Origin: an uncultured Prevotellaceae bacterium
Lineage (GTDB): Bacteria; Bacteroidota; Bacteroidia; Bacteroidales; Bacteroidaceae
DNA: 45,802 nucleotides
Assembly: GCA_902763615.1 (NCBI GenBank)
Contig: CACWSX010000034.1
Span: forward strand, 1 to 45,802
Reading direction: 5' to 3'
How positions within the stretch are numbered: position 1 is the stretch's first letter; each line of letters begins with the position of its first letter. The notes below the pieces were generated by a model, which ran no database searches, was not told the DNA's origin, and was given only the letters and a program-made list of their open reading frames with translations. Positions 1 to 45,802 of this stretch are shown here, piece by piece. A program made the translations under genes and the position numbers.

Positions 1-41
1 TTCTTCATGCCCCCGCACTGATTTTTTGCGCGAAAGCGGAT

Positions 42-52
42 GCAAAGGTACT
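42..52 (-). promoter_or_regulatory. Bacteroidetes-type -7 box firing leftwards out of the window
   Basis: Read on the minus strand, this short stretch holds TACCTTTGCA, a match to the TAnnTTTG -7 box. The gene it would drive lies to the left of the window. Apart from this box and the terminator at 131-175, I see no gene in the first 190 bases. Confidence 0.45.
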
Positions 53-130
53 ACATTTTTTGATACCCTCCAAATTTTTCGAAGACTTTTTTTCAAAAAC
101 CCCAAAAGTTTTCGGGATTATTGACAAAAT

Positions 131-175
131 AAAAGACCTACACCTTATTAATATATATAAGGGCAGGTCTTTTTT
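131..175. terminator. Bidirectional hairpin terminator
   Basis: AAAAGACCT is followed by an inner CCTTAT/ATAAGG pairing and then AGGTCTTTTT, giving a long stem with A-runs and T-runs on its two sides. It lies just after the stop of the minus-strand membrane gene that ends at 195. Confidence 0.7.
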
Positions 176-194
176 GTGGTTGATCAATCAAGAA

Positions 195-923
195 TCACTC
201 TCTCTTACCCAAGATACGAAGCAGATAAATGAAGAGGTTGATGAAGTCAAGATAGAGCGACAGTGCTCCCACTAAAGCCAGCTTCTGAGAAGCCTCACTG
301 GCATCAGGCGCCATCTGCAACATCTGCTTAATCTTCTGTGAATCGTATGCCGTCAGACCAACAAAGATCAACACACCAGCATAACTGATGATCAGATCAA
401 AGCCAGAGCTCTTCACTAAGAACACATTCACCAGCGATGCAATAATCAGTCCGATAATCGCCATCAGCAGGATCTTACCCATCGACGTGAGGTCTGTCTT
501 CGTGGTATAGCCAATAAAAGCCATAACCGCAAATGTACCAGCCGTAATAAAGAACACACTGGCAATCGACGTCATCGTATAGACGAGGAAGATAGAGGAC
601 AGTACCACACCATTAATCACAGAATAGAGCACGAAAAGCATGGTAGCCGTCGACAGCGACAATCGGTTGATTGCACCGCTGATTGCAAACACCAGTGCCA
701 ACTCAGCAATCACCAGTCCCCAGAAGACAATCTGGTTACTAAAGATCATAGACATGACACCAGGACTGTTAGCGACACCAAAGGCGGTAATGCCCGTGAT
801 GGCCAGAGCCAGCGACATCCAAACATATACTTTTCGCATTAACACAGGGAAGGCCTGAGACATCGAGAGCTCACGATCCCGAGTCATCGTCGATCCAAAA
901 TTGAGTTCGTTGTTATAATCCAT
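195..923 (-). CDS. Bax inhibitor-1 / YccA family integral membrane protein
   Basis: The protein has about 242 residues and about seven hydrophobic segments, and it ends with a charged tail after the last one (LLRILGKRE). The order of segments, the small-residue-rich helices and the motif AYDSQKIKQ before the last segments fit the Bax inhibitor-1-like family (YccA/YbhL). In bacteria this family consists of inner-membrane proteins of uncertain role, some interacting with the FtsH protease or acting as pH-sensitive calcium leak channels. I chose the start at 923 (MDYNNEL) rather than the longer frame, because the 18 extra codons overlap the promoter at 974-982. It appears to be a single-gene unit ended by the hairpin at 131-175. 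Confidence 0.85.
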   Translation of the reverse strand: MDYNNELNFGSTMTRDRELSMSQAFPVLMRKVYVWMSLALAITGITAFGVANSPGVMSMIFSNQIVFWGLVIAELALVFAISGAINRLSLSTATMLFVLYSVINGVVLSSIFLVYTMTSIASVFFITAGTFAVMAFIGYTTKTDLTSMGKILLMAIIGLIIASLVNVFLVKSSGFDLIISYAGVLIFVGLTAYDSQKIKQMLQMAPDASEASQKLALVGALSLYLDFINLFIYLLRILGKRE

Positions 924-973
924 ATTCTTTAAATAAATTGGTTTCACACAAATCAAAATACAAATATCGTGCC

Positions 974-982
974 ACAAAGGTA
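974..982 (-). promoter_or_regulatory. Promoter -7 box of the Bax inhibitor-1-like gene
   Basis: The minus strand reads TACCTTTG about 50 bp upstream of the chosen start at 923. No clear TTTG -33 element was seen. Confidence 0.5.
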
Positions 983-1056
983 CACATTTACTTTTAATAA
1001 AACATAAAAACTCAGCACAAAATACTCTTTTATCACTATTTTTGGAAATTTTTCAC

Positions 1057-1064
1057 TATATTTG
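1057..1064 (+). promoter_or_regulatory. Promoter -7 box of the lut operon
   Basis: TATATTTG matches TAnnTTTG and lies about 40 bp upstream of the lutA start. The upstream TTTG at 1041 is too close to be a standard -33 element. Confidence 0.5.
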
Positions 1065-1102
1065 TACCCATGAAATAACTTAGAACAAATAATACACAAC
1101 CA

Positions 1103-1840
1103 ATGAAGATAGGACTATTTATCCCCTGTTATGTAGATGTGGTTTACCCTCAAGTGGGTGTGGCCACCTACAAATTGCTGAAGCATTTAGGCCTCGATGT
1201 CACTTATCCGCTGAATCAGACATGCTGCGGACAGCCGATGGCCAATGGTGGATTTGAGAAGCAAGCCATTCCTTTGGCAGAGAAATTCGAGGACATGTTC
1301 AAGGACTTCGACTATGCCGTGGCCCCCTCTGTCAGTTGTACGGCATTCGTCAAGATCAACTATCCCCGATTGCTAAAGGACAAGCATGAGTGTGTGACTT
1401 CCGGAAAGATTATGGATGTAGTGGAGTTTCTGCATGACGTCATTAAAGTGAACCATCCCCTCGGCACCTTCCCTCACAAGGTGAGTCTGCACAATAGCTG
1501 TCACGGCGTGAGAGAGTTAGGTTTGAGTTCACCCAGCGAGGAGCACGTGACGCCATTCAACAAGATCAAAGACCTGCTGAACTTGGTAGAGGGCATTCAG
1601 GTACTGGAGCCCGAGCGTCCCGATGAGTGCTGCGGCTTCGGAGGCATGTTCTCTATAGAGGAGACGGCCGTGAGTGCGCAGATGGGGCTCGACAAGCTTC
1701 AGCGCCACATGAAGACGGGCGCACGATTCATAACGGGTCCCGACTGCTCGTGTCTGATGCATATGGCTGGCATTGCCAAAAAGCAAGGCCTGAATGTAGA
1801 GTTCAAGCACGTTGTGGAAATCTTAGCCGCAGGGCTCTGA
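1103..1840 (+). CDS. lutA: L-lactate utilisation protein A (cysteine-rich Fe-S oxidoreductase subunit)
   Basis: At 245 aa this is the usual length for LutA/YkgE. It has the two cysteine-rich CCG repeats of the family: CCG at residues 41-43 (TCCGQPMANGG) and at 176-178 (DECCGFGGMFS), plus NSCHG in between. These cysteines bind an Fe-S cluster in the LutABC complex, which oxidises L-lactate to pyruvate in the cytoplasm. It is first in the operon, 26 bp before lutB. The gap before lutB contains a short AAAAGTTAAAAGTAAAATGA stretch that resembles, weakly, the AAGTGAA repeats seen elsewhere in this window. Confidence 0.93.
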   Translation: MKIGLFIPCYVDVVYPQVGVATYKLLKHLGLDVTYPLNQTCCGQPMANGGFEKQAIPLAEKFEDMFKDFDYAVAPSVSCTAFVKINYPRLLKDKHECVTSGKIMDVVEFLHDVIKVNHPLGTFPHKVSLHNSCHGVRELGLSSPSEEHVTPFNKIKDLLNLVEGIQVLEPERPDECCGFGGMFSIEETAVSAQMGLDKLQRHMKTGARFITGPDCSCLMHMAGIAKKQGLNVEFKHVVEILAAGL

Positions 1841-1866
1841 AAAGTTAAAAGTAAAATGAAGAAATT

Positions 1867-3246
1867 ATGAGTACAGGACATAGTAAAGCAGCAAAAGCGT
1901 TCTTAAAGAACCAGACCTACGCTAAATGGCACGATGCCACATTCTGGGCTGTCAGGTCGAAGCGTGACAATATGGCATACGGACTCGACGAATGGGAGCA
2001 GTTGCGCGAGAAGGCCTCACAAATCAAGCGCCACACCATCACCCATCTGGATGAATACCTCGACCAGTTTGCCACGAAGGCCGAAGAAAACGGCTGTATC
2101 GTGCATTGGGCAAAGGATGCCAACGAGTTCAACGAGATTGTCTACGGCATTCTGAAGAACCACAACGTGAAGAAGATGGTGAAATCGAAGTCGATGCTGA
2201 CCGAGGAGTGCGGCATGAACCCCTACTTGGAGGCGCACGGCATCGAAGTGGTAGAGACCGACCTTGGTGAGCGCATCATCCAACTGAAGGGCCAGGCACC
2301 CAGCCACATCGTGATGCCCGCCATCCATCTGAACCACGACGATGTGGGCGAACTGTTCGAAGAAAAACTTGGCAGCGAGAAGGGCAACCACGACCCCACC
2401 TATCTGACCTACGTAGCCCGCCTGAGCCTCCGCAACGAGTTTCTGACGGCCGATGCAGGCATGACTGGCGGCAACTTCGGCATCGCCGAGACAGGCGACA
2501 TCGTGGTCTGCACCAATGAGGGTAATGCCGACATGAGCACAAGTTGTCCGAAGCTTCACATCGCCGCCATCGGACTGGAGAAGATCATCCCCAACTACGA
2601 CTGTCTGGCCGTCTTCCAGCGCATGCTCTGCCGAGCAGGCACAGGTCAGCCGACAACCACTTTCACCTCTCATTTCCGCAAGGCCCGACCAACTGCGAAT
2701 CCGATGCATATCATCCTTGTGGACAATGGTCGCAGCGAGTGGATAGGCAACCCTGAGCATTGGGAGAGCCTGAAGTGCATCCGTTGCGGCTCGTGCATGA
2801 ACACCTGTCCGGTCTATCGCAGAAGCGGCGGCTACTCGTACAGCTACTTCATCCCAGGCCCCATCGGCATCAATCTCGGCATGCTCCGCGACCCGCAGAA
2901 ACATTCGGGCAATGTCTCAGCCTGCACACTCTGTCTGTCGTGTCAGACAGTCTGTCCCGTCAAATTGAACCTCGGCGACCAGATCTACCAATGGCGCCAG
3001 CAACTCGATGACTTCGGCACGGCCAACCCGCAGAAGAAACTGATGAGCAAGGGCATGTCGATGCTTTACGGCAGCGAAGGGCTCTACAACCTCGGCACTG
3101 CCCTCGCCCACTGGGCCAACATCATCCCCTCACCTCTCATCAACTGCGGCTTGAATCCCTGGGCTGAAGGCCACAAGATGATGCAATTTCCGAGAGAAAC
3201 CTTCCACACTTTGTGGAAGAAGGGAAAAGTGAACAGTGAAAAGTGA
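1867..3246 (+). CDS. lutB: L-lactate utilisation protein B (LUD domain plus two 4Fe-4S sites)
   Basis: This 459-aa protein has an N-terminal LUD domain (roughly residues 60-290) followed by a ferredoxin-like region. The two cysteine motifs are C304-x2-C307-x2-C310-x3-C314-P and C353-x2-C356-x2-C359-x3-C363-P, typical of 4Fe-4S binding in LutB/YkgF. It acts with LutA and LutC in lactate oxidation. Its last eight residues (KGKVNSEK) are encoded by the AAGTGAA repeat element at 3222-3262, which also supplies the stop codon, so the native C-terminus has probably been replaced or extended slightly. It lies upstream of a four-helix-bundle gene rather than directly upstream of lutC, which is unusual. 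Confidence 0.93.
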   Translation: MSTGHSKAAKAFLKNQTYAKWHDATFWAVRSKRDNMAYGLDEWEQLREKASQIKRHTITHLDEYLDQFATKAEENGCIVHWAKDANEFNEIVYGILKNHNVKKMVKSKSMLTEECGMNPYLEAHGIEVVETDLGERIIQLKGQAPSHIVMPAIHLNHDDVGELFEEKLGSEKGNHDPTYLTYVARLSLRNEFLTADAGMTGGNFGIAETGDIVVCTNEGNADMSTSCPKLHIAAIGLEKIIPNYDCLAVFQRMLCRAGTGQPTTTFTSHFRKARPTANPMHIILVDNGRSEWIGNPEHWESLKCIRCGSCMNTCPVYRRSGGYSYSYFIPGPIGINLGMLRDPQKHSGNVSACTLCLSCQTVCPVKLNLGDQIYQWRQQLDDFGTANPQKKLMSKGMSMLYGSEGLYNLGTALAHWANIIPSPLINCGLNPWAEGHKMMQFPRETFHTLWKKGKVNSEK

Positions 3247-3262
3247 AAAATTTGCTACCGCT
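3222..3262 (+). repeat. AAGTGAA/TTTGCTGCCGC element, left copy flanking the four-helix-bundle gene
   Basis: The copy begins GGGAAAAGTGAACAGTGAA, continues with further AAGTGAA units and ends in TTTGCTACCGCT. It overlaps the lutB stop. The same sequence occurs inverted at 3654-3696, so the gene at 3268 is bracketed by inverted repeats. Other copies are at 11163-11214, 12656-12686 and 13077-13120. Confidence 0.85.
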
Positions 3263-3267
3263 ATAGT

Positions 3268-3645
3268 ATGAGCTACATTCAAGATAGCAATTCGCCTCTA
3301 ACCAAGAAGAGTTACCTCTTCGGGGTAAGAATCGTAAAGATGGTGAAATACATCAAGTGCACGCCAAAAGAGTACGGGATGCTCAACCAAGTATTCCGCT
3401 CAGGCACAGCTATCGGCGCATTAGTGAGTGAAGCGGCCTATGCCCAAAGCCCGGCAGATTTCATCAACAAACTGTCTGTAGCACTGAAAGAGTGCAACGA
3501 GACCCTCTACTGGCTCAATATCCTGAAGGATACAGAGTACTTGCAAGAAAAGGAATACGAAAGCATGAATGCCGACTGCCGTGAGGTTCTTGCCCTTCTG
3601 ATTTCCTCGATAAAAACAACCAAACAAAACATTGAAACAAAATGA
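3268..3645 (+). CDS. Four-helix-bundle protein (S23 / 23S rRNA-intervening-sequence family)
   Basis: The protein has 125 residues and is all-helical in appearance. It carries the hallmarks of the TIGR02436 four-helix-bundle family: KSYLFGVRIVK near the N-terminus, the motif FRSGTAIGALVSEA, then DFINKLSVALKECNETLYWL. The family is named after proteins encoded in 23S rRNA intervening sequences. A related fold is the Avd accessory protein of diversity-generating retroelements, and the general function is unknown. Here the gene sits between lutB and lutC, bracketed by inverted copies of a short repeat (3222-3262 and 3654-3696), which suggests that gene and repeats arrived as one unit. No reverse transcriptase or rRNA is nearby. 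Confidence 0.8.
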   Translation: MSYIQDSNSPLTKKSYLFGVRIVKMVKYIKCTPKEYGMLNQVFRSGTAIGALVSEAAYAQSPADFINKLSVALKECNETLYWLNILKDTEYLQEKEYESMNADCREVLALLISSIKTTKQNIETK

Positions 3646-3653
3646 ACAGGGAG

Positions 3654-3696
3654 AGCGGAAGCAAATTTTTCACTTTTCACTGTTCACTTTTACCTT
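3654..3696 (-). repeat. AAGTGAA/TTTGCTGCCGC element, right (inverted) copy flanking the four-helix-bundle gene
   Basis: The plus strand reads AGCGGAAGCAAATTTTTCAC, then TTTTCACTGTTCACTTTTAC, the reverse complement of the left copy. It ends a few bases before the lutC start. Its reverse complement, including the adjoining CTCCCTGT, matches the insert in the fdtB-like gene almost base for base. Confidence 0.85.
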
Positions 3697-3702
3697 AAAA
3701 TT

Positions 3703-4296
3703 ATGAGTAACAAAGAAGATATACTGAAGAGATACAGGGCGAATGTCAGAGAGAAATTCGACATGCCCGACCTGAGCGACATCAAGGCCATCACGTATGC
3801 CAACCCGCTGGTGCAATTTATCAAGATGACAGAAAGCGTAGGCGGACACGTGATAGAAGTGAAGGAGGAACAAGACATCAACCAACTGGTCAAGGAGATG
3901 TATCCCGATGCCAAGGAGTTTGCCTCGAACCTGCCTGAGATAACGATTGCCACAAGGAACCCGGATACCGTAGGGCGTGCCCGCGACCTGAACGGCACCG
4001 ATGTAGGCATTATCCGAGGCAAGTTCGGTGTGGCCGAGAATGCCTGCGTGTGGGTGCCCCAGACGATGAAGGAGAAGGCCGTGATGTTTATCTCCGAAAA
4101 CCTCGTCATCCTGCTGCCCAAGAGCCAGATTGTAAATAACATGCACGAGGCCTACAAGCGCATCGAGTTCGACGAGACCTACGACGGCTACGGCGTCTTT
4201 ATCAGCGGTCCCTCGAAGACGGCCGACATTGCGCAGGTTCTGGTGATGGGTGCTCAGGCGGCAAGAAGCGCTACAATCCTGCTCCTGCCCGAGTAG
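3703..4296 (+). CDS. lutC: L-lactate utilisation protein C (LUD domain)
   Basis: This 197-aa protein consists of a single LUD domain and has the length expected of LutC/YkgG. Recognisable stretches are TIATRNPDTVGRARDLN and the C-terminal VFISGPSKTADI with LLLPE at the end. LutC is the third subunit of the LutABC lactate oxidation complex. The start at 3703 follows directly on the right-hand repeat copy, so its ribosome-binding region now lies in or next to the element. Transcription from the lut promoter must cross the inserted four-helix-bundle gene. Confidence 0.92.
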   Translation: MSNKEDILKRYRANVREKFDMPDLSDIKAITYANPLVQFIKMTESVGGHVIEVKEEQDINQLVKEMYPDAKEFASNLPEITIATRNPDTVGRARDLNGTDVGIIRGKFGVAENACVWVPQTMKEKAVMFISENLVILLPKSQIVNNMHEAYKRIEFDETYDGYGVFISGPSKTADIAQVLVMGAQAARSATILLLPE

Positions 4297-4532
4297 AAAA
4301 AAGCACCCGTCTACACCAGATACACCTTACGCAACGTTGGCAACGCGGCAACGTTTTTGCGCAAGCCCCTATTTTACAGGGATTGTGGCCTGTTTTATGT
4401 TGCCATTGTTGCCTGCCTATGTAGCATTTGTTGCCTGCCTAGGCCGCAAAATGTTCCCACCTGGGAATCAAAAAGCCCCTCTTATTGCCCAATAAGCGTC
4501 ACTTCTTCAGCCAAAATGCATCGTTTATCGCA
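4297..4532. other. Gene-free stretch rich in GTTGCC/GCAACG words
   Basis: No gene was recognised here. The stretch contains a possible hairpin (CGCAACGTT pairing with AACGTTTTTGCG, about 4332-4373) that could end lut transcription, a TTCCCACCTGGGAA palindrome near 4452, and repeated GTTGCCTGCCTA words between 4400 and 4442. Confidence 0.4.
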
Positions 4533-4592
4533 ATGACACAAAGGGGTCTGGCACCTTTGTGTCCTGAAAGCGTTGCCTCCTAAAGCCTAAAC
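4533..4592. repeat. REP-like hairpin element, family A, copy 1
   Basis: GACACAAAGG and CCTTTGTGTC form a 10-bp stem around GGTCTGGCA. The hairpin is followed by a tail ending in CCTAAAC. The whole 60-bp stretch is repeated without a mismatch at 6447-6506 in the same orientation. Confidence 0.8.
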
Positions 4593-4633
4593 ATATGAAA
4601 AGCGCGCTTGCTAAAAAAATATTCTTTGGATTA

Positions 4634-4665
4634 TTTGGATAATTACCAAAAGAGTATTATCTTTG
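4634..4665 (+). promoter_or_regulatory. Promoter of the DUF5053 gene pair (TTTG-N20-TATCTTTG)
   Basis: TTTG at 4634-4637 and TATCTTTG at 4658-4665 are exactly 20 bp apart, a full match to the Bacteroidetes -33/-7 promoter. It lies about 38 bp upstream of the first start. Confidence 0.75.
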
Positions 4666-4702
4666 CAGCGCAAATGATGTCTAATCTTAAAAGCATTATG
4701 CT

Positions 4703-4876
4703 ATGACAGACAAAGAATTTGCAAAAGAACAGTATGAACAGCTCAAGCGATATGCTGAGTTTGTTTGGCAGTCAATGCCAGATGGTCCTGAAAGGGATGC
4801 AGTCATTGAGGAAATCCTCATTGGCATGAGTGAAGCAAAAAGAAGGTTTGACGAATTAAATGACGAGCAGTTATGA
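4703..4876 (+). CDS. Small acidic helical protein upstream of the DUF5053 gene
   Basis: This 57-aa reading frame begins MTDKEFAKEQYEQLKRYAEF and ends RRFDELNDEQL. It is rich in charged residues and predicted helical, with no signal peptide. It has a strong promoter 38 bp upstream, and its stop overlaps the start of the next gene in an ATGA, so translational coupling is likely. I do not recognise a family. Given the tight linkage, it probably works with the DUF5053 protein. Confidence 0.65.
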   Translation: MTDKEFAKEQYEQLKRYAEFVWQSMPDGPERDAVIEEILIGMSEAKRRFDELNDEQL

Positions 4877-5316
4877 AACAGGTAAATGAATTAATTGGAA
4901 ATCCTCGAATGAGGGAGGAGTTTGAACGTTTTTACAATGCAAAGACGGCTGAAGAACGCAAGGCAATAACTGAAGAGCACAAACGTTGGTTTGAGAGCCT
5001 TTCTGACGAGGAAAAGAAGTTAGAAACAACCCGTATGTATGATTCGGTGCGGGCCGTGCTTGAGGGAGTGAAGGCAAATAATGAAGAACTTGATGCCCGC
5101 CGAATCAGGGAAAAGCTTGGTACTGTGCCCGAGGCCATATCCATGAGTTATGTAGCAAAGAACTATTTCGGAAAGACAAAGACCTGGCTCTATCAGCGTC
5201 TGAACGGCAATAAGGTCAATGGCAAGGAAGCACGTTTCACAGAGTCAGAAGCCCGTCAACTTCAAGAAGCTCTTCATGACATAGGTCATCGCCTGACTTC
5301 TATCATTTTGATTTGA
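4873..5316 (+). CDS. DUF5053 family protein
   Basis: The protein has 147 residues. The N-terminal half is a charged helical region. The C-terminal half contains MSYVAKNYFGKTKTWLYQRL followed by NGNKVNGKEARFTESEARQL, the pattern I associate with the DUF5053 family of Bacteroidetes. That part looks like a helix-turn-helix: a recognition-helix-like segment, YQRLNGN, and a second helix. It may therefore bind DNA, but this is an inference. It is coupled to the 57-aa gene before it and followed by a clear terminator. The pair lies on a segment flanked by two identical 60-bp REP copies. Confidence 0.7.
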   Translation: MKQVNELIGNPRMREEFERFYNAKTAEERKAITEEHKRWFESLSDEEKKLETTRMYDSVRAVLEGVKANNEELDARRIREKLGTVPEAISMSYVAKNYFGKTKTWLYQRLNGNKVNGKEARFTESEARQLQEALHDIGHRLTSIILI

Positions 5317-5338
5317 CAACTCCCGTGAGTTCCTCAAC

Positions 5339-5376
5339 CAAAGAATCGCTATCAACAATGGTAGCGATTCTTTGTA
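5339..5376 (+). terminator. Hairpin terminator after the DUF5053 gene
   Basis: CAAAGAATCGCTA (5339-5351) pairs perfectly with TAGCGATTCTTTG (5362-5374) around a 10-base loop. There is only a short T-run, so it may be a processing hairpin rather than an intrinsic terminator. Confidence 0.6.
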
Positions 5377-5574
5377 TTGTGCGATAAAGAGGCTTGCCAC
5401 CAAGAGGGGAGCAGCTGTTTTCGTTTTTTTCTTCTTTCTTATGACTCCTTTTTGGAAAGAAAAAGTGTGTGGTTCATGTGGCTGTAGTGTATGAAATGGT
5501 AATTTTTTGATAGGATATTTGTGATAGACCCGTTCTTTTTGCCGGATTAGGCCATTTATTAGTTATTCTTTTCT

Positions 5575-5582
5575 TATCTTTG
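5575..5582 (+). promoter_or_regulatory. -7 box upstream of the 129-aa exported protein
   Basis: TATCTTTG lies 25 bp before the ATG at 5608. No clear -33 TTTG is visible at the usual distance. Confidence 0.55.
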
Positions 5583-5607
5583 CAGCAAATGTTTACAAAA
5601 TAAAGAA

Positions 5608-5997
5608 ATGATGATACGACAATTATTCATTCTATTGATAATGCTTGCGTGGTCTATCGCTTTGTTAGCCACGATTCTACCCGCATTCCCCGTCAAGAAT
5701 TTTACCGGCGTCCGCAAAGCCGCCACACGTTCCGACGACAACAGGATGGGTGTTATAGCAACCCTGAGGTACGAAAAACTGTCCGACATGAAAATGCCCC
5801 GCATGAATTCCCAGACCTTTGCAACAGCCAACGGCCTGATGATAGCAGGAAGCCAAAGCCGTGGGGTGGACATATACAATCCACAGTATAACTCCTTCCC
5901 ATCTGTTCCCAATCTGAGCAAGGCACGTGCCATTGCCAAGGCCATCAACGTAAACGAACAAATCTTTGTTGCCGAAGTGGACAAGTTCCCAGAATGA
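5608..5997 (+). CDS. Hypothetical exported or membrane-anchored protein, 129 aa
   Basis: I do not recognise a family. Residues 1-26 form one hydrophobic segment (MMIRQLFILLIMLAWSIALL), either a signal peptide or an N-terminal anchor. The rest is soluble, with the stretch SQTFATANGLMIAGSQSRG and a C-terminal basic helix (NLSKARAIAKAINV). The central region recalls a single kelch-like repeat, but one repeat cannot make a propeller, so the gene may be a fragment of a larger one. Translation could start at either of the two adjacent ATGs. It appears monocistronic, between a -7 box and the hairpin at 6045. Confidence 0.55.
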   Translation: MMIRQLFILLIMLAWSIALLATILPAFPVKNFTGVRKAATRSDDNRMGVIATLRYEKLSDMKMPRMNSQTFATANGLMIAGSQSRGVDIYNPQYNSFPSVPNLSKARAIAKAINVNEQIFVAEVDKFPE

Positions 5998-6044
5998 CTC
6001 ACAAAATAGAAATTTCCTACAATCCGTCAAGAATCATCTTAATT

Positions 6045-6080
6045 ACGGGAGCGGCGAAACTGCCGTTCCCGTATATTTTT
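6045..6080 (+). terminator. Intrinsic terminator after the 129-aa gene
   Basis: ACGGGAGCGGC pairs with GCCGTTCCCGT across a short GAAACT loop, followed by ATATTTTT. It is a GC-rich stem with a T-run. Confidence 0.75.
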
Positions 6081-6168
6081 CACCTCTTTAGTAAAAAAAA
6101 ATCCTTATATTTTTGGGATTCTTGTCTTAACGAATGTTAAGGAAAAATTTTGCAACGAACAAATTTCT

Positions 6169-6397
6169 TGTTAAGTAAAAAATATTTCTTAGTTAAGTGT
6201 TTTTGTCTTTTTAGTTAAGAGTATTTATTTTTTTAGTTAAGTGAATTTTTTTGCACAGTTAAAAGTATTTCTTTTTATAGTTAACAATTTATTTTTTACG
6301 AGTTAAGTGTCTTTTGATGGTCAGTTAAGTGATCATTTTGGAGCAATTAAGTGATGTTTTTGGGGCAGTTAAGCATACGTTTTCGTGTGATTAAGAA
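6169..6397 (+). repeat. Array of 11 units with an exact 22-bp period, core AGTTAAGTG
   Basis: Cores start at 6169, 6191, 6213, 6235, 6257, 6279, 6301, 6323, 6345, 6367 and 6389, every 22 bp without a slip. Most cores read AGTTAAGTG or differ at one to three positions. The 13-bp spacers are T-rich but not conserved. Because 22 is not a multiple of three and TTAA is palindromic, the array puts TAA stop codons in every frame of both strands. It is intergenic, between a terminator and a REP element. The pattern resembles iterons or a phased protein-binding array, with cores about two helical turns apart, but I know of no matching described element. Confidence 0.85.
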
Positions 6398-6446
6398 AAA
6401 AAACACGAATAAAATGGCCAAAAATATTATTTATTACGTTTCTTTG

Positions 6447-6506
6447 ATGACACAAAGGGGTCTGGCACCTTTGTGTCCTGAAAGCGTTGCCTCCTAAAGC
6501 CTAAAC
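6447..6506. repeat. REP-like hairpin element, family A, copy 2
   Basis: This is identical over all 60 bases to 4533-4592 and in direct orientation. The segment between the copies (about 1.85 kb) carries the DUF5053 pair, the 129-aa gene and the 22-bp array. Confidence 0.8.
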
Positions 6507-6585
6507 GTTGCCTGAAAAACCGCCCAAAAAAGCAAGATTTCCCACTTTTTCTCGCGAAAACTATACAAGTTTGCAAATCTTTTTG

Positions 6586-6593
6586 TATTTTTG
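6586..6593 (+). promoter_or_regulatory. -7 box of the orphan MNT locus
   Basis: TATTTTTG lies about 10 bp upstream of the HEPN remnant. It suggests that the original promoter of the toxin-antitoxin pair was kept while most of the toxin gene was lost. Confidence 0.4.
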
Positions 6594-6603
6594 CATCGTC
6601 AAT

Positions 6604-6669
6604 TTACTGAAGAAATGAGATGAAAAATTAGGATTATTATCTCAAAACTTGGATTATCAGCAACAATGA
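6604..6669 (+). pseudogene. C-terminal remnant of a HEPN-type toxin gene
   Basis: Read in the frame that ends at the TGA of 6667-6669, this stretch gives LLKK, a stop codon (6616-6618), then DEKLGLLSQNLDYQQQ. The intact HEPN protein at 45072-45512 ends with LLKQLDKTLEELSQNQAYQQT. The alignment holds across the nonsense codon, so only about the last 21 codons remain and one is mutated to TGA. The ATGA overlap with the following MNT gene is preserved, as in the intact pair. Confidence 0.75.
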
Positions 6670-6971
6670 AGTTTGGACTCAGCGATACAGTTATCAAGGA
6701 ACTGCAGGATGTTTTTCGCCGTCATACGAACATCGAGAAGGTTCTGATATTCGGCTCCAGGTCGAAAGGCAACTTCCGAGCCGGATCTGATATTGACCTC
6801 GCCATCGTTGGCAAAGGCATTGACTATAATCTGTTGCTGACGATACAATGCGAGATTGATGATTTGGATATGCTCTACTCAATTGACCTGCTCGACTATA
6901 ACAAAGAGAAAGGCACGCCCATTGGCGATCACATTGACAGAATAGGCCAGATATTTTACGAGGCAGCCTAA
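6666..6971 (+). CDS. MntA-type minimal nucleotidyltransferase (orphan antitoxin)
   Basis: This 101-aa protein has the polymerase-beta nucleotidyltransferase signature: G30-S31-R-S-K-G and the S-D42-I-D44-L pair that binds Mg2+. In type VII toxin-antitoxin systems such enzymes AMPylate a tyrosine of the HEPN toxin and so silence it. About 86 of 101 residues match the MNT at 44770-45075, so the two loci are recent duplicates or independent acquisitions of one system. Here the toxin partner is reduced to a scar, and the protein may act as an anti-toxin against the intact copy or be evolving neutrally. Confidence 0.85.
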   Translation: MKFGLSDTVIKELQDVFRRHTNIEKVLIFGSRSKGNFRAGSDIDLAIVGKGIDYNLLLTIQCEIDDLDMLYSIDLLDYNKEKGTPIGDHIDRIGQIFYEAA

Positions 6972-7022
6972 TGGTTGTCCAACCTCACAGCGTGCCTGTC
7001 CCCTCGTGACGCCGTGTGAGCC

Positions 7023-8894
7023 CTACATCAGCACTTTGTTTACTGCATTCTTAAAGACATCGAGACCCGAGAAACCAATCTTTTTGAAGGTCTGGTTGCC
7101 CTGTTCGTCGTAGATGGCGTAGGTGGGTATGCTCTCCGATTCATACTTGTCGAGAATGTAGTTGTATTGCTCCCTCGTCAGGTAGTAGTGGTCGCCATCG
7201 ATGTCCTTAATCATCTCCTGCCATGTGGCGAGGGGCGATGTAGGCGAGGTGATATAGACAAACTGGATGTTCTTCCCCTTCAGTTCCTGCTTCCAGGGCT
7301 TCATGGCTGCATGTCCAGCCTTGCAAGGACCGCACCAGGTGGCCCAGATATCGATGAGCACCACCTTGCCCTTGTAACGGTCGAGGATGGTCTGCAGGAT
7401 GTTCTCCGGGGCCACGTCGTCCAGTTCCTTAATGGAGACGTTTTTCTCGCCAACCAGTTGCTGGGCGATGCGCTCCTGTTCGGCCAGATACTCATAATAG
7501 ACGTTCTTACAATCCTCGTTCTCCATCCCATCGAGCGTGGATTTGATCAGGAGTTCGTGGGGTCCGGTAAAAACGAATGCCAAAGCACGAAGGTCTGCGT
7601 TGTAGGCATTCTTCTCCCTTGCATCCGGGTCATAGGAGGCCCCGCTCTCCCAGAAGGCAAGGGCGCAGGGTGATGCCGGTTCGTTCAGATACTTATATTC
7701 GTAATTACGTTCCTCGCCGGTAAGAGCCAGCAGGTCCTTGTTCTTCTGCATCTTCTCATTCTGCTCATATAAATTCTCTTGAGTCCTGTAGACCGTTCCG
7801 TTTTCATCCACGCCGTATTGACTGATATGAAATTCAAACTGACGCGACCATTTTACAAAGTTCTCTTCTGCCGTCATGCAGAGCAGGTCTTTCGTCGCTG
7901 TGGTATATTTGGAAGCCTTAACAGCAGCCACGCGCTGGTCGAAGATGTTTTTCAGGCAATGCAGGCGTTCTTCCTTCGTGTTGCATGCCTTGACCTTGAG
8001 ATAGGTGTCATAGTCGTCTGCGAAATGTCTGAATTCGTCGTAGGCATTAATCAAGTCCATATTGGTCTTAGCCATATAGCCTTTGAAAGCCACAAAAGGC
8101 TTATTGTCGGTGGTCACCTTCATCAGGATGTCAGTCTCCTGTCCTGGACCGATGACGATTTTGGGGAATGCCAATCCCTGAACACCAATCGTTACTTCGC
8201 GCGTTATCCACATGGGAATCTCGACCTTCACGGTACCGTCGTCGGCAAGCGGGAAGAACTTCTGGAAACGCTCCTTGCTGCCCAGTGGTGTGAAACCGCC
8301 TACATAGAACTCCATCTTCATGGCTGGCTTATAGCCCAACATCTTGACTTTGATGGTGGCCACGCCTTTATTGATCTTGGCAGCAGGCAGCGTCTCGTCC
8401 TTGGCATAGTTCACGCCTTTCCAATCGTCGGGCAGCACAATCTTCTGCTGCGTCTTGCCATCGCAGATGTTCCAGAACTTGAAGTCCCCATCGCTATAGC
8501 CCTCTAGGAAGTCCATCTGCTTGGTGTCCTGAGGTACGGGCTTGAAGTGGAGCGCCAGACTGGCCTTTCCGCTCTCTGGCATCCAGAAAAGCGAGTCGAG
8601 TTGCAAGTCGGACTCTTGGGCATTGGTCTTCTCACCGCCTGTGATGCTATACTTCGTACCGTCGGGCGTCTGCAGAAACGAAATTTTGGCAAAGCGAATC
8701 CAACTGCCTGGGCTGTAGTTGGCCTCTATGTGCAGCACCGTCTCCGTCTGCTTCAGTTCCACTTTGGTAATCTCGAAATTACTGTTACTTCTTCCCATAA
8801 AGGCTGTTGGGTTATCCCATACAACCTGTTTCTGCGCTACTGCAGTCATGGCGATGAGGGCAAGAATAGTGATAATAATGGTTTGTTTCATCAT
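7023..8894 (-). CDS. TlpA-like thioredoxin-fold protein, exported
   Basis: The protein has 623 residues and a signal peptide (about residues 1-20, MKQTIIITILALIAMTAVAQ). The N-terminal 480 residues form a large extracytoplasmic region of beta-rich segments and helices, seen in many Bacteroidetes TlpA-like proteins. A C-terminal thioredoxin domain (about 500-623) contains W520-C521-G-P-C524-K and the cis-proline region ESIPTYAIYD. Such proteins are periplasmic thiol-disulfide oxidoreductases, here fused to an unknown N-terminal domain. It is a single-gene unit with a -7 box at 8914-8921. Confidence 0.85.
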   Translation of the reverse strand: MMKQTIIITILALIAMTAVAQKQVVWDNPTAFMGRSNSNFEITKVELKQTETVLHIEANYSPGSWIRFAKISFLQTPDGTKYSITGGEKTNAQESDLQLDSLFWMPESGKASLALHFKPVPQDTKQMDFLEGYSDGDFKFWNICDGKTQQKIVLPDDWKGVNYAKDETLPAAKINKGVATIKVKMLGYKPAMKMEFYVGGFTPLGSKERFQKFFPLADDGTVKVEIPMWITREVTIGVQGLAFPKIVIGPGQETDILMKVTTDNKPFVAFKGYMAKTNMDLINAYDEFRHFADDYDTYLKVKACNTKEERLHCLKNIFDQRVAAVKASKYTTATKDLLCMTAEENFVKWSRQFEFHISQYGVDENGTVYRTQENLYEQNEKMQKNKDLLALTGEERNYEYKYLNEPASPCALAFWESGASYDPDAREKNAYNADLRALAFVFTGPHELLIKSTLDGMENEDCKNVYYEYLAEQERIAQQLVGEKNVSIKELDDVAPENILQTILDRYKGKVVLIDIWATWCGPCKAGHAAMKPWKQELKGKNIQFVYITSPTSPLATWQEMIKDIDGDHYYLTREQYNYILDKYESESIPTYAIYDEQGNQTFKKIGFSGLDVFKNAVNKVLM

Positions 8895-8913
8895 CGGTTG
8901 TTGTTATGTTTTG

Positions 8914-8921
8914 CAAAGTTA
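8914..8921 (-). promoter_or_regulatory. -7 box of the TlpA-like gene
   Basis: The minus strand reads TAACTTTG about 20 bp upstream of the start at 8894. Confidence 0.5.
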
Positions 8922-8980
8922 TCCTTTTCTTTTGTAATAGCAACATGCCTCGTTTACAATTTTCAGACATTTTGTGTTCT

Positions 8981-9124
8981 TTAACCTCTTTTTTTAGTTA
9001 CTAACAATTTTCTTATAGAAAGGACGTAGCCACCATATTGTTTCTCGTCTTCGAGGAGGAACTTGGGAGAATGGATGCGGGCTCCTTCCACCTTATTATA
9101 TATATGACTCAGACGGGACGGCAT
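8981..9124 (-). other. Possible 47-codon reading frame or gene remnant
   Basis: A short minus-strand frame starts MPSRLSHIYNKVEGARIHSP and ends LLVTKKRG before a TAA. It contains NKVEGA, which also occurs in the neighbouring DKNYY protein, and the shared 19-bp DNA word lies at about 9088 and 9280. It could be the tail of a lost gene or a small peptide. Otherwise I see nothing in 8922-9194. Confidence 0.25.
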
Positions 9125-9194
9125 TTTCAATGAGTCCTCGTTCACTCAGAGAATGGCGTCCCTAGTGAGTCTATACCGAAAACTTAGAGGCTGG

Positions 9195-9815
9195 TTATTT
9201 CAATAGCTTACCTCTGTAATAAGCATTGAAACTGTCTTGGCCATAACCATTTCCTGTATATTTGAACGAAGAGGCTACGGCTCCTTCCACCTTATTCCCA
9301 TGATAGAAGACGGAGAAGGAATCCTTGGCATAGCCGCCTTCCAATACCTTGAAATTAGACGCCATACATCCCTTTAACTTTTCACCAAAATAGTAGACAT
9401 TGAAGGAGTCTTTAGCATAACCACCACCCAGATCTACAAACGAGGAGGCCATCGCGTCTATCTTCTTGTCACCGTAGTAGACATTGAAGTTGGTCTTGAA
9501 ATAACCTTTGTGTGCTGACATCGGCTCATCCATCTCCCCGTGCCTGAAATGATGCGAGGCAGGACGCTCTTTCAGACGGAACGTCGAGGGGTCGACATTC
9601 TCGAGGACACGACCATTCAGATACACATTCATTCTGTCTTTTGCGTAGCCGTAGCCTAAATCAACAAAACTCTGGGTATCAACCTGCATCATAACTTCGT
9701 CGCAGAAAATCACCCGACCGTGAATAATCTCATATCTCTGGGCCTGACTCATCGACGTCCATCCCATCATTGTCACCAACAGAAGTGACCTGAATAAAAA
9801 TGCTGTCTGTTTCAT
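9195..9815 (-). CDS. DKNYY-repeat exported protein
   Basis: About 206 residues with an N-terminal signal peptide (MKQTAFLFRSLLLVTMMGW onward). Four or five repeats follow, of the form GYAKDSFNVYY-G-K-h..A..SF..LG, for example near residues 50, 115, 147 and 180. This is the DKNYY repeat, found in exported proteins of unknown function in Bacteroidetes and Fusobacteria. I took the second methionine (9815) as the start because it begins the signal peptide. A minus-strand TATCTTTG at 9849-9856 fits as promoter. The gene stands alone. Confidence 0.7.
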   Translation of the reverse strand: MKQTAFLFRSLLLVTMMGWTSMSQAQRYEIIHGRVIFCDEVMMQVDTQSFVDLGYGYAKDRMNVYLNGRVLENVDPSTFRLKERPASHHFRHGEMDEPMSAHKGYFKTNFNVYYGDKKIDAMASSFVDLGGGYAKDSFNVYYFGEKLKGCMASNFKVLEGGYAKDSFSVFYHGNKVEGAVASSFKYTGNGYGQDSFNAYYRGKLLK

Positions 9816-9848
9816 AATCGTATACATTTAGAATAACTTTTGATGGTG

Positions 9849-9856
9849 CAAAGATA
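9849..9856 (-). promoter_or_regulatory. -7 box of the DKNYY gene
   Basis: The minus strand reads TATCTTTG about 34 bp upstream of the start. Confidence 0.55.
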
Positions 9857-9914
9857 GGATATTCCCTACAAACTGAAAAAAGAAAATCCCTATTCGTTCG
9901 TGGGGAATTTCCTA

Positions 9915-10547
9915 TTACAATTTGAGATATGATTTGAGAGCAGGGATCCAGTCTTCGTTGTTCTGAGGGCAGAGGGTGTGGATGCCGAGGGCTTCGGCAG
10001 CTGCGCAGTTGTTGGGACTGTCGTCGATGAAGAGGGTCTCATCGGCTGTGGTCTGCTGACCTTCGAGCATCATGCGGAAAATCTCTGGCGAGGGCTTCAT
10101 CACCTTGCACTCGTAACTCAGGTAGAGGCGGTCGAAATAATAGTCGATGGAATGATGGCCGCCATCGAACGCTGGGGAGCAGGCCCATTGCATCATAAAG
10201 GGGTTGGTGTTTGAAAGCAGACAGACCTTATAGCCCTGCTGGCGCAGACGAAGCAACATATCGAGGTTGCGCTGGGGAACGGACTCCACATATCCGTGCC
10301 AGGCATAGAAACACTCGTCCATCGTCAACTGACGGCCGATAATTTTGCTCAGTTCCGCACGAAACACTTCAGCAGAAATCCTGCCACTCTCGAGGTCGCC
10401 GAAGATGCCGTGCTGATGAAAGGCATCAAGGTGCTGACGAGCATCTGTCAGTCCGATTTCCTCGAACCGCCGGATGGCATTCTCGTAACTCAAGGCGATG
10501 ACCACACCACCGAGATCGAACGCGATGTTATGGCTATTGGAAGGCAT
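9915..10547 (-). CDS. HAD-superfamily hydrolase (YihX-like)
   Basis: At 210 aa it has the HAD motifs in order: FDLGGVV at residues 10-16 (nucleophile D11), [16 protein letters not shown] with the conserved lysine, and LFIDDSPNN. The DLGGV form, with Gly in place of the second Asp of DxD, is common in the YihX/haloacid-dehalogenase-like branch, so phosphatase activity cannot be taken for granted. It is the last gene of the minus-strand run and overlaps the end of the aminotransferase gene by 14 bp, which argues for co-translation. It could dephosphorylate a sugar or nucleotide intermediate, but the substrate is unknown. Confidence 0.85.
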
Positions 10548-11715
10548 TGAGAAGGGTGATGATTTGGGTGATTTCTTCGTCAGTCAGAGCCTGATGGCAG
10601 GGGATAGAGAGCTCTTGGGCGTGAATCTGCTCAGTGACGGGAAAAGATTGAAGATTGAAAATTGAAGATTGAAGATTATAGCAGCGCTGGCGGTGAGGCG
10701 GAATGGGATAATGAATCACAGTTTCTACGCCATTTTCCAAGAGATACTGCTGGAGTTCGTCGCGACGAGGACTGAAAACGGGGAAGATGTGCCAGACACA
10801 GTCGCGTGCAGCGAGGCCAGAACGAGAATACGTTTCGTTGCCATCGGGAAGTAATCTCACGAGGTCGTTGCTTACTTCTCGTTCGTAGCGGGCAGCAATG
10901 TCCTTGCGACGCTGGTTGTCGGCATCGAGATGCTTCAGTTTTACGGAGAGGATAGCGGCTTGGATCTCGTCGATGCGCGAGTTGCGGCCAAGATGATCGA
11001 AGACATATTTCTTTGCGGAACCATAGTTGCCGAGAGCCTCGATGGTCTTGGCGAGCTCATCGTCGTTGGTGGTCACAGCGCCAGCATCGCCCAGCGCACC
11101 AAGATTCTTGCCCGGATAGAACGAATGGCCTGCAGCATCGCCAAGAGAGCCGGTTCTTTTAAGGGAAAAGTGAACAGTGAAAAGTGAAAAATTTGCTGCC
11201 GCTTCCCTGTAAACACAGCCGTGGGCTTGGGCATTGTCCTCGATGAGTTTCAGGCCATGCTTGCGGCAGATCTCCCCTATCCTATCCGTATAGGCACAGC
11301 GGCCGTAGAGATGGACTATCATGATGGCTCGGGTACGAGAGGTGATGGCCTGCTCGATAAGGGCATCGTCGATTTGAAGCGTGGCTGGCGAGGGCTCTAC
11401 GAGGACGGGCTTGAGGCGATTCTCAGTGATGGCGAGAATGGAGGCGATAAAGGTATTGGCAGGCACGATGACTTCATCGCCTGGAGTCATCACTCCCATC
11501 TCGATATAGGCTCGCAGAATCAGCGTTAAGGCATCCAGTCCGTTGGCACAGCCGATGCAATGTCTGGTGCCGATATACTGGGCATAGGCCTGCTCAAACT
11601 TCCGCGTAGCCTCACCTTTGAGATACCAGCCAGAGTCGAGAACCTCGCTAATCGCCTCGCGGATTTCAGCATCGTAGAGGTCGTTGATTCGTTTCAGATC
11701 CAAATACTTAATCAT
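10534..11715 (-). CDS. fdtB: DegT/DnrJ/EryC1 sugar aminotransferase, FdtB-like, with two in-frame repeat insertions
   Basis: This 393-aa PLP enzyme follows the DegT family closely: [13 protein letters not shown], the [11 protein letters not shown] motif, and [18 protein letters not shown] with the PLP-binding K203. FdtB converts dTDP-3-keto-6-deoxyhexose to the 3-amino sugar, using the product of FdtA, which is encoded two genes upstream. Two stretches do not belong to the family. Residues about 169-184 ([14 protein letters not shown]) come from the AAGTGAA element at 11163-11214. Residues about 346-358 ([13 protein letters not shown]) come from ATTGAAG repeats at 10641-10681. Both keep the frame. 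The first lies between the conserved Asp loop and the PLP-lysine loop, so activity could be affected. The gene overlaps both neighbours. Confidence 0.85.
10641..10681 (-). repeat. In-frame ATTGAAG-type short repeat in fdtB
   Basis: About four degenerate copies of AAGATTGA/AAAATTGA follow one another. On the coding strand they give [12 protein letters not shown] near residue 350, where family members have a variable loop. Confidence 0.75.
11163..11214 (+). repeat. AAGTGAA/TTTGCTGCCGC element inserted in frame in fdtB
   Basis: The plus strand begins GGGAAAAGTGAACAGTGAA and ends TTTGCTGCCGCTTCCCTGT. It carries AAGGGAA and TTCCCT at its edges as short inverted ends. Over about 45 bases it matches the reverse complement of the right-hand element of the four-helix-bundle gene (3645-3690). 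Confidence 0.85.
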
Positions 11716-12650
11716 AGCTCGTATTCGTAGATATCGTAACAGAGGCCTCTGGCCCCATAGCCCTCCTTCTGGAAGACCAGATTCTCGTTCAGTCCGCTGC
11801 CGTCAGGATGCTCCGTAGAGCGTCCGAAATCGAAGTACGGGTAGTTGTGATAGTCGCTGAATATCCTGTCATAGAGCAAATCAATTACGCCAGACTTCTT
11901 TCCCTCAGGCGTGGCAGAGCTGTACTGGGCATGGACCACCTGAGGAGAGACATAAAGCACGACCCCCCCCAGCACCTCACCATCCTTTACGGCCTGATAT
12001 AGTTGGATATTCTCAGGGAAACGACCATGCAGCAATTCGATTTCCTGAATCGAATGAACAGGTTTTACACCATGTTTGGTCATCAGATTGTCTGTCAGTA
12101 CTGGCCAGAAAGCAGCATAATCGTCTGAACGCTCCACGCAGACACCTGCTTTCTGAGCACGTACGATGCCACGACGCCGCACCCGTTCCCATCGCAGTCC
12201 TGCCTGCAGGAAGATGTTTGTGGAATAGTCTCTCGCTACGATACGGGCATGACACTCATGATAAAGCGCATAGAGATCCTCCTCGGCAGACAGACGATGA
12301 TAGACCCAGGGAATGGCTTTGTAAGTAACATGGCGCAAACCCTCAGCACGAAGGTTTACGTTCATCTCATGAAAGAGGGTCATGGTCTGAACGATTGTCA
12401 GATGAGAACTCATCAACAATCCGCCATAGGTCAGTCCCTGATGGGAGCAGAGCGTGTCGCCAGACACATTGGCTGGCAGTACTGCCAACAGCCTACTTCC
12501 TTCATAAAACATCAAGGAGTGGTCACTGAAGCGGTCAGCGTGATAATCCATGTATCGACGATCGAAAAGGAACGTGCCGTTCTTCGACTCTACCACGAAC
12601 TGATTCCATTCGTCAGCTTTATCAGGGGTGTATCGTCTGACTTCTATCAT
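11712..12650 (-). CDS. GNAT / FemAB-like N-acyltransferase
   Basis: About 312 residues. The C-terminal half has features of the GNAT/FemAB acyltransferase fold: [20 protein letters not shown], then [20 protein letters not shown] and [20 protein letters not shown]. Such proteins transfer acyl or aminoacyl groups to sugars or amino sugars. Position between fdtA and fdtB suggests it may acylate the 3-amino sugar in place of the left-handed-beta-helix acetyltransferase FdtC, but that is an inference. I chose the start at 12650 ([10 protein letters not shown]), because the seven extra N-terminal codons of the longer frame come from a repeat element. It overlaps fdtB by ATGA. Confidence 0.75.
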
Positions 12651-12655
12651 CGGCG

Positions 12656-12686
12656 GCAGCGAATTATTCACTCTTCACTTTATTGA
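12656..12686 (-). repeat. AAGTGAA/TTTGCTGCCGC element at the fdtA/GNAT junction (diverged copy)
   Basis: The minus strand reads AAAGTGAAGAGTGAATAATT followed by CGCTGCCGC. It supplies the last residues and stop codon of FdtA (KVKSE) and sits just before the start of the acyltransferase. Confidence 0.7.
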
Positions 12687-13074
12687 CGTAGTCAAGGAAC
12701 TCGGTGTAGTCGTAGATATAATCGTCCTCCTCGTAATGCTCGGATGCCAGCACGAGACAGACGGCACCAGACGAGAAATCATCGAGTGTTCGCCAAGTGT
12801 TGGTATCGATGAGCAATCCCTGCCAAGGATGATTCAGCAGCACCGTCTTGCGCTCACGGCCATTGTCGAGCGTCACATGAAACGAGCCGCTCAAGGCAAC
12901 GACAAACTGCTTCAGACGCTTGTGGGCATGACCGCCACGACTCTCACCCCCAGGCACATCATACACCCAATAGGCACGCTTGATATCGAAGGGCACCATC
13001 GTCTGAGCCTCAGCAAAAGTGAGGTTACCACGAGGATCTGTAATCTTAGGCAGATCAATCAATTTGATTTCCAT
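12664..13074 (-). CDS. fdtA: dTDP-4-keto-6-deoxyhexose 3,4-ketoisomerase (FdtA/WxcM-like cupin)
   Basis: This 136-aa protein is a single cupin of the FdtA/QdtA/WxcM family, with the expected length. Conserved parts are DPRGNLTFAEA near the N-terminus, RAYWVYDVPGGESRGGHAHK with the catalytic and metal-site-like histidines, and WRTLDDFSSGAVCLVLASEHY. It isomerises the RmlB product dTDP-4-keto-6-deoxyglucose to the 3-keto sugar, the substrate of the FdtB-like aminotransferase. I start at 13074 (MEIKLIDL), since the longer frame reads a repeat element (NSEKFAAAR). Its C-terminus KVKSE also comes from a diverged element copy. Confidence 0.85.
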   Translation of the reverse strand: MEIKLIDLPKITDPRGNLTFAEAQTMVPFDIKRAYWVYDVPGGESRGGHAHKRLKQFVVALSGSFHVTLDNGRERKTVLLNHPWQGLLIDTNTWRTLDDFSSGAVCLVLASEHYEEDDYIYDYTEFLDYVNKVKSE

Positions 13075-13076
13075 CC

Positions 13077-13120
13077 GTGCGGCAGCAAATTTTTCACTGT
13101 TCACTTTTCCCTTTTACCTT
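13077..13120 (-). repeat. AAGTGAA/TTTGCTGCCGC element at the purT/fdtA junction
   Basis: The minus strand reads AAGGTAAAAGGGAAAAGTGA, then ACAGTGAAAAATTTGCTGCC and GCAC. It starts at the purT stop codon and ends three bases before the fdtA ATG, so it fills the whole intergenic space. Confidence 0.85.
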
Positions 13121-14316
13121 AATTTCGCATAGGGATCAGTGCCGAGAACGGTCTTTGCCAATCGTTTGGCCTTATCGCGCAGGGCATTGACATCATCACC
13201 CACCTCTCCGTAACACAACACGACACCCATACGACGGCCTTTGTGAGCCTCGGGCTTGCCAAAGATGCGGATACGTGTACGGTCTTCCTTGAGGGCATCC
13301 ACGAAGTTGTAGTCGAGCAACGAACGGTCTACTGGCGTAGAAGCCTCCTTGGGAGAAAGAATCACAGCCGAAGCACCAGCATGCTCCAGATGAATGCCAG
13401 CAATGGGCAGACCCATCACAGCACGGAAATGGAGTTCGAACTCGCTCAGATTGGTCGTATGGCCGAGCGTTACCATACCTGTATCGTGCGGACGAGGACT
13501 CAGTTCGGAGAAGATTACCCCACCCTGCTTGGTCAGGAAGAACTCCACACCCCAGATACCAGCACCCGTCAAGGCCTTCGTCACCTTATCGGCCATCATC
13601 TGAGCCTGTTTCAGAGCCTCGTCGCTGATCTTATAGGGTTGCCAGGACTCACGATAGTCGCCCGATTTCTGCACGTGTCCGATAGGCGGGCAGAACAATG
13701 TTGGCCATCCGTGCTGCTGAGTGACGGTAAGGAGTGTGAACTCAGAATCGAAGTCGATAAACTCCTCGATGATCACTTCCTTCACATCGCCACGCGAACC
13801 TTCCATCGCCTCCCTGAAAGCTGTCTCCAGCTCGCTGTCATTGTGCACGTAGCTCTGACCGTGACCGCTTGACGACATCAGGGGCTTGACCACACAAGGG
13901 AAGCCGATCTCATCAGCAGCAGCCTTGAACTCCTCGAAGGTCTTGGCATAGAAATACTTCGCCGTGCGCAATCCTAATTCCTTGGCAGCGAGGTCACGAA
14001 TGGCACGACGGTTCATCGTGTAGTTGACGGCACGAGCCGAAGGCACCACCTGAATACCCTGTTCCTCAAACTTGAAGAGGCGCTCCGTACGGATGGCCTC
14101 GATCTCAGGCACGATGATATCAGGCTTATGCTTGTTGACGACAGCCTCGAGGGCATCACCATCGAGCATTGAGAACACTTCACGCTCGTCAGCGACTTGC
14201 ATCGCGGGCGCATTGTCATAACGGTCGCAGGCAATCACGTACTGGCCTGCACGCATGGCGGCTATCACGAACTCCTTGCCGAGTTCTCCAGAGCCTAAAA
14301 GCAAGATCTTCTTCAT
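13114..14316 (-). CDS. purT: Formate-dependent phosphoribosylglycinamide formyltransferase 2
   Basis: The 400-aa length and layout match PurT, an ATP-grasp enzyme that makes formyl-GAR from GAR, formate and ATP in purine synthesis. Visible are [20 protein letters not shown] at the N-terminus, the glycine-rich [13 protein letters not shown] loop, [18 protein letters not shown], and [22 protein letters not shown]. The stop codon overlaps the repeat element at 13077-13120, and the C-terminus (DPYAKLR) looks normal. It overlaps the sigma-like gene upstream by ATGA and is embedded among sugar-nucleotide genes, which is unusual for purT. Confidence 0.93.
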
Positions 14317-14615
14317 TTCTTTTTAAGTATTTGGTTCAGCATTTGCCATTCGGGGGTAACGGCCAATTTACGGACACACTGATCGATGCGCTCCATCGCA
14401 TCCTCCTGCGACGACTCCAGCTCCTTGGCTATCTCCTGAAGAGAGAGCCGCTGAGCACCGAAGAGACCGTAGTAATGCGTCACAGCCTCTTCTTCCTCAG
14501 GCGGGAGCAAGTAGAGCAGATGCTCCAGATAGTGCTCCATCTGAGGGGAAAGGCTCGTGGGATTGAGGCCGACACGAACCAGGAAAGAGTGGAGAGAGCG
14601 GGTCAGAGAATCCAT
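14313..14615 (-). CDS. Small sigma-70 region-4-like helix-turn-helix protein
   Basis: This 100-aa protein has a central stretch [20 protein letters not shown] followed by [20 protein letters not shown] and RIDQCVRKL. It resembles sigma region 4.2, including the LS-x2-EIA turn and the downstream recognition helix. It lacks any region 2, so it is not a complete sigma factor. It may be a DNA-binding regulator or a stand-alone remnant. It starts directly after the rmlB stop and overlaps purT by ATGA, so it is translated within the operon. Confidence 0.6.
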
Positions 14616-15752
14616 TTATCGGTTGGCGTACATATTATCGTAATACTTCTGGTAGTCGCCAGAGGTCACATTATCGAGCCACTCCTGGTTGTCAAGATAC
14701 CAGCGGACGGTCTTCTCGATACCCTCCTCGAACTGAAGCGAGGGCTCCCAGCCGAGTTCCTTCTGGAGTTTGGTGCTATCGATGGCATAGCGGAGGTCGT
14801 GACCAGCACGGTCGGTGACGAAGGTGATGAGGTCCATATCCTCGCCTTCCTTACGGCCCAGCAGACGGTCGACGGTCTTGATGACCACCTTGATGATATC
14901 GATATTTTTCCACTCGTTGAAACCACCGATATTATAAGTGTCGGCAATCTTGCCCTCATGGAAAATCACGTCGATAGCACGGGCGTGATCCTCGACATAG
15001 AGCCAGTCGCGCACGTTCTCACCCTTACCGTAAACGGGAAGCGGCTTGCGATGACGGATGTTATTGATAAAGAGTGGAATCAATTTTTCAGGGAACTGAT
15101 AGGGGCCGTAGTTGTTCGAGCAGTTGGTCACGACGACAGGCATACCATAAGTATCGTGATAAGCACGGACAAAATGATCGCTCGAGGCCTTTGCAGCAGA
15201 ATACGGCGAGTGAGGATTATACTTCGTGGTCTCCAGGAAGAACTTATCGCCGTAGGCCAGATGATGCTCTGAGCTCGAAGCGGTAGTCGTAAATGGAGGC
15301 TCGATGCCTTCAGGATGCGTCAGTTCCAATGCGCCATAAACCTCATCGGTAGAGATATGATAGAATCGCTTGCCCTCATATTTCTCAGGCAACGACTCCC
15401 AGTAGAGTTTTGCAGCCTGAAGCAGTGACAACGTGCCCATCACGTTCGTCTTGGCAAAGGTGAAGGGATCTTTGATAGAGCGGTCCACATGCGATTCAGC
15501 GGCCAGATGGATGATGCCATCGACCTTCTTGTCCTGCATCAGCTTGTAGAAGGCATCGAAGTCGCAGATGTCCATCTTCACAAACTCGTAATTGGGTTTG
15601 TCCTCGATGTCCTTCAGATTGGCAAGGTTGCCAGCATAGGTCAGTTTGTCGAGGTTAATGATGTGATAATCAGGATATTTGTTCACGAACAGGCGCACCA
15701 CATGGCTTCCAATAAAGCCTGCGCCACCAGTAATTACAATTGTACGTTTCAT
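14616..15752 (-). CDS. rmlB: dTDP-glucose 4,6-dehydratase
   Basis: This 378-aa short-chain dehydrogenase has the NAD-binding TGGAGFIGSHV at residues 7-17, ISTDEVYG, the catalytic Y-x3-K as YSAAKAS, and NCSNNYGPYQFPEKLIP. It converts dTDP-glucose to dTDP-4-keto-6-deoxyglucose, the entry point for the FdtA/FdtB steps encoded downstream. It is longer than the roughly 350-aa norm because of a loop around residues 145-180 that is common in Bacteroidales homologues. RmlA is not in the window. Confidence 0.94.
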   Translation of the reverse strand: MKRTIVITGGAGFIGSHVVRLFVNKYPDYHIINLDKLTYAGNLANLKDIEDKPNYEFVKMDICDFDAFYKLMQDKKVDGIIHLAAESHVDRSIKDPFTFAKTNVMGTLSLLQAAKLYWESLPEKYEGKRFYHISTDEVYGALELTHPEGIEPPFTTTASSSEHHLAYGDKFFLETTKYNPHSPYSAAKASSDHFVRAYHDTYGMPVVVTNCSNNYGPYQFPEKLIPLFINNIRHRKPLPVYGKGENVRDWLYVEDHARAIDVIFHEGKIADTYNIGGFNEWKNIDIIKVVIKTVDRLLGRKEGEDMDLITFVTDRAGHDLRYAIDSTKLQKELGWEPSLQFEEGIEKTVRWYLDNQEWLDNVTSGDYQKYYDNMYANR

Positions 15753-15808
15753 ATATGACTATTTTTTAATAAATTTTCCGTTAAAGTTCCATATCTGCTC
15801 CATTATTC

Positions 15809-16300
15809 CTAATCACCTAATGTTATCACTTCGAGGTCCTTGAACTCGTGACCTTCGATGACGAGGCGGACGAGGGTACGCTCCTTGTGCCAGCCTTGCA
15901 AACCAGCAGCGCCAGGATTGATATGCAACAGCCCCAACGTCTTGTCGTATTTCACCTTCAAGATATGTGAGTGCCCAGCGATAAATAGCTGCGGCGGATT
16001 GGCAAAGAGCGTGGAGCGTACGGAGAAATCGTAGTTGCCGGGATAGCCCCCGATATGCTTGATGAGCACATCGACATCCTCGCACTTGAAACGGTTCAGT
16101 TCACGATACATCAGCCTGAGATCGCCGCCATCGCAATTGCCACACACAGCCCTGAAAGGTCGGAAAGCCGCCAGTTTCTCAGCCACCTCGACACTACCGA
16201 TATCGCCAGCATGCCAGATTTCGTCGCAGGGTTCAAAATAGTGCAGGTACTTATCGTCCCAATAACTATGTGTATCACTCAGAATGCCTATTCTCTTCAT
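15809..16300 (-). CDS. YfcE-family metallophosphoesterase
   Basis: The 163-aa protein has the calcineurin-like metal-binding motifs in order: GILSDTHSYW, IWHAGDIGS, VCGNCDGGD (the usual GNHD variant) and IAGHSHILK. It belongs to the YfcE/MJ0936 group of small phosphodiesterases. The stop of the kinase gene overlaps its start in ATGA, so the two are probably co-translated. The substrate is unknown. Confidence 0.85.
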   Translation of the reverse strand: MKRIGILSDTHSYWDDKYLHYFEPCDEIWHAGDIGSVEVAEKLAAFRPFRAVCGNCDGGDLRLMYRELNRFKCEDVDVLIKHIGGYPGNYDFSVRSTLFANPPQLFIAGHSHILKVKYDKTLGLLHINPGAAGLQGWHKERTLVRLVIEGHEFKDLEVITLGD

Positions 16301-16914
16301 AAATCAAACCTTTTGCGGATAAACGCTGCAATGATCTTCTCCGTATCCGTCAGACCAAGGATGCTGGAGTCGATGCAGAGGTCATAACTCTCAGCCGCAC
16401 CCCATTTCTTGCCTGTATAGTAATTGTAATAAGCGGCACGCTTCGATTCTTTCGACTCGATAAACTTCCGCGCCTCTTCAGCATTTATATGCTGCTTGTT
16501 CATAACCTGAGCTATGCGGTATTTCATCGAAGCGGTGATAAAGATATTCACCGTATTGGGGAAATCGCGCAGGATATAGTCGGCGCAACGCCCCACGAAC
16601 ACACACGGGCCCTCTTTAGCAGCCTTGATGATAGCATCGCTCTGAAACTGGAACAGGCTCTCCTGCGAGAAATTGGTCTTATACATGCTACCACCACTGA
16701 TATGCGAGGTCTGCATATTGAAGAGACCCTTCAAAAAGCCCTTCTTCTCGTCGTTCTGCTCGAAGAATTTCTCTGAGAATCCACTCTCCTTGGCCGCCAG
16801 ATTGAGCAACTCGCGGTCATAGTATTTCGCCTGGAAGTCGAGCGCCAACATCCTTCCGATGTCGTGGCCACCACTTCCCAACTGCCGTCCTACGTTAATA
16901 ATAATATGATTCAT
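16297..16914 (-). CDS. Cytidylate-kinase-like family protein
   Basis: This 205-aa protein has an N-terminal nucleotide-binding loop of the form VGRQLGSGGHDIGRMLA. The stretch YDRELLNLAAKESGFSE follows, then PCVFVGRCADYILRD and the C-terminal DLCIDSSILG. This is the cytidylate-kinase-like family (AAA_26 type), common in Bacteroidales and distinct from the canonical Cmk. A nucleotide or small-molecule kinase activity is likely but the substrate is unknown. It lies 12 bp after the MATE gene, in the same run. Confidence 0.8.
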   Translation of the reverse strand: MNHIIINVGRQLGSGGHDIGRMLALDFQAKYYDRELLNLAAKESGFSEKFFEQNDEKKGFLKGLFNMQTSHISGGSMYKTNFSQESLFQFQSDAIIKAAKEGPCVFVGRCADYILRDFPNTVNIFITASMKYRIAQVMNKQHINAEEARKFIESKESKRAAYYNYYTGKKWGAAESYDLCIDSSILGLTDTEKIIAAFIRKRFDL

Positions 16915-16951
16915 ACCAAAACTCCTTTACTCCTTCACTCCTTCTCTCCTC
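16914..16951 (-). repeat. AGGAGTAAAGGAGT short repeat at the MATE/kinase junction
   Basis: The minus strand has successive GAAGGAGT/AAAGGAGT units covering the MATE C-terminus (RREGVKE), its stop and the gap before the kinase start. A similar GGAGTAAAGAAGAGAAG stretch lies between the BspA-like gene and mrp at 26306-26341. Confidence 0.5.
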
Positions 16952-18288
16952 AGCCTCTTCATATACCACATCAGCATCGGTATCGTCATCGCAAACGAGC
17001 CGAAGTCAGAGGCTGGCATCGAATACCACACACCTTCGAGATCCCAGAACAGCGGGAAGATATACGCCATCGGCAACAAAAGGAAGAGTTGTCGCGACAG
17101 CGAGAGGAAAATCGAGACTTTCACCTTGCCAATGCACTGGAAGAAATTCGTAATCACCGCCTGCGAACCGACGACGAAGAACACCAACATGTCGATCTTA
17201 ATGCCCCTTGCAGACAGGTCGAGCAGCGTCGGATCGGTAGTAAAGATGCGTGCAATCTGGCGAGGGAATGCCATCGACAATCCCCATCCCACCAATAGGA
17301 TCATGGTGGCACAAACAATGGTAATCCACAGGCATCGGAACATGCGGTCGTATTTCTCAGCACCGTAATTATAGCCTACGATAGGCTGCATGCCCTGGTT
17401 CATACCCATCACAAACATAAAGAACACCATCACCACCGAATTGGCTATCGAGTAGGCGCCCACAGCCATATCGCCACCATAGCGCACAAACTGATTGTTC
17501 ATGAAAATGACAATGACGCACGATGTCGTCTGCATCAGGAAGGGCGAGATGCCGATAGCGATGATATTCTTGACCAATTGCGATTTCAGACGATAGATGC
17601 CGTGCTTCAGATGCAACAGTTCCTTCTTGTCTGAGAATATCCACATCTGCCAGCACAACGCCAGCGACTGCGAGGTGACAGTAGCCAAAGCCGCACCTCG
17701 GATGCCCCAGCGGAACCACCAGACGAAGGCGATGACAAGCACGATATTACAAGCCACCGTAAACAACGTCGCATACATCGCATGTTTTGGTTTTCCTGCA
17801 GCACGCAGTACAGCGTTCATGCCGAAATACATGTGCGTCACCATATTACCCAGCAGGATGACCACCATGAACTCGCGGGCATAGGGGAGCGTTACCTCCG
17901 ACGCCCCGAAGAACAGCAGGATCGGGTCAAGGAACAACAGACAGATGACCATAAATGCGAATCCGATGATCAGGTTCAACGTCACCGTGTTGCCCAGCAG
18001 ATGCTGCGCCGTATCATAATCCCGCTGCCCGAGCTTCACCGAAATGCACGTCGACGAACCGACACCCACCGCTGCGCCGAAGGCCGCACTCAGGTTCATG
18101 AAGGGGAACGTGATGCCCAAACCTGCAATCGCCTCAGGACCCACAATCTGCCCGATCATCGCGCGGTCGATGATGTTATACAGACTCGACGCGGTCATGG
18201 CCACGATGGCCGGCAGGGCATACTGCCAGAGCAGTTGTCCCACAGGCTTCTGACCCAATTCGAGAGCGGCTTGTTTATTATCTGTCAT
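16927..18288 (-). CDS. MATE family efflux transporter
   Basis: The protein has 453 residues and about twelve membrane segments in two related halves. Family signatures include PAIVAMTASSLYNIIDRAMI at the N-terminal half and GPEAIAGLGITFPFMNLSAA after it. In the second half, GGDMAVGAYSIANSVVMVFF and GMNQGMQPIVGYNYGA match. MATE transporters export drugs or metabolites using H+ or Na+ gradients. The gene is the promoter-proximal member of a ten-gene minus-strand run down to 9915. The last residues and stop lie in a GGAGTGAAGGAGT-type repeat. Confidence 0.92.
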   Translation of the reverse strand: MTDNKQAALELGQKPVGQLLWQYALPAIVAMTASSLYNIIDRAMIGQIVGPEAIAGLGITFPFMNLSAAFGAAVGVGSSTCISVKLGQRDYDTAQHLLGNTVTLNLIIGFAFMVICLLFLDPILLFFGASEVTLPYAREFMVVILLGNMVTHMYFGMNAVLRAAGKPKHAMYATLFTVACNIVLVIAFVWWFRWGIRGAALATVTSQSLALCWQMWIFSDKKELLHLKHGIYRLKSQLVKNIIAIGISPFLMQTTSCVIVIFMNNQFVRYGGDMAVGAYSIANSVVMVFFMFVMGMNQGMQPIVGYNYGAEKYDRMFRCLWITIVCATMILLVGWGLSMAFPRQIARIFTTDPTLLDLSARGIKIDMLVFFVVGSQAVITNFFQCIGKVKVSIFLSLSRQLFLLLPMAYIFPLFWDLEGVWYSMPASDFGSFAMTIPMLMWYMKRLRREGVKE

Positions 18289-18310
18289 AAGATGATTTCA
18301 AATCGTGATG

Positions 18311-18318
18311 CAAAGGTA
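18311..18318 (-). promoter_or_regulatory. -7 box of the MATE-to-HAD run
   Basis: The minus strand reads TACCTTTG about 23 bp upstream of the MATE start. It is divergent from the subtilase promoter. Confidence 0.55.
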
Positions 18319-18361
18319 CAAAAAATAATTGGGCCAAACAAGTATTTACAGAAATTATTTG

Positions 18362-18369
18362 TAACTTTG
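18362..18369 (+). promoter_or_regulatory. -7 box of the subtilase-xseAB operon
   Basis: TAACTTTG lies only 8 bp before the ATG at 18378, so the transcript would be nearly leaderless or start at the next in-frame codon. Confidence 0.45.
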
Positions 18370-18377
18370 CAGCCGGA

Positions 18378-19838
18378 ATGGGAACTATCAAGCCATTGAA
18401 CACTTTACTCTGTATGATTGCCATGCTTTTCGCCACATCGACATTAGCATCGACAAACGCCTCCAAGAAAGAATATCCTGGAGGAAAATACTATATCTGG
18501 CGCTACACCCTCGCCGACAAGCAGGGCTCGCCCTACTCGCTTGAACACCCAGGCCGATGGCTCTCCCACAAGTCGATAGAGCGCCGCCGAAGGCAAGGCC
18601 TCGCACTCGACTCCACCGACCTGCCTGTATCGCAGAAGTATCTCAGGGAGCTGGAGAAACAGGCTGCCGGCATCGCCCGAGGGAGAGAGAAGCGAAGGAC
18701 GGAGTGGACCATCATCGGCACCTCGCGATGGCACAACACCGTGCTCATACGCTCCAACGACGTCAGGCTGCTCGAAGATCTCACAGAACTGCCGTTCATC
18801 ATGGAAGCCCGGCAGGTGTGGCAATCGCCCGATTCCATCGAACGCGGACAAGCGAAAGTGAAAGTGCACGACGGGTGGAATCCCTGGGACAGCATCCGAG
18901 GCGAATACTATGGCAACGGCAGGGATCAGATTGAGATGCTGAATGGCCACCGTCTACACAATATCGGCCATAAAGGCTCGGGCATGACCATCGCCGTACT
19001 CGACGGTGGTTTCCAGAACTGTGACCTGATACCGATCTTCCAAAAAACCAATATCCTTGGTGTAAAAGATTTTGTCTATCCCAACAGCACCCATTTCTAT
19101 CGCGAGACGGATCACGGCACAAAGGTACTCTCGGCGATGGCGGCCAATGAGCCTCAAATCCTTGTAGGAACTTCTCCTGAAGCCCGTTACTGGCTGTTAC
19201 GCTGCGAGGATCAGCAGACAGAACAACCCGTAGAAGAAGACTACTGGACGATGGCTGCTGAGTTTGCCGATTCTGCAGGTGTCGATATCATCAGTTCGAG
19301 CCTCGGATACAATGAATATGACAATCATTTGGGCGATTATCGTCTGCGCGACCTGGATGGAAAGACTGCTCTCATCAGCCGAACGGCATCGATGCTGGCA
19401 GGCAAAGGCATTATCCTGATCAATTCAGCCGGCAACCTTGGCATGGGGCCTTGGAAGAAAATCACCTTCCCCGCTGACGCTCAGGACATTCTGACGGTTG
19501 GCGCAGTGAATTTCGACCGAAAGAATGCCCCTTTCTGTGGCGTAGGTCCCACACAGGACGGACGAGTGAAGCCCGACGTGACAGCCCTTGGCAGTCCAGC
19601 CTCGCTGATATCTGGCAGAGGAACCATTATCAGAGACATGGGAACCTCGTTCTCAACGCCCATTGTTGCAGGACTCGTGGCATGCCTATGGCAAGCATTG
19701 CCCAATAAGACGGCTCTGGAAATCATCGACCTTATTCGTCAGACCAGCAGTCAGTATCAGTACCCTGATAATGTCTACGGCTATGGCATCCCCAATTTCT
19801 GGCGAGCCTATATGATTGGAAAAGTGAATAATGAATAG
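18378..19838 (+). CDS. Exported S8-family serine peptidase (subtilase)
   Basis: 486 residues with a signal peptide (about 1-25). The catalytic triad is complete: D209 in AVLDGGFQN, H246 in TDHGTKVLSAMAAN and S424 in GTSFSTPIVAGLVAC, with the oxyanion Asn in INSAGNLGMG. The N-terminal 180 residues look like the propeptide region typical of Bacteroidetes subtilases (SLEHPGRWLSHKSIERRRRQ). It has no C-terminal sorting domain and ends in GKVNNE, coded by a GGAAAAGTGAATAATGAATA stretch that resembles the AAGTGAA element. It overlaps xseA by 8 bp. Confidence 0.9.
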   Translation: MGTIKPLNTLLCMIAMLFATSTLASTNASKKEYPGGKYYIWRYTLADKQGSPYSLEHPGRWLSHKSIERRRRQGLALDSTDLPVSQKYLRELEKQAAGIARGREKRRTEWTIIGTSRWHNTVLIRSNDVRLLEDLTELPFIMEARQVWQSPDSIERGQAKVKVHDGWNPWDSIRGEYYGNGRDQIEMLNGHRLHNIGHKGSGMTIAVLDGGFQNCDLIPIFQKTNILGVKDFVYPNSTHFYRETDHGTKVLSAMAANEPQILVGTSPEARYWLLRCEDQQTEQPVEEDYWTMAAEFADSAGVDIISSSLGYNEYDNHLGDYRLRDLDGKTALISRTASMLAGKGIILINSAGNLGMGPWKKITFPADAQDILTVGAVNFDRKNAPFCGVGPTQDGRVKPDVTALGSPASLISGRGTIIRDMGTSFSTPIVAGLVACLWQALPNKTALEIIDLIRQTSSQYQYPDNVYGYGIPNFWRAYMIGKVNNE

Positions 19839-21165
19839 GGAGAAGAGACTGACGCTGTACGAACTCAACAGCCTCGTTCGCGAGTTTATAGAGTGCGAAA
19901 TGCCCGATGAATATTGGGTTGAGGCAGAATTGTCAGAATGTAGAGAGGCGAGAGGCCATTGCTACATGGAACTCATCCAGAAAGATGAACGTAATGCCAC
20001 CCCTATCGCCAAGGCCTCTGCCAGATGTTGGGCATCGAAGTGGATGCTCGTGCGGCCCTATTTCGAGCGCACCACAGGACAAAGGCTCCATGCTGGCATG
20101 AAAGTGCTGTTGAAGGTCTATGCCCAGTTCCACGAGGCTTACGGTTTCTCGTGGATTGTCACAGACATCGACCCTACCTATACCCTAGGTGATATGGCCC
20201 GCAAACGACAGGAGATCATCCGCCAGCTCAAAGAGGAAGGTGTGTTCGATTTGCAGAAGGAATTGCAACTACCGCTCTTCTGTCAGCGTATCGCCGTCAT
20301 CAGCAGTGAGACAGCAGCAGGCTATGGCGATTTCTGCAACCAGCTGGCCGACAACCCCTACGGTTTTAAGTTCGAGACACAGCTTTTCCCTGCCATCATG
20401 CAAGGCGAAGGCGTGGAACAAAGCATCATCGATGCCCTTGGAAAAATTTATTCTGAATACTCTGACTATTCCGAGCACTCTGATTATTCAGATTGTCCCT
20501 TCGACTGCGTGGTGATTATCCGAGGCGGTGGTGCCACCAGCGATATGAGCGGTTTCGACACGCTGGCACTGGCAGAGAATGTCGCCAACTTCCCTATACC
20601 CATCATCACGGGCATCGGCCATGATCGCGACGAAAGTATCCTCGATATGGTCTCACACACCAGAGTGAAGACACCTACCGCTGCGGCGGCCTTTCTCATC
20701 GACCACCTGAAGATCATCATGGATATCCTCAATGACTCACAGGAGCAGATTGTACGGCTGGCACAACAGAAACTCGCTTATTACAAATCGCAGTTCTCCG
20801 CCATTGCAGAGGTATTACCCAGACTCTTCTCCAATGTCAAAGTGCGTCAGGAGGCCCGTCTCGATGCGCTCAACAACCGACTCATCCTTAGCAGCGGCAA
20901 CAGACTCTCGGCTCTCAACTCCCGGCTCTCTACTCTCGCAGAGCACCTCCCTATCCTTCTCGATCGCCGTTTGATGGCAGAGAAGCACCGTCTACAGCTC
21001 ATCGAGGAGAAGGCCAAAAGCCTCGACCCTGCCCTATTGCTCAGTCGTGGCTATAGCATAACGATGAAAGACGGGAAGATTGTCCGTGACCCTCAGACGT
21101 TACGACATGGCGACGAAATTGAGACCCGTTTAGAAAAAGGAACCATCAAATCAATAGTAAAATGA
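19831..21165 (+). CDS. xseA: Exodeoxyribonuclease VII large subunit, with an in-frame repeat insertion
   Basis: The 444-aa protein has an N-terminal OB-fold (YWVEAELSECREARGHCYME) and the exonuclease core with IAVISSETAAGYGDF, then CVVIIRGGGATSDMSGFDTL, ITGIGHDRDESILD and RVKTPTAAAAFL. A helical C-terminal part ends SRGYSITMKDGKI. With XseB it degrades single-stranded DNA to oligonucleotides. Residues about 207-222 (EYSDYSEHSDYSD) are a low-complexity stretch coded by short DNA repeats, placed between two conserved blocks where family members have a short loop. Start chosen at 19831, inside the end of the subtilase gene. Confidence 0.93.
   Translation: MNREKRLTLYELNSLVREFIECEMPDEYWVEAELSECREARGHCYMELIQKDERNATPIAKASARCWASKWMLVRPYFERTTGQRLHAGMKVLLKVYAQFHEAYGFSWIVTDIDPTYTLGDMARKRQEIIRQLKEEGVFDLQKELQLPLFCQRIAVISSETAAGYGDFCNQLADNPYGFKFETQLFPAIMQGEGVEQSIIDALGKIYSEYSDYSEHSDYSDCPFDCVVIIRGGGATSDMSGFDTLALAENVANFPIPIITGIGHDRDESILDMVSHTRVKTPTAAAAFLIDHLKIIMDILNDSQEQIVRLAQQKLAYYKSQFSAIAEVLPRLFSNVKVRQEARLDALNNRLILSSGNRLSALNSRLSTLAEHLPILLDRRLMAEKHRLQLIEEKAKSLDPALLLSRGYSITMKDGKIVRDPQTLRHGDEIETRLEKGTIKSIVK
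20449..20497 (+). repeat. In-frame TCTGAATACTCTGACTATTC-type repeat in xseA
   Basis: Alternating TCTGAATAC, TCTGACTAT, TCCGAGCAC and TCTGATTAT 9-mers give the peptide SEYSDYSEHSDYSD. The period of 9 bp keeps the frame. Confidence 0.75.
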
Positions 21166-21356
21166 ACCAGGAACAGAAATATGAAGCTGCCTTCGCACAA
21201 TTACAGGACATTGTGCGTAAGATGGAAAACGATGAGTACAGCATCGACGAAATCGCTGTGCAACTCAAGGAAGCACAGCGACTCATCAAGTTCTGCAAGG
21301 ACAAACTGACCAAGACAGAACAGGAAATCCAGAAGATTCAGGCTGAACGCGAGTAA
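21162..21356 (+). CDS. xseB: Exodeoxyribonuclease VII small subunit
   Basis: 64 residues, helical, with the family pattern KYEAAFAQLQDIVRKMEND, then SIDEIAVQLKEAQRLIKFCKD. It partners XseA and its ATG overlaps the xseA stop in ATGA. The convergent outer-membrane gene ends only 5 bp further on, with no visible terminator between. Confidence 0.92.
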   Translation: MNQEQKYEAAFAQLQDIVRKMENDEYSIDEIAVQLKEAQRLIKFCKDKLTKTEQEIQKIQAERE

Positions 21357-21361
21357 TCGCT

Positions 21362-22078
21362 TTAAAAATAAATACCTACGGCCAGCGACTTGAAGTCAAC
21401 ACCGCGATCCTTCTTCAGCACGCTCATCGGAGAATACTTGCAGTAAACGGCGAAGTCTCCGAAATGTAGCATGCCCAGCACATCGACCGTAATGGGACGC
21501 TCGCCAATCTTCTTGGTATATACATCCGTCTCATGATCCCCTTGCTCCATATAGTTATGGATACGGGCATAGAAATTCCAGTTTAATTGAGCACCCACCG
21601 AAACGGCAAAGCTCTTGCTGAACTTCTGTTTGACAAGCAGAGGCATTGTCAATGCGGTGGTTTTGATGTTTGACGAGAACTCATCATATTGCGAGCCAAG
21701 CACATCGTTGACATCGATAAAATCACCATTTTTGGTAAAACCTTGTTTGTGTCCGCTCAAAGTATAATTGCGCCAGTTAAGGCCCAAACCTGCAGAAAGC
21801 GTCGTATTCGACTTACCTGGGGTATAGTCATACTGAAAAGCGGTCCAGTTGACTTCCCAAGAGCGGAAAGGCGCGAACTCTACACCATTGGGGGCACCTG
21901 TAGGGATATCAACGCCCAAAGCAAGATGCATCGACCAACGGTCATCCTCATCTTTACCCTTGCCTAATTCAATACCACCCTTGTTCTCAATCTGCTCATC
22001 ATCATCGTTGTTTACAACGGTCTCAGCATTGGCTGTCATTCCAACTGTCAGAAATGCTAACAATAATAATTTCTTCAT
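21362..22078 (-). CDS. Outer-membrane beta-barrel protein (porin-family, PorT-like)
   Basis: 238 residues with a signal peptide (MKKLLLLAFLTVGMTANA). An acidic linker (NNDDDEQIENKGG) is followed by a run of alternating beta strands, with aromatic girdles such as WSMHLALGVDIP and LSAGLGLNWRNYTLSG, ending in a C-terminal strand DFKSLAVGIYF that terminates in Phe. This is a small outer-membrane beta-barrel of unknown ligand. The promoter box lies at 22112-22119. It is convergent with xseB. Confidence 0.75.
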   Translation of the reverse strand: MKKLLLLAFLTVGMTANAETVVNNDDDEQIENKGGIELGKGKDEDDRWSMHLALGVDIPTGAPNGVEFAPFRSWEVNWTAFQYDYTPGKSNTTLSAGLGLNWRNYTLSGHKQGFTKNGDFIDVNDVLGSQYDEFSSNIKTTALTMPLLVKQKFSKSFAVSVGAQLNWNFYARIHNYMEQGDHETDVYTKKIGERPITVDVLGMLHFGDFAVYCKYSPMSVLKKDRGVDFKSLAVGIYF

Positions 22079-22111
22079 GTCTATTTAATTATAATATGTT
22101 AAAAACTGCAA

Positions 22112-22119
22112 CAAAGGTA
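22112..22119 (-). promoter_or_regulatory. -7 box of the beta-barrel gene
   Basis: The minus strand reads TACCTTTG, 34 bp upstream of the start at 22078. Confidence 0.5.
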
Positions 22120-22203
22120 CATGATTTTCCCCAATCCGACAAGAAAGAAGGAGGGAAAAAGCGATTTTTCGTGTTTTTTGTTGCTCGAAAGCAAGATTTT
22201 GAT

Positions 22204-22211
22204 TACTTTTG
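22204..22211 (+). promoter_or_regulatory. -7 box of the ilvE operon
   Basis: TACTTTTG lies 43 bp before ilvE; TTTG at 22177-22180 is 23 bp upstream, slightly longer than the usual spacing. Confidence 0.45.
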
Positions 22212-22253
22212 CAAGCAAATATGCATAAATCACATTAAAAAAGACATAAGCAA

Positions 22254-23270
22254 ATGAAGAATTTAGACTGGGGTAGTCTGTCGTTCGGCTACATGAAGAC
22301 CGACTACAACGTACGTTGTTACTATCGTGATGGAAAATGGGGCGAAATCGAGGTTTGCTCCGATGAGTATCTGAATCTGCACATGGCCGCTACCTGTCTG
22401 CACTATGGCCAAGAAGCTTTCGAGGGTCTGAAGGCCTATCGTTGTCCTGACGGCAAGGTACGTATCTTCCGCGTCGACGAGAATGCAGCCCGTCTGCAGA
22501 GCACCTGTCGTGGCATCATGATGCCTGAGGTATCTACCGAACTCTTTACTGAAATGGTAAAAAAGGTTGTCCGCCTGAATCAGGAGTGGATTCCCACCTA
22601 CGAGAGCGGTGCTACGCTCTATATCCGTCCGTTGCTTATCGGAACGAGTGCCCAGGTAGGTGTACATCCTGCCAAGGAGTACTGTTTCCTCATCTTCGTG
22701 ACCCCCGTAGGTCCGTACTTCAAGGGAGGTTTCGCTGCTAATCCGTACGTGATTATCCGCGACTACGACCGTTCAGCTCCGCTTGGAACAGGTAAGTATA
22801 AGGTCGGTGGTAACTACGCCGCTTCTCTCTTCGCCAACAATCTGGCACACGAGAAAGGCTATGCCTGCGAGTTCTACCTCGATGCCAAGGAGAAGAAATA
22901 CATGGACGAGTGTGGTGCAGCCAACTTCTTCGGCATCAAAAACAACACCTATATCACCCCGAAGTCAACCTCTATCCTGCCCTCCATCACCAACAAGTCG
23001 CTGATGCAGGTGGCTGAGGACTTAGGCATGAAGGTGGAGCGCCGTCCGATTCCTGAAGAGGAACTCGAGACCTTCGAAGAGGCTGGTGCTTGTGGCACAG
23101 CAGCTGTTATCAGTCCGATTTCCTATATCGACGACCTCGACACCGGCAAACGCTACTCCTTCGGTGAGAAGCCAGGCCCGATGTCGAAAAAACTCTTCGA
23201 CACCCTTCGCGGTATTCAGTATGGCGAGATTGAAGACAAGCACGGTTGGACAACCGTCGTAATCGAGTAA
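22254..23270 (+). CDS. ilvE: Branched-chain amino acid aminotransferase
   Basis: 338-aa fold-type IV PLP enzyme of the class II branched-chain aminotransferase type. The catalytic lysine is K183 in GKYKVGGNYAAS. Other signatures are CLHYGQEAFEGLKAYRCPDG, the DECGAANFFGIKNNT loop and GTAAVISPISYI. It performs the last step of Leu, Ile and Val synthesis and the first of their breakdown. Length and start agree with the family. DUF805, trmB and the BspA-like gene follow at short distance. Confidence 0.94.
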   Translation: MKNLDWGSLSFGYMKTDYNVRCYYRDGKWGEIEVCSDEYLNLHMAATCLHYGQEAFEGLKAYRCPDGKVRIFRVDENAARLQSTCRGIMMPEVSTELFTEMVKKVVRLNQEWIPTYESGATLYIRPLLIGTSAQVGVHPAKEYCFLIFVTPVGPYFKGGFAANPYVIIRDYDRSAPLGTGKYKVGGNYAASLFANNLAHEKGYACEFYLDAKEKKYMDECGAANFFGIKNNTYITPKSTSILPSITNKSLMQVAEDLGMKVERRPIPEEELETFEEAGACGTAAVISPISYIDDLDTGKRYSFGEKPGPMSKKLFDTLRGIQYGEIEDKHGWTTVVIE

Positions 23271-23274
23271 CGAT

Positions 23275-23799
23275 ATGAGAGCATTACCGCAGCTTGGTTT
23301 TGTTGAGGCCGTCAAACTGGCCTCCAGCCGCATCCTGGATTTCAAGGGTCGCAGCCGCCGTTCAGAGTTCTGGTGGTGGATGCTGATTGTGTTGGTAGCC
23401 AACTGGACGTTGACCTCATTCGTCAGCGATTTGCTAATTAGCAGCATTATTGCTACTATCGTCATGTTCTTCGGTCTGGCCGTTACAGCGCGCCGTCTGC
23501 AGGACGCGGATAAGAGCGCCTGGTGGGTGTACATCAGCTACGTCTTAGGCATCATAAGCAATATCTTCGTAGCTACTTCGCCCGCCATGAACAAGATGAT
23601 GGAAGAAGCGAGGAGCGGTTTCACGGACGAGAAAGCCATACAGAAGATTTTTACCAGTGGTGCAAGTGACTTCGGCATTTCGTTCATTATCGGCCTGCTG
23701 TTCTTCATCTTCGCCCTCATCGTCTTCTTCATGTGTCTGAAGGACAGTGAACCGCAAACCACCGAGCACGGCGATTCGCCCAAATACGTCAACGAATAA
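23275..23799 (+). CDS. DUF805 family inner-membrane protein
   Basis: 174 residues. It has the N-terminal signature [17 protein letters not shown] of DUF805, followed by four hydrophobic segments around residues 35-60, 65-85, 95-115 and 140-165, with [14 protein letters not shown] in the middle. The function of the family is unknown. It starts 4 bp after ilvE and is probably co-transcribed. Confidence 0.88.
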
Positions 23800-23806
23800 A
23801 CAGCGC

Positions 23807-24577
23807 ATGGGAAAAGGCAAGCTGGCGAAATTCGCCGACATGGAGACTTATGAGAACGTGTTCCAGTACCCCTATTCGGTAGTGGAACACGTGCCCTTTG
23901 AGATGCAGGGCCACTGGCATGAGCAGTATTTCCACAACCAGAACCCCATCGTGTTGGAGCTGGGCTGTGGCAAGGGCGAATATACGGTGGAACTGGCCAA
24001 GTGCCACCCTGACATCAACTTCATCGGCGTCGACATCAAAGGAGCCCGTATGTGGACAGGTGCGACCCAAGCCCTCAACGAAGGTCTGAAGAATGTCGCC
24101 TTCCTTCGCACCAACATCGAGATCATCGAGCGTTTCTTCGCTGAAGACGAGGTGCAGGAGATCTGGCTCACGTTCTCCGACCCACAGATGAAGAATCCCC
24201 GCAAGCGTCTTACATCAACCTGGTTTATGGCGCGCTATCGCAAATTCCTCGTCGATGGTGGCATCATTCATCTGAAGACCGACTCCAACTTCCTTTTCAC
24301 TTACACAACCTATATGGTGGGACATAACAACCTGCCCATCCTCCTGAGGACGACTGATCTATACGCAGAGAATCTGGAAGACTCCGAGTTCTCCGAAGCC
24401 GCCTCTATCCAGACCTACTACGAATCCATGTGGATTGCCCGTGGTCTGAATATAAAGTACCTGAAATGGCAACTGCCTCGCAACGGTGAACTGTCAGAGC
24501 CGGATGTCGAGATCGAACTCGACGACTACCGCTCCTACCACCGTTCGAAGCGCAGCAGCCTCGATAAAGCAAAATAA
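23807..24577 (+). CDS. trmB: tRNA (guanine-N7)-methyltransferase
   Basis: About 256 residues, with start at 23807 ([18 protein letters not shown]) taken over a longer frame that would overlap DUF805. The SAM-binding motif is [16 protein letters not shown], and the TrmB-specific motif is [15 protein letters not shown] followed by [14 protein letters not shown]. It methylates G46 in the variable loop of tRNAs. The 257-codon length fits Bacteroidetes TrmB. Confidence 0.92.
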
Positions 24578-24590
24578 AGACCGATTGATT

Positions 24591-26321
24591 ATGAAAAGAC
24601 TATTTACTATCGCGTTGGCAGCATTACCTTTGCTGGCCTCCGCACAGATTTCAAAGAATGTGACGGTAGAAGCCGTCGGACAACTCTCAAAACAGATCCA
24701 GAACGACGAAAAGTTCAAGATTTCCGAGCTAAAGGTCAGCGGCCCGCTCAACAATGCCGACATCAAACTGCTCCAGCAGATTGTCAACCGCAGCAAAGCC
24801 AACGAGAAGAAGGGCGAGTGCGTCGTCACCAGTGTCGACATCTCCGAGGCTGTCTTCACGGAGGGCAAGGAGGCTAAAGCCACCAACAAACTACCTAATG
24901 GTCTTTTCTCGGGTGCCAAGCAACTGCTGAAGGTCACCCTGCCACAGGGCATCACCAACATCAGCAAGAGTTGCTTCGACGGCTGTGCTGCCCTGCCTGG
25001 AATTCAGATTCCCTCGAGCGTCACCACCATCGAGAATCAAGCCTTCCAAGGCTGCGAGGCACTGGCCACTATCAGTATACCCGGCAATGTCGAAGCTATC
25101 GGCGACGAGGCCTTCGAGAATTGTACGGCCCTTACCAGCGTCGAGATTCCTGAGAATGTCAGCGATCTTGGCTCGCAAGCCTTCAATGGCTGCAAGGCCC
25201 TCACCAGCGTCAATATCATAGGCAAGGTTAAGAAGATCAGCAGTGCCGCTTTCAAGGGCTGCGAGGCACTCACAAGCGTCAGTTTGCCCAAGAGCGTGAA
25301 ATCCATCGGCAGCGATGCTTTCCGCGACTGCAAGAGCCTTGAAAGAATCGAACTGCCCGAGGATGTCGACGAGATTGGCAATTCCGCCTTCGAGGATTGC
25401 GACAACCTCAAGAGCATCGAGATGGCCAAAGTCAGTAAGATTGGCAGCAACGCCTTTGAGGACTGTAAGAACCTCAATACCGTCACCCTCGACAAACTCT
25501 CAAAGCTTGGCAGCGGTGTGTTTAAGAACTGTACGGCCCTGACTACCGCCAGCCTCGAAGGAAACCTCAGCGAGATAGGTTCCAACGCCTTCTTCGGCTG
25601 CACAAGCCTCAACAGCATCAGCATCCCTACAACGGTCAAGACCATCGGCAACAGTGCCTTCGAACAGTGTCGGAGCCTGGCTGAAATCGACTTACCCGCA
25701 GCGCTGACGAAAATCGGCGACGAGGCTTTTGCAGAGTGCTCCAGCCTGCGAGAGGCCATCATCCCTAACCTTGTAAAATCACTTGGCAGTAGTGCCTTCG
25801 AAGGCTGCGCCGTCCTCGACAGTGTGGCCATCAACGGCTTTATCCCCGAGATTGAAAGCAAGACATTCTATAAATGCAATGCCCTGCGCAGCATCACCCT
25901 GCCCAACACCATCAAGAAGATTGGCACCAAGGCCTTCCAGGAGTGCACCGCTCTCAGAAGTATCGAACTTCCTGCAGCTCTCACCAGCATTGGCGACGAT
26001 GCCTTCGAGAAGTGCAGTTCGCTGGAGAGTATTAAGATTCCCATCGCTGTCACCAGCATCGGCAGCGATGCCTTCTACGAGTGCACCATGCTCAGCAAGG
26101 CAGAACTGCCCGTCGCCCTGAAGAAGATTGGTAGCGAGGCCTTTGCCAAGTGCCCATCGCTGCGCGACGTCACCCTCAACAGCCCCACCCCGCCTGCCAT
26201 CTCCCGAAGCACCTTCAAGGATGTGGTCGGCTGCTCTTTCTGGCTCCCCAGAAACACCAAGGCTCTCTACATGGCCAACAAGGAGTGGGTGAAAGTCTAT
26301 GTATTGAAGGAGAAAGAATAA
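24591..26321 (+). CDS. Secreted BspA-like leucine-rich-repeat protein
   Basis: 576 residues. The signal peptide is MKRLFTIALAALPLLASAQ, and about 18 tandem LRR_5 (BspA/TpLRR) repeats of about 23 residues follow from residue 115 to 545. The consensus is C-x-A-L-x-S-I-x-I-P-x-x-V-x-x-I-G-x-x-A-F-x-x, for example SIPTTVKTIGNSAFEQCRS. These solenoids often mediate binding to host proteins or other cells. The C-terminal cap reads FKDVVGCSFWLPRNTKALYM. There is no lipobox and no evident sorting domain, so the export route is unclear. Start at 24591 is set by the signal peptide. The repeated coding sequence is a likely site of recombination. Confidence 0.88.
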   Translation: MKRLFTIALAALPLLASAQISKNVTVEAVGQLSKQIQNDEKFKISELKVSGPLNNADIKLLQQIVNRSKANEKKGECVVTSVDISEAVFTEGKEAKATNKLPNGLFSGAKQLLKVTLPQGITNISKSCFDGCAALPGIQIPSSVTTIENQAFQGCEALATISIPGNVEAIGDEAFENCTALTSVEIPENVSDLGSQAFNGCKALTSVNIIGKVKKISSAAFKGCEALTSVSLPKSVKSIGSDAFRDCKSLERIELPEDVDEIGNSAFEDCDNLKSIEMAKVSKIGSNAFEDCKNLNTVTLDKLSKLGSGVFKNCTALTTASLEGNLSEIGSNAFFGCTSLNSISIPTTVKTIGNSAFEQCRSLAEIDLPAALTKIGDEAFAECSSLREAIIPNLVKSLGSSAFEGCAVLDSVAINGFIPEIESKTFYKCNALRSITLPNTIKKIGTKAFQECTALRSIELPAALTSIGDDAFEKCSSLESIKIPIAVTSIGSDAFYECTMLSKAELPVALKKIGSEAFAKCPSLRDVTLNSPTPPAISRSTFKDVVGCSFWLPRNTKALYMANKEWVKVYVLKEKE

Positions 26322-26341
26322 AGGAGTAAAGAAGAGAAGTA
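26306..26341 (+). repeat. GGAGTAAAGAAGAG-type short repeat at the BspA-like/mrp junction
   Basis: GGAGAAAGAATAAAGGAGTA and AAGAAGAGAAG span the last codons, the stop and the gap to mrp. It resembles the repeat at 16914-16951. Confidence 0.45.
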
Positions 26342-26344
26342 AAT

Positions 26345-27490
26345 ATGACATTATATCCAAAGATGATTATGGACGCGCTGGCAACAGTCACGTATGCCGG
26401 CACGAAGAAAAACCTCGTCGAGAGCGGCATGGTGGCTGATACGCCATCCGTGGCTGCGCCGGCAAAGGAGGGCGAACCCTGGCGTGTAAAAGTCGTACTC
26501 GAATTCCCTCGCGACACCGACCCCTTTCTGAAGTCAACCGTCAAGGCCGCTGAAGCAGCCATTCGGTATTATTGCAAGGAGACAGAAGACAAGAGTCAGG
26601 AGTCGGGAGAAATCGAGATTGAGATTGTCACAGAGTTCAAGAGTGCCCCGCGTCCTGAGGTCGGTCAGATGCTCCCTGGCGTGAAGAATATCATTGCCGT
26701 CAGCAGCGGCAAGGGAGGCGTCGGCAAGAGCACCGTCTCTGCCAACCTCGCCATCGCCCTTGCCCGCTTAGGCTATCGCGTAGGCCTGCTCGATACCGAC
26801 ATCTTCGGACCGTCGATGCCCAAGATGTTCAATGTCGAGGACGAGCGTCCTTACGCCATCAAGAAAGACGGGCGCGACCTCATCTGCCCTATCGAACAAT
26901 ATGGTGTCAAGCTGCTCTCGATTGGATTCTTCGTCTCTCCCACCACCGCCACGCTCTGGCGCGGTGGCATGGCCACGAGTGCCCTGAAGCAGCTCATCGC
27001 CGATGCAGACTGGGGCGAGCTCGACTATTTCATCCTCGACACCCCGCCTGGCACGTCCGATATCCATCTTACTTTATTACAGACACTTCCCATTACGGGT
27101 GCCGTCATCGTCTCGACACCCCAACAGGTGGCCCTCGCCGATGCCCGCAAAGGTATCGATATGTATCGCAACGACAAGGTAAACGTGCCCATTCTCGGCC
27201 TCATTGAGAATATGGCTTGGTTTACGCCTGCCGAACTTCCTGAGAACAAATACTACATCTTTGGCAAGGAAGGCTGCAAACAATTGGCCCAAGAGATGAA
27301 CGTGCCCCTTTTGGCACAGATTCCGCTCGTGCAGAGCATCTGCGACAACGGCGACAATGGCACCCCAGCCGCCCTGAACAGCGACACCGCCACAGGACTC
27401 GCCTTCATCAACCTGGCCCAGGCTGTCGTCACCGTCGTCAACCGTCGCAACAAGGAACAGCCACGAACCAAGATCGTAGGAACTAAATGA
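26345..27490 (+). CDS. mrp: Mrp/NBP35-type iron-sulfur carrier ATPase
   Basis: 381 residues. The N-terminus looks like a divergent MIP18 (DUF59) domain. The P-loop GKGGVGKST is at residues 122-130, with the deviant Walker A lysine at K123. DTDIFGPSMPKMF and LDTPPGTSDIH follow, then ENMAWFTPAELPENKYYIFG. The family carries or inserts Fe-S clusters. Residues about 80-90 (ETEDKSQESGEIE) come from AAGAGTCAGGAGTCGGGA, a short repeat of the kind seen elsewhere in this window. It overlaps the GH140 gene by ATGA. Confidence 0.9.
   Translation: MTLYPKMIMDALATVTYAGTKKNLVESGMVADTPSVAAPAKEGEPWRVKVVLEFPRDTDPFLKSTVKAAEAAIRYYCKETEDKSQESGEIEIEIVTEFKSAPRPEVGQMLPGVKNIIAVSSGKGGVGKSTVSANLAIALARLGYRVGLLDTDIFGPSMPKMFNVEDERPYAIKKDGRDLICPIEQYGVKLLSIGFFVSPTTATLWRGGMATSALKQLIADADWGELDYFILDTPPGTSDIHLTLLQTLPITGAVIVSTPQQVALADARKGIDMYRNDKVNVPILGLIENMAWFTPAELPENKYYIFGKEGCKQLAQEMNVPLLAQIPLVQSICDNGDNGTPAALNSDTATGLAFINLAQAVVTVVNRRNKEQPRTKIVGTK
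26586..26612 (+). repeat. In-frame AGTCAGGAGT-type short repeat in mrp
   Basis: AAGAGTCAGGAGTCGGGAG gives KSQESGE between the N-terminal domain and the following beta strand. The same word family (AGTCAGGAGTCAAGAG) lies in the anti-sigma gene near 43715. Confidence 0.45.
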
Positions 27491-28944
27491 AGAAGAGCTT
27501 TTTGATGGCCCTGCTCACGATGTGGACAGTTGGAGTGTGGGCGGCTGATAGCATGAAACCATGGGACAATGGCCGTCTCAAGGTTTCCGACAACCAGCGT
27601 TTCCTGATGCACGAAAACGGTACGCCCTTCTTCTGGCAGGGCGATACGGGCTGGCTCCTCGCAGAGCGGCTCGACCGTTCAGAGGCGCAGTGGTATCTCC
27701 AGCGCTGTCGCGAGGAAGGCTATAACGTGGTGCAGATACAGGTCATCAACGGTGTGCCGGCCTATAACATCTACGGACAGATGTCGCACCCTCTGCCATC
27801 ACCCGCCACCCATCACCCATCACCCAACACCCATCACCCATCCCCCACCACCTACGGCTACTGGGATCATCTCGACTACATCATCGACCTGGCGCAGCAG
27901 AACGGCATCTATATCGGAATGGTCTGCATCTGGGGCGGACTGGTGAAAGCCGGCCATCTGAGCGTGGAGGGAGCAAAGGAATACGGCACCTTCCTCGCCA
28001 ACCGATATAAGGACAAGCCTAATATCATCTGGTTTATGGGCGGTGACATCCAGGGCGACATCAAGCCCGAAGTGTGGAACACCCTCGCCACGAGCATCAA
28101 GGCCATCGACCACAACCACCTCATGACCTATCACCCCCGAGGCCGCTATACCTCTGCCAAATGGTGGAGCAAGGCTCCGTGGATCGATTTCCACACCTTC
28201 CAGAGCGGTCACCGCAGATATGGCCAGCGCATGGGCAATGCCGACTATCCCATCCCCGACAATACGGAAGAAGACAACTGGATGTATGTCGACTCCACCT
28301 GGGCCTACAAACCCATCAAGCCCGTGCTCGACGCTGAACCCTCGTATGAGGACATCCCCATGGGACTGCACGGTAACAGCGAGCCCCACTGGCAGGCCTG
28401 CGACGTGAGGCGATATGCCTACTGGAGCGTGTTTGCCGGCTCCTGCGGCCACACCTACGGCCATAATGCCATCATGCAGATGCTGAAACCCGGCTACCCC
28501 ACAAGCTATGGCGATGCCGGCGACGTAAAGACCTGGTATCAGGCCCTCAACGATCCTGGTTTCCAGCAGATGAAGTTCGTCCGCCAGCTGATACTCTCGT
28601 TCCCCTATTTCGAGCGAGTGCCCGATCAGAGCATCATCGTAGAGAATGGCAGGCAGTACGACCGGCTCATCGCCACACGAGGCAATGACTACCTGCTGGT
28701 CTACAATTACACCAGCCGTGAGATGAAGGTCGATCTCACGAAGATCAGTGGTTCCAGGAAACGTGTCTGGTGGATGAATGCCGGTACAGGCATCCTCCGC
28801 TATCTGGGCGAATACGATTCGAAGGTACTCACCTTCCGTCCCCATAAGACCGGCTTCGGCATCGAGGACGGTGTGCTCATCGCCATCGATGCCACGAAAG
28901 ACTACATCGCAAAAGACCAGATCCGTATCGCCGACAGGCAATAG
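27487..28944 (+). CDS. GH140-type glycoside hydrolase (DUF4038, apiosidase-like barrel)
   Basis: 485 residues with a signal peptide (MKKSFLMALLTMWTVGVWA). The DUF4038 barrel follows: HENGTPFFWQGDTGWLL, CREEGYNVVQIQVI, FMGGDIQGDIKPE and the DAEPSYEDIP stretch, which has acidic residues at positions where catalytic Asp and Glu occur in GH140. A C-terminal beta domain begins around residue 395. GH140 enzymes remove apiose side chains from pectic rhamnogalacturonan II. Residues about 101-120 (LPSPATHHPSPNTHHPSPTT) come from CACCCAT repeats and form an inserted loop. It overlaps mrp. No SusC/SusD genes are nearby, so it is not part of a classical utilisation locus here. Confidence 0.82.
   Translation: MKKSFLMALLTMWTVGVWAADSMKPWDNGRLKVSDNQRFLMHENGTPFFWQGDTGWLLAERLDRSEAQWYLQRCREEGYNVVQIQVINGVPAYNIYGQMSHPLPSPATHHPSPNTHHPSPTTYGYWDHLDYIIDLAQQNGIYIGMVCIWGGLVKAGHLSVEGAKEYGTFLANRYKDKPNIIWFMGGDIQGDIKPEVWNTLATSIKAIDHNHLMTYHPRGRYTSAKWWSKAPWIDFHTFQSGHRRYGQRMGNADYPIPDNTEEDNWMYVDSTWAYKPIKPVLDAEPSYEDIPMGLHGNSEPHWQACDVRRYAYWSVFAGSCGHTYGHNAIMQMLKPGYPTSYGDAGDVKTWYQALNDPGFQQMKFVRQLILSFPYFERVPDQSIIVENGRQYDRLIATRGNDYLLVYNYTSREMKVDLTKISGSRKRVWWMNAGTGILRYLGEYDSKVLTFRPHKTGFGIEDGVLIAIDATKDYIAKDQIRIADRQ
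27787..27845 (+). repeat. In-frame CACCCAT short repeat in the GH140 gene
   Basis: Successive CATCACCC/CACCCATCACCC units code for HHPSP repeats. The region is C-rich on this strand, unlike the rest of the gene. Confidence 0.8.
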
Positions 28945-28980
28945 CCAGTCTAATTCTGCCTGATGACAGCGTCTATCAGA

Positions 28981-29020
28981 TTCCTTTGTGAAAAGATCAT
29001 CACCTGTCCCCGCGATCTTC
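28981..29020. repeat. Partial REP element, family B
   Basis: TTTGTGAAAAGATCATCACC followed by TGTCCCCGCGATCTT matches one arm of the hairpin elements at 31967 and 38412. The C10 peptidase stop codon (29000-29002) lies inside it. Confidence 0.75.
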
Positions 29021-31708
29021 TTTAATCACAACCTTTTTCCCGTTACGGATGTAAATGCCCTTAGGCAGCTTGTTGGCCTCGATGGAAGGAAGTCTCACGC
29101 CACTGAGGCTATAGACACCCTGCTCGTTCTGACGGTCCGCCTCGGAAGCGACAGTGCTGATACCCGACATGTCGTCTTCAACGATGTTAGTGAATCGTCC
29201 CCATAGACTGTGTGCCTCGTATTTAGCCTTGCTGCCCATGGGTACGTGCAGTTCTGTGACCCAGAAGCCGCTCTGGAAGAATAGTTCTACAAAGCCCTCA
29301 GCCTCAGCAAACTTTGTATCGGCCACTTCAGGCGGTGTCTCATGACAGAGTGTCAGTTTATCCAAAACGGGGGCAGAATGATCTACGCCCATAAAACAGC
29401 CCTCGCCAAAATAGCTGATACCCGACGGCACGGTCAACGACTTGATCGAAGTGGTAGAGAAGGCAAAGCAACCCAGGTCGGTGACGGTGTAGCTCTTGCC
29501 TTTGCAGGTAATGGCCGAAGGCAGGGTGAAGGTTTCCCTCTGCACACCATAGGCGTTAAACACGGTGGCTGTCTGATCCTTGTCGTGCAGAATGTATTTC
29601 ACACCATCCACGGTAACGGTATCCTCCAGAACTTTTATCTGTCCGAAGTCTTTCCAGTTCTCGGCACTGGCATAGCGCTCGACGCTGCCCTCAGGAACGT
29701 AGAGTGTGCAGAGTTTCCAATCGACACCTACGAAGAAGTCTTTTGACAGTTTGACAGGTGTGGGATTGTTCACTACGAGGGTACGGAGGTTCCAGCTGCC
29801 GTTGAAGGGTGTTCCCTCGATGGTGGTAAGGGTGGAAGGCAGTGAGAACCATGTTGCCCAGCACGACTGGAAGATGTGAGAGGGCAGCAAAGTGAGTCCT
29901 TCTGGCAAGTTGAACTCCATGTCGCGGGTCTTGAGGGCATTGAAACACAGACCTCCTATATTTTCCAGTTGGCTGCCCGCCTCAAACACGATCTTCCCGA
30001 TATTGGCGGAATAGAAGGCCATGTCGATATTTCTCACCGTATTGGGAATGGTGAGCGTGCCGATTTTGCACTCTCTGAAAGCATATTCCCCGATAGTCGT
30101 AACGGTGAAATCGGTTCCCTCGTAAGTGAAATGGCCGGGGATGGTCACATCGCCAGAGTAACCGTCGTATTTGTCGTTCTTGAAAGTGACGATGGCCTCC
30201 TTCGCGTCGAAGTCCAGGAAGTAGTATACGCCGTTAATCTCGTAGGCACCGTCCTGCAGGCCGTCATAGAGATTGTTGTTGGCAAAGGTCCTGACGCCGT
30301 TGGTGACATTCAGGTCGACGTACGACTGTCTGTTGTCACTGAACAAGACCTTCTGCCATGCCTGTCCCTCAGCACGTGCCACAGGATACACCTTGTAGTC
30401 ACCGTCAGACAATTCGATAGGTATCCAATAATCCCTTCCCCATTTTTCTTCATTGCAGTAAATGATATCATGGGTGGCGACGTTTTCCACAGCCAAAGCC
30501 GTGTAATACGCATCGTCGCTCCTACCGTAATGGTAAGCACGAAGACCATAGCCCGTGATGGTCATCCAACCTTCTTCGGGCAGATACATGAAGTCGTCGT
30601 TAGCACAGAATGTGTAAGTTTTCTGGCCGCCCTCGTTCTTCTTGATACCCACCAGAATCGACTGGTCTGCATTAAAATAGATACCTGATGTGGCAAAGTA
30701 GGCATTGTCCCTACCGTCCCATCCGAAATTGAAATGAAAGTATCCCTCGCTGTCGCAACCATCGATTACCATTGCATGGGCACCTGTGGGGCTGCCACCA
30801 TCCAGGTAGACAGGACGGCTGTTCTCCAGTTCCCCGACAATGGTGTTATCCCATGTCTCTTGGTCACAATACGCCCGATAGATAATCCGCAAGCTCTGAT
30901 CGTAATCAAAATGGGTGAGAAACTGCTCTGCATCGCCAGAGGCGCCGCTATCTTCCAATCCGTAAAATGTATGAAAGGCATACCCCACATCTTTCATCAG
31001 CTGTGCCACCGCATCCTGCGATGCCTGGCTGCTGTTCGCGTCGTAGGATGGCAGCATCAGATCCCAACGATAGGTCGACTGGCTCAAGTCGGCCGAAAAG
31101 GTCTGCCCGTCATACTCGTAACTGGCCTGACCCTTGCCTTTCTCCGGCCATTTGTGGTAATACATGATCTGTGCGAAAGCCGTGGGCACACAGCCTGTGA
31201 GACAGTGGTTGCCGCCTACAGTGGGACACATATTGAAATAAGGGAAGCCCTGACCCCATGTACAGTCCAACAACGGACTGACTACAACGCCCTTGACCCG
31301 CTTGGCCACAGGGGGTACATAGTTGGGGTGGGCTCTCAGGTAAGCCGTCTGACGGGCAAAGCCGTCGAGCAGCCACTGTAAATTGTCGGATATGCTGTTC
31401 GCATCGAAATGTCCGTCGCGCGAGTAACCCAGCACCTCCTGCTGACGCTCATCGCCACCAATGATGACATAGCCGCCGTTCTGCTCGTCATTGAATACGT
31501 AGTAGTCCTCGGTGTTGCTGGCCAGTGTCAGTTGTGCAGGCCGTTGCACAGCACTGCTTCTCTTCATCTGGCCCATCTTGGCAGAGGTTACAAAACGGTT
31601 AGCTTTCTCCAAGGCCCTCTCCTTCGTTATCTGCTGTGAGGAAACGGGCAAAACCTGTGTACATGATATCACCAACAACAGGCAAAAGGTTTTCATTGAT
31701 AAGTTCAT
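29000..31708 (-). CDS. Secreted C10-family cysteine protease (streptopain-like) with LRR and C-terminal sorting domain
   Basis: About 903 residues, with a signal peptide beginning MKTFCLLLVISCTQVLPVSS, preceded by MNLS. Start at 31708; 31696 is equally possible. A propeptide-like N-terminus (ALEKANRFV) precedes the C10 domain. It has C173 in the TGCVPTAFAQIMYY motif and H311 in GAHAMVIDGC, followed by YFHFNFGWDG. The middle carries beta segments and BspA-type repeats (TIPGHFTYEGTDFTVTTIGE, then EYAFREC). The C-terminus (YSLSGVRLPSIEANKLPKGI, then YIRNGKKVVIK) resembles the sorting tails of Prevotella secreted proteins. The last six residues, EDRGDR, and the stop come from a REP element. Homologues include SpeB, interpain and periodontain. 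It sits beside two serpin genes. Confidence 0.88.
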   Translation of the reverse strand: MNLSMKTFCLLLVISCTQVLPVSSQQITKERALEKANRFVTSAKMGQMKRSSAVQRPAQLTLASNTEDYYVFNDEQNGGYVIIGGDERQQEVLGYSRDGHFDANSISDNLQWLLDGFARQTAYLRAHPNYVPPVAKRVKGVVVSPLLDCTWGQGFPYFNMCPTVGGNHCLTGCVPTAFAQIMYYHKWPEKGKGQASYEYDGQTFSADLSQSTYRWDLMLPSYDANSSQASQDAVAQLMKDVGYAFHTFYGLEDSGASGDAEQFLTHFDYDQSLRIIYRAYCDQETWDNTIVGELENSRPVYLDGGSPTGAHAMVIDGCDSEGYFHFNFGWDGRDNAYFATSGIYFNADQSILVGIKKNEGGQKTYTFCANDDFMYLPEEGWMTITGYGLRAYHYGRSDDAYYTALAVENVATHDIIYCNEEKWGRDYWIPIELSDGDYKVYPVARAEGQAWQKVLFSDNRQSYVDLNVTNGVRTFANNNLYDGLQDGAYEINGVYYFLDFDAKEAIVTFKNDKYDGYSGDVTIPGHFTYEGTDFTVTTIGEYAFRECKIGTLTIPNTVRNIDMAFYSANIGKIVFEAGSQLENIGGLCFNALKTRDMEFNLPEGLTLLPSHIFQSCWATWFSLPSTLTTIEGTPFNGSWNLRTLVVNNPTPVKLSKDFFVGVDWKLCTLYVPEGSVERYASAENWKDFGQIKVLEDTVTVDGVKYILHDKDQTATVFNAYGVQRETFTLPSAITCKGKSYTVTDLGCFAFSTTSIKSLTVPSGISYFGEGCFMGVDHSAPVLDKLTLCHETPPEVADTKFAEAEGFVELFFQSGFWVTELHVPMGSKAKYEAHSLWGRFTNIVEDDMSGISTVASEADRQNEQGVYSLSGVRLPSIEANKLPKGIYIRNGKKVVIKEDRGDR

Positions 31709-31731
31709 AATTGATTGATTATATTTGGGTG

Positions 31732-31763
31732 CAAAGATAAGAAAAAAAACGCAAAACAACAAA
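31732..31763 (-). promoter_or_regulatory. Promoter of the C10 protease gene (TTTG-N20-TATCTTTG)
   Basis: The minus strand has TTTG at 31760-31763 and TATCTTTG at 31732-31739, with a 20-bp spacing. The -33 element lies in the loop of the hairpin at 31744-31777. Confidence 0.75.
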
Positions 31764-31777
31764 TCGTCTTGCGTTTT
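31744..31777. terminator. Hairpin terminator overlapping the C10 promoter
   Basis: AAAAACGCAA pairs with TTGCGTTTTT around a 15-base loop, so it has A- and T-runs on both strands. It would stop transcription entering from either side just upstream of the protease transcription start. Confidence 0.6.
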
Positions 31778-31836
31778 TTTATAATGATAGTTACCGGCAG
31801 TCAAAGCATATCTTTGTTCATTTCTACTTTAGTCAT

Positions 31837-31872
31837 TTTCATTAATGTTTCAATGTTTCACTGTTTCACTTA
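31837..31872. repeat. GTTTCAATGTTTCACTGTTTCA short repeat
   Basis: Three GTTTCA(A/C) units lie 9 bp apart. The reverse complement, GAAACAGTGAAACATTGAAA, resembles the AAGTGAA elements and the stretch at 45619-45655. Confidence 0.55.
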
Positions 31873-31980
31873 AATCATAATGGTTGATGTCTTTTTATAC
31901 TTTGCCTTTGAGGCTTTCACTCTTGCAGAGTCATAGTTGAGCCCGAAGCAGCGCATGATATCTTCTAGATCGGAGGGACA
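31870..31980 (-). pseudogene. C-terminal gene remnant next to a REP element
   Basis: An open minus-strand frame runs out of the REP at 31967 and reads SDLEDIMRCFGLNYDSARVK then ASKAKYKKTSTIMI before a stop. It looks like the tail of a real protein with a small helix-turn-helix-like segment. Because it abuts a REP element, it could be the end of a lost REP-associated transposase, but I do not recognise the family. Confidence 0.3.
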
Positions 31981-32029
31981 GGTCTTTGATTTCTTTGTGA
32001 AAAGATCAATCACCTGTCCCCGCGATCTT
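31967..32029. repeat. REP-like hairpin element, family B (complete)
   Basis: AGATCGGAGGGACAGGT at the left pairs imperfectly with ACCTGTCCCCGCGATCT at the right. The middle is TTTGATTTCTTTGTGAAAAG. It lies six bases after the serpin stop. Confidence 0.75.
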
Positions 32030-32035
32030 GACAGC

Positions 32036-33301
32036 TTATTTCCCTTGATAAGTGCCAATAAAGAAGATGGCTCCGCTGCTGGCCTCACGTATCATATATA
32101 CAAAGGGCGTATTAGCATGGAAATATACTTTGTTGCCTAAAATTCCTGCTTCTGTATCTCCTAACTCTGCTACAGTTACAGCAGAAGTCTTGGTTCCTTC
32201 TTCGTTTACTTCGATAGCAGCAGTCTGCTCCATCTTATACACATAAAGGTTTCTGTTTTCGCTGATCAATGATAAATCTGCCTTATCTTCATCGAACACC
32301 GACTCGACGCCCATTTTCTGCAAAGCACTCTTCACATCGGCCTTGTAAGAGCCTTCAAATCTTGGAAGTTTGATGTCTACATCCACAGGCGAAGCAGAGC
32401 CATAGTGGTATGGAAGCCATTTACTCATATCGAGTGAGTTGATGACATCGCGAACGGTTTTCCCCTCTTTGGGCAAGAATATGGTCATGCCCCATTTGTC
32501 GCCAGAGCCATAAGGCAAGAGGAGCGTATAGCAGTCAGACTCCTCGCCAAAACGAGCGATGGCATGACGATGCATCATCTGTACCGATTGCGTGGTACCG
32601 TCCTCCTTAGTGAATGTTTCTGTCTGCGTATCCTTCTCATCAAATTTCTCAGTCCATGTGGCCTTGAAACTGATGGCATTCATCAGCATCAATGCTGCAT
32701 CCTCATTCAACTGGTCCATCAACTTTGGAATCATGCCGCCAGTGTGCCTGTTGCTCCAATCGTTAACTGCTTTCAGAGCGTTGCTCGAAGAAAAGTCGAG
32801 TTTCATAACCTCACCCTTGTAATAGTTCGAGATGTCGCTTACGAACTGGTCTTTCAGTTCTATGTTCTGTCTCTCATTAACCACAACGCAGTTGGCATTC
32901 GTCAGCGATACCGATGGATCCACATCCGGTGTCTGTTCTATCATGGCCTTGCAGAACTCGTTCACCGACTGCTTCCCGCCAAATCCGAGGGCAGTGGTTA
33001 TTTCCTCGGCGGTCTTGCCATCAGCCCCGTCGTTTAGCATACCCATCAGATAGGTGGCGCTGATGGGAGAAACGATAATGCTCTTGTCAGCATTTTCGCC
33101 CTGACATACGGCCTTGTACAGGTTAAGGGCAAACTCGTTGTTTTTGTTCACGAACTCCTTTTGCGTTTGAGTAAGTTCTACGGAGCGTGTCTTCGGCAGC
33201 ATGTCTATCACGATGTCGCCCTCATTACTATCAATACTGCAGCCTGAGAATGACATTGTCATAAACGCTGCTAACACAACATAATAATAACTCTTTCTCA
33301 T
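32036..33301 (-). CDS. Lipoprotein serpin 1
   Basis: 421 residues. The lipoprotein signal has lipobox FSGC (C20). A full serpin fold follows: ANCVVVNERQNIELKDQF, then NDWSNRHTGGMIPKLMDQL, LMNAISFKATWTEKFD and VDVDIKLPRFEGSYKADVK. The reactive-centre hinge is EEGTKTSAVTV, with T and S replacing some small residues of the inhibitory consensus EEGTEAAAAT. The loop then reads AELGDTEAGILGNKVYFHAN, so P1 is near D-T-E and the target is hard to predict. The family traps serine or cysteine proteases. It probably sits on the outer membrane or cell surface. It lies beside a C10 cysteine protease gene, and its first 60 bases are repeated, inverted, at 34136. Confidence 0.9.
   Translation of the reverse strand: MRKSYYYVVLAAFMTMSFSGCSIDSNEGDIVIDMLPKTRSVELTQTQKEFVNKNNEFALNLYKAVCQGENADKSIIVSPISATYLMGMLNDGADGKTAEEITTALGFGGKQSVNEFCKAMIEQTPDVDPSVSLTNANCVVVNERQNIELKDQFVSDISNYYKGEVMKLDFSSSNALKAVNDWSNRHTGGMIPKLMDQLNEDAALMLMNAISFKATWTEKFDEKDTQTETFTKEDGTTQSVQMMHRHAIARFGEESDCYTLLLPYGSGDKWGMTIFLPKEGKTVRDVINSLDMSKWLPYHYGSASPVDVDIKLPRFEGSYKADVKSALQKMGVESVFDEDKADLSLISENRNLYVYKMEQTAAIEVNEEGTKTSAVTVAELGDTEAGILGNKVYFHANTPFVYMIREASSGAIFFIGTYQGK
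33239..33301 (-). repeat. Inverted-repeat arm 1: lipoprotein signal-peptide coding sequence
   Basis: This matches 34136-34201 in opposite orientation with few differences (MRKSYYYVV...MTMSFSGCS in both). The arms are about 835 bp apart and enclose the promoter region and the gene at 33663. Confidence 0.75.
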
Positions 33302-33391
33302 AATTATTCTTTTTTATTGGTTTCTACTGATATAACAAGCAACTATCGTAAATCTTACACGCAAGAGTGCTGTATTTAACAAATTTTATGA

Positions 33392-33422
33392 AAAGACATG
33401 AACAATCTCTAACACTTCCAAA
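33392..33422 (-). promoter_or_regulatory. Degraded promoter-leader of serpin 1
   Basis: The minus strand aligns with the promoter at 39113-39144: TTTG at 33419-33422, and TGTCTTTT where the other copy has TATCTTTG. The -7 box has lost two consensus bases, so serpin 1 may be weakly expressed from here. Confidence 0.4.
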
Positions 33423-33447
33423 TTTTTCTATATCATTTTACACAACA

Positions 33448-33517
33448 ATAGCCATAGAGGGGACAGGTACTTGAGTCATAGCAGTCGTCATACCCAAGTA
33501 CCTGTCCCAGCGACTAT
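33448..33517. repeat. REP-like hairpin element, family C (GGGACAGGTACTTG), copy 1
   Basis: GGGACAGGTACTTG at 33460-33473 and CAAGTACCTGTCCC at 33495-33508 form a perfect 14-bp stem. The loop is AGTCATAGCAGTCGTCATAC with one further base. Copies lie at 36989-37055 and 44606-44692. Confidence 0.85.
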
Positions 33518-33626
33518 CCGACTATCCTTACTTTAATAATCCAAAATTACGCAAATCTTGTATGGAATCTCGAACTTTTTAGATTCTTTAACACAACCCG
33601 ATACAAGATTTCACCCTTTTTGTCAT

Positions 33627-33634
33627 TATCTTTG
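33627..33634 (+). promoter_or_regulatory. -7 box of the lipoprotein-serpin 2 run
   Basis: TATCTTTG lies 29 bp before the start at 33663. No -33 TTTG at the expected distance. Confidence 0.55.
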
Positions 33635-33662
33635 TAGAAGAAAACAAAAACGATCTGCAAAG

Positions 33663-34133
33663 ATGAAAAAGAAAAGTATATTATTAAGTGTGCTTCTGCT
33701 GATGCTGGCTATCGGCATAAGTTCTTGTGGTAATGACGATTTCTGGTCGCAGTTCTCAGGGTGTAAAAATGTAAATTCCACAGGAGAAACTCGTGGTGAC
33801 TCTACAAATCCTTGGGAGACAGAAAGTGTTGAATATAAAGCAGGAAAGTCTGGCGTGTTGTATCTGAAACACGTCAATGTTAAGTATAATTGTGCGACTG
33901 AGAAGGTGGTTGTTGCAGCCTCAGTTGATGACCGCCATATTAAAATCATAGAAAATCCTATTGGTGATACAGCCAATTGCGTTTGTCCGATGGATGTGGA
34001 ATGCAAAATCACCGGCCTTTCTAATGGCGAATACACCATTTCCTTCTACAGGTACAATGACACGGATTTATATCTTGAATTCAAGATAGATTATTCAGAC
34101 TTATTGAAAGGATCTTATATAAAGGATGAATGA
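33663..34133 (+). CDS. Hypothetical lipoprotein, 156 aa
   Basis: I do not recognise a family. It has a lipoprotein signal (MKKKSILLSVLLLMLAIGIS then SCGNDD, lipid-modified Cys about residue 22) and a beta-rich mature part with several cysteines (NCVCPMDVEC). The final segment LSNGEYTISFYRYNDTDLYL resembles an immunoglobulin-like strand pattern. I start at 33663 rather than the upstream frame start because the signal peptide begins there and the promoter lies inside the longer frame. It overlaps the next gene by ATGA, so they are coupled. Confidence 0.6.
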   Translation: MKKKSILLSVLLLMLAIGISSCGNDDFWSQFSGCKNVNSTGETRGDSTNPWETESVEYKAGKSGVLYLKHVNVKYNCATEKVVVAASVDDRHIKIIENPIGDTANCVCPMDVECKITGLSNGEYTISFYRYNDTDLYLEFKIDYSDLLKGSYIKDE

Positions 34134-34750
34134 ATATGAGAAAGAGTTATTATTATGTAGTAGCAGCGATGTTTATGACAATGTCATTCTCAGGTTGCAG
34201 TAGTGAAGAGGATGACATAGACGATAAAGAAGGTATATGCCTGTCTTTCCGCCTACTGAATGAAAGGGGGGAAGAAACGACAACCTTTAATAAAGGAGAA
34301 AACATCTTCTTTGACTTGGAGATAGTCAACAACTGCGACACCACAATGGTCTACACTCTTGAGGAATGGAATGAAAGGGTTGTGCAATCTGGAGTTAATA
34401 AGAATGGCGCAGATTTGTTCCTCCCATCATCAGATGATAACATTATATTCTGTGTCTATGACAAAGATGGAAAAATGATAGGAGTTCCATACAGTGGTAT
34501 GTTTTGTAATTTTTCACTACAAACTTGGATGACCATCGACTCTCACTCTACTTACCATCTACGTTGCAAATGGAAAGAAACAGGGAAATATGACGACGTA
34601 ACATACCCCCTTTGTGGATGTAGTGATTTGCCAGATCTACCTCTTGGAGAATACCAGGTATCATTCAGCATTGAATATCGAAAAAAGGCTAATGGCCCGA
34701 AATCCAAATTTCATACAGCAGCTTTTAATTATAAATTCACAGTCGAATGA
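34130..34750 (+). CDS. Lipoprotein, possibly BsuPI-like protease-inhibitor fold
   Basis: 206 residues with a lipoprotein signal ending FSGCSSEED. The mature part begins with beta strands of the form FRLLNERGEETTTFNKGENI then FFDLEIVNNCDTTMVYTLE, resembling the immunoglobulin-like BsuPI intracellular proteinase inhibitor family, though my certainty is low. Its first 65 bases nearly repeat those of serpin 1 on the other strand. The start may be 34130 (ATGA overlap) or 34136 (the residue where serpin 1 also starts). It lies between two serpin genes, which would fit an inhibitor role. Confidence 0.5.
   Translation: MNMRKSYYYVVAAMFMTMSFSGCSSEEDDIDDKEGICLSFRLLNERGEETTTFNKGENIFFDLEIVNNCDTTMVYTLEEWNERVVQSGVNKNGADLFLPSSDDNIIFCVYDKDGKMIGVPYSGMFCNFSLQTWMTIDSHSTYHLRCKWKETGKYDDVTYPLCGCSDLPDLPLGEYQVSFSIEYRKKANGPKSKFHTAAFNYKFTVE
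34136..34201 (+). repeat. Inverted-repeat arm 2: lipoprotein signal-peptide coding sequence
   Basis: Pairs with 33239-33301 in opposite orientation, covering the signal peptide through the lipobox. Confidence 0.75.
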
Positions 34751-34814
34751 GTACTTGTGCAAGATTTGCGATGCTTGGTGTTATATAAGAAAGAAACAAT
34801 AAAAACAAATAATT

Positions 34815-36140
34815 ATGAAAAAGAATGTAATGTGGATGGTCATCGCCCTGATGATGGCAACGATGATGGCAGGATGCTCGAAGAGCGATGATGAGTCAAC
34901 GCCTGATGAGCCGCTTCCGAACGAGAACAATGAGCGGAAGGATATCAGTCTGACGCGTGCGGAGCAGGAACTGGTGAACTGTAACAACGACTTCGCCTTC
35001 AACCTGTTCAGAACGGTAAACACGATATCCGACTATATCCAACCAGAAACTGTTACGAGTATTATGCCAGGGGGCTGTGTGGTTGGGAGATGGGACACGA
35101 GAAGTCAAATCCTCTCGCCCATCAGTATCACCTACGCCTTGGGTATGCTGAACAACGGTGCTGCTGGTGAGACGCAGGCAGAGATTAATAAAGTATTAGG
35201 CTTTGGCGATACGGGCGCAGACGGCATCAATGCATTTTGTCGTAAGATGCTCACTGAGGCACCCAATCTCGACAAACTGACAAAAGTGATGATTGCTAAT
35301 ACTATTTACATGAACAAAGGCTATCAGCTGAAGTCCGACTTTATCACAAAGGCCAAGAACTTCTATGATGCAGAGCCCGAGACACGTGATTTCTATGATG
35401 GCAAGACGCGTGATGTCATCAACCAGTGGGGTAACGACCATACGGAGGGCATGATTCCTGAGGTATTGAAGGAGGATGAGTTTGACCCTAGGTTCGTCAG
35501 CTATCTGCTGAATGCCATCTATTTCAAGGGTGCCTGGGCAGAGAAGTTCGATAAGAACAATACGAAGGACGAGACATTCAAGACTGAATCCGGGGAGAAA
35601 AAGAAGGTGCCGATGATGCATCAGGAGCATGAGTTCAATTATACGGAAACGGAGGATTGTCAAGCTCTTTGTCTGCCCTATGGCAACAATGCTTATCGAA
35701 TGACCATCCTATTGCCCAAGGAAGGTAAGAGCATCAGCGATGTAGCAAACACCCTGACAAAAGAGACCTGGCAGCGATATCAGTGGATGGGCAATGCTAT
35801 TGTTGATGTGAAGTTGCCCCGTTTCGAATCGCAGTCGGATGTGGATTTGAAGAAAGTGATGGCGTTATTAGGCATGCCCAAAGCATTTTCTCCTGCTGCG
35901 GAATTTCCTGATTTCTGCAACGTGTCGACCTATATCGACTTGATGAAACAGGTGGCTAAGATTAAACTCAACGAGGAAGGTACGGAGGCTGCTGCTGTTA
36001 CCGTGATAGGTATGATAAAAACATCAATACCTTCCGAACCTCAGCATGTGAACTTCCACGCTACCCGTCCATTCCTTTATGTGATCAGCGAGCAGTCAAC
36101 AGGTGCCATTTTCTTTATAGGACAGTATATGGGGGATTAA
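34815..36140 (+). CDS. Lipoprotein serpin 2
   Basis: 441 residues, lipoprotein signal with lipobox MAGC (C21). The serpin fold is complete: QILSPISITYALGMLNNGAA, then MIANTIYMNKGYQLKSDF, INQWGNDHTEGMIPEV, LLNAIYFKGAWAEKFD and NEEGTEAAAVTVIGM. The hinge EEGTEAAAVTV is a good inhibitory consensus. The reactive loop has I-K-T-S near P1, so a trypsin- or papain-like target such as the adjacent C10 protease is possible. The C-terminus FFIGQYMGD is the usual serpin end. An additional loop near residues 60-75 (ETVTSIMPGGCVVGRWDTRS) is unusual. Confidence 0.92.
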   Translation: MKKNVMWMVIALMMATMMAGCSKSDDESTPDEPLPNENNERKDISLTRAEQELVNCNNDFAFNLFRTVNTISDYIQPETVTSIMPGGCVVGRWDTRSQILSPISITYALGMLNNGAAGETQAEINKVLGFGDTGADGINAFCRKMLTEAPNLDKLTKVMIANTIYMNKGYQLKSDFITKAKNFYDAEPETRDFYDGKTRDVINQWGNDHTEGMIPEVLKEDEFDPRFVSYLLNAIYFKGAWAEKFDKNNTKDETFKTESGEKKKVPMMHQEHEFNYTETEDCQALCLPYGNNAYRMTILLPKEGKSISDVANTLTKETWQRYQWMGNAIVDVKLPRFESQSDVDLKKVMALLGMPKAFSPAAEFPDFCNVSTYIDLMKQVAKIKLNEEGTEAAAVTVIGMIKTSIPSEPQHVNFHATRPFLYVISEQSTGAIFFIGQYMGD

Positions 36141-36148
36141 AACAGTAA

Positions 36149-36260
36149 GTGGTTGAGTTCGGGATTCAAGAAGCACAACGCTTGGTAGAGCGGCTTCGCA
36201 ACGGTGAAAACGGGGCGATGCGGGAGTTCTATTCCCTCTATGCAGACCTGCTGACAGGAA
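36149..36260 (+). pseudogene. N-terminal fragment of an ECF sigma-factor gene
   Basis: After a possible GTG start the frame reads QEAQRLVERLRNGENGAMRE then FYSLYADLLTG, matching the first helices of sigma region 2 in Bacteroidetes ECF factors. It then runs into unrelated AT-rich sequence (KPLLHKLKRHF). The rest of the sigma gene is missing. It starts 8 bp after serpin 2. Confidence 0.5.
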
Positions 36261-36318
36261 AACCTCTTCTTCATAAGTTAAAAAGGCATTTTTACTTGTT
36301 TGCTTCCGATTTAATTCG

Positions 36319-36326
36319 TATCTTTG
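36319..36326 (+). promoter_or_regulatory. -7 box of the truncated beta-barrel gene
   Basis: TATCTTTG lies 69 bp upstream of 36395; TTTG at 36299-36302 gives a short 16-bp spacing. Confidence 0.5.
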
Positions 36327-36394
36327 TCCCGCATTCGGTAACGAGTGCAAAGACATATGGCTCAATAGTCTCTGAATCATAAAGATAAAGACGT

Positions 36395-36934
36395 ATGAAA
36401 AGAAATATCATTGTATTAGCAGCGTTGCTGCTTTCCGTATGTGCCAATGCCCAGAATGCCGTTGGCAGTTGGAGCATTCAACCGAAAGTAGGTATTAATC
36501 TGGCCACATTGACGAATGACGACGATGCAAAGATCCGTGTAGGACTTGTGGCTGGAGCCGAACTGGAGTATCAGGCCACGCCATTACTCTCTATCTCTGC
36601 TGGAGCCCTCTATTCGCAGCAGGGAGCCGAAGGGAAGACGAATGGTATAAAGGAAGTCATTAAGATGGACTATGTGAATGTGCCGATATTGGCCAATTTC
36701 CATGTGGCGAAAGGGCTTGCTTTCAAACTTGGTATACAGCCAGGATTCCTGGTAAACGACAAAGTCGAAGTTACAGCAAATGGCGTTACTGCTGAGGTAG
36801 GGCTAAAGACTGCCTTTCGTGAATCAGGGCTCAATGCAGATGTGAACTCCTATGATTTTGCCATTCCGCTTGGTGTATCTTATGAATTCAGCCATGTTAT
36901 GTTGGATGCACGCTATAACTTCAGCTCCAGTTAA
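36395..36934 (+). CDS. Outer-membrane beta-barrel protein, frameshifted near its C-terminus
   Basis: 179 residues with a signal peptide (MKRNIIVLAALLLSVCANAQ). Beta strands typical of PorT-like porins follow: WSIQPKVGINLATLTND, LLSISAGALYSQQGAEGK and DYVNVPILANFHV. The reading frame stops at NFSSS, but directly after the stop another frame gives QLTIGYKFGL and TAA (36925-36958), the usual last strand of these barrels. A small deletion or frameshift therefore removed the last strand, and the product is probably unable to insert in the outer membrane unless frameshifting occurs. Confidence 0.7.
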   Translation: MKRNIIVLAALLLSVCANAQNAVGSWSIQPKVGINLATLTNDDDAKIRVGLVAGAELEYQATPLLSISAGALYSQQGAEGKTNGIKEVIKMDYVNVPILANFHVAKGLAFKLGIQPGFLVNDKVEVTANGVTAEVGLKTAFRESGLNADVNSYDFAIPLGVSYEFSHVMLDARYNFSSS

Positions 36935-36954
36935 CTATCGGCTATAAGTTCGGA

Positions 36955-37605
36955 TTATAACAATGACACTGTTATAATATGATAGCTGATAGCCATGGGG
37001 ACAGGTACTTGAGTCATAGCAGTCGTCATACCCAAGTACCTGTCCCAGCGACTATTTTGTCCTATGGTTCCCGAATTCTCAAAGATGATCTGGTCTGCCA
37101 GTTTGCCCTCAGGCACTTCCTCCAAGTCAACGGCATTGTTGATGACTTCCAGCGCCTCAGGCCCCATATCAGCCGAAACCGTCTTGATGAGGAAGGTGTG
37201 GAGCAGAGCCTTCGAACTGATTTGTCTGACTAATGAGAAGAAATGCTTAATGCCAGGCACTGAGAGGATGATGCAGTTTTTCAGAAACGCATTCTCGACC
37301 ACCGCCGATTTGACGATACCCGTCAGCCTTTCACACTCACTCTTCCAGTGGCTGCTTTCCTGATTCTTCTGCTCAATTTCTTTTTTCTGTGTGGCAATGA
37401 TATTCTGCGCCTCCGCCAGCTGCATGCTCAGCATATCCCGCTCCTGTTCCACCTGATAGAGCCTGCACTCGGTCTGAGCCCGCTGCTCCTGTATTTCATT
37501 GATGGTGATCTGTGCATCGAGGCGTGCCTGGAGCGTGCTCACCTGCGATGCATATTTTTCCAATTTGTCAGTTACCGTGCTGAATTCAGTCTCGCTTAAG
37601 TTCAT
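36955..37605 (-). CDS. Coiled-coil protein of unknown function, C-terminus supplied by a REP element
   Basis: 216 residues. Residues 1-95 are a strong coiled coil with heptads (DKLEKYASQVSTLQARLDAQ onward, rich in Q and E). A small helical domain lies around residues 110-180 (IVKSAVVENAFLKNCIILSV, VDLEEVPEGKLADQIIFENS). From about residue 184 the sequence (SRWDRYLGMTTAMTQVPVPM) is the translation of the REP at 36989-37055, so the natural C-terminus is lost or extended. I do not recognise the family, though similar Bacteroidales proteins exist. No signal peptide, so it is cytoplasmic. Confidence 0.65.
   Translation of the reverse strand: MNLSETEFSTVTDKLEKYASQVSTLQARLDAQITINEIQEQRAQTECRLYQVEQERDMLSMQLAEAQNIIATQKKEIEQKNQESSHWKSECERLTGIVKSAVVENAFLKNCIILSVPGIKHFFSLVRQISSKALLHTFLIKTVSADMGPEALEVINNAVDLEEVPEGKLADQIIFENSGTIGQNSRWDRYLGMTTAMTQVPVPMAISYHIITVSLL
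36989..37055. repeat. REP-like hairpin element, family C, copy 2
   Basis: GGGACAGGTACTTG (36998-37011) and CAAGTACCTGTCCC (37033-37046) with the same loop as copy 1. It lies inside the 3' end of the coiled-coil gene. Confidence 0.85.
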
Positions 37606-37675
37606 CTGCTTGCTTTATTAGATTGTTGCTACTCTGTGAAAAATAATCTCCTCCCGCAATGAGCGAAAAGGACTG

Positions 37676-37683
37676 CAAAGGTA
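37676..37683 (-). promoter_or_regulatory. -7 box of the coiled-coil gene
   Basis: The minus strand reads TACCTTTG, about 70 bp upstream of the start at 37605. Confidence 0.5.
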
Positions 37684-37836
37684 TACAAAATATTCCATTC
37701 CGCAAGCGATGGCAAGCATGAAAAATATGTTAATTTTCGGCCTTGTAAAATTAAAGGAAAAGCACGATTCTATCCTATCCCAAATTCCACCACGGTGCCC
37801 CCAATTTCGACTGTAAGCTTTTTTAGGATGCACAAA

Positions 37837-37882
37837 TTTGATTTCTTTGTGAAAAGATAAATCACCTGTCCCCGCGATCTTT
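37837..37882. repeat. Partial REP element, family B
   Basis: TTTGATTTCTTTGTGAAAAG followed by ATAAATCACCTGTCCCCGCG and ATCTT. Only the right arm and the middle part are present. It lies just after the stop of the lipoprotein gene at 37890. Confidence 0.75.
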
Positions 37883-37889
37883 TGAACTG

Positions 37890-38393
37890 TTATTCTTTTG
37901 GCCAAGGTTCAGCCCCCTTTGCAAGCAACAGATCCAAAAGCCAACCTTTTATTTCAAGAATGCTACCATATTTGCTTCCTCCGATATTGCTAATATAACA
38001 ATATTCTTCCTTGATATGAGGTCCTTTGATGTTAATTGTAATTTTATCACCCTCAATATTGTAAAATATCTGTGATTTGCTATACTTCTCGACTAACCAC
38101 TCTGGCCATATCTGCAAATTGATTAAATATTCAAAATTAGTAATCATATAGCCGTCATCTGTCTTCTTGAATTGTATGCGATTTAGTTCCCCCCCATAAG
38201 TCTGTATGTATAACTTGTCGTGTATACATACAAATCCTTCAACAGGAAATAGAAATTCATTGTGAATTATCCCGTCGTTTATAATGCTGTTTACAAACCG
38301 TTCCTCTATCCAGGCAATCCTATTAGGATTAGAACCACAGGAATAGTAACTACATAATGCAAAGATAATGGATAACAATACTTTCTCTTTCAT
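37890..38393 (-). CDS. Hypothetical lipoprotein, 167 aa
   Basis: Start at 38393 with the signal MKEKVLLSIIFALCSYYSCG, a lipobox-like YYSC. The mature part has beta strands (FVCIHDKLYIQTYGGELNRI, DGYMITNFEYLI) and ends GWLLDLLLAKGAEPWPKE. I do not recognise a family. The longer frame runs into a REP element and is unlikely to be used. The gene is bracketed by REP copies and is AT-rich compared with the core genes. Confidence 0.6.
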   Translation of the reverse strand: MKEKVLLSIIFALCSYYSCGSNPNRIAWIEERFVNSIINDGIIHNEFLFPVEGFVCIHDKLYIQTYGGELNRIQFKKTDDGYMITNFEYLINLQIWPEWLVEKYSKSQIFYNIEGDKITINIKGPHIKEEYCYISNIGGSKYGSILEIKGWLLDLLLAKGAEPWPKE

Positions 38394-38411
38394 ATTAAGT
38401 TTTATTTTAAT

Positions 38412-38471
38412 AGATCGGAGGGGACAATTTTGATTTCTTTGTGAAAAGATCAATCCTGTCCCCGCGATCTT
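38412..38471. repeat. REP-like hairpin element, family B (complete, shortened arms)
   Basis: AGATCGGAGGGGACA at the left and TGTCCCCGCGATCT at the right pair. The middle is TTTGATTTCTTTGTGAAAAG with a few further bases. It lies between two lipoprotein genes. Confidence 0.75.
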
Positions 38472-38482
38472 TCCGATAGTTT

Positions 38483-39037
38483 TTAATATAGTTGATAGAT
38501 GTATGAAACATTGATACCATTCGTTTTTATTTCATTTAAATTTAATTTGTACTTTCTATACTTCATGCGTTTGAAAAAATCATCTCTTATTATTCTCATA
38601 ACATGTGAAGGAAGTGGATTATCATACCAATTCTTTTTGATTTGTTGCCCAAACATCTCTGATTTACTTTTTATATTTGATAAGCATATTGGTGGAACAT
38701 TACTCCCTTTCCTAATCATAAGATAAGATAGTTCGACAGAATCAATTTTCTCACAAGGATTTGCCCCCTCTCTATCGCCAAAGATAATACTACCACAAGC
38801 CATCACTCTATAACGTGATAACGTGTCATATTTTAAATGGAATTCAAATTGAGGCTCAAAGAACGTACCGCAAGAAATACAATCATCATCTATATGATAA
38901 GTCTTGTACTCTAAAGATTCTAAAGGGACATCTTTTATCTGTTTTGTACCTAATTTACAAAAATATCGTTCACTTGACATATAGGGAGCACAACATGTCA
39001 GCATGCAACATGTTACTATTGTTATTAATTCTTTCAT
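38483..39037 (-). CDS. Hypothetical lipoprotein, 184 aa
   Basis: Start chosen at 39037 with the signal MKELITIVTCCMLTCCAPYM; the Cys at TCCAP fits a lipobox. The mature part has several cysteines (DDDCISCGTFFEPQFEFHLK) and a C-terminal basic helix (RDDFFKRMKYRKYKLNLNEI). No family recognised. An alternative upstream start (39094, MKKILSI) reads across the REP hairpin at 39039-39065, so the REP may have split or altered the original 5' end. The promoter at 39113-39144 is a good match. Confidence 0.6.
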   Translation of the reverse strand: MKELITIVTCCMLTCCAPYMSSERYFCKLGTKQIKDVPLESLEYKTYHIDDDCISCGTFFEPQFEFHLKYDTLSRYRVMACGSIIFGDREGANPCEKIDSVELSYLMIRKGSNVPPICLSNIKSKSEMFGQQIKKNWYDNPLPSHVMRIIRDDFFKRMKYRKYKLNLNEIKTNGINVSYIYQLY

Positions 39038-39038
39038 A

Positions 39039-39065
39039 ACACAGTAGGAACCGTCCCTACTGTGT
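39039..39065. repeat. REP-like hairpin element, family D (ACACAGTAGG), copy 1
   Basis: ACACAGTAGG and CCTACTGTGT pair around AACCGTC. It lies directly upstream of the start codon at 39037, where it could mask the ribosome-binding site. Confidence 0.8.
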
Positions 39066-39112
39066 ACACAGAGAATTGATAATATCTTTTTCATACATTA
39101 ACAAACTTTGTG

Positions 39113-39144
39113 CAAAGATACGAACTATCTCTTACTCTCCCAAA
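39113..39144 (-). promoter_or_regulatory. Promoter of the 184-aa lipoprotein (TTTG-N20-TATCTTTG)
   Basis: The minus strand has TTTG at 39141-39144 and TATCTTTG at 39113-39120, spacing 20 bp. The surrounding 60 bases resemble the serpin 1 leader at 33380-33445. Confidence 0.75.
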
Positions 39145-39161
39145 TATTTCTATATCATTTT

Positions 39162-39188
39162 ACACAATAGGAACCGTCCCTACTGTGT
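39162..39188. repeat. REP-like hairpin element, family D, copy 2
   Basis: ACACAATAGG and CCTACTGTGT pair with one G-T or mismatch around AACCGTC. It is adjacent to an imperfect hairpin around CTCACAATGTGTCTGGCACT and ACGTGAG (39198-39226), which carries the GTCTGGCAC word also present in family A. Confidence 0.75.
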
Positions 39189-39235
39189 ATTGATGCACTC
39201 ACAATGTGTCTGGCACTACGTGAGTCATTAGAAAC

Positions 39236-39886
39236 CTACTGCAACTTAACCAACCCCAATTTCTTGAGAATAGGTATGATAACTTTAGGCGAATAGCGTT
39301 GTTTCTTTTTCTCGATAGCCTGATATTCTGCCTGCAAATCCTCATGCCCTTCTAATAGTTCAAGCATGTATTTCTCATCAATGGGTTTTATTATTGCGTC
39401 ATCTGTAGAAGTGGGTGTTAGGATGTAGCATTGATAATCATCATCATTCGAAGAGGCAGCGATGGCACCGCCTAATACTCCAAACATCATTGCTGCACCA
39501 GCCGTATTGGATCGTGATTTAGTACTCAGGGCGATAAAAAGGAACTGATCTTTGTCATAGACACAAGCCGACGAGTACCAATTGCCAAACTTGAGTCCTT
39601 TGACAGCAAATCCACGACAATTCACATAAAGGGAGTCGTTGTGTATCAGAAAACGGGCATTCTTTTTGAGTATCTTGTCTGTTTCTTTATCGCCTGTTAT
39701 GGGCTTATAGTTGGCTCCTCCCCACCAAAGGGACTTGTTTCCAGAACGATATTCGAACTCTACCTGTTCCAGGGGATGCCATATATTGGACATATAGTCT
39801 GTATATGACAGGCAATATTTGTTTTGAGCCTCGCAAACAGGATATGAGCTTGCAAACAAAAACAGAGATAATATTATTTTTTTCAT
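39236..39886 (-). CDS. Exported protein, DUF6563-like
   Basis: 216 residues, signal peptide MKKIILSLFLFASSYPVCEA. The features LWWGGANYKP, FLIHNDSLYVNCRGFAVKGL, NWYSSACVYDKDQF, the glycine-rich MMFGVLGGAIAASS (a possible membrane-interacting segment) and DEKYMLELLEGHEDLQAEY fit my recollection of DUF6563-type proteins. The function is unknown. It has a promoter-like box at 39993-40000 and stands alone between REP elements. Confidence 0.6.
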   Translation of the reverse strand: MKKIILSLFLFASSYPVCEAQNKYCLSYTDYMSNIWHPLEQVEFEYRSGNKSLWWGGANYKPITGDKETDKILKKNARFLIHNDSLYVNCRGFAVKGLKFGNWYSSACVYDKDQFLFIALSTKSRSNTAGAAMMFGVLGGAIAASSNDDDYQCYILTPTSTDDAIIKPIDEKYMLELLEGHEDLQAEYQAIEKKKQRYSPKVIIPILKKLGLVKLQ

Positions 39887-39992
39887 TTCAGATTGAATTT
39901 ATGGAAGTAAACTTTTCATTTCATCTATTTTATATAACACCCGAGCAAGGCAAATCATGCGCGAGAGGGTGCTATTTTTAACAAAACTTGTG

Positions 39993-40000
39993 CAAAGATA
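39993..40000 (-). promoter_or_regulatory. -7 box of the DUF6563-like gene
   Basis: The minus strand reads TATCTTTG about 107 bp upstream of the start. The surrounding GAGGGTGCTATTTTTAACAA resembles the serpin 1 leader near 33365. I see no gene in the rest of 39887-40212. Confidence 0.5.
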
Positions 40001-40212
40001 CGACTTTTTTCAATACGTTGTATCAAATGGGGCGTTTCATTTTTGGCTGGTTTTTTCGATTTTTGACGCAAAACAAAGAGCCAACCTCTTGTAACACAAA
40101 CAATTGGTTTCAAATCAGTCCTTTTGAAAAATGAAACGCATAGATGACTGATACTATAGATCAAAACTGGCTTTAAAGAGAATCTCACGAGAGCGTAAAC
40201 GATTGATGGAGT

Positions 40213-40239
40213 ACACAATAGGAACCGACCCTACTGTGT
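40213..40239. repeat. REP-like hairpin element, family D, copy 3
   Basis: ACACAATAGG and CCTACTGTGT flank AACCGAC, with one base changed in the loop relative to copies 1 and 2. Confidence 0.75.
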
Positions 40240-40258
40240 AATTTGACTCTCCTGTGTA

Positions 40259-40702
40259 TCACCTGGGATTAAAAATACATTTCCAGTCTGTACTATTATC
40301 TACAAAATCAATCGTCTGTTCAGTGCTTTCCCAATTAACAACATTTCCATCTGGATAAAAGACAGAATCGCAATAAACGCATGACTTAAACATTGAATAG
40401 ATGAAATAGTATACCTTGTCATTCCATTTACATTGATAGATAGATGGCTGAGTTGTCAAATATGTTGAATAATCTATCACCTTATTGATGTCCTTATTCT
40501 CTGAGTAGTTTCGATTAATCTGATCAATCATCGTGGAAATCCAGATTGGCAGGTCACTCTGAGAAACTTCCCCATAAGTGGCATTCATAAACGATAATGA
40601 AATATCGTTGGCTTTCACTTCATTCACTTCGTCATCACTTCTACATCCTGTCATCCCTACCGATAAAACAAGAACCATCGAATAAAACAAAATCTTTCTC
40701 AT
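40259..40702 (-). CDS. Hypothetical lipoprotein, 147 aa
   Basis: Lipoprotein signal with lipobox MTGC (C20) in MRKILFYSMVLVLSVGMTGC. The mature part has QSDLPIWISTMIDQINRNYS and STYLTTQPSIYQCKWNDKVY, followed by YFIYSMFKSCVYCDSVFYPD, with paired cysteines (C-x2-C). The beta-strand pattern SIYQCKWNDKVYYFIY suggests a small beta domain. No family recognised. It lies 29 bp downstream of the end of the OMP operon, same strand, and could be read-through expressed. Confidence 0.6.
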   Translation of the reverse strand: MRKILFYSMVLVLSVGMTGCRSDDEVNEVKANDISLSFMNATYGEVSQSDLPIWISTMIDQINRNYSENKDINKVIDYSTYLTTQPSIYQCKWNDKVYYFIYSMFKSCVYCDSVFYPDGNVVNWESTEQTIDFVDNSTDWKCIFNPR

Positions 40703-40731
40703 ACATTATTAATTTTAATTGTTAGAAAATA

Positions 40732-43425
40732 CTATTTTGATAACTTTTCAGCACGCTGTCGCTCTGTGTCCTTCGTGTCGTGATGGATACGGCGGACCTT
40801 CTTACTGCCGAGGGAATAAGTGGCTGTGAGACCAATGTAATGAGCATGATGATTGGTGTGGCTGAACTGGTATTGCGTTGTAAAATTATCATATTTTGAA
40901 TATACTTTATTCATGGTTTCATTGGTAACATATTGATGGAAAGGATCATTGGCCACAAGCGATAACCTAAGACGATCGTCCAGCATCGAATAACGCAAGG
41001 CAAAAAAGAAATAGCCATAGCTGTCGGTCTTGGTGGTGCCAGTATAGTCAGAGAACCAATGCTGATATCGGGAATTTAGCAGAAGTGTATGTCGGCGGTT
41101 CAGATACAAGTCGGCAGAAATACCCAGATTTTCCCCCCATCCATGGAATTTATATGGAGCAATAAAAAAATTAGGAGATGCGTTCTCAAGATCCAGATAA
41201 TAGGTCTCACCTTCGATTGAGGCGAATAAATTGGGGGTTAGTTGATGCTGGTAACGAAGATAAAAGCCCGTCTTATCTACCCGGTCTAAATTTTCAGGGA
41301 ATGAACACAAATATAATTTTACTGGTGTCGAATATAATAATCCAACTTCCGTACTCTGTTCCACCTTGTTACTGGTGTGATGATGATAGCCGGAAACAAA
41401 TAGTCCATGATGGTTATGATAGTTTAGTTCTATGTTGCTCGTCCGACTGACTTCCAGTTTGGGATTACCCTCAAAATATTCAAACCCGGTTTTGAAAATA
41501 CGAAGGGGATTAAGGTCATAGAAGTTGGGGCGTATTGTACCTGTACCCCATATCAAACTGACCTGATGTCCATCCTTCGGTTTGAAAGAGAAACTGAACG
41601 ACGGCAACCAGTAGTCACGTGTTGATAATGTTGACAAATTAGATGGAGGATCGTTGGCGACAATACTACTAGATGATGGCGTACCAACTGGAGCAATTAC
41701 GGCATCTACATCTCTATTCTGACCTATATGTTCATAGCGGAGGCCCATCTTAATAGCGTATATATCCCATTCATGATGAAATGACAGGAAAGCAGCCTTG
41801 GTCTTTTCCTGAGAATCGAAGTCGTCACGTCTTATACCTAGATGATAGACGTATGTCGTAGGCGTGTGTCGTAAACGGCCTTGATTATTGATGTTTGTAT
41901 AGGAAACACCTGCATCGATGGTTACGAAGTTGAATGGTAGCGACATGTCCAATCTGACAGACTGAATGTGATAGTCTGTTGCACATTGCCATTCAGTCAA
42001 ATCTTTTTTTACAACAGACGAAAATAATGATGAACTATCGTACAAAACATGAGTCTTAGTATCGTCATCTTTCTTGTAATTGTTGTAGGTGAGACAGATT
42101 TGTTTCCCTTTCGTGTCGAACCGCCAATCGCAGTAGGCAGTCAGACTCTTTGTCATTGTATTGTCGTCAGGTAATAATTCTGCTTCAGACCATGAGAAGT
42201 TCATAAAACCTTCTGTTGTTCTATCTGACCAAAGAGTATGCCATGATAACATTGTTCCCAATTCTAGATTTTTGGTAGGAAGATAGCGAAGCATCAGATT
42301 AGCAGCCACCTCTTTATCTGTTTGTTTGGAGCGGGTATCTGATGTACAAAATATCATATTGGGAATATTATAATCCGTTACATTGTCCGTTGTCTGCGTG
42401 GTGCGGCCACCGTGGGCATCAAGTGTCATGTCGAACTTCTTGGACGCATAACTGACAGAGGCGCTGGCTCGCTCGCTCCAATCATCGCTAAGACCAGCTT
42501 CTGCGCTGACGTCACCTCGCCAGCCGAGTGTCTGGTCACGTCGCATGACGATGTTGATATAACCGCCACCCATCTCCATCATGTCGCGACCTGATGGAAT
42601 GGAAATCACCTCGATGCGCTCGATATCCTCAGAGCGCAGGGTCCAGAGTTTCTGCTGGATGGCCTCGTTGCCCATATCCGTAATGCGTCCGTTGAGCATG
42701 AAGCGGGCAGTTCCCTTGCCAAGAATCATGACGCGTCCTCCCGCCATGTTCACCATCGGCACACGGCTGAGCAATTCCTGGGCATTGAGCCCACGGGCAA
42801 ACTCGTCGTTACTCACGATATACTGCAGACGGTCAGCCTCGCTGCGGATGACGGGCATTCGTCCGCTGACATTGACGTTGCTCAGGTAATTATTCTCCAT
42901 CTGCAATCGGATGGTGCCTGCATCGCCGATGGGCATCACCCGTTCGATGGTCTTGAATCCCACACAACTGATCCTGACCTTGGCACGCTCTGCCCCGCAG
43001 GGAATCACGAAGTCGCCAGCCTCATTGCTCACACCGCCACCAATACAAACAGAATCGGACGGGGGAAAGAGGGTGATATTGGCGTAGGCAACGGGCTGGT
43101 GGTCGGGACCTACCAGACGCCCTCTGAGTTTCGTGCGGTCTTTCTGGATGCACTCCACGAGGATGTCGCGGCCCTTGACATGTACTCTGACGGGATAGAA
43201 CCCGCAGACTTCGCGCACGGCATCGGGCAGCGAGCGGCCCCGCTTCACGGTCTTGGTAACGGTGAAGTCCTCCAACTCATCATAGACAAAGGAGATGTCG
43301 TAATGCTTCGACGATTTGTCGAGCTCGATCAATGCCTCTGAGAGTGAAGTGCCCTGAAATGTGTGCTGCGCCTGAGCCAGGATGCTGAGAGCACATGAGA
43401 GCGTAATGAACAGGATGCGTTTCAT
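40732..43425 (-). CDS. Outer-membrane beta-barrel receptor (STN + CarboxypepD-reg-like + OMP_b-brl_3)
   Basis: 897 residues. A signal peptide (MKRILFITLSCALSILAQA) precedes an STN-like domain (SLSEALIELDKSSKHYDISF to about 85). A carboxypeptidase-regulatory-like beta-sandwich follows (LRGRLVGPDHQPVAYANITL). A plug domain (NAQELLSRVPMVNMAGGRVM, IERIEVISIPSGRDMMEMGG) and a 22-strand-type barrel of the OMP_b-brl_3 family end it. It is TonB-dependent-receptor-like, but no SusD partner is present. With the ECF sigma and anti-sigma upstream, a trans-envelope signalling role via the STN domain is likely. The ligand is unknown. Confidence 0.85.
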   Translation of the reverse strand: MKRILFITLSCALSILAQAQHTFQGTSLSEALIELDKSSKHYDISFVYDELEDFTVTKTVKRGRSLPDAVREVCGFYPVRVHVKGRDILVECIQKDRTKLRGRLVGPDHQPVAYANITLFPPSDSVCIGGGVSNEAGDFVIPCGAERAKVRISCVGFKTIERVMPIGDAGTIRLQMENNYLSNVNVSGRMPVIRSEADRLQYIVSNDEFARGLNAQELLSRVPMVNMAGGRVMILGKGTARFMLNGRITDMGNEAIQQKLWTLRSEDIERIEVISIPSGRDMMEMGGGYINIVMRRDQTLGWRGDVSAEAGLSDDWSERASASVSYASKKFDMTLDAHGGRTTQTTDNVTDYNIPNMIFCTSDTRSKQTDKEVAANLMLRYLPTKNLELGTMLSWHTLWSDRTTEGFMNFSWSEAELLPDDNTMTKSLTAYCDWRFDTKGKQICLTYNNYKKDDDTKTHVLYDSSSLFSSVVKKDLTEWQCATDYHIQSVRLDMSLPFNFVTIDAGVSYTNINNQGRLRHTPTTYVYHLGIRRDDFDSQEKTKAAFLSFHHEWDIYAIKMGLRYEHIGQNRDVDAVIAPVGTPSSSSIVANDPPSNLSTLSTRDYWLPSFSFSFKPKDGHQVSLIWGTGTIRPNFYDLNPLRIFKTGFEYFEGNPKLEVSRTSNIELNYHNHHGLFVSGYHHHTSNKVEQSTEVGLLYSTPVKLYLCSFPENLDRVDKTGFYLRYQHQLTPNLFASIEGETYYLDLENASPNFFIAPYKFHGWGENLGISADLYLNRRHTLLLNSRYQHWFSDYTGTTKTDSYGYFFFALRYSMLDDRLRLSLVANDPFHQYVTNETMNKVYSKYDNFTTQYQFSHTNHHAHYIGLTATYSLGSKKVRRIHHDTKDTERQRAEKLSK

Positions 43426-43427
43426 GA

Positions 43428-43985
43428 CTACTCAGCAATGATTTGTTTATTGGTCTGACGGATGTTGACCTTTTCGAAGTGGTTCAGTCGCTCTACGATC
43501 TGACTCAATGGGGCAGCGGTGTTCCACTTGGTGTACAGGCGGATATGACGGGATTGCTCATTGCGGTAGTCCACTTCCAGATGGTAATGGTCTGCCAGCT
43601 CGCCGAGTATCTGTTGCAGCTCTGCATTCTCGAAGGTGCGGATGGTGTCGGATTCCGGGAGTTGAGAGTTGAGAGTTGAGGGTTGAGAGGTGGCTACCGC
43701 CTCCGTCTCTTGACTCCTGACTTCTGTCTTCTCACTCCTCATGATATGCACGGCTGCAAAGGTAAGGCCCGACAGCAGGATGATGCCGACGAACATGGCG
43801 GCTATCTTCCAGAGCCTCCTGGCTTTGTCGCGCTTGGTATTCCGCTGGATAAAGCCTTCTTCAGCTTTCACCATCAGCTCGTAGTATGCCCGCATGTCGG
43901 GGTCGCTCATCAACTGTTGCAGTTCCTCGTCCGTATAGTCCTGCGGACGCTCTGTCATACGGAGCAGATCTTCGATATCTTTCAT
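43428..43985 (-). CDS. Short anti-sigma-like membrane protein (DUF4974-type C-terminus, no FecR domain)
   Basis: 185 residues. Cytoplasmic N-terminus about 1-60 (LLRMTERPQDYTDEELQQLM), one membrane segment about 62-80 (KIAAMFVGIILLSGLTFAAV), then a linker and a DUF4974-like periplasmic domain (AELQQILGELADHYHLEVDY onward). The usual FecR domain of about 100 residues is absent. The linker is built from two in-frame short repeats (43652-43690, 43705-43740), giving RSEKTEVRSQETEA and QPSTLNSQLPES. It is coupled to the sigma gene by ATGA and followed by the OMP gene after 2 bp. It probably controls the sigma factor in response to the OMP. Confidence 0.75.
   Translation of the reverse strand: MKDIEDLLRMTERPQDYTDEELQQLMSDPDMRAYYELMVKAEEGFIQRNTKRDKARRLWKIAAMFVGIILLSGLTFAAVHIMRSEKTEVRSQETEAVATSQPSTLNSQLPESDTIRTFENAELQQILGELADHYHLEVDYRNEQSRHIRLYTKWNTAAPLSQIVERLNHFEKVNIRQTNKQIIAE
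43652..43690 (-). repeat. In-frame GTTGAGA short repeat in the anti-sigma gene
   Basis: AGTTGAGAGTTGAGAGTTGA and GGGTTGAGAGG code on the minus strand for QPSTLNSQLP. Period about 7 bp. Confidence 0.75.
43705..43740 (-). repeat. In-frame AGTCAGGAGT/GAGAAGACAG short repeat in the anti-sigma gene
   Basis: The minus strand reads GAGTGAGAAGACAGAAGTCA then GGAGTCAAGAG, encoding RSEKTEVRSQETE just after the membrane segment. It is related to the mrp insert at 26586. Confidence 0.65.
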
Positions 43986-44479
43986 ATGCCTGTAGGATTA
44001 AATTTCTCTTTTAGTGTTTGCAGGGCCTTGGCCAGGTGTTTGTAGACGGCCTTTTCGCTGATGCCGAGCCGGGCAGCTATCTCCCAGTAGCGCAGTCCCT
44101 CGTCGAATCGCAGTTGGAACACGCGCCAGGTCTGTTTGGAAAGAGTTCTTTCCGCATAGTCGATCATCTCTGCTACAGGTTCCTGCTGGCTTTCTGTCGA
44201 CGTCATACTGGGATCAGAGAGCGACAGTCTGCGTTCCACTCTTTCACGAAGCGTCAGTCTGTGGATGCGATCAATGCAGAGATTGCGGATGGTCACCATC
44301 AGACAGCTCTCCTCATGCCCTTCTGGCAATCTCAGCGAACCTTCCGCTACTCTGGCGAACACATCGCTCACAGCGTCATTGGCATCGGCTTCGTCCTTCA
44401 ACATCTGCGTTGCCTTCGTCAACAACCGCTGATAACTGCCGGTATATAATTCTTCTATTTCTGTCTTTTTTGTACTCAT
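43982..44479 (-). CDS. ECF-type RNA polymerase sigma factor
   Basis: 165 residues from 44479 (MSTKKTEIEELYTGSYQRLL). Region 2 is seen in MLKDEADANDAVSDVFARVA, and region 4 in LSKQTWRVFQLRFDEGLRYW then EIAARLGISEKAVYKHLAKA. I start at 44479 rather than 44503, since the eight extra residues lie in an AT-rich leader. It overlaps the anti-sigma gene by ATGA. A promoter of the standard type is at 44730-44760. The 230-bp leader between promoter and gene carries two hairpin elements. Confidence 0.87.
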   Translation of the reverse strand: MSTKKTEIEELYTGSYQRLLTKATQMLKDEADANDAVSDVFARVAEGSLRLPEGHEESCLMVTIRNLCIDRIHRLTLRERVERRLSLSDPSMTSTESQQEPVAEMIDYAERTLSKQTWRVFQLRFDEGLRYWEIAARLGISEKAVYKHLAKALQTLKEKFNPTGI

Positions 44480-44532
44480 TCTATATATATAACGAATAAG
44501 CATCCCATTTTCCTACCCCCCTAGCTAAAAAA

Positions 44533-44565
44533 ATTACACAGTAGGGACGGTTCCTACTGTGTAAT
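44533..44565. repeat. REP-like hairpin element, family D, copy 4 (perfect 13-bp stem)
   Basis: ATTACACAGTAGG and CCTACTGTGTAAT flank GACGGTT. It lies in the leader of the ECF sigma transcript. Confidence 0.8.
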
Positions 44566-44605
44566 CTTTAACGAAAAAAGTTGCGGAAATGTTTGGTGGT
44601 TTATG

Positions 44606-44692
44606 ATAGCCATGGGGACAGGTACATAGCCATGGGGACAGGTACTTGAGTCATAGCAGTCGTCATACCCAAGTACCTGTCCCAGCGACTAC
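44606..44692. repeat. REP-like hairpin element, family C, copy 3, with a tandem 20-bp duplication
   Basis: ATAGCCATGGGGACAGGTAC occurs twice in a row (44606-44625, 44626-44645), the second leading into the family C hairpin GGGACAGGTACTTG (44635-44648) / CAAGTACCTGTCCC (44670-44683). Confidence 0.8.
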
Positions 44693-44729
44693 TTAAACAT
44701 GATTTATAAATCTTTCAACTGTCATGCTG

Positions 44730-44760
44730 CAAAGATAGTGCTTTTTTCTGAATATACAAA
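44730..44760 (-). promoter_or_regulatory. Promoter of the ECF sigma operon (TTTG-N19-TATCTTTG)
   Basis: The minus strand has TTTG at 44757-44760 and TATCTTTG at 44730-44737. Read leftwards it would transcribe the leader with the REP copies and then the sigma gene. Confidence 0.65.
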
Positions 44761-44769
44761 CTTTTCCGT

Positions 44770-45075
44770 TTAGGCTACAGCATAAAAGACTTGACCAACT
44801 CTGTCGATATGATCTCCAATGGGGGTTCCTTTTTTCTTCTGGTAATCCAATAGGTCAACAGTATAAAGAAGGTCTAAATCATCGATTTCACAAAGAATGC
44901 TTAGCAACAAGTTATAGTCGATGTCTTTACCTATCACTGCTAAATCAATATCAGAACCTGCACGGTAATTACCCTTTGACCTGGAGCCAAAGATCAGGAC
45001 TTTTTCGATATTCGCATGACGGCGAAATACATCTTGCAGTTCCTTGATAACCGTGTCGCTTAATCCAAATTTCAT
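44770..45075 (-). CDS. mntA: MntA-type nucleotidyltransferase antitoxin
   Basis: 101 residues with the nucleotidyltransferase motif G30-S31-R-S-K-G and S-D42-I-D44-L. In the type VII system MntA transfers AMP to a tyrosine of its HEPN toxin, which blocks RNase activity. The start overlaps the toxin stop by ATGA, giving the usual toxin-first order. It differs at only about 14 positions from the orphan at 6666-6971. Confidence 0.9.
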   Translation of the reverse strand: MKFGLSDTVIKELQDVFRRHANIEKVLIFGSRSKGNYRAGSDIDLAVIGKDIDYNLLLSILCEIDDLDLLYTVDLLDYQKKKGTPIGDHIDRVGQVFYAVA

Positions 45076-45512
45076 GTTTGCTGATAAGCTTGGTTTTGTG
45101 ACAACTCCTCCAAAGTTTTATCTAGTTGTTTTAGCAATGGTGCGTAGTCGCTATATATTAATCGGACAATAGGGAGAACTTCTTCTTCATCATAGACATG
45201 ACTCAGCGTATTTCTTGACTTGGCCATTTTCCGCCAATTGTCATGATCAGAAATCAATCCGTCTTCAAAAGCCATCTTCATTGTTCCATTTGGGCCTAAC
45301 ATAAAGTCGTAGCCCTTGTACTGCAGCACATCTTGTAACACCTTCCATGCTAACTCAAAAGTGTATTCAAATCGCTGCACAAGACCTTCAATTTCCAACT
45401 CCGACAAGTCGTCAATATACCTGTCAGCTTCCGTCACTGCCAGTAACCTAGTGCAAGCTTTATGAAAATTGGCATAACGCTGAATCCAACGAATATCTGT
45501 TTGTTGCTCCAT
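45072..45512 (-). CDS. hepT: HEPN-type toxin (HepT-like, nucleotidyltransferase substrate-binding family)
   Basis: 146 residues, helical. The HEPN RNase motif RX4HXY is present as R100-NTLS-H105-V-Y107, where Y107 is the expected AMPylation site of the partner. The N-terminal HI0074-like helices include FHKACTRLLAVTEADRYI. It is the toxin of the MNT/HEPN pair, cleaving RNA when not modified. The promoter is a standard TTTG-N20-TATCTTTG at 45531-45562. It overlaps mntA by ATGA. Confidence 0.9.
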   Translation of the reverse strand: MEQQTDIRWIQRYANFHKACTRLLAVTEADRYIDDLSELEIEGLVQRFEYTFELAWKVLQDVLQYKGYDFMLGPNGTMKMAFEDGLISDHDNWRKMAKSRNTLSHVYDEEEVLPIVRLIYSDYAPLLKQLDKTLEELSQNQAYQQT

Positions 45513-45530
45513 ATGCTATTTATTTTGGGG

Positions 45531-45562
45531 CAAAGATACGAAGTTTATTCGAGAATTCCAAA
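45531..45562 (-). promoter_or_regulatory. Promoter of the hepT-mntA pair (TTTG-N20-TATCTTTG)
   Basis: The minus strand has TTTG at 45559-45562 and TATCTTTG at 45531-45538 with exact 20-bp spacing, about 19 bp upstream of hepT. Confidence 0.75.
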
Positions 45563-45618
45563 TAATTCCGCGATATTCATCACATTATTATATCTTAGGA
45601 AATCCAAACATTACTGTC

Positions 45619-45655
45619 TGAAACAATGAAACAATGAAACATTTGCTAAATTCAT
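45619..45655 (+). repeat. TGAAACAATGAAACAATGAAA short repeat ending in TTTGCT
   Basis: Three TGAAACAA units, 9 bp apart, are followed by CATTTGCTAAATTC. The TTTGCT end echoes the AAGTGAA/TTTGCTGCCGC element. A similar repeat lies inverted at 31837-31872. Beyond it, up to 45802, the sequence is very AT-rich with no gene. Confidence 0.55.
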
Positions 45656-45802
45656 TAATTGAATTCGGATGGAATTGACAGTTAACGTTCGGATGGAGGA
45701 AGGTGAAACATCTTATTATTTATTATATTTTAATTTTATATATATTATAATATATATAAAATATATATAGAGGTTTCTATAAAATATCTGCACAAATCAA
45801 AA

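Follow-up and report, generated by a model that had tools for sequence, protein, structure and literature searches.

An S23-family gene between inverted heptamer arrays in the lut operon of an uncultured Prevotellaceae bacterium, read as an IVS-like mobile element outside rRNA

The window, the whole stretch of 45,802 nucleotides analysed here, comes from an uncultured Prevotellaceae bacterium with a fragmented assembly (3.46 Mb in 117 contigs). Between lutB and lutC it carries an element consisting of a single small gene and two inverted arms (Table 1). The open reading frame matched PF05635 (23S_rRNA_IVP) in Pfam with 84.3 bits, against a cut-off of 33.8, and TIGR02436 in NCBIfam with 96.1 bits, against a cut-off of 24. 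The gene is thus a member of the S23 family, and the preliminary description, which had proposed an S23 four-helix-bundle gene at this place, was borne out. S23 proteins matched the predicted fold; the retroelement protein Avd matched it less closely, with 14% identity in the structural alignment. One match, BT_0352 of Bacteroides thetaiotaomicron VPI-5482, shares 53% identity with the window protein, and its crystal entry contains five chains. The window protein was not listed for the NCBI Avd model NF033474 (cut-off 80 bits) at E 0.001, and two of its relatives scored 33 and 31.2 bits against this model. Purifying selection was detected for the window-type gene. Inside the element no gene other than the four-helix bundle was found, and no integrase, transposase or reverse transcriptase; a reverse transcriptase was also absent from the ten window proteins scanned with Pfam.

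Table 1. Position of the lut genes, the element and the related arrays within the window.
Feature	Position	Strand	Remark
lutB, host gene 5' of the element	1867-3246	+	Pfam; last codons and stop come from the left arm
Left arm: AAGGGAA AAGTGAA CAGTGAA AAGTGAA heptamers and inner motif AATTTGCTACCGCT	3220-3262	+	overlaps the 3' end of lutB
Four-helix-bundle gene, 125 aa	3268-3645	+	PF05635 23S_rRNA_IVP (S23) / TIGR02436
Right arm	3654-3696	-	95% complementary to the left arm; outer end ~3700
lutC, host gene 3' of the element	3703-4296	+	ATG at 3703
GATTGAA array, another heptamer family, also within the DegT CDS 10534-11715	10644-10677	+	
Gene-less arm copy inside the DegT CDS 10534-11715 (-), in frame	11157-11203	+	96% complementary to 3654-3700
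Gene-less copy, shorter and diverged, at a stop/start junction of (-) genes	12653-12681	-	end set by eye
Gene-less copy at the junction of genes 13114-14316 (-) and 12664-13104 (-)	13079-13122	-	91% identical to 3655-3698
GAGTTGA array (third heptamer), terminating in the same inner motif, GGCTACCGCC	43659-43701	+	

The inverted AAGTGAA-type flanks reported earlier, with the right copy stopping just before lutC, were found as an inverted pair of 43 nt. The gene does lie between lutB and lutC, but one correction to the earlier description is needed, as the left arm extends into the 3' end of lutB and provides its stop codon. The arms are made of AAGTGAA-type heptamers and TTTGCTNCCGCT; from outside to inside both arms run through AAGTGAA and variant heptamers into AATTTGCTNCCGCT. 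The inner motif GCTNCCGC was rare in combination with other units, being present on the inner side of 6 of 200 arms and on the outer side of 0 of 200, and among 61 sampled solo arrays it occurred in one, the GAGTTGA array of the window. In the RNA fold of the element (-161.3 kcal/mol, z = -8.6) the two arms paired with each other and the gene formed the loop. We considered whether the left-arm array had been seeded locally by the terminal codons of lutB, an origin indistinguishable from an array having replaced those codons. At the lutB-lutC junctions of the genus, the ends of lutB are often similar to the array unit.

Gene-less copies had been announced near 11163, 12656 and 13077. All of them were found, but the one at 12653 has 61% identity across 44 nt, and its likeness to the arm is, by eye, confined to the first ~30 nt. 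The copy at 11157-11203 is gene-less as described, yet it is located in frame within the coding sequence of a DegT aminotransferase. In an alignment that took in 19 of 21 DegT loci, the loop following AHGCVY, which holds the arm copy, exceeded that of 7 of 18 aligned homologs by 14 residues. The remaining 11 contained shorter inserts of different kinds, and that of G037 resembled a different heptamer array in the alignment. A 24-nt core of the arm was found, with up to 3 mismatches, at 22 places of the 3.46 Mb host genome, the two arms of the window element included; a reversed-pattern control gave 0 matches in the same genome. Of 61 sampled arrays, 42 fell between ORFs and 19 inside them when ORFs were called crudely. 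A CACCCAT heptamer array is present at 27807-27847 of the window. Arrays of this kind also flank a further PF05635 gene of the host genome (L001), the right one lying, by eye, within the beginning of the coding sequence of a parE/gyrB-like gene.

The junction between lutB and lutC was compared within the genus, probably Prevotella, using one genome per species. Sixty loci, six of them duplicates, gave 54 different junctions, which were assigned to classes by eye. At seven of these the gene was present together with AAGTGAA-type arms (G000, G031, G041, G104, G297, G307 and G361). Two more carried remnants, the right end only in G032 and arm copies only in G066. Arrays without the gene, often of another unit, were seen at 20 junctions; 12 were empty, with an intergenic distance of 4-11 nt, and 13 had other spacers of up to 169 nt. 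The order lutB-gene-lutC without repeats was looked for, and all seven gene-bearing junctions have arms. The gene-less palindromes at the lutB-lutC junctions of G103 and G374 (L126 and L137) are, by eye, composed of ACGGATT-type and CAGATTACG-type arrays. The array families of the lutB-lutC junction were also abundant elsewhere in their own genomes (three families, 17 genomes). AAAGGTA arrays were counted as well in genomes without this family at lut (175 in G136, 63 in G031 and 56 in G103), and so were CATTGAA arrays in genomes without the CATTGAA family at lut (102 in G099 and 42 in G031).

Four relatives carried the window element at a different locus. Those of G219, G323 and G121 resemble the window element across both arms, up to their outer ends and not beyond. 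In G333 the gene and the right arm were conserved, the left side was rearranged, and by eye the element sits upstream of a lutA-like start. Among 22 window-type loci with flanks inspected, 15 were outside lutB-lutC; by eye the flanks of the 22 had no clear target-site duplication, the outer ends being repetitive. LutC and the four-helix protein ranked the relatives differently, with identities to the window of 93% and 82%, respectively, in G307 and of 77% and 86% in G104, which fits a repeated arrival or exchange of the element. The arms and the gene therefore form one unit that occurs at different loci and exists in empty and gene-less versions. The earlier proposal of a mobile arm-gene-arm unit is supported by the empty sites, the other loci and the gene-less copies.

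To score arms around other PF05635 genes, the upstream flank was aligned to the reverse-complemented downstream flank; a score of at least 30 was counted as positive. Flanks swapped between loci and flanks in direct orientation served as controls. Of 146 loci in the genus scan, L006 (no hit) and one with a flank shorter than 150 nt were dropped, and 24 window-type loci were treated as a group of their own, so that 120 remained. These include the window locus and six loci from the window-type search; the others came from the best-E-value matches listed, 80 of them hand-picked. Inverted arms were found at 101 of the 120 loci; swapping the flanks gave positives in 5.6% of 4759 pairs, and aligning them in direct orientation in 5 of 120. 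An initial pass over 36 genus loci, most of which were reused later, had given 24 positives, 6.3% for swapped pairs and 0 of 36 for direct orientation. The window-type loci all scored at least 41 (24/24). Around lutC and DegT of the genus, two unrelated control genes, no arms were detected (0 of 56; 56 of 60 control loci were usable). The search for homologous genes without flanking repeats thus showed that most in the genus have inverted repeats, with a different repeat per subfamily. In the host genome, arms were present at four of the six PF05635 matches listed and absent from L005 and L006, the latter under the Pfam cut-off.

Phylum-wide, 11 of 30 loci were positive (swapped pairs 1.8%, direct 2/30). 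Among 77 usable loci out of 80 from named genomes of many phyla, 47 were positive (swapped pairs 1.8%) and 13 were positive in direct orientation, a probable effect of the length of some arrays. Outside Bacteroidota, as judged by record title and with the Ignavibacteriales locus L350 included, 13 of 23 were positive, the swapped control applying to the 77 as a whole. They include Terriglobia, Geobacter, Oryzomonas, Nitrosomonadales, Desulfobacterales and a Pirellula record. In the Terriglobia locus L353 the PF05635 gene is enclosed by two identical arrays of ~19 CAGTTCT units in inverted orientation. A sample of cyanobacterial plasmids (16 of 30 records) gave 8 positives out of 16 (swapped pairs 5.8%, direct 1/16), two of the eight being situated between cas6 and cas4. 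Four-helix-bundle genes were seen in the CRISPR gene sets of three cyanobacterial plasmid loci, L459, L466 and L469, twice between cas6 and cas4 and once between cas10 and cmr3. Below the threshold remained 19 of 120 genus, 19 of 30 phylum, 30 of 77 many-phyla and 8 of 16 plasmid loci. We concluded that inverted arrays of short units are general to the PF05635 family, with a unit that differs per gene or subfamily and is common to both arms. The rule holds strongly within the genus and less so elsewhere, where the counts are nevertheless well above the controls.

The 101 positive loci of the genus had a median arm length of 37 nt and a best arm period of 7 in 51, 8 in 30 and 9-12 in 20 cases. 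On the gene strand the left arm contained more G than C in 89, less in 9 and equal amounts in 3. Both neighbours were co-directional with the four-helix gene at 83 of 99 loci. The upstream stop codon was found between -60 and +30 nt from the left outer end at 95 of 99 genus loci (23/24 in the window family), and the next ATG between -45 and +30 nt from the right outer end at 78 of 93 loci with a co-directional ORF (18/18 in the window family); these counts rest on crude ORF calls and are stated without a random-site comparison. The elements of the genus are mostly sense-oriented at stop/start junctions.

When the arms of two loci were compared, a match (score of at least 30) followed the identity of the proteins. 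The arms matched in all 36 pairs with at least 85% protein identity, in 98.5% of 130 pairs at 75-85%, in 71% of 176 pairs at 65-75%, in 28% at 55-65%, in 9% at 45-55% and in 0.1-0.2% below 35%. Without the window family the trend was the same, with matching arms in 91% of 23 pairs at 75% protein identity or more. The arm unit tracks protein identity, which shows that arms and gene are inherited together; this alone does not imply recognition of the arms by the protein. Between paralogs of one genome the units differ freely.

Array numbers followed PF05635 gene numbers loosely, a relation that we regard as suggestive. Over 31 genomes the Spearman coefficient was 0.40 (p = 0.026). Genomes without PF05635 among the matches listed contained 9 arrays in 660 kb (n = 13), all of them in G018, G038, G048 and G085, and 0 in the 560 kb of the other nine. 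Genomes with two or more PF05635 genes contained 46 arrays in 800 kb (n = 14; rank test against the former p = 0.079). The first nine genomes alone had given a cleaner contrast than the full set, 0 arrays in 400 kb against 30 in 400 kb. G018, with 4 arrays in 40 kb, 19 copies of the arm core and no PF05635 match among the matches listed, may have lost the gene, lack a contig or be supplied in trans. Co-occurrence of repeat and gene, raised in the preliminary description, held in one direction only: all 22 genomes with a window-type protein of at least 72% identity among the matches listed have the core, in 3-119 copies, but so do 205 of 374 other genomes (227 of 396 overall). The core therefore does not need the window-type subfamily. 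Five genomes (G074, G034, G110, G216 and G291) had 58-88 core copies and no window-type protein among the matches listed, and no core was found in G078 and G089, where the protein is 67-68% identical.

Several known systems resemble the element in part. STRR heptamer arrays of cyanobacteria were reportedly described by Mazel, and a telomerase-like or LINE-like growth of arrays is an existing idea. With MITEs and REP-type repeats the element shares short, dispersed and inverted units without an enzyme; unlike MITEs or insertion sequences it has a conserved gene of its own, and its ends are arrays of variable unit and length in place of fixed terminal inverted repeats. A likeness in plan links it to the intervening sequences (IVS) of 23S rRNA, which PMC4990558 describes, for Leptospira, Coxiella and others, as sporadically present and carrying a single S23p/IVP ORF between complementary ends able to form a long stem. 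A role of the IVS ORF in mobility was suggested by Ralph and McClelland in 1993, as cited there (PMC4990558). The window element shares with IVS the PF05635 protein, by score and by fold, and the complementary, stem-forming ends. Unlike IVS it lies between two protein genes and not in an rRNA gene; no Rfam match was obtained at E<=1 in the window from 1000 to 14000. Its arms are tandem arrays of 7-8-nt units that vary between elements, gene-less copies are dispersed, and most gene-bearing genomes of the genus have several PF05635 genes among the matches listed, all of which also sets it apart from IVS. Excision from RNA by RNase III is a further characteristic of IVS.

Tandem, mostly intergenic 7-nt units are equally the mark of published heptamer arrays, which the elements of the genus resemble in this respect. 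The literature reports TAACTGA arrays in Beggiatoaceae, cyanobacteria and some Bacteroidetes, often stopping right before a start codon (PMC4679880), and GGGAATC arrays in Xanthomonas and GGGGATT arrays in Nostoc, with 70 and 75 cases of inverted pairs in Xanthomonas (PMC4692102). Of these two sources, one states no evident transfer mechanism and the other generally no association with mobile elements. Unlike the published arrays, those described here form the arms of an element that carries a gene. Neither 'S23' nor 'four helix' occurs in PMC4679880 or PMC4692102. In the open-licence PMC literature, a scope which leaves subscription papers and most preprints aside, no link of PF05635/S23 with heptamer arrays was found. 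IVS with S23 genes and heptamer arrays were thus each known separately; within this scope, what appears new here is joining S23 genes with heptamer arrays.

We read the window element as an IVS-like mobile element living outside rRNA, that is, a variant of the IVS kind, with the possibility that it forms a class of its own. In our preferred reading, to which we give a probability of about one half, it is a compact mobile element of protein operons built on the IVS plan, with two inverted arms (an array of 7-8-nt units and an inner motif) around one S23 gene and a proposed route through an RNA copy. The arms of about five units, the five-fold protein, the Avd-like fold, the sense orientation and the intercistronic placement suggest that the protein binds array RNA and delivers it to a copying enzyme. 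The protein would form a toroidal homopentamer, like a Xanthomonas relative of the window protein, and each subunit of the pentamer would hold roughly one unit of the single-stranded array. Transcription reading through the host operon might yield an RNA with arrays at both ends, and the protein-RNA complex would be passed to an unlinked enzyme. Our first guess for this enzyme is a reverse transcriptase, since Avd, which the fold resembles, is the protein that partners the reverse transcriptase of diversity-generating retroelements (DGR). The copy would be inserted at another junction, and solo arrays would represent products that are partial or lack the gene. Selection on an RNA hairpin was considered and rejected: among the arm mismatches at 158 loci, G-U wobbles of the sense RNA (155) were not in excess of the antisense type (194), which speaks against long selection on such a hairpin. 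Also weighing against the preferred reading are the absence of an integrase, transposase or reverse transcriptase from the element, the gene-less arrays in genomes with no PF05635 gene among the matches listed, the loose relation of array to gene numbers and the loci that stay below the threshold.

The missing wobble bias also agrees with the main rival that remains, an arm origin purely at the DNA level. Here the gene would be nothing more than a small mobile or resident gene; its arms would arise, and stay alike, through replication slippage and template switching at quasi-palindromes, with no function involved. Units that vary freely among paralogs of one genome and arms that decay faster than protein identity are in line with this. 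Such processes do not readily account for the non-repetitive inner motifs common to both arms and the dispersed gene-less copies, nor for a period of 7-8 nt in 81 of 101 arms, the excess of G over C in the left arm on the gene strand in 89 of 101 and the arm-free control genes of the same genomes, and we consider the explanation unlikely, though serious. A chance origin in low-complexity sequence or an assembly artefact has next to no probability: short A/T-rich repeats are frequent in the genus, but the swapped-flank, direct-orientation, reversed-pattern and Markov controls and the occurrence in many separate assemblies refute it.

The four-helix bundle as the sole gene, the inverted ends and the gene-less copies could also belong to a MITE-like passenger that depends on a transposase encoded elsewhere (e.g. 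a REP-associated Y1 transposase), which would recognise the arm hairpins and act in trans, with the four-helix bundle as cargo. The arm sequences of elements in one genome are, however, unrelated, which is hard to reconcile with a single sequence-specific transposase. Arms in many phyla, purifying selection in the window family and the sense-strand bias weigh further against such a passenger, which we judge decidedly unlikely. A post-transcriptional network was proposed for TAACTGA repeats in PMC4679880. Along these lines the protein might be part of a host regulatory module, binding array RNA at stop/start junctions and controlling downstream translation, with the other arrays as its binding sites (a regulon). 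The closeness to start codons and the strongly paired fold of the window element suit this proposal, but the element is sporadic at lutB-lutC in the genus, the same unit precedes other genes in other species, and 19 of 61 arrays were scored inside ORFs, one of them in frame in DegT. We regard a regulatory module as somewhat less likely still.

The preferred reading of a mobile element on the IVS plan can be extended beyond the genus, tentatively and at odds a little short of even. S23/IVP genes across bacteria would then form the protein-coding centre of a single, widespread class of minimal mobile elements with self-made arrays of 7-8-nt units as termini. The pentamer would read its own array, and new array families would arise with new proteins. 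The orphan heptamers of cyanobacteria, Xanthomonas, sulfur bacteria and Bacteroidota would be solo products, and rRNA IVS would be members that landed in rRNA. To our knowledge, the structures of S23/IVP proteins have been solved while their function is without explanation, the movement of rRNA IVS is unexplained, and heptamer arrays have been described repeatedly without a cause. The rule of a gene between inverted arrays of its own unit joins these three subjects and makes all of them testable, as under it an array family predicts its protein and a protein predicts its array.

Three further features were noted in the window. An exact direct repeat of 60 nt containing a GACACAAAGGGGTCTGGCACCTTTGTGTC hairpin occurs at 4533-4592 and 6447-6506, on either side of a DUF5053 gene (4873-5316). 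An A/T-rich array at 6163-6338 has a period of 22 nt around AGTTAAGTG and comprises seven overlapping 44-nt copies. A small gene for a nucleotidyltransferase of the Polbeta/MNT type is located at 6666-6971.
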